Part shown: in pieces, positions 1 to 64,000 of the stretch
Layout: each line of letters begins with the position of its first letter
Position numbering within the stretch: the stretch's first letter is position 1
DNA from: Desulfoglaeba alkanexedens ALDC
Lineage (GTDB): Bacteria > Desulfobacterota > Syntrophobacteria > Syntrophobacterales > DSM-9756
Direction of reading: 5' to 3'
DNA length: 64,000 nt
Assembly (NCBI RefSeq): GCF_005377625.1
Contig: NZ_CP040098.1
Span: 744,001-808,000 of the forward strand
Notes under the pieces: model-generated
Seen by the model: only the letters and a program-made list of their open reading frames with translations
Told to the model about the DNA's origin: nothing
Databases searched by the model: none
Made by a program: the position numbers and the translations under genes

Positions 1-20
1 TGACAGGGTAAAAGCAAAGG

Positions 21-72
21 TCAGAGGGCAGTCCCCAATTTCTCTGAAATCAGGGACTGCTGACCTTTCATG
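21..72. repeat. Long inverted repeat (hairpin)
   Basis: The arms GTCAG..GGCAGTCCC and GGGACTGC-TGAC form a long imperfect hairpin just inside the window. It may be a dispersed palindrome or part of the 3' end of a gene outside the window. No gene overlaps it. Confidence 0.5.
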
Positions 73-87
73 AAACCGTAAGCGCAA

Positions 88-120
88 GGCCCCATCCCTC
101 TCAAGGGGTGGGGTCTTTTC
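88..120 (+). terminator. Probable rho-independent terminator
   Basis: A G+C-rich stem (GGCCCCATCCCT pairing with AGGGGTGGGGTC, loop CTCA) is followed by TTTTC. This is the usual intrinsic-terminator layout. It would end transcription of a gene entering from the left, outside the window. Confidence 0.5.
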
Positions 121-156
121 TATGTTCTGAAAAAGCCCCGTACCCCGTAGTACCCC

Positions 157-190
157 GTAGGGCGCAATAAGCGAAGCGCATTGCGCCGAA
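157..190. repeat. REP palindrome, left partner of RAYT copy 1
   Basis: GTAGGGCGCAATAAGCGAAG followed by CGCATTGCGCCGAAT is an imperfect palindrome with a GTAG head. The same unit recurs in inverted orientation at 743-777 on the other side of the transposase gene, the standard REP-RAYT arrangement (BIME-like). Confidence 0.8.
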
Positions 191-208
191 TTTAATCCGG
201 CCCACACC

Positions 209-742
209 ATGCCCAATTATCGACGCGCCTGGCATCCCGGCGGGACTTATTTCTTTACGGTCAACACGTTGCGCCGGCACGGTTGCACGCTCCTGACGGA
301 TCACATCGATTCGCTGCGCGCCGCCGTGCGCACGGTGCGACGTGCGCATCCCTTCGCCATTCACGGGTGGGTGGTGTTGCCGGATCACCTGCATGCCGTC
401 ATCGAACTGCCGCCAGGCGACGCCGACTTCGCCACCCGTTGGCGGTTGATCAAGGCCGGTTTTTCCAAACGCCTGCCGCCAATAGAACGGCGTTCGGCGG
501 TGCGTGTGGCCCGCGGTGAACGCGGCATCTGGCAACGACGATTCTGGGAACACCTGATTCGAGATGAACGCGATTTTGCTGCGCACATGGATTATGTGCA
601 CTTCAATCCTGTCAAACATGGCCATGTCGCCAGGGTTGCCGACTGGCCTTATTCGACGTTTCATGCCTTGGTGGCGAAAGGGATTTATCCGGCCGATTGG
701 GGCGGCAGCATGGCGGCCGACGGGGTGAGGTGCCCTGACTGA
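209..742 (+). CDS. REP-associated tyrosine transposase (RAYT), copy 1
   Basis: A 177-residue Y1/HUH single-strand transposase of the REP-associated family. The metal-binding HLH pair is His60/His62 ([10 protein letters not shown]) and the likely catalytic tyrosine is Tyr129 in [12 protein letters not shown]. RAYTs cut and rejoin REP hairpins, and REP palindromes lie on both sides here (157-190, 743-777), so this copy is an intact REP-RAYT unit. Two more copies (7946-8479 and 13003-13536) are nearly identical in protein sequence. The start is the ATG after ATCCGGCCCACACC, a leader conserved in all copies. Confidence 0.9.
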
Positions 743-840
743 ATTCGGCGCAATGCGCTTCGCTTATTGCGCCCTACGGGGTACGGGGCGGGCAGCCGGC
801 GTAGGCGTAGGGCGGATTAGCGGAGCGTAATCCGCCGAAT
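743..840. repeat. REP palindromes of two subclasses right of RAYT copy 1
   Basis: Positions 743-777 hold the inverted partner of the 157-190 REP (core GGCGCAATGCGCTTCGC). Positions 807-840 hold a second palindrome with a different core (GGCGGATTAGCGGAGCG and CGTAATCCGCC). Both end in the same GTAG/CCGAAT signature, so they look like two REP subclasses sharing one head motif. Confidence 0.75.
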
Positions 841-881
841 GGGATGTGTGACGTGGTTGTTTTGGATACTACAGAGAACAG

Positions 882-1036
882 ACCATGACCCGGCGGTCTC
901 CACCAGGGTGGTAACCCCAAATGGACATCCACAGCTTACACAGATCATCTGTGGCCATCGGTGAAATCCGTGGATAAAGTCGTGATCGGAGCCGCCGTGG
1001 CGGCATGCCTTCCTGCAACAACTATCCTGACACAGA
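882..1036. repeat. Dispersed repeat A, copy 1 (internally deleted)
   Basis: This is a copy of the most common dispersed repeat in the window. The core carries CACAG-type direct repeats, then CATCTGTGGCCATCGGTGAA, a GCCGCCGTGGCGGC palindrome and a CTATCCTGACACAG end. This copy lacks the middle part (GATTGACACAG..GGAAAATCC) present in other copies. It sits between the REP cluster and the left end of an IS element. No coding potential is supported. Confidence 0.75.
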
Positions 1037-1054
1037 CGGACCACCTTGTTATGT

Positions 1055-2801
1055 CAGCAATTCCCGGAGCGCATGGTCCTTGGGTGAAAAGCGGGCGTGA
1101 AAGGAGAGTCTTCGAGTGTTCAGCGGGCCGTTTGGGGTGATCGAGGGTCCGAACGTCCCGCTGAGGGATGCCACCTGGAGCGTGAGGGGCTCAGATGCCC
1201 GGTTTGAAGGCGCACCTCCGCGTCGGTTTTTCGGGTGAAAGGCTCAGGTTCTGCATGGGGTAATTCCTTTCTCCGCCCTACGAGGTGTTATAGGCGATGA
1301 TCGGGGTCAGCCTTTTGTATCCGTAAAGAAGGGCCTCGTAGAGCATCCGGATGGACTCCAGGCGGAAGTCCCAGAACATGGCCCGGATCCTCTCCCAGAG
1401 GTCCCGTTTGGTTTGGAGCTTTCGCCATACGGCCTGAAACAGCGGGCAACACAGTTGGAGGCTCTGGTCCACGCAGAAGGCCAACATCATGAGGGTGACG
1501 AAAACGGCGCTAAGGTGTTTTCGGCCCAGGCCGTAGTTGTGTTCGAGGTGGTAGCCCTGGTTTTTCAAGGTGTTGAAGGTTTCGTTTTCGATGCGCCAGC
1601 GTGCCCGGCCGATCCGCATCAAGGTAACGGCGTTTTCCCGGCGGATGAGGATATCGGTGACCCAGGAAAACCGCAGAAGCCCCTTGGGGGTCACCTGCCA
1701 GTATTCGAGGAGGTTCACTCGAAGGTCGGGATGGGACTTGTTGAGGGGAAGATCGTTGATGAAGCGGAAGTAATGGAGGGTTTCGGGGTTGTCTTCCGCT
1801 GCGTGCCAGAACTCCACAGCCCGGCCCTCCGCGATGGCCTCGTCGGCCTTTTCGAAAAGGAAGGCGTGATCGCCGGGTTTAACCCCAAGGACGAAGCGGC
1901 AGTCGAAGCGCTTGAGGGTTTCAATGTGGGGAGCGTTGGGACTGAGGGCATCTTCGGTCACGATGAGCTTGATATGGGGGTGGTCGGTTCTCAGGTTCTC
2001 GATACAACGGCCGGCGGCGTTGCGTTCGCAGTCGTTTTTGGTGTCACCGTCTTCTCTTCGGATCACTTCGGGGGGAAAGGGGATCACGGCCTTGTGGTCC
2101 GGGTGGACGAGGGCGGCTCCCATCATTTGGAGGGAATAGGTGGTCTTGCCGGTGGCAGAGGTTTTTCGAAGGCAGGCGTCGGAAAAGACCTTTTCCGACG
2201 AAAAATAGCCCGTGCCGTCCAGGGCCAGGATGTAGTGGCCGTCCAGCACGGTCATCTGAGCCAGCGCCTTGCCGCGCTGAAGCCGTGAGAAGATCTCGCC
2301 GAAGGCGGGTCGGAACACATAGGGCGAAACCTCATCGAGAATTTCCCGCATGGTGCTGTCGGCAGGGATCTTCTCGATGTGGTAGAGCGCGTGCAGGTTG
2401 TGATCCCGAGCCGACCAGCGTTTCTCAAAGGCCAGAAGAGAGGGATCCTTCAAAGAAAACATGGCGAAGGCGCTCATGGCCGCATCCGCAAAGGAGATCT
2501 GCGGCCTGCCTTTGCGGGGATCGGGGATCTTTTCGAACTCACGACGCACCGCTCTCACCAGGGCATCTGCATTCAGATGCTTGCGAAGTCGGATCTTGGA
2601 GGAAGGAGCGTCTTTGCTGGGCTTCATGGCAAAATAGCCTACCAGAGACGCGGGCGGCTGTCCAGCATGAAACAGCAAAATAGTCGAAAAAATTCACCTC
2701 CGAAACCCCCTTCGGAGCCCGAAACCACCCCCTGGGTTCGCGAAAACCAAATCCTTCAATGCCCGGTTTTCAAGGCTTTACAGGGGCTCCGGAAATTGCT
2801 G
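1055..2801 (-). mobile_element. IS4-like insertion sequence, copy 1
   Basis: The ends were set by comparison with the second copy at 27795-29542. Both elements begin with CAGCAATTTCCGGAGC on the transposase-start side and CAGCAATTCCCGGAG on the other, forming imperfect terminal inverted repeats. Length is 1747 bp with one transposase gene. No convincing target duplication flanks it (left TTATGT, right TGTACT), and the right end cuts a methyltransferase gene at 2802, so flanking DNA was probably lost or rearranged after insertion. Confidence 0.85.
1278..2678 (-). CDS. IS4-like DDE transposase, copy 1
   Basis: A 466-residue DDE transposase. Candidate catalytic residues are the Asp in ILALDGTGYF, the Asp in LIVTEDALSPN, and the Glu in RWRIENETFNTLKNQGYHLE, which resembles the C-terminal RWxIEN signature of IS4-type elements. 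An N-terminal IPDPRKGRP motif typical of IS4-like transposase leaders is present. The frame is intact and differs at only about seven residues from the copy at 27918-29318. An inner ATG (MKPSKDAP, residue 18) could be the true start. I could not assign the exact IS family. Confidence 0.88.
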   Translation of the reverse strand: MLFHAGQPPASLVGYFAMKPSKDAPSSKIRLRKHLNADALVRAVRREFEKIPDPRKGRPQISFADAAMSAFAMFSLKDPSLLAFEKRWSARDHNLHALYHIEKIPADSTMREILDEVSPYVFRPAFGEIFSRLQRGKALAQMTVLDGHYILALDGTGYFSSEKVFSDACLRKTSATGKTTYSLQMMGAALVHPDHKAVIPFPPEVIRREDGDTKNDCERNAAGRCIENLRTDHPHIKLIVTEDALSPNAPHIETLKRFDCRFVLGVKPGDHAFLFEKADEAIAEGRAVEFWHAAEDNPETLHYFRFINDLPLNKSHPDLRVNLLEYWQVTPKGLLRFSWVTDILIRRENAVTLMRIGRARWRIENETFNTLKNQGYHLEHNYGLGRKHLSAVFVTLMMLAFCVDQSLQLCCPLFQAVWRKLQTKRDLWERIRAMFWDFRLESIRMLYEALLYGYKRLTPIIAYNTS

Positions 2802-2952
2802 TGTACTGATATTTAGGATCATCAAAAAGATGTCGATAAGAACCGTTCACATCATAACTGCCCACATCAAGAACCCGCACTTCGTCCTTGGCTATTTTTG
2901 AGGCGTAGTTCTTCACGAACCATTCCATTCGAAGGAGTGAACTTTTATGCAT
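2802..2952 (-). pseudogene. SAM-dependent methyltransferase, N-terminal 50 codons only
   Basis: The reading starts MHKSSLLRMEWFVKNYA and includes VRVLDVGSYDVNGSYR, a glycine-rich motif I of class I methyltransferases. It stops being native exactly where IS copy 1 begins at 2801. The ATG at 2952-2950 is preceded by AGGGAAAAATTGAT. The rest of the gene is not elsewhere in the window. A methyltransferase next to the glycosyltransferase pair at 3242-7596 suggests a larger glycan-modification cluster before the IS arrived. Confidence 0.75.
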
Positions 2953-2990
2953 ATCAATTTTTCCCTTTAATTCTGGGGTCAGGCCACATG

Positions 2991-3172
2991 GTTCTTGCGC
3001 CCCTTGCATCGTCGCGCTATGCTTGGACCATGACGCGGCGGCGCTGCACCAGGATCGCAACCCAAATGGACATCCACAGATTACACAGATTGACACAGAT
3101 TAAAGAATCAAGGGGTTTGATGGAAAATCCAATCATCTGTGGCCATCGGTGAAATCTCTGGACAAAGACAGA
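2991..3172. repeat. Dispersed repeat A, copy 2
   Basis: This copy has the full upstream arm (TTCTTGCGCCCC..TTGGACCATGAC) and the core with three CACAGATT direct repeats (3073-3103) opposed by CATCTGTGG. It ends near GGACAAAGACA without the GCCGCC palindrome. It lies between the truncated methyltransferase and the next gene and gives that next gene a spurious 31-codon N-terminal extension. Confidence 0.75.
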
Positions 3173-3241
3173 CAGCACAACAGGCTCGCGGTGATCCCCG
3201 GCTTCCTCCGAGGTGCCAGAGCTACGTTTGAGGTGACAGGC

Positions 3242-4366
3242 ATGGACGATTTCACAAAGCATACCATCATGTTTGATCCACCGGCGAAGGTAGAATCCGC
3301 ATCCTCTGCATGGATCATGCACACGCCTTTTGCGTTCTTCATGATCAGCGTCTTGAGGCCCAGGCTGTTGGTGGAGCTTGGTGTCCACACCGGTCATTCA
3401 TATAATGCCTTCTGCCAGGCGGTCAAGACACTCAAGACCGCTACCCACTGCTACGGCATAGATACATGGAAGGGAGACGAACACGCTGGATGGTATGAAG
3501 ATGATATCTACCAAAATCTGTATCAATACCAGCTCAAAGAGTATGCTGAGTTTTCCAATCTCCTCAGGATGACCTTCGACGAGGGGCTGGCTTATTTCTC
3601 GGATAGTAGCATAGATCTGCTCCATATCGACGGTTTGCATACCTATGACGCGGTAAAGCACGATTTCGAGTGCTGGCTGCCGAAGATGAGCGACAGGGGC
3701 GTCGTCCTGCTCCATGACACCTTTGTGCGAGAACGAGGCTTCGGCGTTTGGCGATTATGGGAAGAAATCGCCTCCCGATATCCTTCTTTCAACTTTACGC
3801 ACGGATACGGGCTGGGTATCGCTGCGGTCGGCTCGAATGTAGGGAAGGATTTTCTGGATTTTCTCGACAGAGCCGGCCAGGACGCCTTTTATCGGAAGCT
3901 CTTTTTTAACTTGGGCAGGCAGATCATCCTCGAAGAATCGGTCCGGGACAAGGATGCTCGGATCGCCGCGCTGAACGCTACGCTAAGTGAGAAGGACGCG
4001 CGCATAGGAAGCCTCGAAGAATCGGTCCGGGAGAAGGAAGGTCGAATCGCCGCGCTGAACGCCTGGATCGAGGAGAAGGAAGGTCAGATCGCCGCGCTGC
4101 GCCAGAGTACGTCTTGGCGGATCACCGCTCCCTTGCGCTACGTATCGGAGCGTGGCCGGTCTACCTTTGTCGGCGCTCAGAGACTCTGGTCCGGGGTGCG
4201 GCGCCGGGGCGGGCGCGTTGTCGCGCTGCCCAAGGTCGTTCGGGTTCTGCGCCGGGAGGGCGTGGGCGGCTTGAAGGCCAAAACGCGCGCTGAGATGTAC
4301 TCATCCGGTAGCGCCGACCTGCCTCCCAGTATGGAGGAGGCGACCGACGAGCGTCCATCCAGGTGA
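3242..4366 (+). CDS. Class I SAM methyltransferase with C-terminal coiled coil
   Basis: A 374-residue protein. The first ~200 residues form a Methyltransf_24-type fold: SAM motif I is LLVELGVHTGHS (about residues 41-52), and LLHIDGLHTYDAV (about 123-135) is the acidic motif typical of this family. Residues ~235-310 are heptad-rich with repeats of EESVREKEGRIAALN, predicting a coiled coil. STSWRITAPLRY follows, a motif often found in cell-surface glycan proteins and also present in the 1126-residue protein at 41994-45374. I chose ATG 3242, preceded by GAGGTGACAGGC, because the longer frame reads into repeat A. The stop overlaps the next start (GTGA), so the two genes are translationally coupled. 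Confidence 0.85.
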   Translation: MDDFTKHTIMFDPPAKVESASSAWIMHTPFAFFMISVLRPRLLVELGVHTGHSYNAFCQAVKTLKTATHCYGIDTWKGDEHAGWYEDDIYQNLYQYQLKEYAEFSNLLRMTFDEGLAYFSDSSIDLLHIDGLHTYDAVKHDFECWLPKMSDRGVVLLHDTFVRERGFGVWRLWEEIASRYPSFNFTHGYGLGIAAVGSNVGKDFLDFLDRAGQDAFYRKLFFNLGRQIILEESVRDKDARIAALNATLSEKDARIGSLEESVREKEGRIAALNAWIEEKEGQIAALRQSTSWRITAPLRYVSERGRSTFVGAQRLWSGVRRRGGRVVALPKVVRVLRREGVGGLKAKTRAEMYSSGSADLPPSMEEATDERPSR

Positions 4367-7300
4367 TCCCGTATTATATCGGTCCGGAGTGCGAGCGGGC
4401 GGCGCCGGCGTTCGAGAAAAAACCGAATGTCGCGATCCACCTGCATCTGTTCTACCAGGATATGCTCGATGAGTTCGTCTCCCGGCTGCAGCGAATGCCC
4501 TGCCCCTTCGATCTCTATGTTTCCGTGCCTGGCGACGGGAGCGCCGCCGCCGTGCGTTCCCTGTTGCAAAACAGCCTGGGCGCCGCCCGCAAGGTCATCG
4601 TCGAGGAGGTCCCCAACAAGGGGCGGGACCTTGGGCCCTTGATTGTCCAGTTCGGCCGACGATTGGCGGAATATGAAATCATCGCCCATTTTCACAGCAA
4701 AAAGAGCCCGCATTGCAGCCAGCTTTCCGGGTGGTGCCGGCACATTCTCGATCTGCTCCTCGGTCCCCCGGGAAACGATGGGGGCCGAATCGCGCGCATC
4801 ATCGAACGGCTGCAAGCCGACGCCAAGTTCGTCTACCCGGAAGGACAGACCCTTATCATCAAGGATCGCACCGGCTGGGGGGCCAATCACGCCTTGGCCC
4901 GGCGCCTTCTGGAAACCCACACGACGCTTTCCATCGACGATTTCCCGGTGGTGGATTTTCCGGAAGGGTCCATGTTCTGGGCGCGAGGCGCGTGCATGAA
5001 GGATTTTCTCCGGCTTCCACTGGATTGGAACGATTTTCCCGACGAACCCATCCCCGCCGACGGCACGTTGGCCCATGCCCTTGAACGGTTGATGCTCATT
5101 TTCGCAAGCCCTTATCCCGGCCGCGTCTACCGCCTGCACCGGGGCGATTCGATCCCGGACTACCGCTGCTACGAGGAACAGCAGGATTTCTCGGCTCTCG
5201 TCGCAAAGAGCGACGTCAAGGTGCTCGCCTACTATCTCCCCCAGTTTCATCCGACGCCGGAAAACGATCGGTGGCATGGCGAGGGGTTCACCGAGTGGAC
5301 CAAGGTCAGGGAAGCCAATCCGCTTTTCGAGGGCCATTATCAACAGCACATCCCTCATCCCGATATCGGCTGTTATTCCATCGAAAGCCCCGACATGTTG
5401 CGGCGGCAGGCGGATCTGATGCGCAAGGCCGGCGTGTTCGGGCAGATCTTTTACCACTACTGGTTTTCCGGCAAACTGATCCTCGAAAAGCCCGCCCGCA
5501 TGCTTCTCGAAAACCCCGAGATCGACATGCCCTATTGTTTTTGTTGGGCCAACGAAAACTGGACCCGCCGGTGGGACGGAAACGAGGAGGAAATCCTCCT
5601 CAAGCAGGAATATTCCGCGCGCGATGCGGTTGAGTTCATCCGCTACCTGATCCCCTTTTTCCGCGACCCGCGTTACATCCGGGTGGAGGAGCGCCCCATG
5701 CTCTTGGTGTATCGGCCCGCCTCCCTCCCGGATCCTCGGCTTTACCTCGAAACCTGGGAAAAGGAATGCGCCGCCTGCGGCATCGCGCCCCCTTACGTCG
5801 TAGGGGTGTTGACCCGGGAGGCCAAGGATCCGCGCGATTTCGGGATGGAGGCCGGCGTCGAACGGGTGCTTCACGACTGGACGGCCGGCGCCGTGCCGGA
5901 AATGAAGGAGCGCCTGCGCGCCTACCAGCCCTTGCGCGGGAGCGTCCTGGATTACGACCAGGTGGCTGATTTCTACAGCGCTCGGACCTCGCCCGGAGAC
6001 TTTACCTGGTTTCGCTCCATTGTCCCCATCTGGGACAACACCGCGCGCTACGGCTCCGATGCGTTCCTGGTGCACGGCAGTACGCCGCGCAAATTTGCGC
6101 AGTGGCTGAAGGCGCTCGTCGCCTTTTCACGGGCCTACCTGCCGCCGGATCGCCGTTTCATCATGGTCAACGCCTGGAACGAATGGGCCGAGGGCGCGCA
6201 CCTGGAGCCCGATTCGCGCTACGGCTACGCCTACCTCAACGCCGTGGGCCGCACCCTCGCGGGGATCGCCTACGGGGCCGATCTCAACCCCGTCGAAAAG
6301 CTCCCGCCGAAGCTCCGGATCCGCCTGGTGGTGGCGGATGAGGTCCTCGATGCCCTGCGAGAAGACAAGCAGCTCGAGGAGCGCTTCTTCGCTTGCCTGG
6401 CTCGGTCGACTTTCTTTGAGCATTGCGACGTGGAGCTCCACCCGCCGCGGCTCATCGGCGCCCTGCCCGCTGCGGTGCGGGCCGATGTCTCCAAGCCCGC
6501 CGAACGACCGGTGGATTGGATCCTCCAGGTGAGGCGCGTGGCCCTTTTCCCCCCCGATTTGATCGAAAAGATGCTCCAGACCGCCTGCCGGGTAGGCCGT
6601 TCGGTGGTGCTCTCCAACGCCTACGATCGCCACTTTCCCCTCATCGAGGCCACCGAGAACGGGTCGGTGGACGCGGCCCGGGCCTTCGAGGCGCCTCTTG
6701 TCTTGATGCCGGCCGATCCCGGCCCGCAGGGCTACAAGAATTATCGCCTGCGCGCCGACGCGCACAGCTTTGTCGCCTATCCGAACACCCTGCCGCCGAA
6801 AAAGCTCCCCCGGGTCACCACCATCATCCGCTATCACCGCAAGAACGACATGGGGCTTCTGCGAAACGCGCTCTACTGCCTCGCGGCCATGCAGGACTGT
6901 GTTGTCCTGCCGTTGATCGCCGCCCAGGATCTCGACGCCGAAGCCGATGCCAAGCTACGGGATCTGCTGGGTCAACTGCCTTGGCCCGAAGGCCGCGATG
7001 CGCGCGTTCTCCATTTCGCGTCCCCGGAGGGGAAAGGGGATCTCCGCGCCCGGATGCTCAACGAGGCCCTGAAACAGGTTTCCACGCGCTACGCCGGGTT
7101 CCTCGATTACGACGACCTGCTCATGTCCCATGCCTACGGCTGGTTGCTCGAGCGCCTGAGGCGAACCGGCAAGGCGGTCGCCTTCGGCCGCGTCTATTCG
7201 ACCTCCTACGATCGCGACACGGGCCTGTTCCGCGGCCGCAAGCAGGTGTTCACCTACGGCTTTTCCTACGATGATTTCGTCGCGTGCAACCATGCGCCTC

Positions 7301-7596
7301 TCCACAGCTTTCTGCTGGACCTGGATCAACTGGATCTGAGACGCGTCCACTACCACGACGACCAACGCTACCTGGAGGATTATTTCCTCACCCTGCAGCT
7401 CTTCACCCGCGAAAACGCCGACTGGGAAAGCCTTGGAGAAAACGCCTACATCGGCGACTACCTTCATGTCGTCGGCGGAGCCAACACGCTGGCCATGGCG
7501 AGCGAGGAGGCGCACCAGGCCATCGTGGAAAGCCCGGAGTACCGGCTCTGTGAACAGCGGGTGGACGCGCTGCGCCGTTCGCTTCACAACACCTGA
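4363..7596 (+). CDS. RgpF/WbsX multidomain glycosyltransferase
   Basis: A 1077-residue cytoplasmic enzyme. Residues ~20-260 match the rhamnan synthesis F (RgpF) pattern, with NKGRDLGPL and AHFHSKKS. Residues ~284-640 are a WbsX-type glycosyltransferase domain, beginning VLAYYLPQFHPTPEND and ending NAWNEWAEGAHLEPD. Residues ~815-1060 start TTIIRYHRKND and contain FLDYDDLLMSHAYGWLL, consistent with a third GT-A-like domain. The GTG start at 4363 overlaps the methyltransferase stop. The domains imply transfer of several sugars to a surface polysaccharide such as a rhamnan, but substrates cannot be read from sequence. GC is much higher than in the AT-rich accessory genes to the right. Confidence 0.9.
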   Translation: MIPYYIGPECERAAPAFEKKPNVAIHLHLFYQDMLDEFVSRLQRMPCPFDLYVSVPGDGSAAAVRSLLQNSLGAARKVIVEEVPNKGRDLGPLIVQFGRRLAEYEIIAHFHSKKSPHCSQLSGWCRHILDLLLGPPGNDGGRIARIIERLQADAKFVYPEGQTLIIKDRTGWGANHALARRLLETHTTLSIDDFPVVDFPEGSMFWARGACMKDFLRLPLDWNDFPDEPIPADGTLAHALERLMLIFASPYPGRVYRLHRGDSIPDYRCYEEQQDFSALVAKSDVKVLAYYLPQFHPTPENDRWHGEGFTEWTKVREANPLFEGHYQQHIPHPDIGCYSIESPDMLRRQADLMRKAGVFGQIFYHYWFSGKLILEKPARMLLENPEIDMPYCFCWANENWTRRWDGNEEEILLKQEYSARDAVEFIRYLIPFFRDPRYIRVEERPMLLVYRPASLPDPRLYLETWEKECAACGIAPPYVVGVLTREAKDPRDFGMEAGVERVLHDWTAGAVPEMKERLRAYQPLRGSVLDYDQVADFYSARTSPGDFTWFRSIVPIWDNTARYGSDAFLVHGSTPRKFAQWLKALVAFSRAYLPPDRRFIMVNAWNEWAEGAHLEPDSRYGYAYLNAVGRTLAGIAYGADLNPVEKLPPKLRIRLVVADEVLDALREDKQLEERFFACLARSTFFEHCDVELHPPRLIGALPAAVRADVSKPAERPVDWILQVRRVALFPPDLIEKMLQTACRVGRSVVLSNAYDRHFPLIEATENGSVDAARAFEAPLVLMPADPGPQGYKNYRLRADAHSFVAYPNTLPPKKLPRVTTIIRYHRKNDMGLLRNALYCLAAMQDCVVLPLIAAQDLDAEADAKLRDLLGQLPWPEGRDARVLHFASPEGKGDLRARMLNEALKQVSTRYAGFLDYDDLLMSHAYGWLLERLRRTGKAVAFGRVYSTSYDRDTGLFRGRKQVFTYGFSYDDFVACNHAPLHSFLLDLDQLDLRRVHYHDDQRYLEDYFLTLQLFTRENADWESLGENAYIGDYLHVVGGANTLAMASEEAHQAIVESPEYRLCEQRVDALRRSLHNT

Positions 7597-7945
7597 GGGA
7601 TCCAAGCCCCGTAGGGCGCAATAAGCGAAGCGCATTGCGCCGAATGCAAAATGACCACGTAACACCCACCCCATTCGGCGGATTACGCTACGCTAATCCG
7701 CCCTACGCAGGCTGGGAGGAAACTGGGAAACAAACCCCGTACCCCGTACCCCGTAGGGCGCAATAAGCGAAGCGCATTGCGCCGAATGCAAAACGACCAC
7801 GTATCCACCCGCACATCGGCGGATTACGCTACGCTAATCCGCCCTACGCAGGCTGGGAGGAAACTGGGAAACAAACCCCGTACCCCGTACCCCGTAGGGC
7901 GCAATAAGCGAAGCGCATTGCGCCGAATTTGATCCGGCCCATACC
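7597..7945. repeat. REP cluster left of RAYT copy 2
   Basis: Three CAAT-core REPs (7611-7645, 7753-7787, 7894-7928) alternate with two inverted GATTA-core REPs (7673-7707, 7815-7848). The block from about 7640 to 7785 is repeated almost exactly at 7780-7925, a tandem duplication of a CAAT/GATTA REP pair plus spacer. Nothing else is seen between the glycosyltransferase stop and the RAYT start. Confidence 0.8.
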
Positions 7946-8479
7946 ATGCCCAACTACCGACGCGCCTGGCATCCCGGCGGGACGTATTTCTTTACGGTCA
8001 ACACCCTGCGCCGGCGCGGTTGCACGCTCCTGACGGATCACATCGATTCGCTGCGCGCCGCCGTGCGCACGGTGCGACGTGTGCATCCGTTTCGTATCCA
8101 CGGGTGGGTGGTGTTGCCGGATCACCTGCATGCCGTCATCGAACTGCCGCCCGGCGACGCCGACTTCGCCGCCCGCTGGCGGTTGATCAAGGCCGGTTTT
8201 TCCAAACGCCTGCCGCCAATAGAACGGCGTTCGGCGGTGCGTGTGGCCCGCGGAGAACGCGGCATCTGGCAACGACGATTCTGGGAACACCTGATTCGAG
8301 ATGAACGCGATTTTGCTGCGCACATGGATTATGTGCACTTCAATCCTGTCAAACATGGCCATGTCGCCAGGGTTGCCGACTGGCCCTATTCGACGTTTCA
8401 TGCCTTGGTGGCGAAAGGGATTTATCCGGCCGATTGGGCCGGCAGTATGGCGGCCGACGGGGTGAGGTGCCCTGACTGA
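7946..8479 (+). CDS. REP-associated tyrosine transposase (RAYT), copy 2
   Basis: A 177-residue near-twin of the protein at 209-742, with the HLH metal-binding pair in [10 protein letters not shown] and Tyr129 in [10 protein letters not shown] intact. It is flanked by the most elaborate REP array in the window, three REP pairs on the left and at least five palindromes on the right. It is therefore the copy most likely to be, or recently have been, active on these repeats. Confidence 0.9.
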
Positions 8480-8684
8480 ATTCGGCGCAATCCGCTTCGC
8501 TTATTGCGCCCTACGTGACCGGCGCAATGCGCTTCGCTTATTGCGCCCTACGTCACCGGCGCAATCCGCTTCGCTTATTGCGCCCTACGGTAGGGCGGAT
8601 TAGCGGAGCGTAATCCGCCGAATCGAATGTGTGTTACGTGGTTGTTTTCCATACGGCGCAATCCGCTTCGCTTATTGCGCCCTA
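8480..8684. repeat. REP cluster right of RAYT copy 2
   Basis: Inverted CAAT-core REPs lie at 8480-8514, 8521-8551, 8558-8588 and 8655-8684, with a GATTA-core REP at 8589-8623. The first three are head-to-tail and separated only by CGTGACC/CGTCACC spacers, which suggests successive REP additions at this site. Confidence 0.8.
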
Positions 8685-8764
8685 GAGAACAGAGAGAACA
8701 GAGGGTCACATCTTGATTTGTGAATTCGCCTCGTTCCCAAACTCGCTTCGGGGGACAGTATATT

Positions 8765-9076
8765 TTCCACCTTGTTCCCAAGCTCCGGCTTGGGAACGGC
8801 CTGCCCAAGAAGCTCCAGCTTCCACACCGGGCTCCCAACATGATTCTTGCCCCGCTTCCATCCCCGCGCTATCCTTGGTCCATGACCCGGCGGCGCTCCA
8901 GCAGAGTGGTAACCCAAATCGACATCCACAGATTACACAGATTGACACAGATTAAAAGAATCAAGGGGCTTGATGGAAAATCCAAGCATCTGTGACCATC
9001 GATGAAATCTGTGCATAAAATCATGATTGTGCCCGCCGTGGCGGCATGATGTCGTGCGACAACTACCCTGACACAG
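8765..9076. repeat. Repeat B hairpin plus dispersed repeat A, copy 3
   Basis: Positions 8772-8800 carry repeat B (CTTGTTCCCAAGCTCCGGCTTGGGAACG), a strong inverted repeat. From about 8840 to 9076 follows a full-length repeat A: TTCTTGCCCCGCTTCC arm, three CACAGATT units, the inverted CATCTGTG half, a GCCGCCGTGGCGGC palindrome and the CTACCCTGACACAG end. It lies directly upstream of the first rpn-like gene, and the same A-then-rpn order recurs twice downstream. Confidence 0.8.
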
Positions 9077-9161
9077 CGGGTGGGGAACGACCCGTTGGCC
9101 ATCCCTGGGGACTGTGATATCTTCAAACGGTATCTCCGGGAACTTTCGCAAGGAGTCCGCC

Positions 9162-10112
9162 ATGGGTGGCTACGATGCCGCGATGAAGGTCATCCTCGCC
9201 CACTGCCGTGAGGCGGCGCTGGAGTTTTTCCTGGGCCTGCATGTCGAAGAATCGGAGATTTTGGAACTTCCCCAGGAGACGGCTTCGGTTCGCCGAAGCG
9301 ATTTTCCCATCCGGGTGCGGGCTTCCGACGGGCGGGTCTTTATCGTATTGCTGGAAGTGCAAAGCCGGTGGGAACCGAACGTACCGTTGCGGCTTCTGGA
9401 ATACGACGTGCGGTATCGTCTGAAAACAGGCCTCTCGGTCTTGCCGGTGGTGATGCTTCTTACCCCCAGCGGGAACGTGGTGGAAAGCTTCGAAGACGGC
9501 GGCATCCGCTACCGGTTCCAGCTGATATCCCTTGCCGCCATGGACGCCCAAAAGGTGCTGGAATGGGGAAATCCGTGTCTCATGCCCTTTGTGGGGCTCA
9601 TGCGGGGAGGGTCGGAGATCTTTCAAAGGGCCGAAGAGGCCGTCTATGGCTCGAGCCTCGGCCGAAGCGACAAGGCGGATCTTTTGACCGGCATGGCGCT
9701 TCTTTCGGGTCTTGTGGACAAGGATCTACCTCGCCGGCTGCTGGAGCGCAGGAGGGACATCATGATGGAATCCTATGCCTATGAACTGATCAAGAAGGAA
9801 GGCTACGAGGAAGGCATCCGCTCGGGAATAGAACAGGGACTGCAGCAGGGAATAGAGCAGGGACTACACCAGGGAATAGAGCAGGGACTACACCAGGGAA
9901 TAGAGCAGGGTCTGCAGCAAGGGACCCTGGAGGCCACACGGGAACATATCCTGGAGACCTTGGAAGCGCGCTTTAAGGATGTTCCCAAAGATATCCTTCA
10001 GTCCCTTCGGGAGATCCGAGATCCGGATGCGCTGAAACTCCTCTTCAGGAAGGCTCTTCGTGCCGATTCCCTGGACGAATTCCGCAAAGCGCTGTCAAGC
10101 TTTTTTGATTAG
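9162..10112 (+). CDS. Rpn/PD-(D/E)XK nuclease-family protein, copy 1
   Basis: A 316-residue protein of the Rpn family (recombination-promoting nuclease / transposase_31-like). A PD-(D/E)XK-style core is visible: Asp in RRSDFPIRVRA, then FIVLLEVQSRWE giving the E-x-Q variant. Ahead of the C-terminal helical region is a tandem octapeptide GIEQGL(Q/H)Q, four copies here. ATG 9162 follows a good AAGGAG ribosome site, and the longer frame has none. Paralogues lie at 14409 and 15870, with a fragment at 31941. The family is linked to RecA-independent recombination, but what this copy does here is unknown. Confidence 0.85.
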   Translation: MGGYDAAMKVILAHCREAALEFFLGLHVEESEILELPQETASVRRSDFPIRVRASDGRVFIVLLEVQSRWEPNVPLRLLEYDVRYRLKTGLSVLPVVMLLTPSGNVVESFEDGGIRYRFQLISLAAMDAQKVLEWGNPCLMPFVGLMRGGSEIFQRAEEAVYGSSLGRSDKADLLTGMALLSGLVDKDLPRRLLERRRDIMMESYAYELIKKEGYEEGIRSGIEQGLQQGIEQGLHQGIEQGLHQGIEQGLQQGTLEATREHILETLEARFKDVPKDILQSLREIRDPDALKLLFRKALRADSLDEFRKALSSFFD

Positions 10113-10394
10113 GCAGCCATTCCCGCAGGTTCTGCAAAGCTTTTCCCCTCGTTCCCAAGCTGGAGCTTGGGAACAAGGGGAATTCCATTTCCCCTCCCCT
10201 TGTGGGAGGGGATTAAGGGGAGGGGAATGTAACCGATTGACATACGTTAATTTTCTCACCCTCACCCCGACCCTCTCCCATCAAGGGAGAGGGGGATTTT
10301 TTGACCTTCTTCCCAAGCTCCACCATCCACCTTGTTCCCAAGCTGGAGCTTGGGAACAAGAAGCAAAGGATCTGCACCCGTTCATGGATCAGGT
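10113..10394. repeat. Intergenic repeats B and C
   Basis: Right after the rpn stop come repeat B (GTTCCCAAGCTGGAGCTTGG near 10150), then repeat C from about 10187 to 10300 (CCCCTCCCCTTGTGGGAGGG ... CTCTCCCATCAAGGGAGAGG), then another B near 10333-10360. Repeat C contains two G/C-rich palindromes. No gene is seen. Confidence 0.7.
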
Positions 10395-10476
10395 CATGCT
10401 CAAGGAATAACCCCTCGCTCATCTGGGAGGACATTTTATTCCGGCGTTTACCAGACATTTTATTCCGATGGTGACA
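10395..10476 (-). mobile_element. IS21 end fragment
   Basis: About 80 bp match the istA-side terminus of the complete IS21 at 26650-26727, including two GGAATAAAATGTC subrepeats (read on the minus strand) and the outer end at GGTGACA. The rest of that IS21 is gone, and repeat-rich DNA abuts it on the left. On its outer side it joins an IS256 transposase fragment, so an IS21 once sat inside an IS256 gene. Confidence 0.75.
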
Positions 10477-10696
10477 CCCTGAAGAAGAATGGATCTCTCT
10501 TCGAACCACCAAGATCATCGAAAGGCTCAACAACGAGTTTCGCAGAAGGACCAGGCCGATGGAGATCGTGGCAGGTGAGCAGTCCTGCTACACCCTCCTT
10601 GCATTCATTGCATTGAAGATGGAGCTCCACTGGAGGTCCAATCCTCTCGGAAAAGTCGCTAAAAGTCTGCCCTTTTGGAAGCAGTTGGAGGGGTAA
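10477..10696 (+). pseudogene. IS256-family transposase, C-terminal fragment 1
   Basis: The frame reads [20 protein letters not shown], then [18 protein letters not shown], and ends NPLGKVAKSLPFWKQLEG plus TAA. This is the conserved C-terminus of IS256 (mutator) transposases, which follows the catalytic Glu region. The upstream ~330 codons are missing, replaced by an IS21 end at 10476. The TAA overlaps the ATG of the next small gene. Confidence 0.8.
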
Positions 10697-10881
10697 TGAA
10701 TTTACACAAAACGCTTGACACTACCGTGATTTCTGGAGAAACGGGGAGTGGAGAGACCGTTGAACAGATCCTTGAAGCCCATCCCAGATTGACGAGAGAA
10801 GCGATCAAAGCAGAGCTGGCATTCGCCGCCAAAGCATTGCGGGCCGACGTTGTCTTCCCTACAAGCGGGATAAGCTCATGA
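10696..10881 (+). CDS. DUF433-type antitoxin-like protein (N-terminally altered)
   Basis: A 61-residue protein ending EQILEAHPRLTREAIKAELA and FAAKALRADVVFP, the helix-turn-helix half of DUF433 proteins, which pair with DUF5615 PIN-like toxins. The usual N-terminal GKPxIRGTRIPV stretch is not present, so this may be a truncated or remodelled copy. It is followed in overlap by a DUF5615 fragment (10878-10976), supporting a former toxin-antitoxin pair. The true family boundary is uncertain. Confidence 0.6.
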   Translation: MNLHKTLDTTVISGETGSGETVEQILEAHPRLTREAIKAELAFAAKALRADVVFPTSGISS

Positions 10882-10976
10882 ATTTTCCGGCGGATGAGAG
10901 CGTTGGCTTCCCGGTGGTACGGAGGCTGGGCAATGATGGGGACGAAGTGCTGTATGTTGCCGGGGATTTCCGATGA
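10878..10976 (+). pseudogene. DUF5615 PIN-like toxin, truncated
   Basis: A 32-codon frame, MNFPADESVGFPVVRRLGND then GDEVLYVAGDFR and TGA. It resembles the first strand-helix unit of DUF5615 (Mut7-C-like) proteins, in which an N-terminal ADE/ADEGV aspartate is conserved. Family members are usually around 110-120 residues, so most of the domain is missing. Its start overlaps the end of the DUF433 gene, the usual arrangement for this pair. Confidence 0.55.
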
Positions 10977-11030
10977 AAAGGTACTGGCCGCCGCTCAGCC
11001 GTAGCGTCAGCTACAGAAGGAGTAGTCTGT

Positions 11031-12047
11031 ATGTTTGTTACGTCCTCTGAGTACGAAAAAGTAGTCACCTCCATATTGGAGGAGGAAGAGGAATTGTTTG
11101 TGGCAGTGGCGTTTTGGGGGTGTGGCGCGGACTCGATTATCAACCGGCGTTCCGCGAAAACTGTCAAACTGATATGTAACTTGGCAAGTGGCGCGACGAA
11201 TCCCGATGTTATTGGTGCTCTCCGCGGTAAGCAGGGTGTTTGTCTAAAGCAACATGATCGCTTGCATGCGAAGGTGTTCGTGGGGAGCAAGAGAGCACTT
11301 GTTGGTTCGGCGAATTTGTCAAGCAATGGTTTGAATTTAGAAGGGGCTGAGATTTCTGGGTGGGAGGAAGCAGGGTTAGTAACTACCGATGCAAAGGAAA
11401 TTGGAGCCATAAAAAAGTGGTTTGACGCGATGTGGAGGGAATCCCGGGAAATCAAAGATTTCGAACTTGAAGACGCAAGGCGAAAATGGAAAGAAAGGCG
11501 AGCAACAAGGGTAAATATCTCTTCTTCTTCTTCTTCTTCGCGTGGTTTCTCGCTTGCTGAACTCAGCCTGGAGGAGATCTCTGATAGGCGAATATATTTG
11601 GTTATATACCGTAATCAGCTTTCGGATGAGGCGGTGAAAGAGTATGGAAAGTATCAGAAACAACAGACCGGCCAGCCATTGGACAAGTCCGCCGAGCCAC
11701 CCCCAGTTTATGAAGGGTGGCCGGAGTTACCCAAAGATGCTCAGCTTATCGACGTATATTATGGACCGCGCGGTGGCCTTCGATGCTTCGGAGTCTATAC
11801 TCGAACCTATGATATCAAATTCAAATACAGCGAAGGGTCGCAAGGGCATTTGGCCGTTTGCCGTAAAGACAACCAGATCATGGGCTATCCATTTGGACAC
11901 GAAGAGGAATTGAAGTTTGCTAAAGACCTATGTCCTTGTATAGAGGAAATTTGGAACAGTGATTTGGCGGTTGGTGACAACCTTGGAAAGTATATCCAGC
12001 TCGCAGACGTTGTCCAAATCTGTAGGCGCCCGCATTCAAAACGGTAG
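11031..12047 (+). CDS. Phospholipase D-like (HKD) protein
   Basis: A 338-residue protein. One PLD/HKD motif is clear: His79 and Lys81 in RLHAKVFVG with downstream SANLSSNGL, as in PLD-type nucleases and restriction-associated proteins that dimerise to form the site. A serine run at about residues 163-170 is encoded by a TCT/TTC microsatellite (11518-11540) and separates the PLD part from a C-terminal domain I cannot identify. GC is clearly lower than in the neighbouring glycan and secretion genes, consistent with acquisition. No partner gene is adjacent, so a defence role is only possible. Confidence 0.75.
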   Translation: MFVTSSEYEKVVTSILEEEEELFVAVAFWGCGADSIINRRSAKTVKLICNLASGATNPDVIGALRGKQGVCLKQHDRLHAKVFVGSKRALVGSANLSSNGLNLEGAEISGWEEAGLVTTDAKEIGAIKKWFDAMWRESREIKDFELEDARRKWKERRATRVNISSSSSSSRGFSLAELSLEEISDRRIYLVIYRNQLSDEAVKEYGKYQKQQTGQPLDKSAEPPPVYEGWPELPKDAQLIDVYYGPRGGLRCFGVYTRTYDIKFKYSEGSQGHLAVCRKDNQIMGYPFGHEEELKFAKDLCPCIEEIWNSDLAVGDNLGKYIQLADVVQICRRPHSKR

Positions 12048-12087
12048 GATGAAAAGCGAACAGATCATAGATTTTCTCTCTCAAGGC

Positions 12088-12200
<113 letters not shown>

Positions 12201-12425
12201 CTTTCCTTGCCCACTCTGCATCCAAACTCACATTCCGCAGTCATGTCGGTCATGAATGGGGTAATGATGAATTGGATCAATGTTATCTTTAAACTTACAT
12301 TTCGCAGTTGCGACGCATGTGATTGGGCTAATTTTCTGTGCACAACCTCTGGACATTACGATCACGATCCTGTATGAATGCGATTGGAAGCCTGAAGGCG
12401 ACGGTTCAATCGCAAAGGAGACAGG

Positions 12426-12740
12426 ATGATCGACCTGAGCGAGATCGAATTCTATGACGTTTACCACCTTCCCATTATCAAAGCCTATGCCGATCGGATT
12501 GACCTCGTGAACACGATCAACCGTCTGGTACCAAGCAGAATGAACATCGATCCGGGAACCCTGGTACTGGCCATGGCGCTCGATGCGGTTTCAGGCCGAC
12601 ATCCGCTTTACCGCATAGACAGCTTCTACCGGACCAAGGATATCGAGCTGCTTCTGGGCCGGTCCATTGGTATTGAAAAGCTCACGGACGACAATTTCGG
12701 CCGAACACTGGATCATCTGTACCAGGCCAACACATCCCGT
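12426..12740 (+). pseudogene. DUF4277-type (IS1634-related) transposase, N-terminal fragment
   Basis: The frame starts MIDLSEIEFYDVYHLPIIKA after AAAGGAGACAGG. It contains DLVNTINRLVP, VLAMALDAVSGRHPLYRI and [10 protein letters not shown], the signature of DUF4277, the N-terminal domain of one IS1634-related transposase group. After about 105 codons it runs into an IS21 terminus at 12741, so the catalytic part is lost. Confidence 0.75.
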
Positions 12741-12766
12741 TGTCACCATCGGAATAAAATGTCTGG
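12741..12766 (+). mobile_element. IS21 terminus fragment (26 bp)
   Basis: TGTCACCATCGGAATAAAAT then GTCTGG equals the outer end of the complete IS21 at 26727 read inward. Only the tip is left. The body that should follow is replaced by IS256 sequence, so a deletion ran from inside the IS21 into an IS256 gene. Confidence 0.8.
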
Positions 12767-12981
12767 AGAAGACCCTGGATGCGTGCCTTACCTTCTTCCA
12801 CTTCCCTGAAGAAGAATGGATCTCTCTTCGAACCACCAACATCATCGAAAGGTTCAACAAGGAGTTTCGCAGAAGGACCAGGCCGATGGAGATCGTGGCA
12901 GGTGAGCAGTCCTGCTACACCCTCCTTGCATTCATTGCATTGAAGATGGAGCTCCACTGGAGGCCCAATCCTCTCGGAAAA
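12764..12981 (+). pseudogene. IS256-family transposase, C-terminal fragment 2
   Basis: The frame reads [19 protein letters not shown] and on through [18 protein letters not shown] to [10 protein letters not shown]. It is the same conserved region as fragment 1 at 10477-10696 but starts about 14 codons earlier and loses the last ~15 codons. At 12981 it joins the leader of RAYT copy 3 in the same reading frame, which creates an artificial 289-codon fusion frame. Confidence 0.8.
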
Positions 12982-13002
12982 GAATTTGATCCGGCCCATA
13001 CC

Positions 13003-13536
13003 ATGCCCAACTACCGACCCGCCTGGCATCCCGGCGCGACTTATTTCTTTACGGTCAATACGTTGCGACGGCGCGGTTGCACCCTCCTGACGGATCACAT
13101 CGATTCGGTGCGCGCCGCTGTGCGCACGGTGCGACGTGCGCATCCGTTTCGTATCCACGGGTGGGTGGTGTTGCCGGATCACCTCCATGCCGTCATCGAA
13201 CTGCCGCCCGGCGGCGCCGACTTCGCCGCCCGCTGGCGGTTGATCAAGGCCGGTTTTTCCAAACGCCTGCCGCCAATCGAACGGCGTTCGGCGGTGCGTG
13301 TGGCCCGCGGAGAACGCGGCATCTGGCAACGGCGATTCTGGGAACACCTGATTCGAGATGAACGCGATTTTGCTGCGCACATGGATTATGTGCACTTCAA
13401 TCCTGTCAAACATGGCCATGTCGCCAGGGTTGCCGAATGGCCTTATTCGACGTTTCATGCCTTGGTGGCGAAAGGGATTTATCCGGCCGATTGGGGCGGC
13501 AGCATGGCGGCCGACGGGGTGAGCTGCCCTGACTGA
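13003..13536 (+). CDS. REP-associated tyrosine transposase (RAYT), copy 3
   Basis: A 177-residue twin of copies 1 and 2, with the HLH pair and Tyr129 retained. Its conserved leader GAATTTGATCCGGCCCATAC is present, but the left REP is missing because the IS256 fragment abuts at 12981. Right-hand REPs at 13537-13607 remain. The frame is open upstream into IS256, but the ATG at 13003 is the family start. Loss of the left REP probably leaves this copy unable to move as a unit. Confidence 0.88.
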
Positions 13537-13607
13537 ATTCGGCGCAATCCGCTTCGCTTATTGCGCCCTACGTGAGCGGCGCAATGCGCTTTGCTATTGC
13601 GCCCTAC
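13537..13607. repeat. REP palindromes right of RAYT copy 3
   Basis: Two inverted CAAT-core REPs at 13537-13571 and 13577-13607, the second with a one-base loss (GCTTTGCTATTGCGCC). They match the array right of RAYT copy 2. Confidence 0.75.
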
Positions 13608-14408
13608 AAAGCTGACTGCAGGCGGGCCGACCATTACGACGCGGATACAGGTGGGCTGCGGAGGGGAGGCTGAAGAGAGCTCGCGCAGGCTCTATCGCGC
13701 GGTGGACGCCGAGGGCTGGTACTGGGTATCTCCTTCGCCCATTCGCCGTGCCTATCCCCTGACACAAAAGGTTTCCCCTCGTTCCCAAGCTCCGGCTTGG
13801 GGACGCCCTGCCCAAGAAGCTCCAGCTTCGCCCCGGTGTAAAAGATTTGGTAGCGTAGAAAATAATCCACGTAATGCTTGATGCCAAATTCCATTTCCCC
13901 TCCCCTTGTGGGAGGGGATTAAGGGGAGGGGAATGTAACTGATTGACATACGTTAATTTTCTCACCCTCACCCCAACCCTCTCCCATCAAGGGAGAGGGG
14001 GATTTTTTGATTTTCCGCTCGTTCCCAAGCTCCGGCTTGGGAACGCCCTGCCCGTGAAGCTCCAGCTTCCACACCGGGCTCCCCAGATGGTTCTTGCCCC
14101 GCTTCCATCCCCGCCCTATCCTTGGTCCATGCCCCGGCGACGCTCCCCCAGGGTGGTAACCCAAATGGACATCCACAGATTACACAGATTGACACAGATT
14201 AAAAGAATCAAGGCGCTTGATGGAAAATTCAATCATCAGTGACCATCGGTGAAATCTGTGGATAAAATCATGATTGACGCCGCCGTGGCGGCATGATGTC
14301 GTGCGACAACTACCCTGACACAGCGGGTGGGGAACGACCCGTTGGCCATCCCTGGGGACTGTGATATCTTCAAACGGTATCTCCGGGAACTTTCGCAAGG
14401 AGTCCGCC
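13608..14408. repeat. Gene-free block with repeats B, C and A (copy 4)
   Basis: Positions 13608-13770 carry unplaced, GC-rich non-repeat sequence with no supported gene. Repeat B follows near 13780-13825, repeat C from about 13836 to 14010 (including its TTGGTAGCGTAGAAAATAAT leader), repeat B again near 14018-14048, and a full repeat A at about 14081-14324. Repeat A here contains TGTGGATAA at 14257-14265, a perfect match to the classical DnaA-box consensus. The end of the block is the conserved 85-bp leader of the next rpn gene. Confidence 0.7.
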
Positions 14409-15287
14409 ATGGGTGGCTACGATGCCGCGATGAAGGTCATCCTCGCCCACTGCCGTGAGGCGGCGCTGGAGTTTTTCCTGGGCCTGCATGTCGAAGAATC
14501 GGAGATTTTGGAACTTCCCCAGGAGACGGCTTCGGTTCGCCGAAGCGATTTTCCCATCCGGGTGCGGGCTTCCGACGGGCGGGTCTTTATCGTCTTGCTG
14601 GAAGTGCAAAGCCGGTGGGAACCGAACGTACCATTGCGGCTTCTGGAATACGACGCGCGGTATCGTCTGAAAACAGGCCTTTCTGTCTTGCCGGTGGTGA
14701 TGCTTCTCACCCCCAGCGGGAACGTGGTGGAAAGCTTCGAAGACGGCGGCATCCGCTACCGGTTCCAGGTGATATCCCTTGCCGCCATGGACGCCCAAAA
14801 GGTGCTGGAATGGGGAAATCCGTGTCTCATGCCCTTTGTGGGGCTCATGCGGGGAGGGTCGGAGATCTTTCAAAGGGCCGAAGAGGCCGTCTATGGCTCG
14901 AGCCTCGGCCGAAGCGACAAGGCGGATCTTTTGACCGGCATGGCGCTTCTTTCGGGTCTTGTGGACAAGGATCTACCTCGCCGGCTGCTGGAGCGCAGGA
15001 GGGACATCATGATGGAATCCTATGCCTATGAACTGATCAAGAAGGAAGGCTACGAGGAAGGCGTCCGCTCGGGAATAGAACAGGGACTGCAGCAGGGGTC
15101 GCTGGAGGCCACACGGGAACATATCCTGGAGACCTTGGAAGCGCGCTTTAAGGATGTTCCCAAAGATATCCTTCAGTCCCTTCGGGAGATCCGAGATCCG
15201 GATGCGCTGAAACTCCTCTTCAGGAAGGCTCTTCGTGCCGATTCCCTGGACGAATTCCGCAAAGCGCTGTCAAGCTTTTTTGATTAG
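14409..15287 (+). CDS. Rpn/PD-(D/E)XK nuclease-family protein, copy 2
   Basis: 292 residues, nearly identical to the protein at 9162-10112 but with only one GIEQGLQQ unit (then GSLEATREH), hence 24 residues shorter. The Asp of RRSDFPIRV and the E-x-Q of LLEVQSRWE are kept. It starts at the ATG after AAGGAGTCCGCC, in the same leader as its paralogues. Together with repeat A upstream and repeats B/C downstream it forms a ~1.46-kb unit directly repeated at 15870. Confidence 0.85.
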   Translation: MGGYDAAMKVILAHCREAALEFFLGLHVEESEILELPQETASVRRSDFPIRVRASDGRVFIVLLEVQSRWEPNVPLRLLEYDARYRLKTGLSVLPVVMLLTPSGNVVESFEDGGIRYRFQVISLAAMDAQKVLEWGNPCLMPFVGLMRGGSEIFQRAEEAVYGSSLGRSDKADLLTGMALLSGLVDKDLPRRLLERRRDIMMESYAYELIKKEGYEEGVRSGIEQGLQQGSLEATREHILETLEARFKDVPKDILQSLREIRDPDALKLLFRKALRADSLDEFRKALSSFFD

Positions 15288-15869
15288 GCAGCCATTGCCG
15301 CAGGTTCTGTAAAGCTTTTCCCCTCGTTCCCAAGCTGGAGGTTGGAAACGAGGGGAATTCTATTTCCCCTCCCCTTGTGGGAGGGGATTAAGGGGAGGGG
15401 AATGTAACTGATTGACATACGTTAATTCTCTCACCCTCACCCCAACCCTCTCCCATCAAGGGAGAGGGGGATTTTCCGCTCGTTCCCAAGCTCCGGCTTG
15501 GGAACGCCCTGCCCGTGAAGCTCCAGCTTCCACACCGGGCTCGCAACATGATTCTTGCCCCGCTTCCATCCCCGCGCTATTCTTGGTCCATGCCCCGGCG
15601 ACGCTCCACCAGGGTGGTAACCCAAATGGACATCCACAGATTACACAGATTGACACAGATTAAAACAATCAAGGCGCTTGATGGAAAATTCAATCATCTG
15701 TGACCATCGGTGAAATCTGTGGATAAAATCATGATTGACGCCGCCGTGGCGGCATGATGTCGTGCAACAACTACCCTGATACAGCGGGTGGGGAACGACC
15801 CGTTGGCCATCCCTGGGGACTGTGATATCTTCAAACGGTATCTCCGGGAATTTTCGCAAGGAGTCCGCC
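15288..15869. repeat. Gene-free block with repeats B, C and A (copy 5)
   Basis: Order as in the previous rpn spacer: repeat B near 15322-15352 (one arm degenerate), repeat C about 15360-15475, repeat B near 15478-15508, and repeat A about 15541-15784 with TGTGGATAA at 15718-15726. The rpn leader follows. No gene is seen. Confidence 0.75.
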
Positions 15870-16796
15870 ATGGGTGGCTACGATGCCGCGATGAAGGTCA
15901 TCCTCGCCCACTGCCGTGAGGCGGCGCTGGAGTTTTTCCTAGGCCTCCACGTGGAAGAATCGGAGATTTTGGAACTTCCCCAGGAGACGGCTTCGGTTCG
16001 CCGAAGCGATTTTCCCATCCGGGTGCGGGCTTCCGAGGGGCGGGTCTTTATCGTGTTGCTGGAAGTGCAAAGCCGGTGGGAACCGAACGTACCGTTGCGG
16101 CTTCTGGAATACGACGCCCGGTATCGTCTGAAAACGGGCCTCTCGGTCTTGCCGGTGGTGATGCTTCTCACCCCCAGCGGGAACGTGGTCGAAAGCTTCG
16201 AAGACGGCGGCATCCGCTACCGGTTCCAGGTGATATCCCTTGCCGCCATGGACGCCCAAAACGTCCTGGAATGGGGAAATCCGTGTCTCATGCCCTTTGT
16301 GGGGCTCATGCGGGGAGGGTCGGAGATCTTTCAAAGGGCCGAAGAGGCCGTCTATGGCTCGAGCCTCGGCCGAAGCGACAAGGCGGATCTTTTGACCGGC
16401 ATGGCGCTTCTTTCGGGTCTTGTGGACAAGGATCTACCTCGCCGGCTGCTTGAGCGCAGGAGGGACATCATGATGGAATCCTATGCCTATGAACTGATCA
16501 AGAAGGAAGGCTACGAGGAAGGCATCCGCTCGGGAATAGAACAGGGACTGCAGCAGGGAATAGAGCAGGGACTACACCAGGGAATAGAGCAGGGACTGCA
16601 GCAAGGGACCCTGGAGGCCACACGGGAACATATCCTGGAGACCTTGGAAGCACGCTTTAAGGATGTTCCCAAAGATATCCTTCAGTCCCTTCGGAAGATC
16701 CGAGATCCGGATGCGCTGAAACTCCTCTTCAGGAAGGCTCTTCGTGCCGATTCCCTGGACGAATTCCGCAAAGCGCTGTCAAGCTTTTTTGATTAG
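15870..16796 (+). CDS. Rpn/PD-(D/E)XK nuclease-family protein, copy 3
   Basis: 308 residues, the third near-identical paralogue, with three GIEQGL(Q/H)Q units. All three copies keep the same start context, nuclease-like core and C-terminus (ADSLDEFRKALSSFFD), so none is obviously decayed. Differences are almost confined to the 24-bp repeat and scattered substitutions, which points to recent duplication or ongoing gene conversion. Confidence 0.85.
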   Translation: MGGYDAAMKVILAHCREAALEFFLGLHVEESEILELPQETASVRRSDFPIRVRASEGRVFIVLLEVQSRWEPNVPLRLLEYDARYRLKTGLSVLPVVMLLTPSGNVVESFEDGGIRYRFQVISLAAMDAQNVLEWGNPCLMPFVGLMRGGSEIFQRAEEAVYGSSLGRSDKADLLTGMALLSGLVDKDLPRRLLERRRDIMMESYAYELIKKEGYEEGIRSGIEQGLQQGIEQGLHQGIEQGLQQGTLEATREHILETLEARFKDVPKDILQSLRKIRDPDALKLLFRKALRADSLDEFRKALSSFFD

Positions 16797-17009
16797 GCAG
16801 CCATTCCCGCAGGTTCTGTAAAGCTTTTCCCCTCGTTCCCAAGCTATGGCTTGGGAACGGCCTCACCGAAGCTGGAGCTTCTGCACAGTTGTGTTCCCAA
16901 GCTGGAGCTTGGGAACAAGAAGCAAAAGATCTGCACCCTTTTGACTTTAGCCTTTTGATTTGCTATTTGAAGAAAAGAACCTGGATCTATTGGAAAAGGC
17001 TTGGGTTAA
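16797..17009. repeat. Repeat B hairpins between rpn copy 3 and the coiled-coil gene
   Basis: Two repeat B palindromes (near 16830-16860 and 16890-16917) follow the rpn stop. The rest to 17009 is AT-rich leader for the next gene. Confidence 0.6.
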
Positions 17010-17801
17010 ATGCTTAAATACCTTGAGGCCATAGAAGAATTACCTAAAGAATTCAAAGTTCCATTTACAAAGGTGCTGGAGCTTTTCAGGGAAGAGATAG
17101 CTGAGACCATAAAGAAAAGCGATTTTGAGGAATTAAAGGCGGTTGTGACCAGGCTGGCTTACTCTCAGGAGGAGTTGGCTGAGGCTCAGAAGAGAACCGA
17201 AAAAAGGCTGGAAGAATTAGCTGAGGCTCAGAAAAGAACAGAAAAAAGACTGGAAGAATTAGCTGAGGCTCAGAAAAGAACAGAAAAAAGACTGGAAGAA
17301 TTAGCTGAGGCTCAGAAGAGAACAGAGAAAAGGCTCGAAGAATTAGCTGAGGCTCAGAAGACAACAGAGAAGGAAATAGCGAGCCTGTCACGAGCGCTCA
17401 AGGAAACCAGAAAAGAAGTGGGGGGATTGAGTCATACTATTGGCTATACGCTGGAGAATGAAGCCTTCAAGGCCTTGCCCTCTTTGCTAAAGGCGGAATT
17501 TGGCCTTGAGGTAGAAGGGAAGTTGAAAAGAGACTTCTTGAAAGACAGTAAAGGGCAAGAGATAGAGGTGAACATCCTCGGTAAAGCTAGAAAAGATGGG
17601 CAGGAGTTGGTTATTGTAGGGGAATCAAAGTCCCAGCTTTCCCGCAAAGATATTGATTCCTTCTTGAGACGCCTCAATTTCCTGGAATCTGCTATTCCTG
17701 GCGACAAATTTTGTCTTTTTATCACCCACATGGCCCGTCCAGAGACAGTGGTCTATGCCAGGGAAAAAGGGATCAGAGTATATTTTTCTTATGAGTTTTG
17801 A
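17010..17801 (+). CDS. Coiled-coil PD-(D/E)XK-like protein
   Basis: 263 residues. Residues ~55-125 are five near-perfect copies of a 14-residue heptad unit (EELAEAQKRTEKRL), a strong coiled coil. The C-terminal ~130 residues contain EIEVNILGKARKDGQELVIV then GESKSQLSRKD, a D/E..E-x-K pattern of restriction-endonuclease-like folds (DUF3782-type proteins). AT-rich codon use sets it apart from the high-GC genes. The start follows TGGGTTAA without a strong ribosome site. The function is unknown; a role in DNA binding or recombination is only inferred from the fold. Confidence 0.75.
   Translation: MLKYLEAIEELPKEFKVPFTKVLELFREEIAETIKKSDFEELKAVVTRLAYSQEELAEAQKRTEKRLEELAEAQKRTEKRLEELAEAQKRTEKRLEELAEAQKRTEKRLEELAEAQKTTEKEIASLSRALKETRKEVGGLSHTIGYTLENEAFKALPSLLKAEFGLEVEGKLKRDFLKDSKGQEIEVNILGKARKDGQELVIVGESKSQLSRKDIDSFLRRLNFLESAIPGDKFCLFITHMARPETVVYAREKGIRVYFSYEF
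17172..17370 (+). repeat. 42-bp in-gene tandem repeat
   Basis: About five units of GAATTAGCTGAGGCTCAGAA plus AAGAACAGAAAAAAGACTG-type sequence encode the heptad repeats of the coiled-coil protein. Middle units are identical or nearly so, so copy number may vary between strains. Confidence 0.8.
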
Positions 17802-17840
17802 TAGGAATAACGGGGAGCTCCCTCATTGCCTCAGAAATTC

Positions 17841-17994
17841 ACATCCACAGATTACACAGATTGACACAGATTAAAAAAGTCGAGGGGCTTGATGGAAAAC
17901 ACAGTGATCTGTGGCCATCGGTGAAATCTGCGGACAAAGACATGATCGGGGCCGCCGTGGCGGCATGACTTCGTGCGACAACTACCCTGACACA
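17841..17994. repeat. Dispersed repeat A, copy 6
   Basis: Core form without the upstream arm: ACATCCACAGATTACACAG, GATTGACACAG, ATCTGTGGCCATCGGTGAA, GCCGCCGTGGCGGC, then CTACCCTGACACA. It separates the coiled-coil gene from the protease gene. Confidence 0.8.
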
Positions 17995-18057
17995 TGGGGA
18001 GGCCGAAAAGGCGAAGCCAAGTCAAGAAGCCCCAGCATCTGAAACGAAGCGAACCGT

Positions 18058-19278
18058 ATGGCGGATGCGTTACTCCCAACGATCACCACGACCGGCTACT
18101 ACACCGACGCCCGTTACCGTGCCTATCCGGGTGACGGCTACGACGGCGTCGTGCGCGTAAGCTTTGGCGGCTACTACGGCACGGGCACGTTGCTCTACGA
18201 CGGCCATGCCGTTTTGACCTCGGCTCATCTGTTTGAAGGGCGGACGGGGACGGCCTATGTGACCTTCCAGACCCCAAGCGGGACGCAAACGGTCAGCACG
18301 ACCAAAATACTGCAGCATCCCGGCTACGATGCAGAAAACAGTAACAATGACCTTGCCATCGTCTGGTTACCGGAGGCCGCGCCGGTCGATGCGGACCGCT
18401 ACGAGATTTACCGTGAAAGCGACGAGATCGGACAAGTCTTCACGTTTTCGGGCTATGGCGGAACGGGGACGGGAATCACGGGCGAGATCATCCCCGGCGG
18501 GCTGATCCGCCACAAGGCCGCCAATCAGTTCGATGCCGATGCCGCCGAGTTGAAGGACCACCTTGGCCCATACATGGCCTGGACCCCATGGCCCGGCACG
18601 CAACTCATCGCCGACTTCGATAGCGGCACCTCCAGTAACGATGCGCTGGGGCAACTGATCCATCGCTACGATCGCGGACTGGGGCTGTACGAAGGCCTGA
18701 TTGCCCAGGGAGATAGTGGCAGCCCTGCATTCCTTCAAAACAAGGTGGCCGGAGTGGCGAATTACGTGGCGACCTTGAGCGGTGGGAGCATCGACCCGGA
18801 TGTCGATGATTTCATAAACAGCAGTTTCGGTGAAATCGCCGCCTGCCAGCGGGTGAGTGCCCACCAGCAGTGGATCGATCAAAGCCTGCGCGCCGAATAT
18901 CCGAACGCCCCGACCAGGCCGGAAGAGGTTCAAAAGGCGGTGGTCGAGGGCGACAGCGGCACCACCTACGCCTACTTCCTGCTTCAGTTCATCGGTGTGC
19001 GCAGTGACCCCAACGAGATACTGAGCGTGGACTATGCCACGCGCGATGGCTCGGCCTTGAGCGGAAGCGATTATCTAGCCGTGAGCGGCACTCTGAACCT
19101 GTATCCCGACGAGAATCAAGCGGTAATGCCCGTGGAGATCATCGGCGACAGCACTCCCGAGCCCAGTGAATCTTTCTATCTCGACGTCTTCAACCCGGTG
19201 GGGGGCAGCTTCGGGGATGGCGTGGTCCAGCTCACGGCGGAGCGCACGATACTCAATGACGATCTGTGGCCGGCGTAA
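18058..19278 (+). CDS. Trypsin-like serine protease with Calx-beta domain
   Basis: 406 residues. A chymotrypsin-fold protease occupies residues ~25-265 with a complete triad: His57 (LTSAHLFEG), Asp98 (NNDLAIVWL) and Ser220 (QGDSGSPAF). Residues ~290-400 form one Calx-beta repeat (DYATRDGSAL, SDYLAVSGTL, ending TILNDDL), a calcium-binding beta-sandwich common in secreted proteins. No signal peptide is seen at MADALLPTITTTG, so export may use a type I signal or the true N-terminus may be lost. Family members often carry further C-terminal repeats, so this may be a shortened form. Repeat A copies lie on both sides. Confidence 0.85.
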   Translation: MADALLPTITTTGYYTDARYRAYPGDGYDGVVRVSFGGYYGTGTLLYDGHAVLTSAHLFEGRTGTAYVTFQTPSGTQTVSTTKILQHPGYDAENSNNDLAIVWLPEAAPVDADRYEIYRESDEIGQVFTFSGYGGTGTGITGEIIPGGLIRHKAANQFDADAAELKDHLGPYMAWTPWPGTQLIADFDSGTSSNDALGQLIHRYDRGLGLYEGLIAQGDSGSPAFLQNKVAGVANYVATLSGGSIDPDVDDFINSSFGEIAACQRVSAHQQWIDQSLRAEYPNAPTRPEEVQKAVVEGDSGTTYAYFLLQFIGVRSDPNEILSVDYATRDGSALSGSDYLAVSGTLNLYPDENQAVMPVEIIGDSTPEPSESFYLDVFNPVGGSFGDGVVQLTAERTILNDDLWPA

Positions 19279-19318
19279 CGCGGGGATTCACGGCCGAATA
19301 CAAAAAGGGGCTTGAATT

Positions 19319-19463
19319 GACATCCACAGATTACACAGATTAAAGAATCAATGGGCTTGATGGGAAACCAATAATCTGTCGCCATCAGTGAAATCTGTGG
19401 ACAAATTCATTATCGCAGCCGCCGTGGCGGCATGACTTCGTGCGGCAACCATCGTGACAAACA
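19319..19463. repeat. Dispersed repeat A, copy 7
   Basis: Core form (CATCCACAGATTACACAG, AATCTGTCGCCATCAGTGAA, GCCGCCGTGGCGGC), with a degenerate end CAACCATCGTGACA. The middle CACAGATT unit is missing. It lies between the protease and sapC. Confidence 0.75.
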
Positions 19464-19483
19464 CCGGCGAGAGGAGGCTTGAT

Positions 19484-20320
19484 GTGACACCATCGCCACA
19501 ACTTACCGCGATCACCGCGGAGCGGTTCTCTGGAAAAGCGTGGCGGCGCTATAACGGTTACGCGTTTGCCGCCAAGGAAAACCTCATTGCACTGGTCGCC
19601 GCCGAATTGGCCAACGCCGTTCCCGCCATGCCCGTGGGCTTCGTTCAGACGGGCGAAGGCTTTCAACTGGTGGCCGTGACCGGCCTTGAACCGGCTGTCA
19701 ACTTGTTTGTGGCCCCTGATGGTCGGTGGCTGAGTTCCTATGTCCCGGCCACTCTGCGTGGCTACCCTTTCCGGCTTGTCAAGGTGGAAGGCCGAGAAGA
19801 AAGCCTTCTGTGTATCGATGAAGCCAGCGGCCTGGTGGTTGAAACCGGACTGGGTGAACCCTTCTTTGACGAGACCGGCCAGCCCGCTCAGGCACTGAAA
19901 CAGGTCCTGGAGTTTCTGTCCCAGGTCGAACGCAGCCGCATGGCGACCGAGGCGGCGGTCGACGCTCTGGCCGCTGCAGGCCTCATTCAACCCTGGCCGT
20001 TGAACCTTAAACGAGGCGAACAGCAGGTGGCGGTAACCGGTTTGTACCGCATCGACGAAGCCGCACTCCATGCGCTGGACGACAAGGCGTTCCTCGGCCT
20101 GCGCGCGTCAGGCGCCTTGCCGGTAGCCTACGCCCAGCTAATGTCCATCAACCAGCTTACCGTGTTGGAACGACTGGCTCAGCTTCAAGCCAAGCTGCAG
20201 GCTCAGGCCTCCAGGGTTGTGCAAAAACTTGCGAACCTGGAAGGCATCGGTTTGTCGCAGGACGATGGAACGCTCAAGTTTGACTCATCTTTGACAGTGG
20301 CAAAAAAAGTATATCAGTAA
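19484..20320 (+). CDS. sapC: SapC family protein with an IS-derived C-terminal tail
   Basis: 278 residues matching the SapC family: SGKAWRRYNGYAFAAKENLI, then VPAMPVGFVQTGEGFQLVAV and the GLFVAPDGRWL-like VAPDGRWLSSYVPATLRGYPF region. Family members are linked to S-layer and surface proteins, but their biochemical role is unclear. I chose GTG 19484, preceded by GAGAGGAGGCTTGAT, over the GTG at 19454. The gene is struck by an IS at 20284. Without it the frame would read GTLKFD then TGA using the TTTGACTGA at 24040-24048; with it 11 foreign residues (SSLTVAKKVYQ) are added. The protein is probably still functional. Confidence 0.82.
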   Translation: MTPSPQLTAITAERFSGKAWRRYNGYAFAAKENLIALVAAELANAVPAMPVGFVQTGEGFQLVAVTGLEPAVNLFVAPDGRWLSSYVPATLRGYPFRLVKVEGREESLLCIDEASGLVVETGLGEPFFDETGQPAQALKQVLEFLSQVERSRMATEAAVDALAAAGLIQPWPLNLKRGEQQVAVTGLYRIDEAALHALDDKAFLGLRASGALPVAYAQLMSINQLTVLERLAQLQAKLQAQASRVVQKLANLEGIGLSQDDGTLKFDSSLTVAKKVYQ

Positions 20321-20373
20321 TGTCAATGACATACGACCCCATTGGAAGTTTTTGGCACTACGCTCCGTTCCGT

Positions 20374-21781
20374 CTAGGAGAGTACCCGGATGGTGGGAGG
20401 GATGGCAACTCCCACGGCCCTGAAGACGCTGCTGCACGTGCCCAGACATTGGGACCGCAGAGCGAAGCGCTTGCCGTTCTCCTCGATGAGGATTTCCTGG
20501 AGGGCACTCAGATCTTGCTTGATATCAGACCACTCAAAGGCGTGCCCCGCCCGGTCCAGACGCCGGTAGAGCTCCTTTCGAAGTATCAGCGCCAGGAAGG
20601 AGCAGAACACATGTCCACGGATGGTGTCATCACGTTGGTGGAAAACGGGCCGCGTCTCAAAGGTCGACTTGAGGTCTCTGAAGGAGTGCTCTACCTGCCA
20701 GAGTTCCTTGTACTTAAGGGCCACCCGATCCGAAGACCAGCTGGTGTTGGTGATGAGGACCCACTTCCCATCGAACCTCTCCTCCTCCTTGACCTTGTCG
20801 AGATCGATATGGATGCTGTCCTTGTCCACCTTGAGGAACTTGCGATACCCCTCGTTGCCGACAAGCGCCTTGGGGCCTTTGCGGATCTGTTCCCTGAGCG
20901 AGTCGATGATCTTGTCACGGTCGGCTTTGTCCTTCTCGGCCTGCTTGGGATTCAGACAAACGATGTAGCGCTTGTCCCGCACCATGACCTCCTTGACCTT
21001 GAGGGGAGAGCGGCCTTCACACCTGACCTCCTTGTAGCGGCCGGCTCGGGCAAGTACTTCGGCGGTGATCTCCTTGACCTTCCGCATCCGGGTCCCAAGG
21101 ATGTAAGCTATCTTCCTTCCTTCAAGTTCTCGGATCGTCTCGCTGCTGACCATGCCACGGTCGGCCACGATGCAGAACCTCCCCACCCCAAAACGCTTGC
21201 GAATGCGATCCGTCACGGGAAGCAGAGTCTTGACGTCCGTGGAGTTGCCCGGCCACATCTCACAGCAAAGAGGCCTGCCGTTCTGGTCCAGGACGGCTCC
21301 CACCACCATTTGCTTGAGCTCGGGGCGGTGATCCTTGCTGAACCCTCTCCTGCCAAGGCTTTCACCTCCTTCGCCATGGAAGTAAACGGAAGTGGTGTCG
21401 AAAAACACCAGGTCGAGCTCGGCAAACAGGTGCCGCTGGCCCGCGAACATTTTCTCCTCGATGACATCCTTGACACATCGCGGAGAAGACAGGGTGGCAT
21501 GTTCCTGATCGTCCAGCACTTCGCCCAGAAACGCCATCGCCCGGTAGAACTGATGCAGAGCGAGGTCTTCGGTTCCCTTGACCACGAGATCGCGGCGCCA
21601 CTTGTCGCAGAAGCGGTCCGATCCGCTGATCAGTATCCTGTGCAACACGGTGAGGAAGATGGCTCGTTCCACATCGAACAGGAAAGCCCGGTTATGGAGC
21701 AGGTCTCTGATCACCTGTTGAATTCCCAACTCACACCAGAGCCGTTCAAAGATGATGGCGGGGCCGATCGTCTTTGCCTCA
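20374..21781 (-). pseudogene. IS1634-type transposase of the outer element, C-terminal part
   Basis: The C-terminal ~469 codons of the outer transposase, beginning at EAKTIGPAIIFERLWCE, where the inner element entered. The remaining 5' part is at 23657-23876. The catalytic region is present (VFFDTTSVYFHGEGGE, VADRGMVSSETIRELE, YKELWQVEHSFRDLKS) but the gene is split, so no full protein can be made. A spurious start MPLSKMS derives from the inner element end. Confidence 0.9.
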
Positions 21782-23656
21782 CTCATCTTTGACAGTGGCA
21801 AAAAAGTATATCAGTAATGTCAATGACATACGACCCCATTGGAAGTTTTTGGCACTACGCTCCGTTCCGTCTAGGAGAGTACCCGGATGGTGGGAGGGAT
21901 GGCAACTCCCACGGCCCTGAAGACGCTGCTGCACGTGCCCAGACATTGGGACCGCAGAGCGAAGCGCTTGCCGTTCTCCTCGATGACGATTTCCTGGAGG
22001 GCACTCAGATCTTGCTTGATATCAGACCACTCAAAGGCGTGGCCCGCCCGGTCCAGACGCCGGTAGAGCTCCTTTCGAAGTATCAGCGCCAGGAAAGAGC
22101 AGAACACATGTCCCCGGATGGTGTCATCACGTTGGTGGAAAACGGGCCGCGTCTCAAAGGTCGACTTGAGGTCTCTGAAGGAGTGCTCTACCTGCCAGAG
22201 TTCCTTGTACTTAAGGGCCACCCGATCCGAAGACCAGCTGGTGTTGGTGATGAGGACCCACTTCCCATCGAACCTCTCCTCCTCCTTGACCTTGTCGAGA
22301 TCGATATGGATGCTGTCCTTGTCCACCTTGAGGAACTTGCGATACCCCTCGTTGCCGACAAGCGCCTTGGGGCCTTTGCGGATCTGTTCCCTGAGCGAGT
22401 CGATGATCTTGTCACGGTCGGCTTTGTCCTTCTCGGCCTGCTTGGGATTCAGACAAACGATGTAGCGCTTGTCCCGCACCATGACCTCCTTGACCTTGAG
22501 GGGAGAGCGCCCTTCACACTTGACCTCCTTGTAGCGGCCGGCTCGGGCAAGTACTTCGGCGGTGATCTCCTTGACCTTCCGCATCCGGGTCCCAAGGATG
22601 TAAGCTATGTTCCTTTCTTCAAGTTCTCGGATCGTCTCCCTGCTGACCATGCCACGGTCGGCCACGATGCAGAACCTCCCCACCCCAAAACGCTTGCGAA
22701 TGCGATCCGTCACGGGAACCAGAGTCTTGACGTCCGTGGAGTTGCCCGGCCACATCTCACAGCAAAGAGGCCTGCCGTTCTGGTCCAGGACGGCTCCCAC
22801 CAGCATTTGCTTGAGCTCGGGGCGGTGATCCTTGCTGAACCCTCTCCTGCCAAGGCTTTCACCTCCTTCGCCATGGAAGTAAACGGAAGTGGTGTCGAAA
22901 AACACCAGGTCCAGCTCGGCAAACAGGTGGCGCTGGCCCGCGAACATTTTCTCCTCGATGACATCCTTGACACATCGCGGAGAAGACAGGGTGGCATGTT
23001 CCTGATCGTCCAGCACTTCGCCCAGAAACGCCATCGCCCGGTAGAACTGATGCAGAGCGAGGTCTTCGGTTCCCTTGACCACGAGATCGCGGCCCCACTT
23101 GTCGCAGAAGCGGTCCGATCCGCTGATCAGTATCCTGTGCAACACGGTGAGGAAGATGGCTCGTTCCACATCGAACAGGAAAGCCCGGTTATGGAGCAGG
23201 TCTCTGATCACCTGTTGAATTCCCAACTCACACCAGAGCCGTTCAAAGATGATGGCGGGGCCGATCGTCTTTGCCTCACACTGGATCTTGCTCTTCCCGG
23301 AAAGGACCAGCAAAGCTTTCTCGCTGAAACGCGAAAGAGAGCGGATGAGGGTCTCGACCTCGCCTTTGGCACTCAGTTTGTCCATACGCCCAACGGTTGC
23401 AATCACGCGCTGGGTGACCTTGGAGTTAACCCTCTGGTTTTCAACGATTTGCAGGTAGTCATACTTACCGGACTTTTTGATGCGAGCGAACATGCGAGCC
23501 TCCTCTTAGGACACTCGCAAATTAGCTCATGCAGGAACACATTGCAAGGGCAAAACCATCATTCTATGGCACTACAGAATGACGCATTTTCCAGACATGC
23601 CCTAGCATCCATGCGGATTTGCGGGATGTGACCAGGTGGTCACTGTAAAACTTGAG
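21782..23656 (-). mobile_element. IS1634-type element, inner copy (complete)
   Basis: A complete 1875-bp element with the same CTCA..TTT.ACAGTG terminal repeats as the outer copy. It is flanked by the 5-bp duplication CCTCA (21777-21781 and 23657-23661) taken from the outer copy's transposase gene, so it inserted into its own relative in the same orientation. Confidence 0.93.
21871..23493 (-). CDS. IS1634-family transposase (intact, inner copy)
   Basis: 540 residues, full length for the IS1634 family. It starts MFARIKKSGKYDYLQIVENQ and keeps DDE-type motifs: Asp in LDLVFFDTTSVYFHGEGGES, Asp in FCIVADRGMVSRETI and Glu in ELWQVEHSFRDLKSTFETRP. It makes the double-strand cuts that move the element. 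A GAGGAGG-like ribosome site precedes the ATG. It is the only undamaged transposase of this family here and could mobilise the outer copy's ends. Confidence 0.92.
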   Translation of the reverse strand: MFARIKKSGKYDYLQIVENQRVNSKVTQRVIATVGRMDKLSAKGEVETLIRSLSRFSEKALLVLSGKSKIQCEAKTIGPAIIFERLWCELGIQQVIRDLLHNRAFLFDVERAIFLTVLHRILISGSDRFCDKWGRDLVVKGTEDLALHQFYRAMAFLGEVLDDQEHATLSSPRCVKDVIEEKMFAGQRHLFAELDLVFFDTTSVYFHGEGGESLGRRGFSKDHRPELKQMLVGAVLDQNGRPLCCEMWPGNSTDVKTLVPVTDRIRKRFGVGRFCIVADRGMVSRETIRELEERNIAYILGTRMRKVKEITAEVLARAGRYKEVKCEGRSPLKVKEVMVRDKRYIVCLNPKQAEKDKADRDKIIDSLREQIRKGPKALVGNEGYRKFLKVDKDSIHIDLDKVKEEERFDGKWVLITNTSWSSDRVALKYKELWQVEHSFRDLKSTFETRPVFHQRDDTIRGHVFCSFLALILRKELYRRLDRAGHAFEWSDIKQDLSALQEIVIEENGKRFALRSQCLGTCSSVFRAVGVAIPPTIRVLS

Positions 23657-23876
23657 CCTCACACTGGACATCGCTCTTCCCGGAAAGGACCAGCAAAGCT
23701 TTCTCGCTGAAACGGGAAAGGGAGCGGATGAGGGTCTCGACCTCGCCTTTGGCACTCAGTTTGTCCATACGGCCAACGGTTGCAATCACGCGCTGGGTGA
23801 CTTTGGAGTTAACCCTCTGGTTTTCAACGATTTGCAGGTAGTCATACTTACCGGACTTCTTGATGCGAGCGAACAT
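23657..23876 (-). pseudogene. IS1634-type transposase of the outer element, N-terminal part
   Basis: N-terminal ~73 codons identical or nearly so to the inner transposase (MFARIKKSGKYDYLQIVENQ ... LLVLSGKS). It ends at the inner insertion site, with DV for KI just before QCEA. It belongs to the same gene as 20374-21781. Confidence 0.88.
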
Positions 23877-24044
23877 GCGAGCCTCCTCTTAGGACACTCG
23901 CAAATTAGCTCACTCAGGAACACATTGCAAGGGCAAAACCATCATTCTATGGCACTACAGAATGAGGCATTTTCCAGACATGCCCTAGCATCCATGCGGA
24001 TTTGCGGGATGTGACCAGGTGGTCACTGTAAAACTTGAGTTTGA

Positions 24045-24121
24045 CTGAAGCCCAAAGCTTAGACTTGAGACTTGAGACTTTCCCCTCGTTCCCAAGCTGA
24101 AGCTTGGGAACAAGGGTAAAA
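24045..24121. repeat. Short spacer with repeat B
   Basis: After the restored sapC stop come three near-copies of GACTTGAGA (24062-24080) and repeat B (CCTCGTTCCCAAGCTGAAGC ... GGGAACAAGG). No gene. Confidence 0.6.
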
Positions 24122-24405
24122 TCAATGGATACCGAACGATACACTGTCCACATGGGTGGCGTTGAGTGCTCCGTCCATATTGTCATCGACAGCAAAGTAG
24201 AAGACGTATTGCCCTGTGGGCAAACCGGATATCTCAACTACCGGGTAGGAGGACAGGGTGAACAGCGGTCCCCCATGGGTGCGTATAGGCGCACTGGAGG
24301 CCATCCAGCCCCTGTCCAACGAAAACCAATAGAACCCGAAAGGGGTGGATGCGGCCACCCACCAGTCTGCCGGACTTCCGACATGGTAACTGCCAGGATC
24401 CAGGG
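24122..24405 (-). pseudogene. Barrel-type protein, C-terminal part (split by IS21)
   Basis: The frame reads (D)PGSYHVGSPADWWVAASTPFG through PTGQYVFYFAVDDNMDGALN to DSVSFGIH and TGA. It joins in frame to 26728-27794 once IS21 and one CAGGG duplication are removed (..LTISLSL then DPGSYHVG..). This part looks like a beta-sandwich tail following the barrel, of a kind seen in secreted bacterial proteins with an IKANGSDGP-type linker. Confidence 0.85.
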
Positions 24406-24657
24406 TGTCAACACCGGTCGAGAATGTCCGCAAATCATCGGAATAAAATGTCCCCAAAACAACGCTTTTGGTGTCATCCGGGAGTTGAACGATTCGGAGC
24501 GGAGCCTCCGACTCACTCGCCGTTTCCGCTGGCAACGACAGCCGCGATCGGCGCGGCACAGATGGAAGGTGCCGCTTGTGCCGATCGCGGGTCGTTGCCG
24601 CGTCTCCGCCTCCCTCAAGTCGGTATCCACTCCGAACCGCTCAACTCCCTCATCGGT

Positions 24658-25443
24658 TCACTCGGATGCTTTTTGTTCAGTCGGAAAAGCGGTTCTTGGA
24701 CCGGCTCCGACAAGCCCTGCCTTTCTCTTTTCTTTGAGCCTGAAACTATCCCCTTTGATGTTGAGGGTGGTGCAGTGGTGAAGGAGCCTATCGAGTATGG
24801 CTGTGGCCAGCACCTGATCATTGAAGATCTCCCCCCAGTCAACAAAGCTCTTGTTGGAGGTGATGATCAAAGAGGCCTTCTCGTATCTTCTGGTAAGAAG
24901 CCTGAAGAAAAGCCCTGCTTCATCTCGGCTCATCGGGAGGTATCCCATCTCATCGATGATGAGCACTCTTGGGTAGACAAACTGTTGGAGTTGCCTCTCC
25001 ACCCGGTTCTCCATCCTGGCTCGAGTGAGCCGAGTAAGCATCGACTCGAGAGTAAGGAAGAGGACTCGGTATCCGGCCTCTACGGCTTTTACTCCCAGCG
25101 AAATGGAAAGATGTGTCTTTCCCACCCCCGGAGGGCCAAGGAGGATCACATTCTCTGCCCTATCGACGAAGGAGAGTCCCGAGAGTTCACGGATCACCTT
25201 GCGATCGATGCTTGGCTGAAACGAGAAGTCAAATTGCTCAAGAGTTTTCACCCAGGGGAATCGGGCCATCTTGAGTCTGGCCTCAACGGCCTTTCCGTGT
25301 CTGCCCCGCCATTCGGCCTGAAGGGCTTCCGCAAGGAAGTCTTTATAGGAGAGATCCCTCTTTGATGCCTGCTCACAGACTGAATCGATCTGCGAGAGAA
25401 GGTGCTCCATCTTCATCTTCTCAAGGAGGCCTGCTAGCTCCAT
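24658..25443 (-). CDS. istB: IS21 helper ATPase IstB
   Basis: 261 residues, AAA+ ATPase of IS21 elements, which binds target DNA and stimulates IstA. Walker A is LLGPPGVGKTHLS, Walker B RVLIIDEMGYLPM, and sensor region ASLIITSNKSFVDWGEIF. The length matches the family. Its start overlaps the istA stop by 10 bp, the normal coupling in IS21. The stop at 24658 leaves about 250 bp to the left IS end, which is non-coding. Confidence 0.95.
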   Translation of the reverse strand: MELAGLLEKMKMEHLLSQIDSVCEQASKRDLSYKDFLAEALQAEWRGRHGKAVEARLKMARFPWVKTLEQFDFSFQPSIDRKVIRELSGLSFVDRAENVILLGPPGVGKTHLSISLGVKAVEAGYRVLFLTLESMLTRLTRARMENRVERQLQQFVYPRVLIIDEMGYLPMSRDEAGLFFRLLTRRYEKASLIITSNKSFVDWGEIFNDQVLATAILDRLLHHCTTLNIKGDSFRLKEKRKAGLVGAGPRTAFPTEQKASE

Positions 25444-26621
25444 CGGCTCGCCTCCTCGTAGATCGACAGATCCCTTCGCTCAACCTGCAATGCCTCCTGC
25501 CACAATTGGGCATGATGGGCTGCAACGCTTCCCCATCCCTCGGCTGCACTGCGAAGGGTGTGTTCGGCCACCAGGGTCTCTTCGGCGTAGACTCTCAAGG
25601 TTCCATCCAACCCGATCCTCACTCGGACCGTTTGTCCACACAGCTGAGAGGGCACACTGTATCTATTGCCCAAAACATCGATGAAGCCATCCCAGTGGAC
25701 ACACCGGTGCTCGAGATAAGAGGTGTCATACCGCAGGGCAGGAAGGGGACGAAGATGAGGAGCCTCACGGGAGAATCGTTCGGCTACGATTTCCTTGACT
25801 GTTCCGTGCAGCCTCTGATCGGTTTCCTCTGTGAGCCACTTCTCAGCGAGAGCGTTCATCTGGGCGAAGCTCTCGAACTTGCGGTAACGCACAAAGAAGT
25901 TGTGCTTGATATAGCCCACCATCCGCTCATCTTTTCCCTTGGTCCTTGCTCTTCTCGGGCGACAGGCTCTGGGGGTGAAGCCATAGTGGCCGGCAAGATC
26001 TATAAATCGTTCGTTAAAGCGAACACTCTCCCCGATCCTGTGGACAATAACCGTTGCTTTCTGGTTATCCACGAGCACCTCTATTACTACTCCTCCAAAG
26101 TACTCGAAGGCTCTGATGATCCCTTCGTAGGTGTGCTCGGCATCATTCCTGGGGGCACACCAGAAGAAGAGACGCCGGGAAAATCCGAGGGTATTCACAC
26201 TGAAGTAGACCTTCTGTGGGATTTCAGCCACTTCGGTTGTGAGCTCTCCCCAATCATTTTGCATCTGAACTCCAGGATCTGTTTCAAACCGTACCGTTGC
26301 CCGGCTTTGCCTCATGGGCCTTCTGGGGCTGATGTACTCCCGAAGGATGGTGGTCCCGCCCGTGTAGCCTCGCTGTTCGATCTCACGCAAGATCACCATA
26401 GCATTCCAGACTCCATCTCTCAGGAGCTGGTCGATCAAGGGTTTGAAGGGATCAAGTTTGCTCACCCTTGCACCGGGTCTTTTCCCCGAGGGTACTCCTC
26501 CTCGACTAAGAGCACGGCTTATGGTTTTTGGATGCACTCCCAGGCTTTCTGCGATGTCCTTCTTGTAGACGCCCTTTTCAACTTGTGCTCTGATCTCCAT
26601 CCAGTCCTCCTTTTTGAGCAT
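25434..26621 (-). CDS. istA: IS21 transposase IstA
   Basis: 395 residues. The N-terminal helix-turn-helix is KKDIAESLGVHPKTISRALS (about 20-40). The integrase-like core has a DDE set: Asp in QMQNDWGELT, Asp in VIEVLVDNQKA and Glu in KGKDERMVGYIKH. A C-terminal beta-barrel region follows (DVLGNRYSVPSQLCG). It catalyses cut and strand transfer with IstB. It starts at MLKKEDWMEI with GGAGGTGACCC upstream. Both genes are intact, so the element may be active. Confidence 0.95.
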   Translation of the reverse strand: MLKKEDWMEIRAQVEKGVYKKDIAESLGVHPKTISRALSRGGVPSGKRPGARVSKLDPFKPLIDQLLRDGVWNAMVILREIEQRGYTGGTTILREYISPRRPMRQSRATVRFETDPGVQMQNDWGELTTEVAEIPQKVYFSVNTLGFSRRLFFWCAPRNDAEHTYEGIIRAFEYFGGVVIEVLVDNQKATVIVHRIGESVRFNERFIDLAGHYGFTPRACRPRRARTKGKDERMVGYIKHNFFVRYRKFESFAQMNALAEKWLTEETDQRLHGTVKEIVAERFSREAPHLRPLPALRYDTSYLEHRCVHWDGFIDVLGNRYSVPSQLCGQTVRVRIGLDGTLRVYAEETLVAEHTLRSAAEGWGSVAAHHAQLWQEALQVERRDLSIYEEASRWS

Positions 26622-26727
26622 GGGTCACCTCCGGCTCTCTTGGGTCTTGCTGGAGGAATAACCCTTCGCTCATCTGGGAGGACATTTTATTCCGGCGTTT
26701 ACCAGACATTTTATTCCGATGGTGACA

Positions 26728-27794
26728 CAGGGAGAGGGAAATAGTCAGGTGGTCAGACTGGGAGATCGATAAGGGACCGTCAAATCCGTTGGCCTTGATG
26801 TCAGGGAGAGGAACGGGTGCGGTTTTTGTTCCCCAATAGGGATTGTAGTTCTTCTCCCCGAAGAGATACCACGCCGTGGCGCCCACATGTAATCTGGAGA
26901 AATATTCCCAGCCTAATCCGGTTGATAGTCCGTCGTTCGATGCAGCAACGATCCCTTTGCCGTTCGTGTTGGGTGCACATGCCTGAGCCCTGATAAGTTG
27001 ATTGGTAAGGAAATCCGCTTTGGCCTTTTCGCCGTTTAATTGGTACGCAGCAACCATCTGGCCCGAGCCCTCAAACCATACGCCGTCCTTGTCATCGTTG
27101 AAATCAAAACCCGCAAATCCGTCCTTTTCGGTATAGCAATTGTTTTCCACCCATGCGAGGGCAGAGGCATAGCTGTCCAGGGCCATAACCGCCCAGGCCT
27201 GGATATCTAGGGGGATGTTGCTCCCGTTGACGGTGCAGCCGTCCTCCAAGGTTCCTGTCCAGAAATGCCCGTTAGCATCATTCCACATGGCCTCTATGAA
27301 TGCCCTGGCGTAAAGGGCCCTCTCTTCCCACTTCGCCTCGCCGGTGATCTCATGAAGAAGCTTAAACGCTACATAGACATCAATATTGTGCTCTGTGGAT
27401 TTCCACAAGATTTTCTGAGGGTTTGGTTCCCAGCCGTCGTAACCGCCTGTGTAGCCCCCTTCGCACCGGATGTCTCTGGTTTTATTTTCAATCCAATCTC
27501 CCAGTTCTATGGATGCGGCCAGATATTCACTACCGCCCATCTTTTTGTAATAATCGAGAAGCGCGATCATGGCCCACGCTATATTCCCAGTATAGGTACT
27601 GACCTGGAACTGGTCTTCACAGCACTTCCCATCTGAAAGATCCCACCATCGAGGGATTCTTGCCTTTCCTGTGATAGGATCTATCAGATCTCCGGACATA
27701 TAGGCATTTCTCAGGCGGCCGTCTGAATAGTATCGATCATGCTGCATGGCACTGATGAAAGAATCCGCTAAGATTTGGGCCCTCCTGAGATCGT
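26728..27794 (-). pseudogene. Barrel-type (alpha/alpha) protein, N-terminal part, cut at both ends
   Basis: A frame of about 355 codons running from the IS4-like element (27795) to IS21 (26727). It contains AWAMIALLDYYKKMGGSEYL, YTGGYDGWEPNPQKILWKST, EHNIDVYVAFKLL and GWEYFSRLHVGATAWYLF, an aromatic-rich, regularly spaced pattern resembling (alpha/alpha)6-barrel carbohydrate-active proteins. I cannot name the family. The native start is lost: the frame is open upstream (DLRRAQILADSFISAM) into the IS. The C-terminal part is at 24122-24405. Two independent insertions have destroyed this gene. Confidence 0.82.
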
Positions 27795-29542
27795 CAGCAA
27801 TTTCCGGAGCCCCTGTAAAGCCTTGAAAACCGGGCCTTGAAGGATTTGGTTTTCGCGAACCCAGGGGGTGATTTCGGGCTCCGAAGGGGGTTTCGGAGGT
27901 GAATTTTTTCGACTATTTTGCTGTTTCATGCTGGACAGCCGCCCGCGTCTCTGGTAGGCTATTTTGCCATGAAGCCCAGCAAAGACGCTCCTTCCTCCAA
28001 GATCCGACTTCGCAAGCATCTGAATGCAGATGCCCTGGTGAGGGCGGTGCGCCGTGAGTTCGAAAAGATCCCCGATCCCCGCAAAGGCAGGCCGCAGATC
28101 TCCTTTGCGGATGCGGCCATGAGCGCCTTCGCCATGTTTTCTTTGAAGGATCCCTCTCTTCTGGCCTTTGAGAAACGCTGGTCGGCTCGGGATCACAACC
28201 TGCACGCGCTCTACCACATCGAGAAGATCCCTGCCGACAGCACCATGCGGGAGATTCTCGATGAGGTTTCGCCCTATGTGTTCCGACCCGGCTTCGGCGA
28301 GATCTTCTCACGGCTTCAGCGCGGCAAGGCGCTGGCTCAGATGACCGTGCTGGACGGCCGCTACATCCTGGCCCTGGACGGCACGGGCTATTTTTCGTCG
28401 GAAAAGGTCTTTTCCGACGCCTGCCTTCGAAAAACCTCTCGCACCGGCAAGACCACCTATTCCCTGCAAATGATGGGAGCCGCCCTCGTCCACCCGGACC
28501 ACAAGGCCGTGATCCCCTTTCCCCCCGAAGTGATCCGAAGAGAAGACGGTGACACCAAAAACGACTGCGAACGCAACGCCGCCGGCCGTTGTATCGAGAA
28601 CCTGAGAACCGACCACCCCCATATCAAGCTCATCGTGACCGAAGATGCCCTCAGTCCCAACGCTCCCCACATTGAAACCCTCAAGCGCTTCGACTGCCGC
28701 TTCGTCCTTGGGGTTAAACCCGGCGATCACGCCTTCCTTTTCGAAAAGGCCGACGAGGCCATCGCGGAGGGCCGGGCTGTGGAGTTCTGGCACGCAGCGG
28801 AAGACAACCCCGAAACCCTCCATTACTTCCGCTTCATCAACGATCTTCCCCTCAACAAGTCCCATCCCGACCTTCGAGTGAACCTCCTCGAATACTGGCA
28901 GGTGACCCCCAAGGGGCTTGTCCGGTTTTCCTGGGTCACGGACATCCTCATCCGCCGGGAAAACGCCGTTACCTTGATGCGGATCGGCCGGGCACGCTGG
29001 CGCATCGAAAACGAAACCTTCAACACTTTGAAAAACCAGGGCTACCACCTCGAACACAACTACGGCCTGGGCCGAAAACACCTTAGCGCCGTCTTCGTCA
29101 CCCTCATGATGTTGGCCTTCTGCGTGGACCAGAGCCTCCAACTGTGTTGCCCGCTGTTTCAGGCCGTATGGCGAAAGCTCCAAACCAAACGGGACCTATG
29201 GGAGAGGATCCGGGCCATGTTCTGGGACTTCCGCCTGGAGTCCATCCGGATGCTTCACGAGGCCCTTCTTTACGGATACAAAACGCTGACCCCGATCATC
29301 GCCTATAACAGCTCGTAGGGCGGAGAAAGGAATCACCCCCATGCAGAACCTGCGCCTTTCACCCGAAAAACAGACCCCGGGGTGCGCCTTCAAACCGGGC
29401 ATCTGAGCCCCTCACGCTCCAGGTGGCATCCCTCAACGGGACGTTCGGACCCTCGATCACCCCAAACGGCCCGCTGAAGACTCGAAGACTCTCCTTTCAC
29501 GCCCGCTTTTCACCCAAGGACCATCCACTCCGGGAATTGCTG
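27795..29542 (+). mobile_element. IS4-like insertion sequence, copy 2
   Basis: 1748 bp, the inverted counterpart of the element at 1055-2801, with the same terminal repeats. It cuts a barrel-type gene on the left and a polysaccharide permease gene on the right. Neither gene continues on the other side, and no target duplication is visible (left GATCGT, right GAAAAC). It therefore marks a rearrangement or deletion junction and not a simple insertion. Confidence 0.88.
27918..29318 (+). CDS. IS4-like DDE transposase, copy 2
   Basis: 466 residues, intact, about 98% identical to the copy at 1278-2678 (differences include FRPGFGE for FRPAFGE, DGRYIL for DGHYIL, TSRTGK for TSATGK). The same candidate catalytic residues are kept in ILALDGTGYF, IVTEDALSPN and RWRIENETFN. 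The alternative start MKPSKDAP lies at codon 18. Confidence 0.88.
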   Translation: MLFHAGQPPASLVGYFAMKPSKDAPSSKIRLRKHLNADALVRAVRREFEKIPDPRKGRPQISFADAAMSAFAMFSLKDPSLLAFEKRWSARDHNLHALYHIEKIPADSTMREILDEVSPYVFRPGFGEIFSRLQRGKALAQMTVLDGRYILALDGTGYFSSEKVFSDACLRKTSRTGKTTYSLQMMGAALVHPDHKAVIPFPPEVIRREDGDTKNDCERNAAGRCIENLRTDHPHIKLIVTEDALSPNAPHIETLKRFDCRFVLGVKPGDHAFLFEKADEAIAEGRAVEFWHAAEDNPETLHYFRFINDLPLNKSHPDLRVNLLEYWQVTPKGLVRFSWVTDILIRRENAVTLMRIGRARWRIENETFNTLKNQGYHLEHNYGLGRKHLSAVFVTLMMLAFCVDQSLQLCCPLFQAVWRKLQTKRDLWERIRAMFWDFRLESIRMLHEALLYGYKTLTPIIAYNSS

Positions 29543-30214
29543 GAAAACAAAGAGCCTCTGGTAACTTTCGATGAACGCATACGCGGGATTATAGATCATC
29601 ACGGTTTTCACGGGTTCGGGAAGGATATCTTTGACATAGACGATCGGCGTCATCCAGAACCAGAGCTGGAGGAGAATGCCGACAACTTCTTTCAGATCAC
29701 GAATGAAAACCATGAAGGTGGCAAAAAGAAGCCCCAGCCCAAAGGCCAGCATCTGCTGGAGAAAATAAATGAACGGCAGCAGGATGAGGTGGGAGTTCAA
29801 TGGAAAGCCGGTGGCCAATAGAAAGATGAAAAAAAAGCCCATGGTGATGGCAAAAGTCACGGATTCGGCCAAACTCACGAACAGCAGCAGCGCGGGGAGT
29901 GACAGGCGAATCTTGGAAATAAGGTTTCTTTTTTCGAGGAACACCTGGGAGGATCGACTCAAGGTACCGGCGAAAGCCGTCCATGGAATGAGCCCCGCCG
30001 TGAGGTACACTCCGTACGAGTACGCGTTCGAATGGCCGGGAAGCCGTGCTCCCATGATTTGGCTGAAGATCACAATATAGATCACCAGGTTGACCAGCGG
30101 CCAAATGAACGCCCAAACGGCCCCCAGGGACGACCCGGCGAAGCGCTCCACAAAATCGCGTTTCGTGAGTTCCAGTATGAGCGGGATATTGAGAGGTGAA
30201 GTCGTTTCCGCCAT
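29543..30214 (-). pseudogene. Polysaccharide ABC exporter permease (Wzm-like), C-terminally truncated
   Basis: 224 codons remain of a protein normally about 260 residues. It starts MAETTSPLNIPLILELTKRD then FVERFAGSSLGAVWAFIWPL, the standard N-terminus of ABC-2 polysaccharide/O-antigen permeases, followed by membrane segments (VNLVIYIVIFSQIMG, GLIPWTAFAGTLSRS, LLPFIYFLQQMLAFGLGLL). The IS at 29542 removes the last helix after LFVFQ, so export is probably abolished. No Wzt ATPase gene is adjacent, so its operon partner has also been lost or moved. The family exports glycans across the inner membrane. Confidence 0.85.
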
Positions 30215-31226
30215 TTTCGGTCTGCAGGCCGCCGTCCCGAGTCCATCCAATCCCTTGGCGCTGCCTTTGACGCACGCCGCCCGGCACGCCGCCCCCGCCA
30301 CGCCGCCCGGCACCCCCCTCAAGGCAAAGCCCCATGCCGCCGAGGCAGGTAACGGACAAACGACCGTGCAGCCAAGGATCGAGATCCGCGTCGGCGCCGC
30401 GCGGTGGCGTTACCTTCCGATGCCGGCAGCCGACCCGGCACCTGCCTGGCGACACCACGCCTGTTCCAACGCATTCCCGAACCTCCTTACAGCAAACGAC
30501 CGCAAGATGCAACGACAACAGCGCAGGCGGGAGCAGCGGTGTATGTCAAGACACGTGTCGCACGAAGTCGCGGAAAAGCAAAGGACATCCACAGATTACA
30601 AAGAGCTGCATCCACAGATGACACAGACTTACACAGATAAACACCCCCTTGTTCCCAAGCCACACCATCCCCCTTGTTCCCAAGCTGGAGCTTGGGAACA
30701 AGGGGAATTCTATTTCCCCTCCCCTTGTGGGAGGGGATTAAGGGGCGGGGGAGAGCGGGAACGGCTGCCCATATTGTTTTTGCCCGGCTTCCATCCACGC
30801 GCTATCCTTGGACCATGACCCGGCGACGCTCCACCAGGGTGGTAACCCAAATGGACATCCACAGATTACACAGATTGACACAGATTAAAAGAATCAAGGC
30901 GCTTGATGGAAAATTCAATCATCTGTGGCCATCGGTGAAATCTTTCGATAAAATTATTATTGTGCCTGCCATGGCGGGATGACTTCGTGCGACAACTACC
31001 CTGACACAGGGGGGTAACCCATGCCTTTCACTGGGACGGGAACTCCGCTGCGCTGCGTTCCCGCCGGTGAAGGCTACGTTAGAAAGGATAATGTAGCTAA
31101 TGGAAAAAAAAAACACGCAAGAGAGGCTCTAAGCTATCTGAGAAAAACAAGAATAAGACCTCTAAATTAAGGAATAAGAATGTTGAAGGTAGTAGAATAG
31201 CTCAAACAAAGTACCATAATTTAAAT
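30215..31226. repeat. Gene-free block with repeats B, C and A (copy 8)
   Basis: Positions 30215-30540 are GC-rich with no supported gene. Near 30551-30640 is a partial and scrambled repeat A (GACACGTGTCGCACGAAG, CATCCACAG, ACACAGACTTACACAG). Repeat B lies near 30648-30700, the first palindrome of repeat C at 30710-30750 and a full repeat A at about 30775-31006. From about 31080 the sequence turns AT-rich and holds only short broken frames before the gene at 31227. Confidence 0.65.
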
Positions 31227-31688
31227 ATGAAGGTACAGGATATGGTCAGAGCGCTGGGATTAGATTTAGAACAAATTAATTTTATTGACAACCCCGATAA
31301 AGTCAAAATGTCCGCAGTGATCCTAAAATTGGCTGAACCATATATCAAAATGTATTGGGGAAATGAAACTCGGGTTCGTGGAATAATCTCTTTAGCAATA
31401 ATGGCATGGAACATGACGTTTTTGCCTCAGAAAAAACAGATTGAACTTCAACAAAAGTTGATAGAGGAGGTTCTGCCGAACGATTGTGATGCCCAAGGTG
31501 TGGCTGCAATGCTTGATGTCTTTGAATGTTTGCAAAAAAGACAAAGGGATCTATTCCCAAATATTAGAACGTTTATTATGGGATACGACCTTAGGTTAGA
31601 TAGTGAAAATATACGTTTGGACATATCATCTGTTCCATTAGGCAATAAGAAATTGGGTGCAGATCTTTTAGAACGAGATCCAGCGTGA
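31227..31688 (+). CDS. Hypothetical protein, AT-rich
   Basis: 153 residues (MKVQDMVRALGLDLEQINF ... KKLGADLLERDPA), mainly helical, with no signal peptide or membrane segment. I do not recognise a family. The AT-rich DNA contrasts with the genes on both sides, suggesting separate acquisition. It lies between two repeat A copies. The start has no clear ribosome site, so the start or even expression is uncertain. Confidence 0.55.
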   Translation: MKVQDMVRALGLDLEQINFIDNPDKVKMSAVILKLAEPYIKMYWGNETRVRGIISLAIMAWNMTFLPQKKQIELQQKLIEEVLPNDCDAQGVAAMLDVFECLQKRQRDLFPNIRTFIMGYDLRLDSENIRLDISSVPLGNKKLGADLLERDPA

Positions 31689-31783
31689 CCCTTCGAAGCA
31701 CATCCAGATGAACTTGAAGCAGCAAGTGCATCAGCTCCGTTTTCTGCTGACTCCCTCACACTTTCGTTTCAAAAGATCTGCAC

Positions 31784-31937
31784 CCAATGGACATCCACAG
31801 ATTACACAGATTAAAAGAATCAAGGGGCTTGATGGAAAATCCAAACATCTGTGGCCATCGGTGAAATCTGTGGACAAAGACATGATCGGGGCCGCCGTGG
31901 CGGGATGACTTCGTGCGACAACTACCCTGACACAGGG
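31784..31937. repeat. Dispersed repeat A, copy 9
   Basis: Core form from CCAATGGACATCCACAG to CTACCCTGACACAGG. Its right end abuts the interior of an rpn-like gene at 31941 with no leader, which defines the repeat's terminus as ACACAGGGGGG. Confidence 0.8.
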
Positions 31938-31940
31938 GGG

Positions 31941-32253
31941 ATGCTTCTCACCCCCAGCGGGAACGTGGTGGAAAGCTTCGAAGACGGCGGCATCCGCTAC
32001 CGGTTCCAGGTGATATCTCTTGCCGCCATGGACGCCCAAAAGGTGCTGGAATGGGGAAATCCGTGCCTCATGCCGTTTGTAGGGCTCATGAGGGGAGGGT
32101 CGGAGATCCTTCAAAGGGCCGAAGATGCCGTCTATGGCTCGAGCCTCGGCCGAAGCGACAAGGCGGATCTTTTGACCGGCATGGCGCTTCTTTCAGGTCT
32201 TGTGGACAAGGATCTACCTCGCCGGCTGCTGGAGCGCAGGAGGGACATCATGA
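31941..32253 (+). pseudogene. Rpn-family protein, internal fragment
   Basis: About 104 codons equal to the middle of the rpn copies at 9162/14409/15870 (MLLTPSGNVVESFEDGGIRY through LERRRDIM). The nuclease-like N-terminus is replaced by repeat A, and the octapeptide repeat and C-terminus are missing, replaced by a 7-bp simple repeat. It cannot be functional. Confidence 0.88.
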
Positions 32254-32315
32254 GTCTCAAGTCTCAAGGCTCAAGGCTCAAGGCTCAAGGCTCAAGGCTC
32301 AAGGCTCAAGGCTAA
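32252..32315. repeat. 7-bp simple repeat (CTCAAGG)n
   Basis: Two CTCAAGT-type and about six CTCAAGG units in tandem, between the rpn fragment and the polysaccharide gene. It joins two unrelated segments and may be a slippage product at a junction. Confidence 0.85.
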
Positions 32316-32325
32316 TGTCTGGTCT

Positions 32326-34140
32326 TTATCGGATGGAGAGCTCGAGGGACTTCAAGGCGAGACCCAGGTCGCGGCAGACGGCGCCGGCCGCTTTGAGGTT
32401 TTCCGGGCGGAGCTTGTCGGTGGCCACCACCAGTTCATTCACCGCGTAGCGGGTCGCGATGTCGCAGAGCCGATCCCGGCCGCCGAAGACCTTGTACCCC
32501 TGGATGCGCTTTCGGTGCTTGCGTTCGTCGTCGTCGATGAACCCCACCGGCGTCATGCCGAGGAGCGGGTTGTTCAGGATCTCCCGCAGCGCCAGTTCCC
32601 CTTTGTCGCCCGCTCCGTAGATGAGCACCCTCCGGCCGTTGGCGACGGCGTTCCTGCGGAGGCTCTCCGAAAGGATACGGAAGGAAAGCCTCGAACCGCC
32701 CAAAAAGAAGAGCGAGACGCCCCAGAAGATCACGAAGACGGTCCGCGAAAAGTCCTGGAACCGGTAGAGAAATACGATAGCGATGATCCCCAGCACCACA
32801 GCGCTGGTAACCGCCTTGAGGTATGTGAGGAGGTCGGCGACGCTGGTGTAGCGCCAGACCCCACGGTAAATCCCGAAAACCAGGTAGGCACTGAGCGAAG
32901 CCACGAGCACCACGGGAAGGGTCTTGAGAAACAGCGGGAAAGCCAGCACGTAGTCGCGGCCTTCGAACCGGAGGAAATACGAAAGCCAGTAGCCGAAGGA
33001 AACGAGCCCCACGTCCAGGAGCACTTCCAGCACACGCTTTTTGTAGGTGAAGGCCACCCAGAAGGAGGTGAGCGCCGGGTGCCGTTCCACGATGGTGCGG
33101 CTTTCCTGGGGATAGACCCTCACCTGGGCGAGATGGAGCCAGAAGAACACGGCAAACAGGGCAAAAAGTCCCAGGCCGGCCGCGAAAAAGGTTACAGGAT
33201 ACAAGGCTCCCACGGCCGCCACCGCCCCCCCGAGCACCGAAAAGAGATAAAGCGTGAGCACCGCTTTGCGCTCCGGAAGCCCGATGGCCACCAGCCGGTG
33301 CGAGGAATGGTCCCGGCCCCCCTGGGCGATGGACCGGCCGAAAAGGGTCCGCATCACCGAAACGAACCCCATGTCCAGGATCGGAAGGCAAAGCACCAAC
33401 ACGGGGACGAAAAGCACCGCCAGCAGGTGGCGCGACTGGAACAGCTCATGGCGCGTGGTCAGCGCCGCGAGCACCACCCCGATGAAGAGGCTTCCGCAGT
33501 CGCCCATGAAGATGGACGCCGGCTGGAAGTTGTACACCAGGAACCCCAGGACGGCCCCGGTGAAGGCGGCCAGAATTAGGAAATGGCCGTTCACCGCCCC
33601 CCAGCCGCCGGCCGCAACGCCGATGAACGCCAGAAACACCGCGGAAATCACCGCGATCCCGGCGGCGAGCCCGTCCATGTTGTCCAGCAGGTTGAAGGCG
33701 TTGGTGATACCGACGATCCAAAAGACGGTGAGGAAGGTGTTCAGCGTATACGAGGTGAACCAGTTGATCTTGAAGCCGAAGAAGACGAGAAGAGCCGCGA
33801 TCACGACCTGGCAGACCAGCTTGGCCTGGGGCGATAGGTCCCGGAGATCGTCGGCGAGTCCCACGGCGAACATGAGCGACGCGCCGAGAAGCAGCGGCCC
33901 GTAGTGTTCCCCAAGGCCCGCTTCAAGCCGAAGCCCCACAGCGAGCCCCGCCGCCACCAGGAACGCCGCCCAGATGGCGACGCCACCGAAAAGAGCGGTG
34001 GGCCGCGCGTGCCAGCGGTCCTCGCGCGGGCGGGCCATCCTCCCCGTCTTCACCGCCCAGCGGCGAACCGCCGGGGTCAAAACGGCGGACACCACCAGGG
34101 CCAACATGAAAGCCGTTCCCGCCACAAGCGGTGGACTCAT
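32326..34140 (-). CDS. Fused WecA-like glycosyl-1-phosphate transferase and CapD-like N-terminal domain
   Basis: 604 residues, an integral membrane enzyme. Residues 1-330 are a WecA/MraY-family polyprenyl-phosphate sugar-1-phosphate transferase: VGLADDLRDLSPQAKL (DDxxD region), NAFNLLDNMDGLAAG, FMGDCGSLFIG and GGRDHSSHRL. This starts glycan synthesis on undecaprenyl phosphate. Residues ~370-604 resemble the N-terminal half of CapD/PglF-type nucleotide-sugar dehydratases, with four membrane helices then a Rossmann start VLIYGAGDKGELAL and VGFIDDDE, but no catalytic SDR portion. The second half may be regulatory or bind a nucleotide. The gene stands alone on the minus strand, upstream of intergenic repeat C. 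Confidence 0.88.
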   Translation of the reverse strand: MSPPLVAGTAFMLALVVSAVLTPAVRRWAVKTGRMARPREDRWHARPTALFGGVAIWAAFLVAAGLAVGLRLEAGLGEHYGPLLLGASLMFAVGLADDLRDLSPQAKLVCQVVIAALLVFFGFKINWFTSYTLNTFLTVFWIVGITNAFNLLDNMDGLAAGIAVISAVFLAFIGVAAGGWGAVNGHFLILAAFTGAVLGFLVYNFQPASIFMGDCGSLFIGVVLAALTTRHELFQSRHLLAVLFVPVLVLCLPILDMGFVSVMRTLFGRSIAQGGRDHSSHRLVAIGLPERKAVLTLYLFSVLGGAVAAVGALYPVTFFAAGLGLFALFAVFFWLHLAQVRVYPQESRTIVERHPALTSFWVAFTYKKRVLEVLLDVGLVSFGYWLSYFLRFEGRDYVLAFPLFLKTLPVVLVASLSAYLVFGIYRGVWRYTSVADLLTYLKAVTSAVVLGIIAIVFLYRFQDFSRTVFVIFWGVSLFFLGGSRLSFRILSESLRRNAVANGRRVLIYGAGDKGELALREILNNPLLGMTPVGFIDDDERKHRKRIQGYKVFGGRDRLCDIATRYAVNELVVATDKLRPENLKAAGAVCRDLGLALKSLELSIR

Positions 34141-34745
34141 GCCCGAGATCCTCGTCCCCCGGAATGCCGCTTAGAAACCCCACGCACGAAAAGACCCAGC
34201 GGGCGGAACACACCCGCACCTCGCGACACTTTCCACAAACGCCTCACTGCCGTCAACACAAAACAGGATGGACTCTAATGCGGATGGCCGCAACCAAAAT
34301 GTCTCGCGCAAAGGCGCAAAGAGATTTTCCTGTTTTCTGTGACAGAAAACATGGGAATAACCCCCATGACCCCGTGGGGTCACAACGAAGCATGAAAACA
34401 TTGCGAATTGTGGGTTCGACCACGAATATTAAAAGTTTGGTAGCGTAGAAAATAATAGACCTAATATTTGATGGCAAATTCTATTTCCCCTCCCCTTGTG
34501 GGAGGGGATTAAGGGGAGGGGAATGTAACTGATTGACATACATTACTTTTAACACCCTCACCCCAACCCTCTCCCATCAAGGGAGAGGGGGGGACTTTCT
34601 GACCTTCGTTATCCTTTTTGCTTAAGCTCTCGACTTTAGAACGTTACCAAAAGCTTATGACAGCTGGCATGCTCAACATACCGAAATCACTTTAGTAATT
34701 GGTTATTTTCATATAAAGGCACTAAAAACCAGCCGGACGTGTCCA
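34141..34745. repeat. Intergenic region with repeat C
   Basis: No gene is supported. Positions 34338-34355 hold an inverted repeat (GTTTTCTGTGACAGAAAAC) and 34366-34383 another (TGACCCCGTGGGGTCA). Repeat C spans about 34430-34640 with its full leader (GTTTGGTAGCGTAGAAAATA) and tail. The region separates the wecA-like gene from the next minus-strand operon and could hold that gene's promoter near 34141-34300. Confidence 0.65.
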
Positions 34746-35717
34746 TCAACGCTGGTGGTAATCGATGACGCTTCTCAGGATGCCGTGAAGATCCACGCGG
34801 GGAGTAAACCCGGTGAGTTCCTTTAGCTTTTCGATGTTGGGACGGCGGCGGCGCATGTCTTCGAACCCCGGCCCGTAAGCTCGCTCGTAAGGGACGAACT
34901 CGATCTCCGAAGCGCTTCCCGTCATCTCCCGCACCAACTGGGCCAGTTCCTTGATGGTGATCTCCTCGGTACCCCCCACGTTCACCACTTCACCCACCGC
35001 CGCCGGAGTGTCCATGAGCCTCACCAGCGCTTCCACCACGTCCGAAACATGCGAAAACGAGCGGGACTGGGTGCCGTCGCCGTAGACGATGATTGGCTTC
35101 CCGAGGAGCGCCTTCTGAACGAAGTTCGGGATCACCATGCCGTACTGACCCGTCTGCCGAGGCCCCACCGTGTTGAAAAGGCGGGCGATCACCACCGGGA
35201 GCCTCTTTTCCTCGAAATAGGCCAGCGCCAGGAATTCGTCCAGCGTCTTGGAACAGGCATAGGCCCAGCGCCGCTTGGTGGTGGCTCCCATGAGGCGGTC
35301 GGTGTCTTCAGCCAGGGGATGACCCCCGTTGCCGTCCATCATCTTTCCGTAGACTTCGGACGTGGACGCGATGAGCACCTTGCGCTTGTGGCGGTTGCAG
35401 AGGCGCAGCACCAGTTCCGTCCCCTTGACGTTGGTTTCCAAGGTTTCCACAGGGCGGTTCATGATGAGCTTCACCCCGACGGCGGCCGCCATGTGGTACA
35501 CCTGGTCGCATTCGGCGATCAGATCGTTCAAGAGCGCTTCGTTCAAGATCGTGTCAACCCAAAGCCTGAAACGCGAATTGCCTTGGTGCTGCTCCACGTT
35601 CCGGAGGCTTCCCGTGGAGAGATCGTCCACGACCACGACTTCATGACCGGCATCGAGCAGCGTGTCCGCAAGGTGAGACCCGATAAACCCGGCTCCTCCA
35701 GTGATGAGCACCTTCAT
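34746..35717 (-). CDS. NAD-dependent nucleotide-sugar epimerase/dehydratase
   Basis: 323 residues, extended short-chain dehydrogenase. The NAD-binding motif GGAGFIGSHLADTLL is at residues 7-21. The active site is the serine/threonine region ASTSEVYGKM and YACSK (YxxxK, about residue 155). It resembles UDP-glucuronate decarboxylase or UDP-glucose 4-epimerase type enzymes, but the exact substrate cannot be read. ATG 35717 was chosen because it overlaps the stop of the upstream glycosyltransferase (ATGA); the longer frame reads through that gene. It is the last gene of the operon 34746-45374 and supplies a sugar nucleotide. Confidence 0.88.
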   Translation of the reverse strand: MKVLITGGAGFIGSHLADTLLDAGHEVVVVDDLSTGSLRNVEQHQGNSRFRLWVDTILNEALLNDLIAECDQVYHMAAAVGVKLIMNRPVETLETNVKGTELVLRLCNRHKRKVLIASTSEVYGKMMDGNGGHPLAEDTDRLMGATTKRRWAYACSKTLDEFLALAYFEEKRLPVVIARLFNTVGPRQTGQYGMVIPNFVQKALLGKPIIVYGDGTQSRSFSHVSDVVEALVRLMDTPAAVGEVVNVGGTEEITIKELAQLVREMTGSASEIEFVPYERAYGPGFEDMRRRRPNIEKLKELTGFTPRVDLHGILRSVIDYHQR

Positions 35718-36910
35718 GGCGTTTCCTCCGGCTTCCCGGCGGGAAGTCTGTGACATCCTTCCATCCTCGGTTCCAGGTTCAACAGAAGTTCGTACACCCG
35801 TTTCACTCGGCCGGCCGCCTGTTCGACCCCGAACCGCTCCAAGGCCAGCCGCCGGGCCCGGCGTCCCATGGACCGGCGGATATCCGGATGATCCACCAAG
35901 TATCCTACGGCCCGGGCCAGGGCCTCGGGGTCTCTCGGCGGAACCAGCAGGCCCGTTTCCCCGGGCAGGACGGCATCCCGACAACCCGGCCAGTCCGTGG
36001 CCACCACGGCCCGGCCCGCAGACGCGGCTTCCATGAGGACCTTAGGGAGCCCTTCACCGTAGTAGGACGGGAGCACCACGATGTGGCCGCCCGCCAGCAC
36101 ATCCGGCATATCCTCCCGAAATCCCAGCCATTCCACCACGCCTTCCCGCTCCCATGCCCGCAACTGATCCGGCCGGATGGATCGCGGCTGATCCGGGTCG
36201 GCCGGCCCCACGAGGAGAAACCGCACCGCGCGGTTCGCTGGCTTCCCGAGTCGGCGGGCCGCTTCCACGAATTCCCCCACACCCTTGTCCCAGAGCATCC
36301 TCCCGGCGAACATCACCCGCACGGGAGGCGCTTCCGGTTCGGGCCGGAAGGCGAAACGTTCCGTTTCCACACCGACGCCGCCGATATCCACGACCTTTTC
36401 CGCCTCGACCCAGTTCCTCCTCACGAAGAACGCCCTGTCGTTCCGGTTCTGCACCAGAAGCCGGCTGGCGGGGTGCCTGAGCGCCAGCGGCAGCAGGCGC
36501 TCGAGGAACAGGCGGCTTGTACCCTGCGCACCGCCCAGGATGGACCCGAGGCCCGTCACCATGTTGACCGCCGGAATTCCCAGAAACCTCGCCGCGATGG
36601 AACCGTACGTCACGGCCTTGAGCCCCAGGTGGTGGACCAGCTCGGGCCTCTCGCTCCGATACAGCCGATGAATCCGGAGAAACGACCGGAATTCCGCAGC
36701 GGCCCGCGTTCCGGTTCTCGAAAGCGGCCAGCGCAGGAACCTCAGCCCCGCTTCTCGAATCCGCTTTCCCTGGCCGGTGTCCTCCGCCGCCACCGTGACA
36801 TCGAATCCCTCCCGCGACAAGATCAATGCCAGCGGAAGAAAATGGATGCGAAAGAACCAGTCCACATTGGCGACGAACAGCAAACGCCTTTCCGCACAAG
36901 GTTCGTCCAT
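35714..36910 (-). CDS. Glycosyltransferase family 4
   Basis: 398 residues with a two-Rossmann GT-B fold. The N-domain begins RRLLFVANVDWFFRIHFLPL and has VNMVTGLGSILGG, as in O-antigen/capsule GT4 enzymes. The C-domain has VMFAGRMLWDKGVGEFVEAA (about 205-225) and the donor-binding YGEGLPKVLMEAASAGRAVV, with E-x7-E. It transfers a sugar from a nucleotide donor to the growing lipid-linked glycan on the cytoplasmic face. Its stop overlaps the epimerase start by 4 nt. Confidence 0.9.
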   Translation of the reverse strand: MDEPCAERRLLFVANVDWFFRIHFLPLALILSREGFDVTVAAEDTGQGKRIREAGLRFLRWPLSRTGTRAAAEFRSFLRIHRLYRSERPELVHHLGLKAVTYGSIAARFLGIPAVNMVTGLGSILGGAQGTSRLFLERLLPLALRHPASRLLVQNRNDRAFFVRRNWVEAEKVVDIGGVGVETERFAFRPEPEAPPVRVMFAGRMLWDKGVGEFVEAARRLGKPANRAVRFLLVGPADPDQPRSIRPDQLRAWEREGVVEWLGFREDMPDVLAGGHIVVLPSYYGEGLPKVLMEAASAGRAVVATDWPGCRDAVLPGETGLLVPPRDPEALARAVGYLVDHPDIRRSMGRRARRLALERFGVEQAAGRVKRVYELLLNLEPRMEGCHRLPAGKPEETP

Positions 36911-36946
36911 GAAATGCTCCGCTTCTAAACCAAGCCGGCGCGTCTT

Positions 36947-37894
36947 TCAATACCAATTCGCGAGCACAAGCAATCGCAGCAGCACCTGGTCCACGGAATC
37001 ATTTCGACGAAGGTCCATGCGAAGCGCATACTCCAGGCGGCTGCGGAAGTCGGCCTTGCTTTCGACGAAGCGCGTGGCCGTCGCCCGCTCATCCCGCGAC
37101 AGGAGGTCTCCGAACCGCTCCAGGAACTCCATCGCCTGGCGGCGCGCCAGGAAAATCCCGTCGCTTCGCCGGGCGAGCCGCCCGGCTCTTGCCGTCAAGC
37201 TTGGGAAAAACCGCCGCCTGCCGCCGACGGCGTTACCGCCGTGCAGCCGATAGCACACGTTCGGTCGGCGGTCATAGACCACCCGGCCCAAGGCCGAAAT
37301 CACCAGGTACGTCCACCAGTCATGCATCCAGGCCGACCGGGGAAGGCGGTTCAAGAGCAGCTCCCGGGCTCCGCGGTCCAGCACCTGGGTGCATCCGATG
37401 GCCGGATTTTCCACCAGGGCGTTTCTGAAGCCGACGTGAACCGGCACCGGAGAACGCCCCAGGGGTCGCAGCCTTCGATCCACGTATTCCACCCGGGAAA
37501 AATAGAGCCGCGGAGCATCGCCCCCCACGCTTTCCAGCGCCTTCACGGCATCCCCGATCCTGGAAGGGCGCCAGACATCGTCCTGGTCGCCGAACGCGAA
37601 ATAATCCGGGGAATCGCCCGCCTCTGCCAGCAGGGCGAAATAGCTTGCCGCCACCCCCGCGTGCCCGCCGCGAAGGACCCGCAGATTCTCGTGCCTCCGC
37701 TGGAACTGGGCCAGAATCTCCAGCGTTTCGTCGCGAGAGCCATCGTCCCTCACCAGGACCCGTTCAGCGGGATGACTCTGAGCGAAGACGCTTTCCAGCT
37801 GTTCGCGGATATAGTCCGCTCCGTTGTACGTCGAAATCAGAACGGCGACCCGGGCGTCTCCCCAAACAGCGGTCCCATCGCCTTTCACCACCAC
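36947..37894 (-). CDS. Glycosyltransferase family 2 (rhamnosyltransferase-like)
   Basis: 315 residues, GT-A fold. The nucleotide-binding start is VAVLISTYNGADYIREQLES (about 17-36), then VRDDGSRDET, the metal-binding FGDQDDVWRP (DQDD) and SAWMHDWWTYLVIS. The DQDD and HDWW motifs are typical of the rhamnosyl/galactofuranosyl GT2 subgroup in polysaccharide loci. Neighbouring genes lie within 36 bp upstream and 6 bp downstream, in one operon. Confidence 0.88.
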   Translation of the reverse strand: MVVKGDGTAVWGDARVAVLISTYNGADYIREQLESVFAQSHPAERVLVRDDGSRDETLEILAQFQRRHENLRVLRGGHAGVAASYFALLAEAGDSPDYFAFGDQDDVWRPSRIGDAVKALESVGGDAPRLYFSRVEYVDRRLRPLGRSPVPVHVGFRNALVENPAIGCTQVLDRGARELLLNRLPRSAWMHDWWTYLVISALGRVVYDRRPNVCYRLHGGNAVGGRRRFFPSLTARAGRLARRSDGIFLARRQAMEFLERFGDLLSRDERATATRFVESKADFRSRLEYALRMDLRRNDSVDQVLLRLLVLANWY

Positions 37895-37900
37895 GGCGTT

Positions 37901-38863
37901 TCACCCCATCCGCGCCGGCTCGCCGCACGTCGAGCGGGCGGCGAGCATCTTTCGCACACCTTCGCGCAGATCGATGGCCGGGCTCCATCCCAGCTCGCGA
38001 CGCGCCTTCGAAACGTCGAGCACGCACCAGTCCGGAAGAAACGCGGCCGCGGGGTGGGCTTCCGCCACCCTCTCCAGGGGCCGCCCCAGGCAACCCTGGA
38101 TCACGTCGAGCACCCCTTTCACCGAAACGCCCACGCCCGTTCCGATATTGAAAAGATCGTAAGGGCGCTGCGGTTCAAGGCACGCCCGGACGGCCGCGCA
38201 CAGGTCCTCGATATGGATATAGTCCCGGACGTTCTCCATGTCGCCCAGGATCCGCACGGGGCGGCCTTTCAAGGCCTGGTAGAGGGCGATACCGATGAAC
38301 CCTTGGTTTCTCGCGGGCGAAAGCAGCCAGCCGTAGGCGTTGGAAATACGGAGGACCGTGGCCGTGAGGTATCCCCGTTCCGCGCAGAGGCGGATGTAGT
38401 GCTCCGCCGCCAGCTTCTGGATCCCATAGGAATTAACCGGGAGGCACGGATGGTCTTCAGTGAACGCCACGCGGTCGGCCGAGCGCCCGTAGACGGCGCC
38501 GCCGCTGCTCGCGTAGACCAGGTGCGGGCGGTGCCCGGCCGCCTGCACGGCCTTGAGCAGGTTGAGGGTGGGCACCAGGTTCAGCAGCGTGTCGCTGGAC
38601 ATGTCCCGGTCGGAACTGAGCGGCACGTTGGTGTGCGCCAGGTGGATGATCACGTCCTGCTCCCGCACCAGCGCTTCGCAGTCGGAAGGTGACCCTAGAT
38701 CGCCCTGGATCCAGCGGATTCTGTCCCCGCAGGGATCGCAGGGAAGGTCACAGGGCGGAAGCGATCGGGTAAGGCCGGTGAGCGGCCAATCCGAAGCCGC
38801 AGCCAGGTGATCGAGGAGCGACCGGCCGATGGCCCCGGTGGCTCCCGTGACGGCTACCCGCAT
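37901..38863 (-). CDS. NAD-dependent epimerase/dehydratase
   Basis: 320 residues, extended SDR. The N-terminal motif is VTGATGAIGRSLLDHL. Catalytic Ser and Tyr-Lys sit in YASSGGAVYGRS and NSYGIQKLAAEHY (YxxxK), and the substrate-domain motif DYIHIEDLCAAV follows. It resembles UDP-glucose 4-epimerase/dTDP-sugar reductase relatives; the sugar is unknown. The start overlaps the end of the GT4 gene upstream by 10 bp, showing tight packing. Confidence 0.87.
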   Translation of the reverse strand: MRVAVTGATGAIGRSLLDHLAAASDWPLTGLTRSLPPCDLPCDPCGDRIRWIQGDLGSPSDCEALVREQDVIIHLAHTNVPLSSDRDMSSDTLLNLVPTLNLLKAVQAAGHRPHLVYASSGGAVYGRSADRVAFTEDHPCLPVNSYGIQKLAAEHYIRLCAERGYLTATVLRISNAYGWLLSPARNQGFIGIALYQALKGRPVRILGDMENVRDYIHIEDLCAAVRACLEPQRPYDLFNIGTGVGVSVKGVLDVIQGCLGRPLERVAEAHPAAAFLPDWCVLDVSKARRELGWSPAIDLREGVRKMLAARSTCGEPARMG

Positions 38864-40110
38864 CGCCCCTCCTCCAGGCGGCGCTCGATCCTTCGCACCA
38901 TGGCGTCGAAGGTGAGTTCCCTCGCCGTACGACGGGCTTCGCGGGACACTTCCCGGCGAAGTCCGGGGGAACCGGCCAGTTCCAGGACGGCCCGAGCCAG
39001 CCCCGGCGCCCGTCCCTTCTCGAAGAGCAACCCGGTTTTTCCGTGGAACACGATTTCCCGGTTGCCGCCCACATCGGAGGCCACCGTGGGAATGCCCGAT
39101 TCCAGGGCATGGATCAGGGTCAGAGAAAAAGGCTCGTAGAGCGACGGGAAGAGGTAGATGTCATGCTCCTGGAACACGCGGAAAAGGTCCGGTTCCCGGA
39201 CCGGGGGACGAAAATCCACGCGCTCCGAAAGGCCCCTCTCCCGGATCGTCCCCTGGAGTCGTTCCAGGTACCGGATGTCCCGGGTGTCTCCCAAGATGGT
39301 GAGCCGGACGTCGGCGTCCGGTACACCCTTCAGGATTTCCGGAAGCGCCTCCAGAATCGTGTGCACCCCCTTCATTTCCACCACCCTTCCGGCGAAAAGC
39401 AGCCGGAGGCGCCCCTTTTCCACGGGGAACGTTCGATCCCGGTAATCCGAATCGGGCCGGCGCTTCAAGTGCACGCCGTGGGGCACCACGGCCGTCCCCT
39501 GGAAGGTGAAGCCCGCCTGCCGGTAGAGCCGTTCCATGAATCGGCTGGGAAAGACGGCCCGGCCCCGGATCCGGATGGCGTGCCGATCCGAACGCCCCCG
39601 GCCCGCCAGCCCGAAAACGGCGTTTCGAATCCGCCTCGCGAAGGAAGGTGAGGCGAGCACCTTCTCATCAAAGTAGGTCTGCCAAAATCGAGGCCGAAGA
39701 AACGAAATCAGCCAGTTGTCCGTGAGGAGAAAAACCTTCCCGCAGCGGGCTTCCTGGACCGTATCCAGAAGCGACCGGTCAAAGAAAAAAAGGTTCCAGA
39801 CGAAAAGAACCTCCGGCTTCAGCCGTTCCAACGCGCCCCGCAGCAGCTCCGCGTTGCGCCGGGCGATGCGGTGCCGCTCTTCGTTCGAAGCCGAAAAGGG
39901 ACGGTAGATGTCCCGGTCGTCGGCCAGAAGTCTGAGCGAACGGTCCACTTCCTGGCCCAGGTAGTCCTCGATCCGTCCGCCGTAATCGCTGGTCAAAACC
40001 GAAACCCGGTGGTTGCGCCCGGCCAAAGCCGAAGCGACTTCGAAGCACAGACGCTCGTATCCCCCTACGGTGTTCGGAGGATACAGGTTGCTCAAAAAAA
40101 GGAGATTCAT
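38854..40110 (-). CDS. Glycosyltransferase family 4
   Basis: 418 residues, GT-B fold. The N-domain has NLLFLSNLYPPNTVGGYERL. The C-domain has LRLLFAGRVVEMKGVHTILE and SLYEPFSLTLIHALESGIPT, with the E-x7-E pair. ATG 40110 overlaps the stop of the neighbouring GT2 (ATGA); the longer frame starting at 40833 runs through that gene and is not real. It acts after the initiating transferase in the same cytoplasmic pathway. Confidence 0.9.
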   Translation of the reverse strand: MNLLFLSNLYPPNTVGGYERLCFEVASALAGRNHRVSVLTSDYGGRIEDYLGQEVDRSLRLLADDRDIYRPFSASNEERHRIARRNAELLRGALERLKPEVLFVWNLFFFDRSLLDTVQEARCGKVFLLTDNWLISFLRPRFWQTYFDEKVLASPSFARRIRNAVFGLAGRGRSDRHAIRIRGRAVFPSRFMERLYRQAGFTFQGTAVVPHGVHLKRRPDSDYRDRTFPVEKGRLRLLFAGRVVEMKGVHTILEALPEILKGVPDADVRLTILGDTRDIRYLERLQGTIRERGLSERVDFRPPVREPDLFRVFQEHDIYLFPSLYEPFSLTLIHALESGIPTVASDVGGNREIVFHGKTGLLFEKGRAPGLARAVLELAGSPGLRREVSREARRTARELTFDAMVRRIERRLEEGRCG

Positions 40111-41021
40111 TCCGCCGCCACCTTGTGCACGATGCGATAGAATTCGGGGTCTTGCAGGAACCGCTCCTCCGCCGCAGGCCCGCCGGCAAAGTAGGCGAGA
40201 AACAGCATCACCAGGCGCTGGAGCGAATGACGTTCCACGATCCGCGTGATCCGGTCCACGTAATCCCATCCCCTGCGGCACCTTCCGGGAAACCGGTTCA
40301 GCGAATGAAGAAAACGGGCGCACCCGAAGGCCCATTCCACCCTCACCCGCGCGTGCTCCTCCAAGATCGTGTTCCGCCCGTGCATCCGGTAGAAGAGAAG
40401 CGGCTCGTCCAGGAAATGGATTTCCAGGTCCCGGGCCAGGAGCCGCAGAAAGAAATCCAGGTCGTGAGCGTACCTCAGGGGCGCGAAGTACCCGACTTCT
40501 TCGAAAACGCGGCGCCGGATCACCAGGTTGGACGTGGTCATGAAGAAGTTGCCGTTCATGAGGGCGAGCGGCAGGTCCCCGACCTTGTCGTAGAAGGCCC
40601 GGCTTTCCCGGTACCAGGGGTTGTTGATTTCCCTGCCGCCGTCGTCCACGAATCCCAGCCCGGTGCACACGGCCGCCGCATCCGGCCGGGAGACCAGGAC
40701 GTCCATGCAGCGCGCCAGGCGCCGGGGATGATAGAGGTCGTCGGAATTGAGGACGGCCACCAGGTCTCCGGTGGCCCGGTGGATGCCGGCGTTGATGGCA
40801 TAGTGAGCCCCCTGGTTGGGCTGCGACCAGCACACCAGCTCCGGGAAGCTTCGGCTCATCCGGGACACCGCTTCAAAGGAACCGTCGGTGGAGCCGTCGT
40901 CCACCACGATGACTTCCCGGGGCCGCAGCACCTGGCTCCAAACGCTTTCCAACGCCGCCTCGATGTACCGCTCGTGGTTGTAGAGCGGGATGACGACGGA
41001 AACCGAAAAATGACTCGTCAT
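40107..41021 (-). CDS. Glycosyltransferase family 2
   Basis: 304 residues, GT-A fold. Start SVSVVIPLYNHERYIEAALE, then VVDDGSTDGSFE, the DXD-type VLNSDDLYHPRRL and NFFMTTSNLVIRRRVFEEVG with a following LDFFLRLL. The start is ATG 41021; ATG 41030 (adding MVF) is possible, whereas the long frame to 41288 crosses the methyltransferase gene. It lies 13 bp after that gene and is translationally linked to the following GT4. Confidence 0.87.
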   Translation of the reverse strand: MTSHFSVSVVIPLYNHERYIEAALESVWSQVLRPREVIVVDDGSTDGSFEAVSRMSRSFPELVCWSQPNQGAHYAINAGIHRATGDLVAVLNSDDLYHPRRLARCMDVLVSRPDAAAVCTGLGFVDDGGREINNPWYRESRAFYDKVGDLPLALMNGNFFMTTSNLVIRRRVFEEVGYFAPLRYAHDLDFFLRLLARDLEIHFLDEPLLFYRMHGRNTILEEHARVRVEWAFGCARFLHSLNRFPGRCRRGWDYVDRITRIVERHSLQRLVMLFLAYFAGGPAAEERFLQDPEFYRIVHKVAAE

Positions 41022-41034
41022 GAAGACCATGCCC

Positions 41035-41997
41035 TCAAGCCCGGGCCACCAACAGGAACTGGTCTCCGCCCAGGTACCCGTAGTGCTGCGACCAATAGAA
41101 ATGACACGACGCTTCCGAAAACCCGGCGGCGCGGAGTTCTTCCAGGCATTCCCAGCCGAAGTGGCGAAAGCAGAGGCAGCCTTCTTCGCGCAGGGGATCG
41201 CCGTGGTACTCCGGCGGCAGACGATGCAGAAGCCTTCCATCCTCCAGGACTTCCGCACGAACAATATTGAAAGGAGAGTGAATGTCAAACGGTACCGTAA
41301 AGAACAACGTTCCTCCCGGTCTCAGAACCCGCCGGCATTCTCTGAACGCTTGCCGGTGCCCGGGGATGTGTTCGAAGACGTCAAATGACAGGACGAAGTC
41401 GAAGAATGCCGAGGCGAAGGAAAGGTTGGTCAGGTCTTCATGGCGCGTTCCCTGCGCGTTCAAGCTTCCCGGCTCCAGACCGGGTCCCAGGAACTCGCTG
41501 CCCACGGTCTTGGGGAAACACCGTTTCAGCAGGTCCGAGAACCGGGTCGTCTGTTCCGTGAGATAAAGGGAGCAGTCGGCGGCGGGGCGGCACAGCTTCA
41601 GAAAAAGGTGAAACGCCGCCCGCATCCTGTTGTTCAAGCCGCAGCCCGGGCAGACCAGCCGCTCGCGCCAGTTGGGCGTGCGGTGGCCTTCCCCGTCCTC
41701 GAACCCATACGCCAGGTCCACCCAGAACGGCACCAGCCGCCGGCACACGCAGCAAAAACCCGACACCGTGAAGGCGTCCCCTGCTTTCGCCAACCGCCGC
41801 TCGATACTCTCTCTCCGGCGGTATTCTTCCTCCATGGATTGGGCATAGGCACGGTATTCGGCGAAGGAACCGACGGACACGGTCTCGAGGGGCGGCAGGG
41901 AGCCCGCCGGCTTCTTGGCCTTACACGCCGGCTTCAGCGCCGATCGGTGCTTCAGCCGGAGGATCACCTCTTCCCATCCCCGCATAAGCCCGCTCAT
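41035..41997 (-). CDS. SAM methyltransferase with N-terminal zinc-ribbon
   Basis: 320 residues. Residues ~90-135 carry CCVCRRLVPFWVDLAYGF then LVCPGCGLNNRMRA, a C-x2-C/C-x2-C zinc ribbon. The methyltransferase core has a shifted motif I (KTVGSEFLGPGLEPGSLN), motif IV as FFDFVLSFDVFEHIPGHRQA and post-motif RVLRPGGTLFFTVPF. It may methylate a sugar or the chain end. The start overlaps the stop of the 1126-residue protein by 4 nt. The combination of ribbon and methyltransferase recurs in glycan clusters, but its acceptor is unknown. Confidence 0.85.
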   Translation of the reverse strand: MSGLMRGWEEVILRLKHRSALKPACKAKKPAGSLPPLETVSVGSFAEYRAYAQSMEEEYRRRESIERRLAKAGDAFTVSGFCCVCRRLVPFWVDLAYGFEDGEGHRTPNWRERLVCPGCGLNNRMRAAFHLFLKLCRPAADCSLYLTEQTTRFSDLLKRCFPKTVGSEFLGPGLEPGSLNAQGTRHEDLTNLSFASAFFDFVLSFDVFEHIPGHRQAFRECRRVLRPGGTLFFTVPFDIHSPFNIVRAEVLEDGRLLHRLPPEYHGDPLREEGCLCFRHFGWECLEELRAAGFSEASCHFYWSQHYGYLGGDQFLLVARA

Positions 41998-44900
41998 TCC
42001 GTGGGAAGGCCCACGCTCTGGAGGAGTCGCGACAGTTCACGGCGGCCCGCGGCGAAGGAAAAACGGCGTTCCATGAAATCCAGGCCGTTCGCGGAAAGCC
42101 TGTTCCACAAGGCCTCGTCACGGTACAGCCGGACCACGGCGGCGGCGAACGCGCGGGGGTCGTCGGCCACCAGGACGTCTTCGCCGTCGGTGAGCCCCGT
42201 CCCTTCCACGGCGATGGACGAAGCCACGCAGGGCACCCCGTAGCCCAGGCTCGTGGCCACCTTGCCTTTCAAACCCGCTCCGTAGCGAAGCGGCGCCACC
42301 GAAAGACGGCACCGATTGAAATAGGGCGAAAGATCCGGCACGTATCCGGTGACCACCACGCGGTCTCCAGCCAAATCCTGAACCGCCGCCGGGGGATGGC
42401 TCCCAAGGACGTGGAAAACCGCCTCCGGCAGTTCTTCCTCGATCAGGGGCCAGACGTCGGCTACGAACGCCAGGACCGCGTCCACGTTTGGTTCGTGCTT
42501 GAATCCCCCCACGAAGAGTATGTCCCTGCGTGCTTCGAACGCATTGCCCGAGCCGGGGATGTCCCGAATGAGAGGAATCACGGCGATCTTTCCGCCGTCC
42601 ACGCCCGGCTCCCGCCGCAGAATCTCCCGCTCCTCCGTACTCAACACAATGGTGCGGTCGGCCCTGCGAATGACCGACAACTCCCGCTCGCGGGTTTTCT
42701 CGGCTTCTTTCACGAGGCGTTCCGACCCCTTGAGCCTGGCCTCCCTCGCCTCCCGCACGTGATGGAGATCCACCGTGTCGAAAACGATGCGGGCTTTCGG
42801 GCAATACCGGCGGACCAGGTCCAGGTAGGCTTCCGCGCAATGGACCTGGTAAAGGAGAACCAGGTCGTATTCCCTTCCCCGAGCCTCCAGGACTTCCCCC
42901 ACACCCGTTACGAACGGTGTGTAAAGGCATTCCACGCCCATCCGTTGCAACTCGGCGGTGTATTTCTCCACGTACCGGAGGTCGGCCGCCGGAACGAAGG
43001 TCACCCGGTAACCCAGGGACCGGAAGATTCGGAAGTAAGCCGCCATGTCCTGGGAGCCGGAATCCTGGTCCGGGGTGGGCGTCCACGCGTTGAGGACCAG
43101 GATTCTGCCTCGTGGCTCCGGCCCCCGGGTTCCGGGCCGGCCGGCGTCGACCCTGGCGGAGGGGGATTCCTTGATCGCCATCGGATCCAAGACCACCAGG
43201 GAATGGGGGGCCAGGAAGATTTCGCGCCCCGCCGAACGAACACGCCGGGAGAATTCCAGGCCGGTGAGCATCGGCGATTCCGGGTCTTGAGGAGCGAATC
43301 CTCCGATTCCCCTGAAGAGCTCCGAAGGAATTATGCACGAAAGCGCCGAGCAGAAATCCACTTCCCGAAGATATCCGTACGCGGGATGACGCCGGTCACT
43401 CCCGGCCCCGATCCTCACCAAGTCCCCGGCCGGAGTGACCGTGCCGCCGGCTTCATGGATCCGCCCTCGAGAATCGATCAAACGGGAACTCACCAGCCCG
43501 GCTTCGGGGCATTCCCGGAAGACCCGAAGCAATTCTTCAAGCCAGCCGGGACCCAGCCGGCTCGGCCCGTGAACGAATGCCAGGTAGCGCCCTCCGGCCG
43601 CCTCGGCGCCAAGGTTCCAGCATTCGGTCTCCGAGAGGTCCCCTTTGGCCCGGACGATCCGCCATCCCCGCACGACGTTCTCGAGTTCCCGTAGCGTCGC
43701 TTCACCCTGTCGGCTCTCGGCGACCACGCCGACAACCTCGTAACCCCGGTCGCCGCAGGCTTTCCGGATGGAATGCAGGAAGGCGAAAAGAGGGCCGGAA
43801 GCGCCGGCAAGCGAAACGACCACCGAGACTTCCGGATCTTCGACGTCGGGGAAATCCAGGACTCCGCCCTCCGGCGCTTCCCGCGCATCGAACGCAAAGT
43901 CCTCCCGCCACACGGGTTCCTCCGGCCTCGCCGAAACCGGCGAAGCCGCCTCGGGATTGAAACCGCGGAACACGGCATCGAGTCTTTCGAACACCAGGGA
44001 TTTGAGGCGGAATCTCACGGACCCTGGAACCGGGAGGGCCCAGTAGGCTTTTCGAAGCCCCCGGAAGGCCGCCGCCTTTGCGTCCCGAGCCACCCCCGAG
44101 GCCCGCCGTTTGATCGACCGCAACGGGGCCGTGATCCGCCAGGACGTGGAACGGCGCATGGCGTCCAGTTCGGCCTGGAGGCCCTGAGCCCAGGCGGCGC
44201 AGCGGTCATGCGCCTCCTGGAGCCTCGCCAGTTCGGCCTGGAGGCTTTCCCCCCAGGCCGCGCTGCGTTTATGGGCTTCACGGAGCGATTCGAGCTCCGC
44301 CTGGAGGTCGTGCCCCCAGGCCGCACACCGGTCGTGCGCCTCCTGGACCCTCGCCAGTTCGGCCTGGAGGCTTTCCCACCAGGCCGCGCTGCGTTTATGG
44401 GCCTCACGGAGCGATTCGAGCTCCGCCTGGAGGTCGTGCCCCCAGGCCGCACAGCGGTCATGAGCATCCTGAAGGCGGCGCAGTTCGACCTGCGCGAGAC
44501 GATAGTGCTCCCGGAGCCGCCCCGGCATCCCATGGTCCAGAAAACGCAGCCAGGACTCTCCCGTGAGATACGGGCGCACCTTCTCGAACATCGCCGCCCG
44601 CGCCCGGTCGTAGGCGTATTTTCCCCGGTGGGCCTGCTCCATCTCCAGGTTCCCATAGAATCGGTATTCGGCGGTGATCTTATCCACGTGCAGGAACCGG
44701 TGGCGCCTGGAGACCCGGACCCAGAAGTCCCAGTCTTCGAAAAGGTCCAACGCCTCGTCGAATCCTTCGACCTCTTCCAGGACCTCCCTCGAAAACATGA
44801 CGCTCATGAAGGGGATGTAATTTTCGAAAAGCAGCAGGTCCGGATCGAACGGCTTGTTGAAAACCACCTCGTCGCGCAGCTTCATTGAGGGATCGGCCGA

Positions 44901-45374
44901 AGGACCGCTGAAATAGACGTTTCGCACTCCGGCGTAGGCCACCTTTTCACCGGTGGACTCCAGGGCGGAGACCAGGGTTTCGATGTGGTCCGGGTAAAGG
45001 ACGTCGTCGTCGTCGCAGAAGTTGAGGTATCGACCTCGGGAAGCCCGGAGGCCGCTGTTGGCCGCGGCGCTTCTTCCCCGGCGGGCTTCGTGGGTGACGA
45101 GGGTAAGCGGCAGTCCGCTGCAGACCTCTTCGGCCAGAGCCCGCACGTCCCGGCCCCCGTCGTTTACAAGAACCACTTCCAGGGGCGCATGGGACTGGGC
45201 CGCCACGGATTTCAGGGTTTCGGCCAGCAGCTCCGGGCGGTCCCTGGTTCGAACGATCACGGAAACCAGCGGACTCTCTTTCATCTCCTCCCGTTCCGGT
45301 GCCCGCCCTTTTCCCGGATCGCTCACCGGACGCGGCTTCGAGCCGGCCGAAAGCAACGCCTTGGATACAGTCAT
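41994..45374 (-). CDS. Three-domain glycosyltransferase: GT2, coiled coil, GT2-like, GT4
   Basis: 1126 residues. GT2 domain 1 (~36-260) starts VSVIVRTRDRPELLAETLKS with DDDDVLYPDH. Residues ~300-405 are repeats of AHDRCAAWGHDLQAEL and AHKRSAAWGESLQAEL, a long coiled coil, followed by STSWRITAPLRS. A second GT2-like domain (~515-720, VSVVVSLAGASG then YLAFVHGPSRLGPGWLEEL) lacks a clear DXD. A GT4 domain (~765-1120) has RDILFVGGFKHEPNVDAVLA and YGAGLKGKVATSLGYGVPCV. ATG 45374 gives full length; ATG 45284 with GGGAGGAG just upstream is an alternative. It is the first gene of the glycan operon and could assemble a repeat unit on one scaffold. Confidence 0.88.
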   Translation of the reverse strand: MTVSKALLSAGSKPRPVSDPGKGRAPEREEMKESPLVSVIVRTRDRPELLAETLKSVAAQSHAPLEVVLVNDGGRDVRALAEEVCSGLPLTLVTHEARRGRSAAANSGLRASRGRYLNFCDDDDVLYPDHIETLVSALESTGEKVAYAGVRNVYFSGPSADPSMKLRDEVVFNKPFDPDLLLFENYIPFMSVMFSREVLEEVEGFDEALDLFEDWDFWVRVSRRHRFLHVDKITAEYRFYGNLEMEQAHRGKYAYDRARAAMFEKVRPYLTGESWLRFLDHGMPGRLREHYRLAQVELRRLQDAHDRCAAWGHDLQAELESLREAHKRSAAWWESLQAELARVQEAHDRCAAWGHDLQAELESLREAHKRSAAWGESLQAELARLQEAHDRCAAWAQGLQAELDAMRRSTSWRITAPLRSIKRRASGVARDAKAAAFRGLRKAYWALPVPGSVRFRLKSLVFERLDAVFRGFNPEAASPVSARPEEPVWREDFAFDAREAPEGGVLDFPDVEDPEVSVVVSLAGASGPLFAFLHSIRKACGDRGYEVVGVVAESRQGEATLRELENVVRGWRIVRAKGDLSETECWNLGAEAAGGRYLAFVHGPSRLGPGWLEELLRVFRECPEAGLVSSRLIDSRGRIHEAGGTVTPAGDLVRIGAGSDRRHPAYGYLREVDFCSALSCIIPSELFRGIGGFAPQDPESPMLTGLEFSRRVRSAGREIFLAPHSLVVLDPMAIKESPSARVDAGRPGTRGPEPRGRILVLNAWTPTPDQDSGSQDMAAYFRIFRSLGYRVTFVPAADLRYVEKYTAELQRMGVECLYTPFVTGVGEVLEARGREYDLVLLYQVHCAEAYLDLVRRYCPKARIVFDTVDLHHVREAREARLKGSERLVKEAEKTRERELSVIRRADRTIVLSTEEREILRREPGVDGGKIAVIPLIRDIPGSGNAFEARRDILFVGGFKHEPNVDAVLAFVADVWPLIEEELPEAVFHVLGSHPPAAVQDLAGDRVVVTGYVPDLSPYFNRCRLSVAPLRYGAGLKGKVATSLGYGVPCVASSIAVEGTGLTDGEDVLVADDPRAFAAAVVRLYRDEALWNRLSANGLDFMERRFSFAAGRRELSRLLQSVGLPTE

Positions 45375-45543
45375 CTGGCAGGACTCGATGTTTCATGTAG
45401 CCGCGGGGACGCCGCCGGCCTTGAAAGGCAGCGGAACCTCACGGTGCCTCGTCCCGCGGTCGGGATCGTTCAAGCGGTTTCCCGACCCCGGCGGCCGCAG
45501 CGCGCACCGACCGCGGTCCTCTTTCCAAAACACCCGGAAAACC
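45375..45543. other. Spacer between gspC and the glycan operon
   Basis: 169 bp with no supported gene, GC-rich. It separates the T2SS operon from the glycosyltransferase operon, both on the minus strand. A promoter for the glycan genes may lie here, but I see no clear consensus. Confidence 0.4.
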
Positions 45544-46320
45544 TCACCGCGATCTCCGGATGATATCCAGGAACGGGTTCGGACCCGAAGGAGCGGCCGC
45601 GGTGCCCCCGCCGGCCTGGCCCCGGCTCTGCTGGGCCCGGCGCAGCCCTTCCATGAGCGGGTTGGTCACATCCCGTTGCGGCGTCCCCGCCTGGCCCGCG
45701 GAACCCGATGGGTTGTCCCCGCCCTGCTTGGCCTCCGCCGGCCCCTTCTCTCCGACCACCGCCACACCGTTCTCTGCCGCAGCCCCCTGAGCCTGCCCGC
45801 CGGACGGCTTCCCGGTAACTCCCGGCATTACCCTTCCTCTCACGTTCACCCGCGGCTGTTGCACCGCTTCGCCGCCCCCGACAACGGCCGGCTCCGGTAC
45901 GGGCGGCGGTTCGGGGCGCTTTTTCCCGCCGCCGTAGAGCGGCAGCCTCAGATCTCCGTCTTCACCGCTCAACAACAGGTAGTTGGGTCCGATTTCCACT
46001 ATGGAAAACCCATTGATGGCGTCTCCTTCCTTCAGCAGGCCGCCTTCCGCCGGCTGATCCACGCCTCCTCTGCCCCTGGTCTTTTCCTGGACCAACGCCT
46101 TCTTCCCGTCCGGCGTAATGATGATCCCTGTAAACAAAAGTTCCCCTTCCAGCCGTTCCGCCTCGGGCGATTTCACTTCCGCCGCCTCTTCCGGCCCTGG
46201 AAGAAAAATATGCTTTTCCACCATGGGCGGCACCTCCAGGGCACGGGCCGCAAGCGGAAGCGCAGCCAGAACCGCCGTAAACCCTACAACCTGGAACCTC
46301 TGCATGGTCTTTCGCCGCAT
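45544..46320 (-). CDS. gspC: T2SS inner-membrane protein GspC-like
   Basis: 258 residues. The N-terminus (MQRFQVVGFTAVLAALPLAA) is a signal peptide or anchor, and residues ~55-130 match the GspC homology region (GELLFTGIIITPDGKKALVQ then GLLKEGDAINGFSIVEIG). The proline/glycine-rich C-terminal half lacks a PDZ or coiled-coil domain. GspC links the secretin GspD to the inner-membrane platform in the periplasm. ATG 46320 follows AAGGAGATGCGAG. It is separated from gspD by 325 bp containing repeat A, unlike the tightly overlapping rest of the operon. The symbol is by position and domain and is moderately secure. Confidence 0.75.
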   Translation of the reverse strand: MRRKTMQRFQVVGFTAVLAALPLAARALEVPPMVEKHIFLPGPEEAAEVKSPEAERLEGELLFTGIIITPDGKKALVQEKTRGRGGVDQPAEGGLLKEGDAINGFSIVEIGPNYLLLSGEDGDLRLPLYGGGKKRPEPPPVPEPAVVGGGEAVQQPRVNVRGRVMPGVTGKPSGGQAQGAAAENGVAVVGEKGPAEAKQGGDNPSGSAGQAGTPQRDVTNPLMEGLRRAQQSRGQAGGGTAAAPSGPNPFLDIIRRSR

Positions 46321-46645
46321 CTCGCATCTCCTTTTCGTCGAAGACATCCTGCGGGCAAAGCGTCTGACCGATCATGAACCATCTATAGCACGAATCACGT
46401 ATAGCACGAATGAGGCCGTACGGTCCGCACGGAATGCATGATGATTTGCAAGCTTCCTCCCCCCGGTGTGATTTTCCCCCTCGTTCACAAGCTGAAGCTT
46501 GGGAACGAGGGATGATTCGTCCACGCTCCATCTGTGGCCATCGGTGAAATCCGGGGTCAAAGACATGATCGGGGCCGCCGTGGCGGCATGACGTCGTGCG
46601 ACAACCACCTTTACAGACACCGCCCCCCAACCCCCGAAGAAACGC
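46321..46645. repeat. Repeat B and partial repeat A inside the T2SS operon
   Basis: Repeat B lies near 46483-46512 and the 3' half of repeat A from about 46529 to 46621 (CATCTGTGGCCATCGGTGAA, GCCGCCGTGGCGGC, CAACCACCTTTACAGACAC). A short GAATCACGTATAGCACGAAT tandem is at 46390-46411. The block interrupts an otherwise compact operon between gspD and gspC. Confidence 0.75.
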
Positions 46646-48826
46646 CTACTTCATCTTGGCTTCCTCAGCTTGGATCATCTTCTGCACCTGGCTCACCTTT
46701 TCGGAAAACTCCCGCGTGATCGCCTCCGCTTCGTCCCGGTTATCCACCACTCTGGGGCTGATCAGGATGATCAACTCCGTCTTGGAATTCTCCGTGGACT
46801 GACCGCCGAAGGCGTATCCCAGAACGGGGATGTCCCTCAGGATCGGAATCCCCGACCGGCTGACGGAATCCCGGTTCCTCATGAGCCCCCCGATGATGAT
46901 GGTCTGGCCGTCCTGAACCACAAGCGACGTCTCCGCCTTGCGGCTCACGATGGACGTGGTCTGCAGCTGCACGTCCCGCTCCCCCCGTTCGCTCACTTCC
47001 TGGGAAATGTCCATCTTCACCAGCCCGCTGGAATTGATATGCGGGGTAACGCCCAGGATGATCCCGGTCTTGCGGTACTGGATGCTTCGCGTCACCGTCG
47101 TGGCTTCCTGGCTGGTGACCTCCCCCGTGACGATGGGCACTTCCTCGGCCACTTCGATGTAGGCTTCTTTGTGGTCGGACGCCATGATGTTGGGCGATGA
47201 GAGTATGTTCAGCGACGCGTCTTTTCCCAAGGCACGGATCAAACCGCGAAGAAAGTCGCTGCCGTCGAACACCGCGGCGGTGAAACCGCTTCCCGTTCCC
47301 AGCGGCGTATTGATGCCGTGAGAAATACCGCTGTCCAGAATAGCTTGGCCCGTGTAGTCGTTGCGGTGCCCCTGCAGGAACCATTCGACCCCGTATTCAA
47401 CGGAGCCGCTCAGCGATATTTCCGCGATGATCACATTGATGAGAACCTGCCGGGGAACGATGTCCAGTTTTTCCAATATGCCGAGGACCACCCGGTAGTC
47501 GCGTTCGCTCGCCTTGATCACGATGCTGTTGGTGGTGGGGTCCGCGATGAAGCTGACTTCCCCTCCCAGCTCCCCTGCTCCCACGGAGGCCGATACCCCC
47601 GGAGCCTCGCCGTCGGCTTCCCGGGTGGGCTCCACGATGGTCTCTTCTTCCTTCTTGGATCGCTTCGCCGAACCGGTTTTCCCTCCGTACAGGTACCCCA
47701 GGATATCCGCCAGTTCTTCGGCCGAACCGTTCTGGACGAAATACACGTAGACTCCCGTTCCGGCTCCCGTGGGCTGATCCATGGCTCCGATCCACCGGCC
47801 GACCAGATCCAGCACGGAAGGCCAGCGGCTGGCCACCAGCAGCGCGTTCAGGCTCTTGATCGGATGAATCTGGTAGCTTCCCGGATCGACTCCCGGGCGG
47901 TTGAACAACCCCTGGCCGCTCAACACGGAAGTGAGTTCCGTGGCAATGGCTTCCGACTCCGTATGTTTCAGGGGGATGATGCGCCAGGAGACTTCTTTGA
48001 TGTGGTTGACGTCCAGCGCGTTGACGATGCTGATAACCTTGTTCACGTTGGCCCGGGTGTCCGTGATGATGAGGGTGTTGCTGGTGGCATCGGCGACGAC
48101 CACCGCGCCGGGGGACAGGAAAGGCCGGATGTTGGTGGCGGCGGTGCCGGCGGAGAGGTACCGGAGCCTCACCAGGCGGGTGATGTCCCCGGGGCCTTCG
48201 GCCGTGTCCCCGACCAGCGGCGTAGACGTGCCGGTTCCCGCGCCGAGGTTCTTACGAACGATCTTGAAAAGGTTTCCGGGACCCGGAACGATGGCGAGGT
48301 TGCTCAGCTGGAGCACGTCGTTCAGAACGTCCACGTATTCCATCACCGTGTAGGTGCCTTTGAGGTTGAAGGTGACGTTCGCCTGAATGCTGGGGTCGAT
48401 CACGTAGTTGACGTTGAAAAGCTGAAAGAGGGTGGCGTCCAGGACTTCGTAGATATCCGCGTTGTCGAACGCCAGCTCCAAGGGGATTCCCCGGTCCTCT
48501 TGGGGGCCCTCGGGCCTTGCCGATTCGGCGGGAGGACGCACGGGCTGATTGCGCGGAACGGGTTCCGCCCTGTAGGATGCGCCCTGAATCGGGGTCACGG
48601 CCTCCGGTTCCTCGGACATCCCAACCGGCGTGATGCGACCGCCGGAAGGAGACGGCTCTTGCACTTTCCGGGAAACCTCGGCGCCGCTCGGCGGCCTTCG
48701 TGCGGAACCCGGCGGTTCCGGTCTGCCGGGCCACGTGGCGCAACCCGCCAGGGACAGCAACACCGCGATGCCCAGGCCCATGCCGGCATATCTCATGAAA
48801 GACCGATGCTTCCTGTGAACGTTCAT
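46646..48826 (-). CDS. gspD: T2SS secretin GspD (outer-membrane lipoprotein)
   Basis: 726 residues. A lipoprotein signal ends LLSLAGC (Cys ~29). The N0 domain begins LELAFDNADIYEVLDATLFQ (about 113), N1-N3 repeats follow (RLRYLSAGTAATNIRPFL; IIPLKHTESEAIATELTSVL; VYFVQNGSAEELADILGYLY), and the secretin core ends with GVTPHINSSGLVKMDISQEV and VVQDGQTIIIGGLMRN. It forms the outer-membrane channel. The lipid anchor suggests pilotin-independent targeting. Its start overlaps the gspM stop (ATGA). Confidence 0.93.
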   Translation of the reverse strand: MNVHRKHRSFMRYAGMGLGIAVLLSLAGCATWPGRPEPPGSARRPPSGAEVSRKVQEPSPSGGRITPVGMSEEPEAVTPIQGASYRAEPVPRNQPVRPPAESARPEGPQEDRGIPLELAFDNADIYEVLDATLFQLFNVNYVIDPSIQANVTFNLKGTYTVMEYVDVLNDVLQLSNLAIVPGPGNLFKIVRKNLGAGTGTSTPLVGDTAEGPGDITRLVRLRYLSAGTAATNIRPFLSPGAVVVADATSNTLIITDTRANVNKVISIVNALDVNHIKEVSWRIIPLKHTESEAIATELTSVLSGQGLFNRPGVDPGSYQIHPIKSLNALLVASRWPSVLDLVGRWIGAMDQPTGAGTGVYVYFVQNGSAEELADILGYLYGGKTGSAKRSKKEEETIVEPTREADGEAPGVSASVGAGELGGEVSFIADPTTNSIVIKASERDYRVVLGILEKLDIVPRQVLINVIIAEISLSGSVEYGVEWFLQGHRNDYTGQAILDSGISHGINTPLGTGSGFTAAVFDGSDFLRGLIRALGKDASLNILSSPNIMASDHKEAYIEVAEEVPIVTGEVTSQEATTVTRSIQYRKTGIILGVTPHINSSGLVKMDISQEVSERGERDVQLQTTSIVSRKAETSLVVQDGQTIIIGGLMRNRDSVSRSGIPILRDIPVLGYAFGGQSTENSKTELIILISPRVVDNRDEAEAITREFSEKVSQVQKMIQAEEAKMK

Positions 48827-49431
48827 CCGCGACCCCGCTGCGGCCTTATCGTCAACGACCCGGCCTGGAAACGCCGGCCGGGTTCCATGTAAAGGGTTCC
48901 CAACCGCAGAGAAACCACCAGGCTGGCTTCCCGCGTCCGCTGGTAGGTCACCCGCAAAGACTCCACCCGCACGGCCTTATCGAATGTCTCCAGGAATTGC
49001 AAAAGCTCCGCAAGCTGCTGCATGTTCATCAGGAGCTGGAACTCGATGCGGGCCACCGGGTAGTCCCGCCATTTGCCCGGAGCCACTTCGGTATAGCGGC
49101 GAACCACGGCCCCGGTCTTTTCGAAATGAGCCTGAAGCGCCGACTGGATCTCGGCGTTGACTTCTTCCGGGGTGCTCCCCTTGGGAAGCAGCCGGCTCAC
49201 CAGGGCCACCTGCCGCGTGAAATCGGCTCCCGACCCCCGCGATTTTTCGGCCTGAGCCAGTTCCGCGGCCAGCTTTTTCGCTTCGACCTGCAGGCTCGTG
49301 ATTTCCGTCTCCAGTTCTTCCAGGGTTTCGGTTCGAGGCCCATAGACCCGGGCCCACCAGATGAGGGCGAGCGTCACGGCGCACGCGCAAACGAGGCCCC
49401 ACCGTCGGGTTTTCTTACTGAGTGCCGGCAT
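48823..49431 (-). CDS. gspM: T2SS GspM-like inner-membrane protein
   Basis: 202 residues with one N-terminal membrane helix (LVCACAVTLALIWWARVYG), then a coiled coil (LEELETEITSLQVEAKKL) and a PilO/GspM-type ferredoxin-like periplasmic domain. GspM pairs with GspL to anchor the ATPase. The start overlaps the gspL stop by 17 nt. The symbol is by position and topology. Confidence 0.78.
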   Translation of the reverse strand: MPALSKKTRRWGLVCACAVTLALIWWARVYGPRTETLEELETEITSLQVEAKKLAAELAQAEKSRGSGADFTRQVALVSRLLPKGSTPEEVNAEIQSALQAHFEKTGAVVRRYTEVAPGKWRDYPVARIEFQLLMNMQQLAELLQFLETFDKAVRVESLRVTYQRTREASLVVSLRLGTLYMEPGRRFQAGSLTIRPQRGRG

Positions 49432-50758
49432 GGCTGCGCAACCTTATGGTCAGATTGAACTGCTCGCTGCCCTCCGCAAAACGGCTTACGGATCCCTGGA
49501 GTTTCACCTCTTCGAAGAGCTCCGATGCTCTCAGCCCTTCGATGACCTTGAGGGCGTCGGGGGCGCGGCATCGCAGGTTGAGGGCGTCCCCTTCGTACTG
49601 GACGCTCGGAAACCAGGTCCCCGCGGGAAGGAGGCGCGCCGCTTCGTTCAGAGCCGTGTAAAGCGGGTGCCTGTCACGGTGATAGGCGTTGACGTCTTCC
49701 ACCGCCTTGCGGACTCTCGCCAGTTCTTCTTCGTTTCGGCGGATCGGTTCCAGGCGCTTCTTGATTTCCTGGATCCGGAGCGTCAGTTCCTGCGCATCGC
49801 GGCGCATCGCCTCGATGCGCCGATCCGCGTGCCAGGTCCAGGACCCGGCCGCCAGGAAACCGCAAAGAATCAGCGGGATGATGATTTTTCCAGGCTGAAA
49901 CGTCTTGATCCGGGTGGGAGACGGGTCCACTTTCAAGCGCTGCCAGTCGCCCACGCCCACCGAAGCCACGGCCACCGCCGGGTTTTCGGCGATTCCCGGA
50001 GCCGGTGCAAGCCGGTTCCGGGGCGGCGCGGGATCCAACGAGGAACCGACACCATCCCACCGGAACAGCGGAACCGAAGGGTCGCTAAGCCGGGACGCCA
50101 GCAGCGTTTGCGCCACATCCGCCGGGTCGGAACCCGGCTCCGACGTCCAGACCGCGGAAAAGACCATGCCTCGGGATTCGAAGGCAGCCAGTTCGCAGTG
50201 CTTTCCCCGCTGCTCCAGCACGGCCGCGGGAACCGGATACCCTTGCAGCACGAACCATCGGGCCAGCCCGAAAGAAAAGGGAAACAGGCCCGCCAAGGAC
50301 CGCTCATGACCCGATTGGCCTATCACTTCCAGGTAAGGATCCAGCACCCGCCTGGGAGCGTAAACGAAAAGAACGTGAACCGGCCCCCGCCCCTTTCGCC
50401 ACAAATGAACGTCAAAGTACACGTCCTCGACGGGGAGATGGCTGTAAAGGGGCAGACTGTTCTCGACGGACGCCAGGGCGTCTTCCAGCGGAAGAGGAGG
50501 CAGCGTGAAGTCCCTGCAAAAAAAAAGCGATCGGGGCAGGCCGACGAAAAGCTCCCGGTTTCGGCGGGACGGCACCCGTTCCAGCCAATGCTTCAAGGCG
50601 GGGGGCCCGCCCACATGGAAGGACGCAAACGCTTCTTCATCCCCCAGGGAACCCAGCGGCCGCCACCGGCCCAGGCGCCGGGTGAAGGCGGCTGTGAAAA
50701 GTTTCTCTTCTTCCACGTAAACGCCGATGATCTCTCGAGCCATAACCCCTGGTTTCAT
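49415..50758 (-). CDS. gspL: T2SS GspL-like protein
   Basis: 447 residues. A cytoplasmic actin-like region (~1-280; REIIGVYVEEEKLFTAAF) is followed by one membrane segment at about 300 (IIIPLILCGFLAAGSWTW) and a periplasmic coil plus ferredoxin-like fold ending SRFAEGSEQFNLTIRLRS. GspL binds GspE in the cytoplasm and GspM in the membrane. The product also resembles a PilM-PilN fusion. ATG 50743 (MAREIIGVYV) is an alternative start with GGGGTT just upstream. Confidence 0.8.
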   Translation of the reverse strand: MKPGVMAREIIGVYVEEEKLFTAAFTRRLGRWRPLGSLGDEEAFASFHVGGPPALKHWLERVPSRRNRELFVGLPRSLFFCRDFTLPPLPLEDALASVENSLPLYSHLPVEDVYFDVHLWRKGRGPVHVLFVYAPRRVLDPYLEVIGQSGHERSLAGLFPFSFGLARWFVLQGYPVPAAVLEQRGKHCELAAFESRGMVFSAVWTSEPGSDPADVAQTLLASRLSDPSVPLFRWDGVGSSLDPAPPRNRLAPAPGIAENPAVAVASVGVGDWQRLKVDPSPTRIKTFQPGKIIIPLILCGFLAAGSWTWHADRRIEAMRRDAQELTLRIQEIKKRLEPIRRNEEELARVRKAVEDVNAYHRDRHPLYTALNEAARLLPAGTWFPSVQYEGDALNLRCRAPDALKVIEGLRASELFEEVKLQGSVSRFAEGSEQFNLTIRLRSHAGTQ

Positions 50759-50853
50759 CTACCATGGCGAGGAAAGCCGAACCGCCTCACACGCCCTCAC
50801 CGCGGTCCCGGAAGCCCCAAGAAGAAAACAATCACCGCCGCCGTCAACCGCGC

Positions 50854-51726
50854 TCACTCCGCTTCCTCACGGGCCTGGAGAAAGGCCTGGTGAAGGCCCT
50901 CGATCTTTCGCGAACCTGAAGCAGCGTCCACGAAGACCAGCGCGTACCAGTACCCCGCTCCCCGGCCCGGGATGATCACTTCCACGCGGCGGGCAACGCC
51001 GCCCAGAACCGTCAGCCCGTCGGAAAGCGAATCGGGAAGCAAGCGGCTCCCGGCCGTCTCTTCCTCGTCATCCACGCCGGCTTCCTCCTCCGGCCGGTAC
51101 GCCGCTCGAAGCCTGGACGACGGATCGCCCCAGAACAAATCGGCGGTGACGCCTTTGACGAGAAGCAGTTCCGTGAGCAGCTTGAAGGGGCCGTTGGCCG
51201 GAACGGCGAAAGGATCCCCGTCTTCGTAGTCGCTCTCCTCCGCTCCATTCACACGGACCAAATGGTCCGCGTCCCTCCAGTCCAGTATCGCATCGCTCAC
51301 CCGTTCCCCGTCGTCCCGTTCCCCGTCGTCCCGTTCCCGGTCGTCCCGTTCCCGGTCCTCGGTGAGCGTCAGGACCAGCTGGCGGATTTCCTCGTCGCCG
51401 GCCGTATTCAAGTTGATCCTTTCGCCTTCGTCGCTCACGGTCACCCACACGGAGAAACCCCCGGGTTCCAGCCGGACCCATTCCTCGGGCCGTTCCACTT
51501 CCCCCGGAAGCGGCCACCCCGCCGTTGCGACCAGGTCTACCACCGACAGCAGGGCTTCCCGGTACTGAAGGGCCCGCCAGCCGTTGGACGCGAGATCAGC
51601 GCGCTGGCGATGCCTCCCGGCGAAATCTCCGGCCATGACCGTCATGAGTACCAGCGCCCACAGCACGAAAACAATGACCGTTCCGTCCCGGCGCCTCACC
51701 CGCCTCGGCGCACCCCCTTCTTTCAC
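50854..51726 (-). CDS. gspK: T2SS minor pseudopilin GspK
   Basis: 290 residues from GTG 51726, which overlaps the gspJ stop (GTGA). The prepilin-like start is RRRDGTVIVFVLWALVLMTV, with the hydrophobic helix lacking Glu at +5, as usual for GspK. A helix-hairpin-helix region (INLNTAGDEEIRQLVLTL) and the GspK alpha-domain follow (LLTELLLVKGVTADLFW). Between them lies an unusual RERDD/GERDD repeat encoded by a 15-bp tandem repeat (51300-51360). GspK tips the pseudopilus. The longer frame from 51954 overlaps gspJ and was not used. Confidence 0.85.
   Translation of the reverse strand: MKEGGAPRRVRRRDGTVIVFVLWALVLMTVMAGDFAGRHRQRADLASNGWRALQYREALLSVVDLVATAGWPLPGEVERPEEWVRLEPGGFSVWVTVSDEGERINLNTAGDEEIRQLVLTLTEDRERDDRERDDGERDDGERVSDAILDWRDADHLVRVNGAEESDYEDGDPFAVPANGPFKLLTELLLVKGVTADLFWGDPSSRLRAAYRPEEEAGVDDEEETAGSRLLPDSLSDGLTVLGGVARRVEVIIPGRGAGYWYALVFVDAASGSRKIEGLHQAFLQAREEAE
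51295..51362 (-). repeat. 15-bp in-gene tandem repeat in gspK
   Basis: Four tandem units of about 15 bp (CGTCCCGTTCCCCGT-like on the plus strand) encode RERDD, RERDD, GERDD, GERVS. The array lies between the two structured regions of GspK and could vary by whole in-frame units. Confidence 0.8.
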
Positions 51727-52382
51727 AGGTCGGACGTCCTCGTCAGGTAATACCATGTGCGGACTTTGCCACCCTTTTCGTCCAGTTGAAACCGCACCCT
51801 CACCACCGACGGCACATTGCCGGGCGTCTCGCAGCTCCAACGATCCTCCCAATCCTCGGAAGCATCCAAATCCACCGGCTCTTGATCGGAAAAGCGCAGA
51901 TCGAAGCCCCGCACCCCCCGGATGATGCTCACCGGTTCGAGCTCTCCCTCCCAAAGATCCCCCAGCGGGTGGTGGCGGTCGTCGATGTGCTCGCGGCGGG
52001 TCACGATCTGCTGGTAAAGAAGCAGCGCCTCGGATGCCTCATCGTAGACGCAGGTCACCCGCAGAAGCCCCTTCGCCCGGGATCCCTGCGGCGCGTAGCC
52101 GGTGAAGAACGAAAAACCGTGAGGCTCCCCGCAGAACGGCAGAAGCGCCTCCCCGCCTTCGGCTCCGAAGGATGCTTTCGGTACCAGAGAAAGGAGCTGC
52201 CGGTCCAGGACCGTCGGTATGGCGTGGATGAGCGGCAGGCTCTCTTCCTGCTCGGAACCCCGCTGCCATACGCTGAGCGCCAGTCTCAACGCCAGGGTCA
52301 TCACCAAGACGATCACGGCGACCAGCGTCATGGCAATGAGTACTTCAACCAGCGTGAACCCGCTTTTCCTCGATCCGGCCAT
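51723..52382 (-). CDS. gspJ: T2SS minor pseudopilin GspJ
   Basis: 219 residues. The prepilin motif SGFTLVEVLIAMTLVAVIVL gives cleavage at G8/F9 with Glu at +5. A tail in the GspJ fold follows (RVRFQLDEKGGKVRTWYYLT). ATG 52382 was chosen so that the prepilin leader is short; the longer frame reads through gspI. It complexes with GspI and GspK at the pseudopilus tip. Confidence 0.88.
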   Translation of the reverse strand: MAGSRKSGFTLVEVLIAMTLVAVIVLVMTLALRLALSVWQRGSEQEESLPLIHAIPTVLDRQLLSLVPKASFGAEGGEALLPFCGEPHGFSFFTGYAPQGSRAKGLLRVTCVYDEASEALLLYQQIVTRREHIDDRHHPLGDLWEGELEPVSIIRGVRGFDLRFSDQEPVDLDASEDWEDRWSCETPGNVPSVVRVRFQLDEKGGKVRTWYYLTRTSDL

Positions 52383-52395
52383 GTTTCGGTTCCGC

Positions 52396-52848
52396 TCATT
52401 CCCGCCGGCGCCAGCGCTGGACGCAGTAATCGCGGCTCGACCCTTCGCTCTCATACCTCACGCACAACTCGAGCTCCACCATGTTCGGAACCTCGACGGG
52501 TTCGTAATCTTCGCGGAGCGAAATCTCCAGGGGGGCGGCCGTCACCGTGTAGGACCAGCCCTCTTCCCCCGCCACTTCACCTTCCGCGCTTTCACGGCGC
52601 ACGGCTTCCAGCATCAGCGCTTCATCGGAAAGCAGGTTGGAAGCGATGCGCGTCGCTTCCGCCAGCTGGTCGGAACGAAAGGCGAGGCGGCTCGAAAGGG
52701 AGAAGTTCTGGAAAACGACGGCCAGGCAGATGCTCAGGATCACCAGGGAAACCAGGACCTCCATGAGCGTGAAACCGCCGTGCGGTCGCCATGGGATCGC
52801 GGGCGGCGCCTGCGATGGGTTTCCCCGGCGGACGTCACTCATCGGCAT
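52396..52848 (-). CDS. gspI: T2SS minor pseudopilin GspI
   Basis: 150 residues with an extended leader before the prepilin motif GGFTLMEVLVSLVILSICLA (cleavage about G25/F26, Glu at +5). A GAGG ribosome site is 6 nt before ATG 52848; ATG 52842 is also possible. The start overlaps the gspH stop. It is a core of the pseudopilus tip complex. Confidence 0.85.
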   Translation of the reverse strand: MPMSDVRRGNPSQAPPAIPWRPHGGFTLMEVLVSLVILSICLAVVFQNFSLSSRLAFRSDQLAEATRIASNLLSDEALMLEAVRRESAEGEVAGEEGWSYTVTAAPLEISLREDYEPVEVPNMVELELCVRYESEGSSRDYCVQRWRRRE

Positions 52849-53287
52849 TCACAACCTCGGCCAGACCGGTGATCATGTCGATTCGAATCGTGTGGGGACG
52901 CCTGTCGCCTATGGAAAACACGAGTCTACCCCCACTCGAAGAGCCGTCCGGATAGAACACGATCGCGCGGCGATCGCCGCCGGCCGTAGCGATGCCTTCG
53001 CCTTCGATGAGCATCGCTTCCGGAATGGCGACGGAGCCTTTCCGGCCCCCGACCCAGCAGCGGCGTTCGTCCTGGGAAATGTAGAGGGCCGTGGGCTCTC
53101 CCCGCCCCACCGCCGCTCGGCGTGCGGCTCTCGCCAGTTCGAGGAACTCCTGGACGAACCGCCGGTCCTCCCGGCCGCTCAACCCTCGGCCCACGTGCAT
53201 GAAGACCAGGGAACCGGCCAGGGAGACAATCACCAGCACCACCAGCAGTTCCAGCAGCGTGAAACCCTTTTCAGAAGGCGATTTCAT
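52835..53287 (-). CDS. gspH: T2SS pseudopilin GspH
   Basis: 150 residues with the prepilin motif KGFTLLELLVVLVIVSLAGS (cleavage G8/F9, Glu +5). The beta-rich C-terminus (ALYISQDERRCWVGG, AIVFYPDGSSSGGRLVFSIG) is typical of GspH and not of GspG, which has a conserved calcium-binding GWGxP-like tail. The start overlaps the gspF stop by 17 nt. Its identity as H matters because no GspG gene lies between F and H. Confidence 0.85.
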   Translation of the reverse strand: MKSPSEKGFTLLELLVVLVIVSLAGSLVFMHVGRGLSGREDRRFVQEFLELARAARRAAVGRGEPTALYISQDERRCWVGGRKGSVAIPEAMLIEGEGIATAGGDRRAIVFYPDGSSSGGRLVFSIGDRRPHTIRIDMITGLAEVVNADE

Positions 53288-54476
53288 TGATTCCGAATAT
53301 GGCGGAAAGCATGGAAATGACCATGCCTCCGATCACCAGGCCCATGAAAAGAATGGCGGCGGGTTCCAGCATGGCGAGGTAGCGCTTGATCTTGACCTGG
53401 ATCTGGGCGTCCAGTTCATCGGCGGTGGCGGTGAGCATGGCACCCAGTTCCCCGGTTTCTTCACCGAGCGCCGTCATGTGCACGACCACGACCGGAAAGA
53501 GGCCCGTTTCCTTGATAAGCAGGCTGATGCGCTTGCCTTGGCGCACCTGCTGGTAGATGTGTTCCACGGCTTCTTTGACCACGTGATTTCCGGCGACGTC
53601 CCGAACGATGGCCAGCGCCTTGAGCAGCGGCACGCCGCTGGAAACCAGGGTGCCGAGCGTCCGCGCGAAACGGCTCACTTCCAGGTCGAGAAAGAGGGAG
53701 CCCAAGAGCGGAAGCCTGATGAGCCAACGATCGAGGCGCCGTTTTCCAAGGGATGTCCGAACCGCATGCCAGGCGGCGCCGGCGGCGGCGCCGGCGGCCA
53801 GCACGAGCGCCCACCACCACTCGCGAAAGAGGTCGCTCGCGAGGATCAGCATCCGGGTGGAAAAGGGAATGTCGTGGCCCATGTCGACGAAGATTTCGGC
53901 AAACCGCGGGATCACGAACCCCAGGATGGCCACCACCGAGAGGATGCCCACGCCCACGAGAAGCGAAGGATAGATGGCCGACGAAACGACGAACCGCTTG
54001 ATCTCTTCGTTCCGCTCCAAGAATGCGGCGAGCTTTCCCATGACCTCGTCCAAAACGCCGCCCACTTCGCCGACCCGCACCATGTTCACGTAGAGTTCAC
54101 GGAACTCCGGCCTTGCCGCCATGGCGTCGGAAAGGCTCTTGCCGCCCCGGAGCCCCTCTCTCAACTCCAGGGCCATGTCCCGGACGGGTTTTTCGGTGGC
54201 CGCATCCGCGATGATAAAAAGCGCCCGGTCCAGGGGGATCCCGGCCTTGGTAAGATGCGCCAGTTCCTGGGTGAACCGAAGGAGCCCCACCCCCTTGACA
54301 CGGCCCCTGCGGAACCGAAACGCCACCGAGCGCTTCGGTGCACCGTTGACCCAGCGGATGAGGTGAAGGCCACGGGTCTGGAGCGAGAGAAGGAGAGCGG
54401 CCCGGTCCCTCGCTTCCTCGGCGGCCACGATCCTCCGGCCCCGGGAATCGAGTGCTTCGTAGGAAAACTTCTCCAT
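53271..54476 (-). CDS. gspF: T2SS inner-membrane platform protein GspF
   Basis: 401 residues with two repeated GspF cytoplasmic domains (LLRFTQELAHLTKAGIPLDR and VSRFARTLGTLVSSGVPLLK) and three membrane segments (~165-190, ~215-235, and LFMGLVIGGMVISMLSAIFG at the C-terminus). GspF is the platform on which the pseudopilus assembles. The start overlaps the gspE stop by one base (TGATG). Confidence 0.92.
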   Translation of the reverse strand: MEKFSYEALDSRGRRIVAAEEARDRAALLLSLQTRGLHLIRWVNGAPKRSVAFRFRRGRVKGVGLLRFTQELAHLTKAGIPLDRALFIIADAATEKPVRDMALELREGLRGGKSLSDAMAARPEFRELYVNMVRVGEVGGVLDEVMGKLAAFLERNEEIKRFVVSSAIYPSLLVGVGILSVVAILGFVIPRFAEIFVDMGHDIPFSTRMLILASDLFREWWWALVLAAGAAAGAAWHAVRTSLGKRRLDRWLIRLPLLGSLFLDLEVSRFARTLGTLVSSGVPLLKALAIVRDVAGNHVVKEAVEHIYQQVRQGKRISLLIKETGLFPVVVVHMTALGEETGELGAMLTATADELDAQIQVKIKRYLAMLEPAAILFMGLVIGGMVISMLSAIFGINEIAF

Positions 54477-56089
54477 CAGCGGGTCACCCTCAGCACTTCT
54501 TCATAGGTCGTGATGCCGCGGCGCACCTTGTCCAGCCCGTCCAGGCGCAGGGTCGTCATCCCGCTTTCGACGGCTTTCTGCGCGATTCCGATCCGATCGG
54601 CTCCCCTGAGGATCTCCCGCTGAATCGCTTCATCCAGCGGAAGAAATTCGAAGATGCCCAGCCGGCCGCGGTAGCCCGTTCCACCGCAACCGTCGCAGCC
54701 TTTCCCGCGCCAGTAGGAACCGTTCACAAGGTCCGCAGAGACTCCGAATTCATCCGCCAGGGCCTGCCGCTCCTCGTCGCTCACCGGCACCTCCTCCCGG
54801 CAGTCGGGGCAGATCTTTCGCACCAGCCGCTGAGCGAGCACCGCCACGACGGCGGAGGTGATCATGAACCGTTCCACGCCCATGTCTTCCAGGCGGAGGA
54901 TGGCCCCGGGGGCGTCGTTGGTGTGGAGCGTGGAAAAGACCATGTGGCCGGTCAAGGCGGCCTGGATCGCGATTTCCGCGGTTTCCCGGTCGCGGATTTC
55001 CCCCACCAGCATCACGTCGGGGTCCTGGCGGAGAAAGGACCTCAGGCTGTAAGCGAACGTCAGTCCGATCTTCGACTGGACCTGGACCTGGTTGATGCCT
55101 TCCAGCTGGTATTCCACCGGGTCTTCCACCGTGACGATCTTCTTGTCGGGCTGGTTGATGGCGCTCAGCGCCGCGTAGAGCGTGGTGGTCTTTCCGGAAC
55201 CCGTGGGGCCGGTCACCAGGAGGATGCCGTAGGGGAGCACGATGGTGGCCTGAAAGCGCTGAAGGAGGTTGGAAGGAAACCCCAGGCGGTCCAGTTCGAA
55301 AAGCACGTCTTCCTTGTGCAGCAGCCGCAGCACCAGACTTTCACCGAAAACGGTCGGGAGCGACGAAACGCGGATGTCCAGTTCCTGTCTGGCCATCTTG
55401 AACTTGATGCGCCCGTCCTGGGGCAGCCGCATTTCCGCGATGTTCATCTTGGCCATGAGCTTGATGCGGGACGTGATGGCGGCCTGGAACCGCTTGGCCA
55501 GGCTTTCTTGGTCGTGCAGCACGCCGTCGATCCGGTAGCGCACCTGAACCCCCTGGCGGCGCGGTTCGATGTGGATGTCGGAAGCCCCGAGATCCACCGC
55601 CCGGGAAATCAGGTGATTCACCAGGCGGATGATGGGCCCCTCGGACGCCATGTCTTTCAGTTGCTCCGGGTTGTCCCAGAGTTGCTCCTCCAAGCTCAGC
55701 CCTTCGCCTTCCCCCGCCTCGTCTTCGCCGAGCACCACTTCCGTCTCGTACCACCGGTACGTAAACTGCGACAGAAGGTCTTCCGACGCCTTGAAGACAG
55801 CCACGGGTTTCCCGTATACCGCGGCGATGATTTCCCGAGTATTGAAATCCAAGGGATCCGCCATAGCCACCTTCACCGCCTCCCGGGAATCGTCCAGCAC
55901 CAGGAAACGAAACCGCTTCATGAAAGGGAGGGGAAGCGGATTGAGCCCCGGCGGGTTGTCGGGAAATCCGTTTTCATCGATTTCCGGGACGTTCAGCACG
56001 GGAACTTCCGTCCGGGGAAAGGCCTCCGCCGGCTGACGCTCGTTGTCCGGAGCCGACCGCCCGATACGCTTCAATAGATTTTGCATCAT
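54476..56089 (-). CDS. gspE: T2SS assembly ATPase GspE
   Basis: 537 residues. An N1-type domain is followed by the ATPase: Walker A GPTGSGKTTT (~293), Asp box VEYQLEG, Walker B QDPDVMLVGEIRDRETAEIA and His box VFSTLHTNDA. The C-terminal four-Cys zinc motif is complete (ICPDCREE ~423 and KGCDGCGGTGYRGR ~461). It powers pseudopilus assembly. It is first in the minus-strand T2SS operon, so a promoter should lie just above 56089. ATG 56086 (one codon in) is equally possible. Confidence 0.93.
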   Translation of the reverse strand: MMQNLLKRIGRSAPDNERQPAEAFPRTEVPVLNVPEIDENGFPDNPPGLNPLPLPFMKRFRFLVLDDSREAVKVAMADPLDFNTREIIAAVYGKPVAVFKASEDLLSQFTYRWYETEVVLGEDEAGEGEGLSLEEQLWDNPEQLKDMASEGPIIRLVNHLISRAVDLGASDIHIEPRRQGVQVRYRIDGVLHDQESLAKRFQAAITSRIKLMAKMNIAEMRLPQDGRIKFKMARQELDIRVSSLPTVFGESLVLRLLHKEDVLFELDRLGFPSNLLQRFQATIVLPYGILLVTGPTGSGKTTTLYAALSAINQPDKKIVTVEDPVEYQLEGINQVQVQSKIGLTFAYSLRSFLRQDPDVMLVGEIRDRETAEIAIQAALTGHMVFSTLHTNDAPGAILRLEDMGVERFMITSAVVAVLAQRLVRKICPDCREEVPVSDEERQALADEFGVSADLVNGSYWRGKGCDGCGGTGYRGRLGIFEFLPLDEAIQREILRGADRIGIAQKAVESGMTTLRLDGLDKVRRGITTYEEVLRVTR

Positions 56090-56656
56090 GGGGAACCCGT
56101 TACACCCCCTTCACTCAGGATCCTTTGAAAAGGCCGGACGCGCGACAGCCCGAAACCGCCATGTCTTCCGCGAGGATCAAAAGTGGAACCCCTCGCCTCC
56201 TATGCGGAGCCGGCCGTTGCGCCCTTCAACGGCCGAGGAGGCTTCCGGGCGCACGTCTAATCCGTTCAACCCCCACTTTTGGAACCAATATGTCACATTT
56301 TCACGTCAAAGGCCAAGAGCTTCACTCAAAAGATGCGATGGAACGTGGAGCACGGCCGATCGCTGATTTCGTGACCGGATCGGCGCGGGCCCATCCGGCA
56401 AGGTAACGGCATCTTCCACCTTGTTCCCAAGCTCGACCATCCACCTTGTTCCCAAGCTCGACCATCCACCTTGTTCCACCTTGTTCCCAAGCTCGACCAT
56501 CCACCTTGTTCCCAAGCTCCAGCTTGGGAACACAACTGTGTAGAAGCTCCAGCTTCGATCACCATAAGGAGGCGAAGCCGGAGCTTGGGAACGAGGGATG
56601 ATTCGTCCAGGCTCCACACCTGTGGCCATCGGTGAAATCCGTGGACAAAGACATCG
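56090..56656. repeat. Upstream region of the T2SS operon with repeat B array
   Basis: Positions 56090-56410 hold no supported gene and probably contain the gspE promoter. Positions 56413-56530 are an array of four ACCTTGTTCCCAAGCTCGAC-like repeat B half-units in tandem, followed by a full B palindrome and a partial repeat A near 56618-56656. Confidence 0.6.
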
Positions 56657-56900
56657 GTGTGTCTCAAGACACGTGTCGCACCAAGCCAAGCACATCCACA
56701 CGGGGCCACCCACATGGTTCTTGCCCCGCTTCCGTCCCCGCGCTAGGTTTGCATCATAACCCGTCGGCGCTCCACCGTGGATACATTCACCAAGGGGCGT
56801 CGGATGCGCGGCGCGTTTCCCTGTGGCGCCTGCAGGTCACGGGTCGATGCGGGTGCTAACCCAAATGGGCATCCACAGATTACACAGATTGACACAGACC
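56657..56900. repeat. Long direct repeat D1 (left border of the integron island)
   Basis: About 244 bp from GTGTGTC..AAGACACGTGTCGCA to CCAAATGGGCATCCACAG and the first CACAGATT units of repeat A. It is repeated in direct orientation with few differences at 61943-62188. It encloses an arm distinct from the usual repeat A arm (CACCGTGGATACATTCACCA and TTTCCCTGTGGCGCCTGCAG). Confidence 0.8.
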
Positions 56901-57017
56901 TTAATCCGTGAGATTGCGTCTATACATAAAAATATCATACCGCAGGTATCATCTTGAATTTCATTCGCTTTTGTGCTATAGGGTCTCCTGTCAAACTTTC
57001 ACCCGCCAGGTGCACTC

Positions 57018-57762
57018 ATGAGAAGGATCGAGATGGAGCCATCTTCGAAGGCCTTCTACAGCGGGTACTCGGGCCTGGTCCTCGTGGGCAATCTGATCAA
57101 CGGCACCACGGACCTCTGCGAACGGTTGGAAAAGGAAGTTCCGGGAAAGAAGGGGTGCCGCGGACGTACCAGAACTACGACGGATACGCGCCGATTGGGG
57201 CCTACCTCGGCCAGAAGCGATGGTGTCTGGGCATGGAGCTTCGCCCGGGGTCTCAGCATTCCCAGAACGGATTTGTTGACTTTTTGCGCAAGGCATTGGT
57301 GTGTACCCGGAGATCACCCGCAAGCCCCTCTTGGTGCAAACGGACTCGTCTCACGATGCTCTGGAAACGCTTGTGGAGCTTCGCCGACACCCCAATGTGA
57401 GCTTTATCGTCCCATGGAATCCACCGGACCGCCTTTACCGGCGTGATCGGGCCTTCATGGAGGGCCGTTTAAGTGAGCCCCGGCCCGGCAAAAAAGTGGC
57501 GATCTTCAGCACGTGGGTGACACGACACTATGGATAGAGAACCTATCGGTTTCGCCTGGTGATCCGGGTCACCGAGAGGATATCGGATGCCAAGGGGCAT
57601 AGGCTGATCCGGCCCGATATCAAGCTGGAGGGCTGGTGGACGTCCCTTTCCGTCCATGAGGATCAAGTGATCCGCTTGTACGAGAAGGGGGTCTGAGTGA
57701 GCCGTTTTATAGTGAGATCACGTCCGATCTGGACTTGGAGCGATGGCCCTGCGGAATAGCGG
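57018..57762 (+). pseudogene. IS1380-family transposase, multiply frameshifted
   Basis: Pieces in different frames together make an IS1380 transposase. They are the N-part (SGLVLVGNLINGTTDL), YQNYDGYAPIGAYLG (matching the family's YxGYdGYaPI block), MELRPGSQHSQNGFVDFLRK, PLLVQTDSSHDALETL, and FRLVIRVTERISDAKGHRLI with a terminal EKGV. At least three frameshifts or stops and a deletion near 57150 make it inactive. Confidence 0.75.
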
Positions 57763-58064
57763 TCAGGTGCAGCGCCTTGTTGGACGAACCCGCTACGCGG
57801 CGGGAAAAACCACACTTCATGCCTCTAACTGTTCAATCAAAACTTCCTGGTTATTCCTTCAAGTTGGGTTTACTCTTCATGTCGGCCATTATGATCCGAT
57901 TCTTCGAACGCCGGATAAGTTATGCAAATCTTCAATTTATTTCACTTTTTCTCTAATTTAACACCGGATGAATTGTGTAAGCCTCTAATTTATTTCGTTT
58001 TTCTCTAATTACTGTCCGAAAAAGTACTTACATATATGGCATAACCTATGCCAAGTTCGGGCTC
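57763..58064. other. Non-coding AT-rich spacer
   Basis: No gene or known repeat is recognised. The last part (57940-58020) contains two near-copies of TTTATTTC(G/A)(C/T)TTTTTCTCTAAT spaced about 60 bp apart. It separates the IS1380 relic from the first attC-like site. Confidence 0.45.
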
Positions 58065-58129
58065 GTCCAACCACAGGATAAGATCGTGGATCGCTTCGCT
58101 CTCAGGATCTATCCTTATTCGTTAGGCAG
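58065..58129 (-). other. attC-like site 1 (distal end of cassette array)
   Basis: On the plus strand it starts GTCCAAC (RYYYAAC) and ends GTTAGGC (GTTRRRY), 65 bp. Inner arms AGGATAAGATC and GATCTATCCT can pair, giving the hairpin of an integron attC. The hicA stop lies just upstream on the minus strand, as expected for a gene cassette. Confidence 0.65.
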
Positions 58130-58133
58130 TTTC

Positions 58134-58349
58134 TCAGAGATCCTCAAGCGTGAGGCCCGTGCGCTTGGCGATGCGTGCCAGCATGCGGGGGCCAATCTCT
58201 TCTGAGTCATGAAACGCGAAGACGTAATCTGGCCAGCCAGGTCGCGACAGAATTCGGTGAGATGTTTCAGATTGACGCTTGATCGTCCAGCCAATTCGCA
58301 GCAAGGCGGCCAGCACAAGGCGAGCTTTAGCTGACGGCCATTGACTCAT
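58134..58349 (-). CDS. hicA: HicA-type mRNA interferase toxin (set 3)
   Basis: 71 residues. The double-stranded RNA-binding-like fold is visible: ARLVLAALLRIGWTIKRQSE then LSRPGWPDYVFAFHDSEEIG and ARIAKRTGLTLEDL. The usual catalytic His near GSHxxL is altered (ETSHRILS). HicA degrades mRNA and is held by HicB. It overlaps hicB by 4 nt (ATGA), on the minus strand in the cassette array. Confidence 0.8.
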   Translation of the reverse strand: MSQWPSAKARLVLAALLRIGWTIKRQSETSHRILSRPGWPDYVFAFHDSEEIGPRMLARIAKRTGLTLEDL

Positions 58350-58546
58350 GCCGGCATCGCGAAGACTTCATGCAATTCGGGGATTGCCTCACCGTGTTCC
58401 AGTCGATCAGCCAGCACGCGCAAAGCTAAAGCTTTGACTTTTGAAATCGCTTCTTCACGACTCTGCCCATAGATCATCACACCGGGTAGATCGGGAATTT
58501 CGGCTATCCACCGACCATCTTCCTCGCGTTCAATTTCGATATTCAT
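58346..58546 (-). CDS. hicB: HicB-type antitoxin (set 3)
   Basis: 66 residues, a partial RNase H-like fold of HicB: IEIEREEDGRWIAEIPDLPG and YGQSREEAISKVKALALRV. It lacks a C-terminal DNA-binding domain, as in short HicB proteins. AGGTGTGAAGG precedes the ATG. It neutralises HicA of set 3. Gene order B then A is common in this family. Confidence 0.82.
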   Translation of the reverse strand: MNIEIEREEDGRWIAEIPDLPGVMIYGQSREEAISKVKALALRVLADRLEHGEAIPELHEVFAMPA

Positions 58547-58682
58547 CCTTCACACCTCCGATACACACATTAGCGGAGTTTTCCCAGAAAAATCCGCCTT
58601 TTCCGCTGCGGTGAGCTTTCGTTTAGGCTTTGCCATTAAAAGAGGTCGCCCCCTCCTACCCGGTTTTGACGATCAAATGACC

Positions 58683-58949
58683 TCAGCGCGTCTTTATTAT
58701 TCTCCAGTACTTGATGCCAGGCACCCCTCCCTGAGACTCGGGACATCGCCTCTCGTGTATGTCAGAGGCGTTTGCTCCATAAACATACCCACAGATTGTA
58801 CATTCAATCTTGTAGGCATACTGTCCCCGATCGGTCCCCGGCACTCCATAATAATCGCAACACTTCTGACCGTGACGATTGACGTATCCTATCTCAGTTG
58901 TCTCGCCTTTCCCGTGTTGCCAGTCAACAGGACTATCGATGTCCTTCAT
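58683..58949 (-). CDS. Small Cys-containing hypothetical protein
   Basis: 88 residues (MKDIDSPVDWQHGKGETTEIG ... GIKYWRIIKTR). It has CC, CTICGYVYGANAS and RRCPESQGG, which look like a zinc-binding knuckle with the last Cys pair broken (CPES where CPxC is expected). ATG 58949 follows AAAAAGGATAATC; six extra upstream codons are possible. It lies alone between attC-like sites. Function unknown. Confidence 0.6.
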   Translation of the reverse strand: MKDIDSPVDWQHGKGETTEIGYVNRHGQKCCDYYGVPGTDRGQYAYKIECTICGYVYGANASDIHERRCPESQGGVPGIKYWRIIKTR

Positions 58950-58971
58950 GATTATCCTTTTTCCCAACTGC

Positions 58972-59023
58972 CACAGTTGAGGCGGACCGGCCTTTTGGGC
59001 GTCGCCTCAAGCGAAAGTTAGCG
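58972..59023 (-). other. attC-like site 2 (degenerate)
   Basis: On the plus strand it runs from TCCCAAC to GTTAGCG, with arms TTGAGGCGG and CGCCTCAA pairing around a GC-rich loop. The core boxes deviate at one position each. It lies between the Cys-rich protein and the MNT/HEPN remnant, where a cassette junction is expected. Confidence 0.45.
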
Positions 59024-59061
59024 CAGGGCTTTCCAAAAGTCGGACGAACTGAGTTAATGTG

Positions 59062-59220
59062 TCAACCTGCCTCTTTTTCAATCAGGCTGGCAACACAGCC
59101 AATGAGCTCTTCTGGATTTGAGATCCATGGCAGCACCTGTGATTCTTCAAAGCTGACAAAGTCGATGTAGTCACCCTCTTGGCGTCTCTCAAAAAGATCA
59201 TTGTAGATCCTGGCTAAATC
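59062..59220 (-). pseudogene. HEPN toxin, C-terminal remnant
   Basis: The minus frame DLARIYNDLFERRQEGDYI then DFVSFEESQVLPWISNPEEL and a TGA resembles the C-terminal helices of HEPN-domain toxins. The N-terminal ~80 residues with the RxxxxH motif are missing: the frame continues directly, out of phase, from the truncated MNT gene, so a deletion joined the two. Confidence 0.6.
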
Positions 59221-59483
59221 CTGATGTCGCTATTCCATTCATCGTGGTTCCGTACAATTGATGAGATCACCTCCCCCGTCTCCCACTCCAGCTCATAGAG
59301 TCTATGACGGATTCGATCCGTGCGTTCATCGCTGACAGGGCCGTCCACAAGGATCAGGAAGTCCCAATCTGATTCTGATAGAGCATCACCACGGGAGCGG
59401 CAACCGTAAAGAATGATCTCTGCATCAGGCTCCGCCTGATGCACAGCCTCCTTTATCTGTTCGAGCAATTCTTCTCTATTCAT
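59214..59483 (-). CDS. MNT-type nucleotidyltransferase antitoxin (C-terminally altered)
   Basis: 89 residues. The nucleotidyltransferase signature is IILYGCRSRGDALSESDWDF with the two Asp of DWDFLIL, as in MNT antitoxins, which AMPylate HEPN toxins; the usual GSRxRG has Cys for Ser. ATG 59483 follows ACGAGGTATTCAT. The last residues (NSDIRI) replace the usual tail because of fusion to the HEPN remnant. Whether it is still active is uncertain. Confidence 0.68.
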   Translation of the reverse strand: MNREELLEQIKEAVHQAEPDAEIILYGCRSRGDALSESDWDFLILVDGPVSDERTDRIRHRLYELEWETGEVISSIVRNHDEWNSDIRI

Positions 59484-59507
59484 ATGAATACCTCGTATTC
59501 TCACGGG

Positions 59508-59566
59508 CGCTAACGACGCAAATCAACTGCCGCTGTAAGCGGTCGGCTGCATTTGCCTTGTTAGGC
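59508..59566 (-). other. attC-like site 3
   Basis: 59 bp on the plus strand from CGCTAAC to GTTAGGC. The inner arms GCAAATCAACTGCCGCT and AGCGGTCGGCTGCATTTGC pair with the extra unpaired bases typical of attC. The RelE-like gene's TAA lies within the GCCTAAC box, as in true cassettes. Confidence 0.72.
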
Positions 59567-59839
59567 GTGCCTTAGCTGCTTCAATATATTATCATAATCC
59601 GTATGTGAACCGACCCAGAACCAGATTATTTCACTGTCCTGCTGTATGCCTAAAGCACGATACTCTCTTGAAATACGAACTGCATAAATCGGCCGCTTCG
59701 AATGTACTCGTTTGAAGTGTAACCCCGGATAATAAGGGTCTTTTTTGAACTGTGCATAAGCCTCTCTCGCCTGCCTTTGGGTTTCCTTCGGCAGATCTGC
59801 CAGGAGTTTACGAAAACGCTCTGCCGTACGGGATATCAC
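59561..59839 (-). CDS. RelE/ParE-type toxin
   Basis: 92 residues (ISRTAERFRKLLADLP, PYYPGLHFKRVHSKRPIYAV then RISREYRALG and IWFWVGSHTDYDNIL), matching the small RelE/ParE fold with basic residues for mRNA or gyrase interaction. It overlaps its antitoxin by 4 nt. Antitoxin-first order and attC on the 3' side fit a self-contained cassette. Confidence 0.8.
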   Translation of the reverse strand: MISRTAERFRKLLADLPKETQRQAREAYAQFKKDPYYPGLHFKRVHSKRPIYAVRISREYRALGIQQDSEIIWFWVGSHTDYDNILKQLRHA

Positions 59840-60054
59840 AGCTCGTCAATATCCAAAGTTTTTGTCTTGCCTTGTGCATGCTCTGCAAGTGCCTCATCCG
59901 CCAGTTTATCTAATACATCTTCCGACTCAGCGAATGCTTTTTCCCATTTTTTATCGGATATGATTTCCTCAATCAGCCATCGGGCCAAAGCATTTTGTTC
60001 CAATTCCGACAACTTTGACGCCTCTTCAAAAGCTTTTTCAAGAAGTTGTGTCAT
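59836..60054 (-). CDS. Antitoxin partner of the RelE/ParE-type toxin
   Basis: 72 residues, acidic and helical (LLEKAFEEASKLSELEQNAL then ARWLIEEIISDKKW and ALAEHAQGKTKTLDIDEL). The C-terminal segment is typical of antitoxins that wrap their toxin. TTGGAGGTAGACT precedes the ATG. Overlap with the toxin start supports co-translation. Confidence 0.78.
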   Translation of the reverse strand: MTQLLEKAFEEASKLSELEQNALARWLIEEIISDKKWEKAFAESEDVLDKLADEALAEHAQGKTKTLDIDEL

Positions 60055-60079
60055 AGTCTACCTCCAATATTTTTTATAC

Positions 60080-60150
60080 GCCTAACGACCAAGCTCGGTG
60101 GTGCGGATGGAGCGCAGCGGAATCTCCATCCAGTGCAGCGCACTGCATAA
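60080..60150 (-). other. attC-like site 4 (partial, read into hicA)
   Basis: On the plus strand GCCTAACGACC begins at 60080, followed by arms GGATGGAG and CTCCATCC and a small GTGCAGCGCAC palindrome. The right GTTRRRY box is not clear. The sequence is translated as the last 21 residues of hicA set 1, so the toxin probably lost its native stop and reads into the site. Confidence 0.5.
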
Positions 60151-60372
60151 TTTTTCAAGAAAATCGTCTACTGTCATTCGAGCCTGTTTTAAAATATGAG
60201 ACAATGTTGAACGTTTAATCGGTTTGTGGGCAGGTACAATGATTTTAAAAGTCTCATTACCGACATGCTTTTGCAGTCGAATATGTGATCCACGTTGACG
60301 AACGATTACCCATCCGTCACGTTGTAACCCTTTGATCACCTTCTCGTAATTCAAGCTGGGGATTTTACTCAT
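60082..60372 (-). CDS. hicA: HicA-type toxin (set 1), with attC-derived tail
   Basis: 96 residues. The HicA core is VIKGLQRDGWVIVRQRGSHI (catalytic His in GSH), then KIIVPAHKPIKRSTLSHILK and MTVDDFLEKL, where most family members end. The extra 21 residues (CSALHWMEIPLRSIRTTELG) come from the attC-like site. It overlaps hicB by 4 nt. Confidence 0.83.
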   Translation of the reverse strand: MSKIPSLNYEKVIKGLQRDGWVIVRQRGSHIRLQKHVGNETFKIIVPAHKPIKRSTLSHILKQARMTVDDFLEKLCSALHWMEIPLRSIRTTELGR

Positions 60373-60572
60373 ATGGCTAATTCTAACGATTCGGCATCAG
60401 GAATAGCTACAATATCATCCTCCACAGGCTCTAAATAAAGTTCGATTGCTTCTTTAATATTTCTTACGGCTTCCTCTTTTGTATCACCTTCGGATATGCA
60501 GCCAGGCAATGAGGGAACAATTACAGTATATCCGCCATCATCACTTGGTTCGAGATAAATTTTGATTTTCAC
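60369..60572 (-). CDS. hicB: HicB-type antitoxin (set 1)
   Basis: 67 residues from GTG 60572, preceded by TGGAGG with 7-nt spacing. HicB core IKIYLEPSDDGGYTVIVPSL then PGCISEGDTKEEAVRNIKEA. The frame is also open upstream into the hicA remnant (60573-60728), so a 119-residue fusion starting at ATG 60728 is formally possible. The GTG start is favoured by its ribosome site and the family length. Confidence 0.8.
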   Translation of the reverse strand: MKIKIYLEPSDDGGYTVIVPSLPGCISEGDTKEEAVRNIKEAIELYLEPVEDDIVAIPDAESLELAI

Positions 60573-60728
60573 ATTACTACCTCCACTTACAGTTATAATT
60601 TCTATATGACGTGGCCCCGCTTCTATAACTCCAGTCTTTGGATTAATCCACAGCGAGTGTGATACCCATTCCCTTTTTAAATAACAAGCGGCTATTCGCA
60701 ACTTTCGTTCTAAATCCCTGCGTTTCAT
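60573..60728 (-). pseudogene. HicA-type toxin (set 2), truncated
   Basis: The frame MKRRDLERKLRIAACYLKRE then WVSHSLWINPKTGVIEAGPR reproduces the first ~45 residues of the HicA variant with GSSHSLW (here WVSHSLW). Beyond HIEI it diverges and merges in frame with hicB set 1. The start overlaps hicB set 2 by 4 nt. Confidence 0.7.
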
Positions 60729-60943
60729 GCAATCATTATCTTATCCTGGATTGCATCGTCAGGCAAACCACGTAGAATATTTTCTCTTCGATCTTGCAGA
60801 ATCACTATGATTGCTTGACGCAGATTCTCTTTCGTTTCATCTATTGTTTCTCCTTGTCTATTGGCACCTGCTACTTCTGGACAAATTGCTCAATATCCAC
60901 CCTCAGGTGCCGGCTCCATAATAGTGGTAAATTCTGCTTTCAT
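60725..60943 (-). pseudogene. HicB-type antitoxin (set 2), nonsense-mutated
   Basis: 73 codons: MKAEFTTIMEPAPEGGY, then TGA at codon 18 (60890-60892) where HicB relatives have Trp or Val, then AICPEVAGANRQGETIDET and ENLRQAIIVIL. One base change would restore a full HicB. ATGA overlap with the truncated hicA remains. Both members of set 2 are therefore inactivated. Confidence 0.75.
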
Positions 60944-60965
60944 AATTTTACCTCCATTTGCATTG

Positions 60966-61022
60966 GCCCAACGACCACCCTCAGCGGCGGAGTTAGCCGT
61001 CCGCTGCAACGGGTTGTTAAGC
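60966..61022 (-). other. attC-like site 5
   Basis: 57 bp with perfect core boxes: on the plus strand GCCCAAC (RYYYAAC) to GTTAAGC (GTTRRRY). The inner arms CAGCGGCGG and CCGTCCGCTG pair with a GTTAGC loop. The DUF2283 stop TAA sits inside the last box. This is the clearest attC of the array. Confidence 0.78.
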
Positions 61023-61244
61023 GATTTCCTTTTTCAATATATCCTTATCTAATTCCAGAGTATAGGACAGAATTGTATCGATATTGATCTTTTTGGATGC
61101 CTTAAGAATTTCAATTCCGGTTAGTTTTCCATCTGCTGTAGTATCAATATTTATACCTTCCGCGATTTCAATAACACCATTCGGCTTTTGCTCGCCGAGG
61201 CTAAGGTATAAGGCATCTACCTCTTCGTCATAATGGACTTTCAT
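61017..61244 (-). CDS. DUF2283 family protein
   Basis: 75 residues. It starts MKVHYDEEVDALYLSLGEQK and contains GVIEIAEGINIDTTADGKLT then GIEILKASK, the diagnostic DUF2283 pattern. These small beta-rich proteins often sit next to DUF4258 toxin-like genes and probably act as antitoxins. It overlaps the broken DUF4258 frame by 4 nt. Confidence 0.88.
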   Translation of the reverse strand: MKVHYDEEVDALYLSLGEQKPNGVIEIAEGINIDTTADGKLTGIEILKASKKINIDTILSYTLELDKDILKKEIA

Positions 61245-61467
61245 TGCCTTCTTCCTTTCTTCAAAGGATAACTTGTAATTACAGTTTGTATATCACCTTC
61301 GACGGAAACAACAACTTTTATAGGATATTCAAATCTTTAGACATCTTTAATTATCTCATGTTCACCATCTTGAAAATCCAAATCCTTTAATATCTCCTCA
61401 ATTGTTGTTTCCGGTATATTATACAGTCTTGCCCTTGTTTTGCATGACGCGAGAATTTAATTACCAT
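61241..61467 (-). pseudogene. DUF4258 family protein, frameshifted
   Basis: From ATG 61467: MVIKFSRHAKQ, then a one-base loss shifts frame to RARLYNIPETTIEEILKDLD and FQDGEHEIIKDV. After an in-frame TAA comes RFEYPIKVVVSVEGDIQTVI ... KKGRRQ. Restoring the frame gives a normal DUF4258 domain (His in FSRHAKQRA). The last codons overlap the DUF2283 start (ATGA). This would be the first cassette next to the integrase. Confidence 0.7.
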
Positions 61468-61668
61468 TTCGCATTGCCCTTCGAATCAACTTTCTCGCTT
61501 AACTCGTTATTCTACCCAATCTCCGTTTTTCCGTTACGGTTGCTAGTCAGTCGGTGTACTCAAATGTAAGATTACCGCTTCCCGCCCTTCCCCGTCAAGG
61601 AAATCCAATGAAAAGACCCTTGACGAGCGGCAGGTTGCCAATGACTATAACATTAGTGTATTGACGTT
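61468..61668. other. Putative integron promoter/attI region
   Basis: 201 bp between the divergent integrase-like fragment and the first cassette. It has an inverted repeat CGTCAAGG and CCTTGACG (61603-61625) and a GTTAAGC-like box (61497, minus strand). An integron would have attI and the cassette promoter here, but I cannot identify either with confidence. Confidence 0.4.
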
Positions 61669-61911
61669 ATGGAGATTGTGTATAAGCACGTGGAGTTTAT
61701 GAAACCGGCCAAGGGAGAACTCGAGCGGAAACTTCTTGGCTATGCCGAATTTCTGCGGAAACGGCAACTGGCACCGCCAAAGCACCAGCCACACTTGGTT
61801 CGCTGGGTGCGGGAGTTCCTGGTCTTTGCGACGGAGCATCGCGGATACACTTTCGAGCAAACCCTGGACAAGTTTCTCGCCGCCGCCTGCGCCACTACGC
61901 AAGAAGCACGG
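61669..61911 (+). pseudogene. Integron-integrase-like tyrosine recombinase, N-terminal fragment
   Basis: About 80 codons: MEIVYKHVEFMKPAKGELER, then LLGYAEFLRKRQLAPPKHQP and HLVRWVREFLVFATEHRGYT, FEQTLDKFLAAA. The HxxxWVRxFLxF pattern is the SAM-like N-terminal domain of integron/Xer-type tyrosine recombinases. The catalytic domain (R..HxxR..Y) is gone, cut off by repeat D2 from about 61912. The plus orientation, divergent from the minus-strand cassettes, matches intI placement. Confidence 0.62.
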
Positions 61912-61942
61912 AAAAGACATATCTGCATTGGACGCGACCGGA

Positions 61943-62188
61943 GTGTGTCCAGACACCTGTCGCACGAAGCCAAGCACATCCACACGGGGCCACCCACATG
62001 GTTCTTGCCCCGCTTCCGTCCCCGCGCTAGGTTTGCATCATAACCCGCCGGCGCTCCACCGTGGATACATTCACCAAGGGGCGCCGGGTGCGCGGCGCGT
62101 TTCCCTGTGGCGCCTGCAGGTGACGGCTCAATCGATGGGCGCGCCAACCCAAATGGGCATCCACAGATTACACAGATTGACACAGATT
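61943..62188. repeat. Long direct repeat D2 (right border of the integron island)
   Basis: Matches D1 (56657-56900) in direct orientation over about 245 bp, including ACACGGGGCCACCCACATGG and TTTCCCTGTGGCGCCTGCAG. It continues into a fuller repeat A (to about 62250) with the CATCTTTGGCCATCGCTGAA half. The two copies are 5286 bp apart. Confidence 0.8.
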
Positions 62189-62337
62189 AAAGAATCAAGG
62201 AGCTCGATGGAAAATACAGTCATCTTTGGCCATCGCTGAAATCTGTGGAATAGTACATTCCGGTCGTGACCGTGAGATACGCTATCTTTTCAACAAATTC
62301 CACGTAAAACCCACAAATGACGTTGTGCGGTTGAACT

Positions 62338-62748
62338 ATGGCAAGACTCAACTTTATCGTGATCATGATATTACTTCTGCTGGGGCAATGTGTATGGGCC
62401 GAGGAGGTTCCATATACTCTTGAGGATAGAGATAGACTCATTAGAGTTGAGGCTAAAATAGAGGACATAGACAAAAGATTTGAACAGATAGACAAACGAT
62501 TTGAGCAGGTCGAGAGGCGCATAGAGAGGCTGGAAAACGTAATGATCTGGGGATTCGGGTTATTATTTACCACGATGATAGGATTGCTTGGTTTTGTATT
62601 GTGGGACAGAAGAACAGCGCTGTCGCCTGCAATAAGGAAGAATAAGGAATTAGAAGAAAGAAACGATAAGATTGTGAAGGCATTGAAGGAATATGCCTAT
62701 AAAGAACCAAAACTGGCAGAGATACTTCGTAATGTGGGTCTAATGTAA
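62338..62748 (+). CDS. Small secreted or anchored coiled-coil protein
   Basis: 136 residues. N-terminal signal peptide FIVIMILLLLGQCVWA then EEVPYT, a heptad-rich coil (KIEDIDKRFEQIDKRFEQVE, RRIERLENVM), one membrane segment IWGFGLLFTTMIGLLGFVLW and a basic C-terminal tail. This layout recurs in small bacterial membrane proteins of unknown function. AT-rich, preceded by repeat A/D2, followed by repeats B and C. The start follows TTGAACT without a strong ribosome site. Confidence 0.65.
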   Translation: MARLNFIVIMILLLLGQCVWAEEVPYTLEDRDRLIRVEAKIEDIDKRFEQIDKRFEQVERRIERLENVMIWGFGLLFTTMIGLLGFVLWDRRTALSPAIRKNKELEERNDKIVKALKEYAYKEPKLAEILRNVGLM

Positions 62749-63092
62749 ACTTTCCACCTTGTTCCCAAGCCGGACCATCCACCTTGTTCCCAACCTCCAG
62801 CTTGGGAACGAGGGGAAATAATAGACCTAATATTTGATGCCAAGTTCTATTTCCCCTCCCCTTGTGGGAGGGGATTAAGGGGAGGGGAATGTAACTGATT
62901 GACATACGTTAATTTTCTCACCCTCACCCCAACCCTCTCCTTCCCCTCCCCTTGTGGGAGGGGATTAAGGGGAGGGGGAGAGAGGGATTTTTTGACCTTC
63001 GTTAACCTTTTTGCTTAAGGTCTCCACTTTAGAACGCTGCCAAAAGTTTGCGGAGCTCCGACGGGCCCGGACGAGCCTCCATCGGGAGGACC
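62749..63092. repeat. Gene-free block with repeats B and C
   Basis: Repeat B half-units at 62755-62812, repeat C from about 62815 to 63000 with its first palindrome duplicated (62850-62887 and 62940-62978), and the tail TTTGACCTTCGTTAACCTTT. No gene. Confidence 0.75.
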
Positions 63093-64000
63093 TTATCGGC
63101 GCCCCTGAGCGTAGCCGATAGTCACCAGGGCGGCCTTTATCTCGTCGAGAATGGCTGGGTCGTCGATGGTGGCCGGGATCTTGTAGTCCTTGTTGTCGGC
63201 GATTTTCTGGATCGTGCCGCGCAGGATCTTGCCCGAGCGGGTCTTTGGCAGCCGCTTGACCACCGTGGCCTTCTTGAAGCTGGCCACCGGGCCGATGCGG
63301 TCACGCACCATCTGGATCAGTTCATTGACGATTTCTTCGTGGGGACGGGTGACACCGGCCTTGAGCACCACGAATCCCACCGGCACCTGCCCCTTGAGAT
63401 CGTCTTCAACCCCCAGCACGGCGCACTCGGCCACATCCGGATGGTCGCTCAGGACCTCCTCCATGGCGCCGGTGCTCAGGCGGTGACCGGCCACGTTGAT
63501 GATGTCGTCGGTGCGGCCCATGACGAACACGTACCCGTCCTCGTCGATGAAGCCGGCGTCGGCCGTCTTGTAGTAGCCGGGAAATTCTTCCAGATAACTT
63601 TTGATGAGGCCCTGGTCGTTGTTGTACAGGGTAACCAGGGCCCCCGGCGGCAGGGGGAGCTTGACCACCAGGGCGCCGATCTGGCCGGCCGGCAGGGGCT
63701 GGTTGTTGGGGTCCACCACCTGGAGGTTCCATCCCGGCGCCGGCTTGGTGGCGGACCCCTCCTTCACCGGGTACGCGTGCAGGCCCAGGCAGTTGGCGCA
63801 GATGGCCCAGCCGGTCTCGGTCTGCCACCAGTGATCGATCACCGGCACCTTCAGTGCTTTTTGAGCCCATTTGAGGGTGTCTGGATCGAGCCGCTCGCCG
63901 GCCAAAAAGAGGGCGTAAAAGTTCGAAAGATCGTATTTTTGCATCAGCTCGGCCCGCGGGTCCTCACGTTTTATGGCCCGGAGGGCGGTAGGCGCGGTGA
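63093..64000 (-). CDS. prpE: Propionyl/acetyl-CoA synthetase, C-terminal part (runs off the window)
   Basis: About 302 codons, open to the right edge (TAPTALRAIKREDPRAELMQ at the border). The frame has DHWWQTETGWAICAN (core motif), FVMGRTDDIINVAGHRLST (hinge), and the catalytic Lys in LPKTRSGKILRGTI. Acyl-adenylating enzymes of the ACS/PrpE branch convert propionate or acetate to the CoA ester via an acyl-AMP. PrpE-type wording of KYDLSNFYALFLAGERLDPD and WQTETGWAICANCLG favours propionyl-CoA synthetase. The 5' part lies outside the window. Confidence 0.88.
   Translation of the reverse strand, partial: TAPTALRAIKREDPRAELMQKYDLSNFYALFLAGERLDPDTLKWAQKALKVPVIDHWWQTETGWAICANCLGLHAYPVKEGSATKPAPGWNLQVVDPNNQPLPAGQIGALVVKLPLPPGALVTLYNNDQGLIKSYLEEFPGYYKTADAGFIDEDGYVFVMGRTDDIINVAGHRLSTGAMEEVLSDHPDVAECAVLGVEDDLKGQVPVGFVVLKAGVTRPHEEIVNELIQMVRDRIGPVASFKKATVVKRLPKTRSGKILRGTIQKIADNKDYKIPATIDDPAILDEIKAALVTIGYAQGRR

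Follow-up and report, generated by a model that had tools for sequence, protein, structure and literature searches.

What is repeat A, the dispersed element reported at positions 8840-9076 of the window (the whole 64-kb stretch of DNA analysed here), and what could have spread it? An earlier note on this DNA had described a dispersed repeat with forward triplets and inverted units, and this description was confirmed in part: allowing up to three mismatches, the query CACAGATTACACAGATT was found 17 times in the window versus 0.11 expected from shuffles, with the forward triplet exact in seven window copies and inverted CATCTGTG...AATCTGTGG blocks occurring 12 times.

Layout of repeat A and its surroundings

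Alignment of the copies together with their flanks resolved a core of two facing arrays of three CACAGAT words each, in which the forward array (ATC-CACAGAT-TA-CACAGAT-TGA-CACAGAT-T) is followed by a loop of 32-33 nt and then by the inverted arrangement. The facing arrays give repeat A terminal inverted repeats, a property of MITEs. In the reported copy, the sharp core comprises both arrays and spans 8924-9016, which displaces the left boundary previously set at 8840, and sequence outside the core is optional. A left block (8881-8919 and upstream) precedes the core in only five window copies; on the right, the copies at 3.0k and 62.1k end after the inverted array, while long copies continue past it through codons derived from a GxxExxY gene (described below) to CTGACACAG. 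The conserved end that had been noted is real in that ACCCTGACACAG recurs eight times in the window, mismatches allowed, but the right end takes different forms among the copies. Altogether, the window holds seven complete two-armed copies plus partial ones, with the following features (window coordinates).

8924-8953, + strand: forward array of the reported copy, three CACAGAT words with a period of 9 and 10
8987-9016, + strand: inverted array of the reported copy, three words on the other strand; loop 33 nt, fold z -2.7
9032-9049, + strand: GCCGCCGTGGCGGC block of the reported copy, homologous to the first codons of GxxExxY
9053-9076, + strand: CTGACACAG right end of the reported copy, array-free elsewhere in the genome
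8881-8919, + strand: left block, in five window copies only (3029, 8881, 14128, 15589, 30814)
899-1035, + strand: partial copy with shortened forward array, inverted array, GxxExxY-derived block and end
3072-3163, + strand: core copy without right extension
14171-14323, + strand: full copy, TGTGGATAA at 14257
15632-15784, + strand: full copy, TGTGGATAA at 15718
17843-17995, + strand: full copy without left block
19321-19459, + strand: copy with inverted array and GxxExxY-derived block, the forward array having two words
30610-30639, + strand: forward array alone
30857-31009, + strand: full copy plus left block
31793-31935, + strand: copy whose forward array has two words and whose right end abuts the mid-part of a broken Rpn-like gene
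46529-46618, + strand: right half alone, with inverted array, GxxExxY-derived block and diverged end
56617-56645, + strand: inverted array alone
56871-56900, + strand: forward array alone
62159-62250, + strand: core copy without right extension

A BLAST search of the reported copy against its own genome (3.37 Mb, one contig) returned 46 pieces, and pieces of repeat A cluster at genome positions 124-142 kb, 714-806 kb (window included) and 2.087 Mb. Because the CTGACACAG end also occurs array-free elsewhere in the genome, the long form of repeat A is a mosaic. Ends of the CATGCGACAACTACCCTGACACAGGGGG type without CACAGATT arrays were located at genome positions 1507147, 1517337, 1822883, 2579819 and 2596655, mostly following a common GGATTTAGATCA stretch, and look like the terminus of a different repeat. 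A second dispersed palindrome, TTCCCCTCGTTCCCAAGCTGGAGCTTGGGAACAAGGGGAA, is more abundant and is frequently found next to or within repeat A composites (window 10150-10183, 10333-10360, 30675-30707, 62777-62818 and many further positions, with high density at genome 684-828 kb). No Rfam family reached its gathering score anywhere in the window.

The Rpn-like gene, of ~330 aa, is present as three near-identical copies plus a fragment (9114-10112, 14361-15287, 15822-16796 and 31937-32236), the copies differing in the number of 12/24-bp repeats coding EQGLQQGI/HQG. This gene was considered as the mover of repeat A, which stands upstream of four of about eight paralogues, and was rejected, since four genomic copies precede the same gene through duplication of a ~1.4-kb block; its protein matches TIGR01784 weakly, and TIGR01784 was detected in only 4 of 53 genomes. 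Additionally, a 1.5-kb sequence at 1257-2801 recurs in inverted orientation at 27795-29339 with 99% identity and a weak DDE transposase match, the pair being a probable insertion sequence bracketing 25 kb. A ~490-aa open reading frame (ORF) is duplicated in tandem (20303-21792 and 21800-23631), with no Pfam or NCBIfam match.

The iteron-like spacing of the words, together with the presence of TGTGGATAA at 14257 and 15718, which we verified, had raised the question of a DnaA-binding or other replication-iteron site. Both TGTGGATAA 9-mers represent variant forms of the outermost word; they occur in 2 of 12 window copies and four times in the 321 kb of genome fetched, and conserved TTATCCACA boxes were not found. 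Moreover, the words of the sister elements described below (CGCAAAG, CACAGAG, CACGAAT and others) are not DnaA boxes, and this diversity contradicts the DnaA reading, to which we attach almost no credence.

GxxExxY genes beside arrays in the same genome

A larger matching element, for which the earlier note had proposed a search, was found in the same genome; it carries a GxxExxY gene and codes no transposase. The genome has three GxxExxY genes, all adjoining CACAGAT or CACGGAT arrays. At genome positions 128860-129345, the left half of repeat A, loop included, leads directly into such a gene, and repeat A is alignable with this element over about 150 nt, with arrays, loop and first codons in common. 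The palindrome previously ascribed to the repeat recurs, the GCCGCCGTGGCGGC block appearing eight times in the window (0.1 by chance) and GCCGCCGTGGCGGCATGA likewise eight times (0.1 in shuffles), but it is largely start-of-gene sequence, matching the codons of IIGAAMEV at the beginning of the GxxExxY gene at 21/23 (0 of 2000 shuffles). No GxxExxY gene or recognisable pseudogene was found in the window.

Because arrays, loop and first codons align to this parent, repeat A is best read, on the sequence evidence, as a truncated derivative of it: a non-autonomous, partly mosaic descendant of an element consisting of a word array, a GxxExxY gene and the same array inverted. This agrees with the earlier suggestion of a non-autonomous mobile-like element, as does the presence or absence of sister elements at one site in Bacteroides (below). 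The opposite outcome, in which the copies would prove to be random-length pieces of a larger known element, holds only in that they are pieces of a larger element; their array core is sharp and conserved, and the larger element is undescribed in the literature searched. Repeat A in full was absent from the 98 relatives searched, where array fragments were seen only in G002 and G048; each of these two genomes, with their CACAGATT fragments, has a GxxExxY gene within about 1 kb. The third GxxExxY gene of the D. alkanexedens genome (L176, genome 1773185-1773526) runs into the beginning of the ORF that follows it, and the initial codons of that ORF span a facing-array hairpin, the element being squeezed between two genes; the first 218 aa of that ORF had no Pfam match.

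Eight of the eight GxxExxY proteins from array-fetched loci matched PF13366 and TIGR04256 above the curated cut-off, and the full element's gene clearly belongs to this family (TIGR04256, PF13366 PDDEXK_3), which is known solely as a family of unknown function, its arrays being absent from the papers found. In the alignment, the E of GxxExxY, a D, an ExK and HxxQxxxY are invariant, and D, ExK and QxxxY among these are residues of catalytic type. An AlphaFold model (pLDDT 93) had as its nearest structure SSO0001 (Z 9.9), a Cas4-family nuclease, with other PD-(D/E)XK proteins, Cas4 and Hjc among them, at Z 6-8; lambda exonuclease was among the Foldseek matches, for which E-values against the PDB were only about 1e-3. 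Since many such proteins score similar Z, we claim only the fold class, the model placing GxxExxY in the PD-(D/E)XK nuclease fold, which is no proof of activity. A search for a solved structure by sequence gave T7 endonuclease I as the sole candidate (E=0.67), on which we do not rely.

A small nuclease-fold ORF with short tandem repeats upstream, and with PADLOC matches to Cas4 and PDC-M36A that are weak (E about 1e-3), might also be expected of an addiction or defence module, in which a nuclease toxin is restrained by the array or its RNA, as in type III toxin-antitoxin systems. However, the arrays lie on both sides of the gene, inverted, and are mostly gene-less, their spacers are not conserved, and in one locus (L361) a decayed gene persists with its arms, so that we regard such a module as very improbable.

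Arrays, words and GxxExxY genes across genomes

Arrays of this kind are very widespread: among the matches listed, one exact 28-bp array pattern hit loci from many phyla of a species-level collection, including Bacteroidetes, Aminicenantes, Spirochaetes, Verrucomicrobia, Planctomycetes, Nitrospirae and Proteobacteria. An inverted partner was present within 200 nt at 58 of 121 array loci among these matches, as against 0 of 109 in a control interval. Most arrays are solo, without a gene; at several loci, the small ORF beside or between the arrays is GxxExxY, and loci fetched by the array alone contained eight GxxExxY genes in 880 kb, six of them within 175 nt of an array. Starting from the gene instead, TIGR04256 scored over the cut-off in 53 of 148 phylum genomes searched. 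For the 89 GxxExxY genes with full flanks, we compared the 300 nt on either side and scored their best inverted match; the median was 33, and 60% reached a score of at least 30, compared with 0 of 24 ParE genes of the same genomes, 2% of 60 random places and 1% of cross-paired GxxExxY flanks. The remaining 40% scored below 30, and may have decayed arms, be solitary genes or have been scored too strictly. GxxExxY was present in 12 of 13 genomes with ACAGAT triple arrays versus 42 of 135 others (p=2e-5), and no other transposase gene consistently adjoined the arrays.

The arms are rows of a short word with a period of 9-10, and the word varies (CACAGAT, CGCAAAG, CACAGAG, CACGAAT, CACGGAA, CGCAGAT, CGCCAAG and others). 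For pairs across different taxonomic families, word similarity tracks protein identity (Mantel r=0.42, Pearson; 0 of 5000 permutations), a correlation that persists with GC differences removed and among pairs below 60% identity. This covariation suggests that GxxExxY recognises these repeats; it would equally be expected if gene and arrays were simply inherited together.

Comparing the left arm with the inverted right arm of the same element, mismatches amounted to 4% at word positions and 48% in spacers (p=5e-22), the 4% figure being biased downward because the word columns were picked by motif on one arm; among the window copies, the arms mismatched at 15 of 147 word positions and 21 of 35 spacer positions. 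Because spacers mismatch while words match, the arrays resemble not so much a conserved stem as rows of putative protein-binding sites spaced by about one helical turn, in line with the protein-binding array envisaged earlier.

The same comparison bears on whether the arrays are host-useful hairpins, such as bidirectional terminators, mRNA stabilisers or REP-like chromosome-organising sites, instead of mobile ends. Single-strand hairpins do fold better than shuffles (z -2.7 to -3.7), and B. stercorirosoris has about 19 solo hairpins of 97-100% identity with unique flanks, many of which lie 17-60 nt past a stop codon, often between convergent genes, as would suit a host function; their dispersal as near-identical copies counts at the same time for a mobile element. 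Free spacers between matching words are, however, the opposite of what a stem requires, and presence or absence at one site in close relatives, as well as gene-word covariation, speaks against a host role, which we consider improbable. A cruciform is possible, yet it is not the conserved feature. No exact target duplication was found among the B. stercorirosoris copies, and the outer ~20 nt of both sides are similar.

Presence and absence could be followed at a Bacteroides-type intergenic site, lying between a gene whose product ends in VEEAFRALFG and one whose product begins with MIQEYQ, and read in about 30 genomes. The site is element-free and short (3-90 bp) in many genomes, retains short remnants of arrays in a few (L340 and L350, for example) and carries an array-GxxExxY-array element in 11. 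Five of these elements, encoding one protein clade (L338, L343, L357, L341, L365), have CACAGATT arms, the left arm of L341 being mixed, and six, from two other protein clades (L339, L347, L353, L354, L344, L361), have CACAGAG arms. Between L338 and L339, flanks and outer bases (TGATTCACC, GGTGAAAAAATAAATTATGATA) are common, whereas the gene and the word of both arms differ. In L163/L338, L152 and L158, the array begins at the stop codon of the gene, and in L361 the gene is broken with the arms kept. Unrelated single genes occupy the site in L345 and L371, and for this reason it may be a general insertion hot spot.

Cassette exchange via homologous recombination in the common flanks and outer words would explain the Bacteroides swap, and leads to the question of whether GxxExxY is only a passenger or self-regulator, with the arrays as operators or unbound, and with spread due to a host HUH/RAYT, an IS transposase or homologous recombination between arrays. 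The mosaic copies of repeat A, partly spread by block duplication, fit this account, and so do the TIGR02436 genes, which have an unrelated fold and the same architecture: 72% are flanked by inverted short-word arrays at a score of at least 30, with words that track the protein (Mantel r=0.35, 4 of 5000). On the other hand, a functional link is called for by the gene-specific words of each family, where conservation lies in the word and not in a stem, and by the near-constant presence of GxxExxY in array-bearing genomes; nor are other transposase genes consistently adjacent. We judge a passenger role, the main rival to GxxExxY as mover, unlikely, though deserving of real weight. The TIGR02436 loci (L296-L325, with L325 at genome 90014-90325) are S23p/IVS-type genes outside rRNA, situated between inverted arrays of ~7-nt words (GGGTTAT, AATCGTA, GTTTCGA, CAAGTTG and others).

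Proposed mechanism and related systems

We consider it fairly probable that repeat A originated from an array-GxxExxY-array element with GxxExxY as its mover, and hold the enzymatic part with less confidence. According to this model, GxxExxY would bind its cognate words, with multiple protein copies lined up along the same helix face (period 9-10), and nick or cut at the arrays; repair or replication could then copy or move, in trans, the element or whatever DNA retains two facing arrays. Being gene-less, repeat A would depend in trans on the full GxxExxY genes of the genome, and truncated copies of this kind would parasitise the full element in the way proposed for REPINs and RAYT. Word binding, cutting and mobilisation by GxxExxY are steps that we infer.

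More tentatively, and at somewhat less than an even chance, these elements may represent a very widespread and formerly unrecognised class of minimal mobile elements, whose sole protein is a ~125-aa PD-(D/E)XK nuclease recognising a word reiterated in inverted terminal arrays, with word and protein coevolving. Such a class would explain much of the dispersed CACAGATT-, CGCAAAG-, CACAGAG- and CACGAAT-type repeats across phyla, and S23p/IVS elements, with their different protein and ~7-nt words, would form a second class alongside it. In Coxiella, the IVS is a selfish element of 428 nt that contains one small ORF, has terminal inverted repeats and carries three GACAGAT heptamers adjoining the ORF; as published, it sits in rRNA and is excised by RNase III (PMC4990558). 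GxxExxY elements likewise have a small ORF, terminal inverted repeats and short tandem repeats by the ORF, but IVS/S23p encodes a four-helix bundle (TIGR02436) with ~7-nt words, whereas the parent of repeat A encodes TIGR04256, of PD-(D/E)XK fold, with a 9-10 nt period. Because the unrelated TIGR02436 family has the same architecture, GxxExxY may not be the mover, and the shared architecture can be read either for or against that role.

REP and REPIN sequences are non-autonomous palindromes thought to depend on a cognate protein, RAYT, encoded once or a few times, with repeat diversity following the protein (PMC3116915, PMC2817692). The system of repeat A is similar in having dispersed non-autonomous elements with a cognate protein that the repeats follow; it differs in having PD-(D/E)XK in place of a Y1/HUH transposase, three-word rows in place of single tagged palindromes, and a gene between the arrays. 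No Y1 (HUH) transposase flanked by repeats was found, the gene between the arrays examined being GxxExxY. Like MITEs, repeat A is short, multicopy and gene-less, and retains the ends of a full element found in the same genome; unlike them, it is composite with other repeats and its full element has no transposase. We thus see the kinship with REPIN- or MITE-like dispersed repeats that have a cognate protein, and the system would be categorically new if the nuclease were shown to move DNA. No paper on the GxxExxY-array association was found by repeat words or family identifiers in a search that many subscription papers lay outside, so that priority is not established; the lone literature match to a repeat word was a primer in a B. 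fragilis invertible promoter region, and was set aside.

Repeats of this type abound between the genes of bacteria and have lacked an explanation, and linking them to one nuclease-fold family merges two unknowns, the repeats and the role of GxxExxY, into one question. The association also supplies numerous naturally occurring protein-word pairs from which a DNA-recognition code might be read, and may point to transposase-free movement by a nuclease.

Follow-up and report, generated by a model that had tools for sequence, protein, structure and literature searches.

Known type II secretion systems

Canonical type II secretion systems (T2SS; gsp, xps or xcp) are encoded in the order E-F-G-H-I-J-K, with the prepilin peptidase gene located elsewhere. 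XqhA of Pseudomonas aeruginosa is a T2SS component from a machine of multi-locus or mixed origin. In the part of the survey by Denise et al. (2019; PMC6668835) drawn on here, the T2SS pilins are located in the middle of one locus, the chlamydial T2SS is called chimeric, and an exchange of parts between scattered systems is suggested for recipients of similar layout.

The cluster described here, from Desulfoglaeba alkanexedens ALDC (Desulfobacterota, Syntrophobacterales), contains the same E, F, H, I, J, K, L, M and D genes in the usual order and, as in canonical systems, a gspG is present in the genome and the prepilin peptidase gene lies at another site. Unlike in those systems, gspG is found 177 kb away from the cluster and has an ancestry different from that of the other genes. 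The core parts being present, the T2SS is ordinary in kind; its layout and probable history are new. It resembles the XqhA and chlamydial cases in that the machine is made of parts of different origin or locus, but what is set apart here is the major pseudopilin, and this throughout a whole order. The order looks like the case of part exchange outlined in the portion of the survey cited above (PMC6668835), with a resident filament subunit and a foreign machine. The literature searched yielded no account of gspG being detached in the Syntrophobacterales.

Organisation of the gsp cluster

The window, by which we mean the whole stretch of 64,000 nucleotides analysed, contains a cluster of genes in the order E-F-H-I-J-K-L-M-D-C, all on the minus strand, in which gspG is absent as judged by profile searches and the coordinates of the open reading frames. 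The first gene is gspE (residing at 54476–56089), coding for the assembly ATPase, with no gspG ahead of it; its product scores 615 bits with TIGR02533, just below the cut-off of 630, and is over the cut-off for Pfam T2SSE. It is followed by gspF (53271–54476), coding for the inner-membrane platform, with 367 bits for TIGR02120 (cut-off 424) and a Pfam T2SSF match over the cut-off. The best models for these two proteins are those of GspE and GspF, both under their equivalog cut-offs. In these Pfam and NCBIfam searches, and in those with the window's GspF, the proteins of the window were used without their first methionine.

Four minor pseudopilin genes come next. The first, gspH (52835–53287), is discussed below. 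The second is gspI (52396–52848), assigned from matches to XpsI (31.1 bits) and gspI (27.2 bits), both under the cut-off, an N-methyl match and the order of the orthologues; gspJ (51723–52454) is likewise assigned from a match to PRK08808 (T2SS protein J; 29.5 bits, under the cut-off), an N-methyl match and orthologue order. The fourth, gspK, matches PF21687 with 43 bits, over the cut-off, and its true start is probably located further inside the open reading frame (50854–51954). A gspL-like gene (49415–50758) is recognised by a PilN domain (PF05137, over the cut-off), its position and its homology to the L genes of relatives, while gspM (48823–49431) obtains 47.5 bits with GspM_XpsM (cut-off 60). 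The secretin gene gspD (46646–48826) scores 425 bits with TIGR02517, over the cut-off of 351. The gspC-like gene at the end of the cluster (45544–46347) reaches 14.5 bits with GspC_delta, far under the cut-off; a gene with 38–40% identity occupies the same place beside gspD in two other genomes, G007 and G183 (G000 being the window's own genome in this numbering).

The preliminary description of this DNA, made from the sequence and its open reading frames, had the four pseudopilin-like genes as H, I, J and K, gspF ending at 53271 with an overlap of 17 bp by the next gene, and gspG missing between gspF and gspH. Coordinates, profiles and orthologue order bear out the four assignments, the overlap (53271–53287) is seen at the site taken by gspG in canonical clusters, and no GspG is encoded from gspE to gspD. 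Searches with 70 GspG sequences revealed no GspG remnant in the window and no GspG match within 1.4 kb upstream of gspE; the best match in the window (E-value 0.001) is to the common amino-terminus of gspI, at 52702–52776. A degraded or lost gspG inside the window was ruled out on these grounds. Overlaps of 14 or 17 bp between gspF and gspH recur in 11 of 19 loci of the operon's kin, so the overlap is not a scar.

The gene following gspF

The product of the gene at 52835–53287 scores 62.9 bits with the NCBIfam model of XpsH, 43.5 bits with that of GspH and 19.5 bits with that of GspG, the latter match being limited to the 25 amino-terminal residues, which are common to all prepilins. It passes the Pfam GspH profile PF12019 (28.2 bits, cut-off 21) and is under the curated NCBIfam cut-offs for XpsH (160) and GspH (80). 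Structures in the PDB that match a model predicted by AlphaFold from 12 sequences, with a mean pLDDT of 85, include chain Q of XcpGHIJK, EpsH, FimU (a minor pilin) and Escherichia coli GspH. Profiles and fold both identify the protein as GspH, the name it had been given beforehand, and the same scores and fold exclude that it is a GspG in disguise. gspF is thus followed directly by gspH, and gspG does not occupy its usual position.

Two explanations of this absence had been put forward at the outset, namely that GspG is encoded elsewhere or that GspH takes its role. For the latter, in which gspH took over as major pseudopilin and the system needs no GspG, it can be said that gspH comes first among the pseudopilin genes that follow gspF, in the normal place of gspG. 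It is nonetheless highly improbable, for a true gspG is present in the genome, the protein scores as GspH/XpsH and folds like GspH, EpsH and FimU, and its relatives in operons headed by gspG coexist with GspG in the same operon. The former explanation is right, because one full-length gspG scoring over the cut-off is located outside the cluster.

The solitary gspG of the genome

The sole gspG of the genome is located on the plus strand (G000:C1:620287-620679), 177 kb from gspF. Its product obtains 173 bits with TIGR01710 (cut-off 88.85) and is the only match over this cut-off in the genome; the single PF08334 match is the same gene. The search for a stray gspG, proposed in the preliminary description, thus returns exactly one. 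The open reading frame (L002:9249-9683) is full-length and reads MARTKDRSRLRCRKGFTLIELL...GADGQEGGDDENADVVSWE. It contains the prepilin motif GFTLIE and the GspG carboxy-terminus, GADGQEGG...ADVVSW, with a conserved acidic region; the carboxy-terminal end of GspG binds calcium. Its top relatives in the PDB are all GspG or EpsG chains (E-value 4e-26), and it scores as GspG, not as PilA.

No other T2SS genes were seen among the open reading frames around this gene. In the whole genome there are nine N-methyl matches: the solitary gspG, the H, I and J genes of the cluster, and five genes at 2.44 Mb. Near these five, at 2.43 Mb, lies an F gene of the type IV pilus type, whose product is 34% identical to the window's GspF. 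A pair of F-domain genes is located at 2.82 Mb. Besides these other F-type genes, no second complete T2SS was seen in the genome. The sole prepilin peptidase match (PF06750) is at G000:C1:862758-863003.

A sigma70-like site, TTGACA-18-TAAACT, is located ahead of the solitary gspG, at L002:9159-9188, and agrees in 10 of 12 positions. Among the 37 loci of the order with enough sequence upstream of gspG, 22 have a promoter-like site with at least 9 of 12 positions, where block shuffles give an expectation of 4.8.

Distribution of the detached gspG in the Syntrophobacterales

GspG, the window's GspF, GspK and GspD were searched for in 97 genomes, 39 of which belong to the order Syntrophobacterales (G000 to G038). 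GspG is over the cut-off in 37 of the 39 and GspD in 35, all of which also carry GspG. Neither protein is over the cut-off in G003 and G022; the latter assembly consists of about 740 contigs, and matches for F and K are still present in it. Loci were read with home-made profiles. For 35 of the 39 genomes the main T2SS locus was taken, one per genome, and to these were added a second system (in G020) and loci from 12 of the 58 genomes outside the order, chosen mostly for good F matches. In all 34 order loci that can be read past gspF, this gene is followed directly by gspH; one more locus ends at a contig edge. Ten of the 12 loci from outside the order read E-F-G-H, one (G083) reads G-E-F-H and one (G091) reads E-F-H, with its gspG 2.4 Mb away. 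The second system of G020 has its own gspG in place.

Where gspG and gspF are on one contig, they are separated by 177 kb in the window's genome, 219 kb in G015 and more than 0.6 Mb in G031, which we take to be Syntrophobacter fumaroxidans. No conserved partner gene was found beside the detached gspG across the order, and its neighbours differ by family. In the window's family (f1) it has a convergent radical SAM/SPASM gene next to it. In the second group (f2) it is followed by genes for a Roadblock/LC7 protein and a Ras/Arf-like small GTPase, and in the third (f3) it lies between a gene for a radical SAM protein with its own carboxy-terminal domain and that for trigger factor. In f2 loci such as L044:9505-12743, a 590-residue protein without a Pfam match is encoded after gspG, together with the Roadblock/LC7 protein and the Ras/Arf-like GTPase. 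In G002 (L063:3738-6435), gspG is disposed head to head with gspE at a distance of about 340 bp, with F-H-I-J-K on another contig. In the Geobacter-type loci L083, L084, L085 and L087, gspF is followed by gspG and by a second, weakly G-like open reading frame at the place of gspH.

The T2SS of f2 and f3 (Syntrophobacteraceae and relatives) are like that of the window in having the E-F-H order and gspG detached at other loci, but their E/F lineage forms a clade apart from the window's.

Relatives of the operon

When the window's GspF was compared with 395 genomes of the phylum, its nearest kin were found outside the order, in G339, G300, G183, G324 and G163 (55–59% identity); GspF of G001, a member of the same family, is more distant at 53%. 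Of 27 loci read from outside the order, the best 19 all lack a G gene after gspF; among the other eight, six have it, one is cut and one (G344) is without it. The last of these, L187, is a T2SS locus of the other F lineage that also reads E-F-H.

In these kin, gspG is at the head of the operon. GspG was searched for in 20 genomes of the operon's kin (18 of the 19 genomes with the best loci, G387 or its like, and G091), and in 19 of them gspG adjoins gspE, being detached in G091. In 18 of the 20, gspF is located 1.5–1.9 kb downstream on the same contig, and in G206 the arrangement runs across a contig break. The full order in G183, G-E-F-H-I-J-K-L-M-D-C, is that of the window with gspG added at the head. 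The window's E, F, H, I, J, K, L and M have their nearest relatives in such G-headed operons of the same phylum (e.g. in G183, G300 and G339), as do D and C where these were seen; these operons, too, have no gspG between gspF and gspH. In contrast to the window, they have gspG right before gspE, and the window's GspG is not the nearest kin of theirs.

Every operon gene found in both is closer to its counterparts in G183 and G300 than to those in four loci of the order (two f3 and two f2). GspE of the window is 65–66% identical to GspE of G183 and G300 versus 46–48% for the f2/f3 loci, and GspD is 46–48% identical versus 30–37%. Besides its own genome, F genes of the window's type (at least 44% identity) occur in 3 of 38 genomes of the order, all of one family. 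G002 belongs to the same family and has an F of the f3 type, and no genome with both operon types was seen.

Phylogeny of GspG and of the secretion machine

The identities differ strongly between GspG and the machine. Between f1 and f3, GspG is 76.6% identical, GspE 43.9% and GspF 38.4%; over f3 and f2 together, the values for f1 are 76.6–78.7% for GspG, 44% for GspE and 35–38% for GspF. GspE of f1 is thus as distant from that of f2 and f3 (44%) as from that of genomes outside the order (47%). Within the order the identities of GspG and GspE show no correlation (r = -0.016), and therefore trees were built.

In the tree of GspE and GspF combined, from which nine near-identical f3 entries and the second system of G020 were left out, G000, G001, G006 and G007 are located inside the G-headed lineage with 100% SH-aLRT support, and f2, f3, G002 and G091 form a separate clade. 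The order as a single clade is rejected by 203 log-likelihood units (p-AU 2.5e-54). In the GspG tree, made from 131 columns and with mostly weak forks, all GspG proteins of the order group together with that of G091 at a modest support of 89%. A grouping of six f1 GspG proteins with those of the five kin of the operon is rejected (difference of 35 log-likelihood units, p-AU 0.0034), and placing the window's own GspG alone with the operon's kin is marginally rejected (p-AU 0.043); the groups for these AU tests were named after the trees had been seen. Taken as they stand, the trees show the window's operon and its GspG to have different ancestries. The four f1 operons as one clade are not rejected (p-AU 0.07), and they may derive from one import or from several. 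This difference in ancestry, the order-wide arrangement and the existence of kin with gspG before gspE go beyond what had been described for the locus before.

The same conflict between trees would result from hidden paralogy, that is, from an ancestor with both operon types and later losses, or from transfer of gspG instead of the operon. A reading in which the G-less operon and the detached gspG are both inherited vertically, with the conflict coming from ancient paralogous operons or from a transferred gspG, fits with all operons read in the order lacking gspG between gspF and gspH, and with GspG being short and its tree weak. We consider it unlikely, given the 203 log units by which the E and F data reject the order as a single clade, the confinement of window-type F genes to one family that also includes the f3-type G002, and the lack of any genome seen with both types.

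Our preferred explanation, which we regard as quite probable from the comparison of genes and genomes, is that the window encodes a T2SS whose GspG is supplied in trans by the solitary, resident gspG, the operon having been imported without a G gene and having displaced an older machine. An operon of the G-headed lineage would have entered the window's family without its gspG, or would have lost it afterwards, and would have displaced the resident machine, the older form of which would still be seen in G002. The incoming machine would now polymerise the resident, detached GspG of the order. This GspG would be processed by the common prepilin peptidase and inserted in the inner membrane, and E, F, L and M would add it under a tip of H, I, J and K, as in any T2SS, with GspH staying a minor pseudopilin on the tip side. 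That the solitary GspG is polymerised by the window's machine we infer from its being the sole GspG, from the co-occurrence of the two and from the known biology of T2SS.

An arrangement of this kind would explain why these systems would be scored as incomplete when annotated by cluster. The order also lends itself as a natural experiment on the degree to which GspG has to coevolve with the assembly platform.

Genomes with gspG in which no T2SS was found

In G004 and G005 GspG is present, with no GspD over the cut-off, no GspK and an F of the pilus type only. The gspG of G005 (Desulfacinum hydrothermale; L035:9695-10195) is intact, in a genome that is 99% complete. The link of the solitary gspG to the machine is not absolute, because these two genomes keep an intact gene and no T2SS was found in them, which raises the question of a second use for the subunit. 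Faster evolution of GspG in genomes without a T2SS was not significant (lowest p 0.07), with 7 changes in G005 versus 1 to 3 in G007; dN/dS is hardly informative for gspG, synonymous sites being near saturation. With no significant acceleration and near-saturated synonymous sites, G004 and G005 may have lost the machine recently, or GspG may have an additional function in them.

The retention of gspG in these genomes without the markers D, F and K, and without significant acceleration, would agree with a solitary GspG that serves a type IV pilus or some other machine, the window's T2SS being idle or incomplete. So would the Roadblock/LC7 and small GTPase genes next to the f2 gspG, which presumably resemble the MglB/MglA pair steering type IV pili. 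This appears very unlikely in view of the presence of GspG in every genome of the order that has GspD, its profile scores, which are those of GspG rather than of PilA, and the intact operon genes of the window, including a gspD over its cut-off.

Returning to a GspG supplied in trans to the window's T2SS, a broader version can be put forward tentatively, although the odds are against it: the detached gspG may be a free-standing resident around which whole T2SS machines have been exchanged, possibly repeatedly in one family, and GspG may work without a T2SS in G004 and G005, for instance with a type IV pilus. The machine would then be replaceable as a G-less block because gspG is separate from the operon.

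Surroundings of the operon

The surroundings were inspected for traces of a mobile element. No tRNA gene is present in the window. On the gspD side the G+C content of the operon is similar to that of its surroundings, and beside the gspE end it drops from about 63% to 42–55% (57000–62999). Two small open reading frames in this region, 59214–59504 and 59561–59839, resemble on visual inspection a nucleotidyltransferase and a toxin of the RelE type. A direct repeat of 248 bp, with 93% identity, is found upstream of gspE (56655–56898) and 5 kb further on (61939–62186), and in the stretch 44164–44471 a segment of 182 bp is repeated at a shift of 126 bp with 90% identity. Two copies of a dispersed repeat (46489–46566 and 56575–56654, 90% identical) flank the gspE–gspD block on both sides; members of this family are frequent in the window, related copies lying near 946, 8987, 14234, 15695, 17907, 19374 and 31846.
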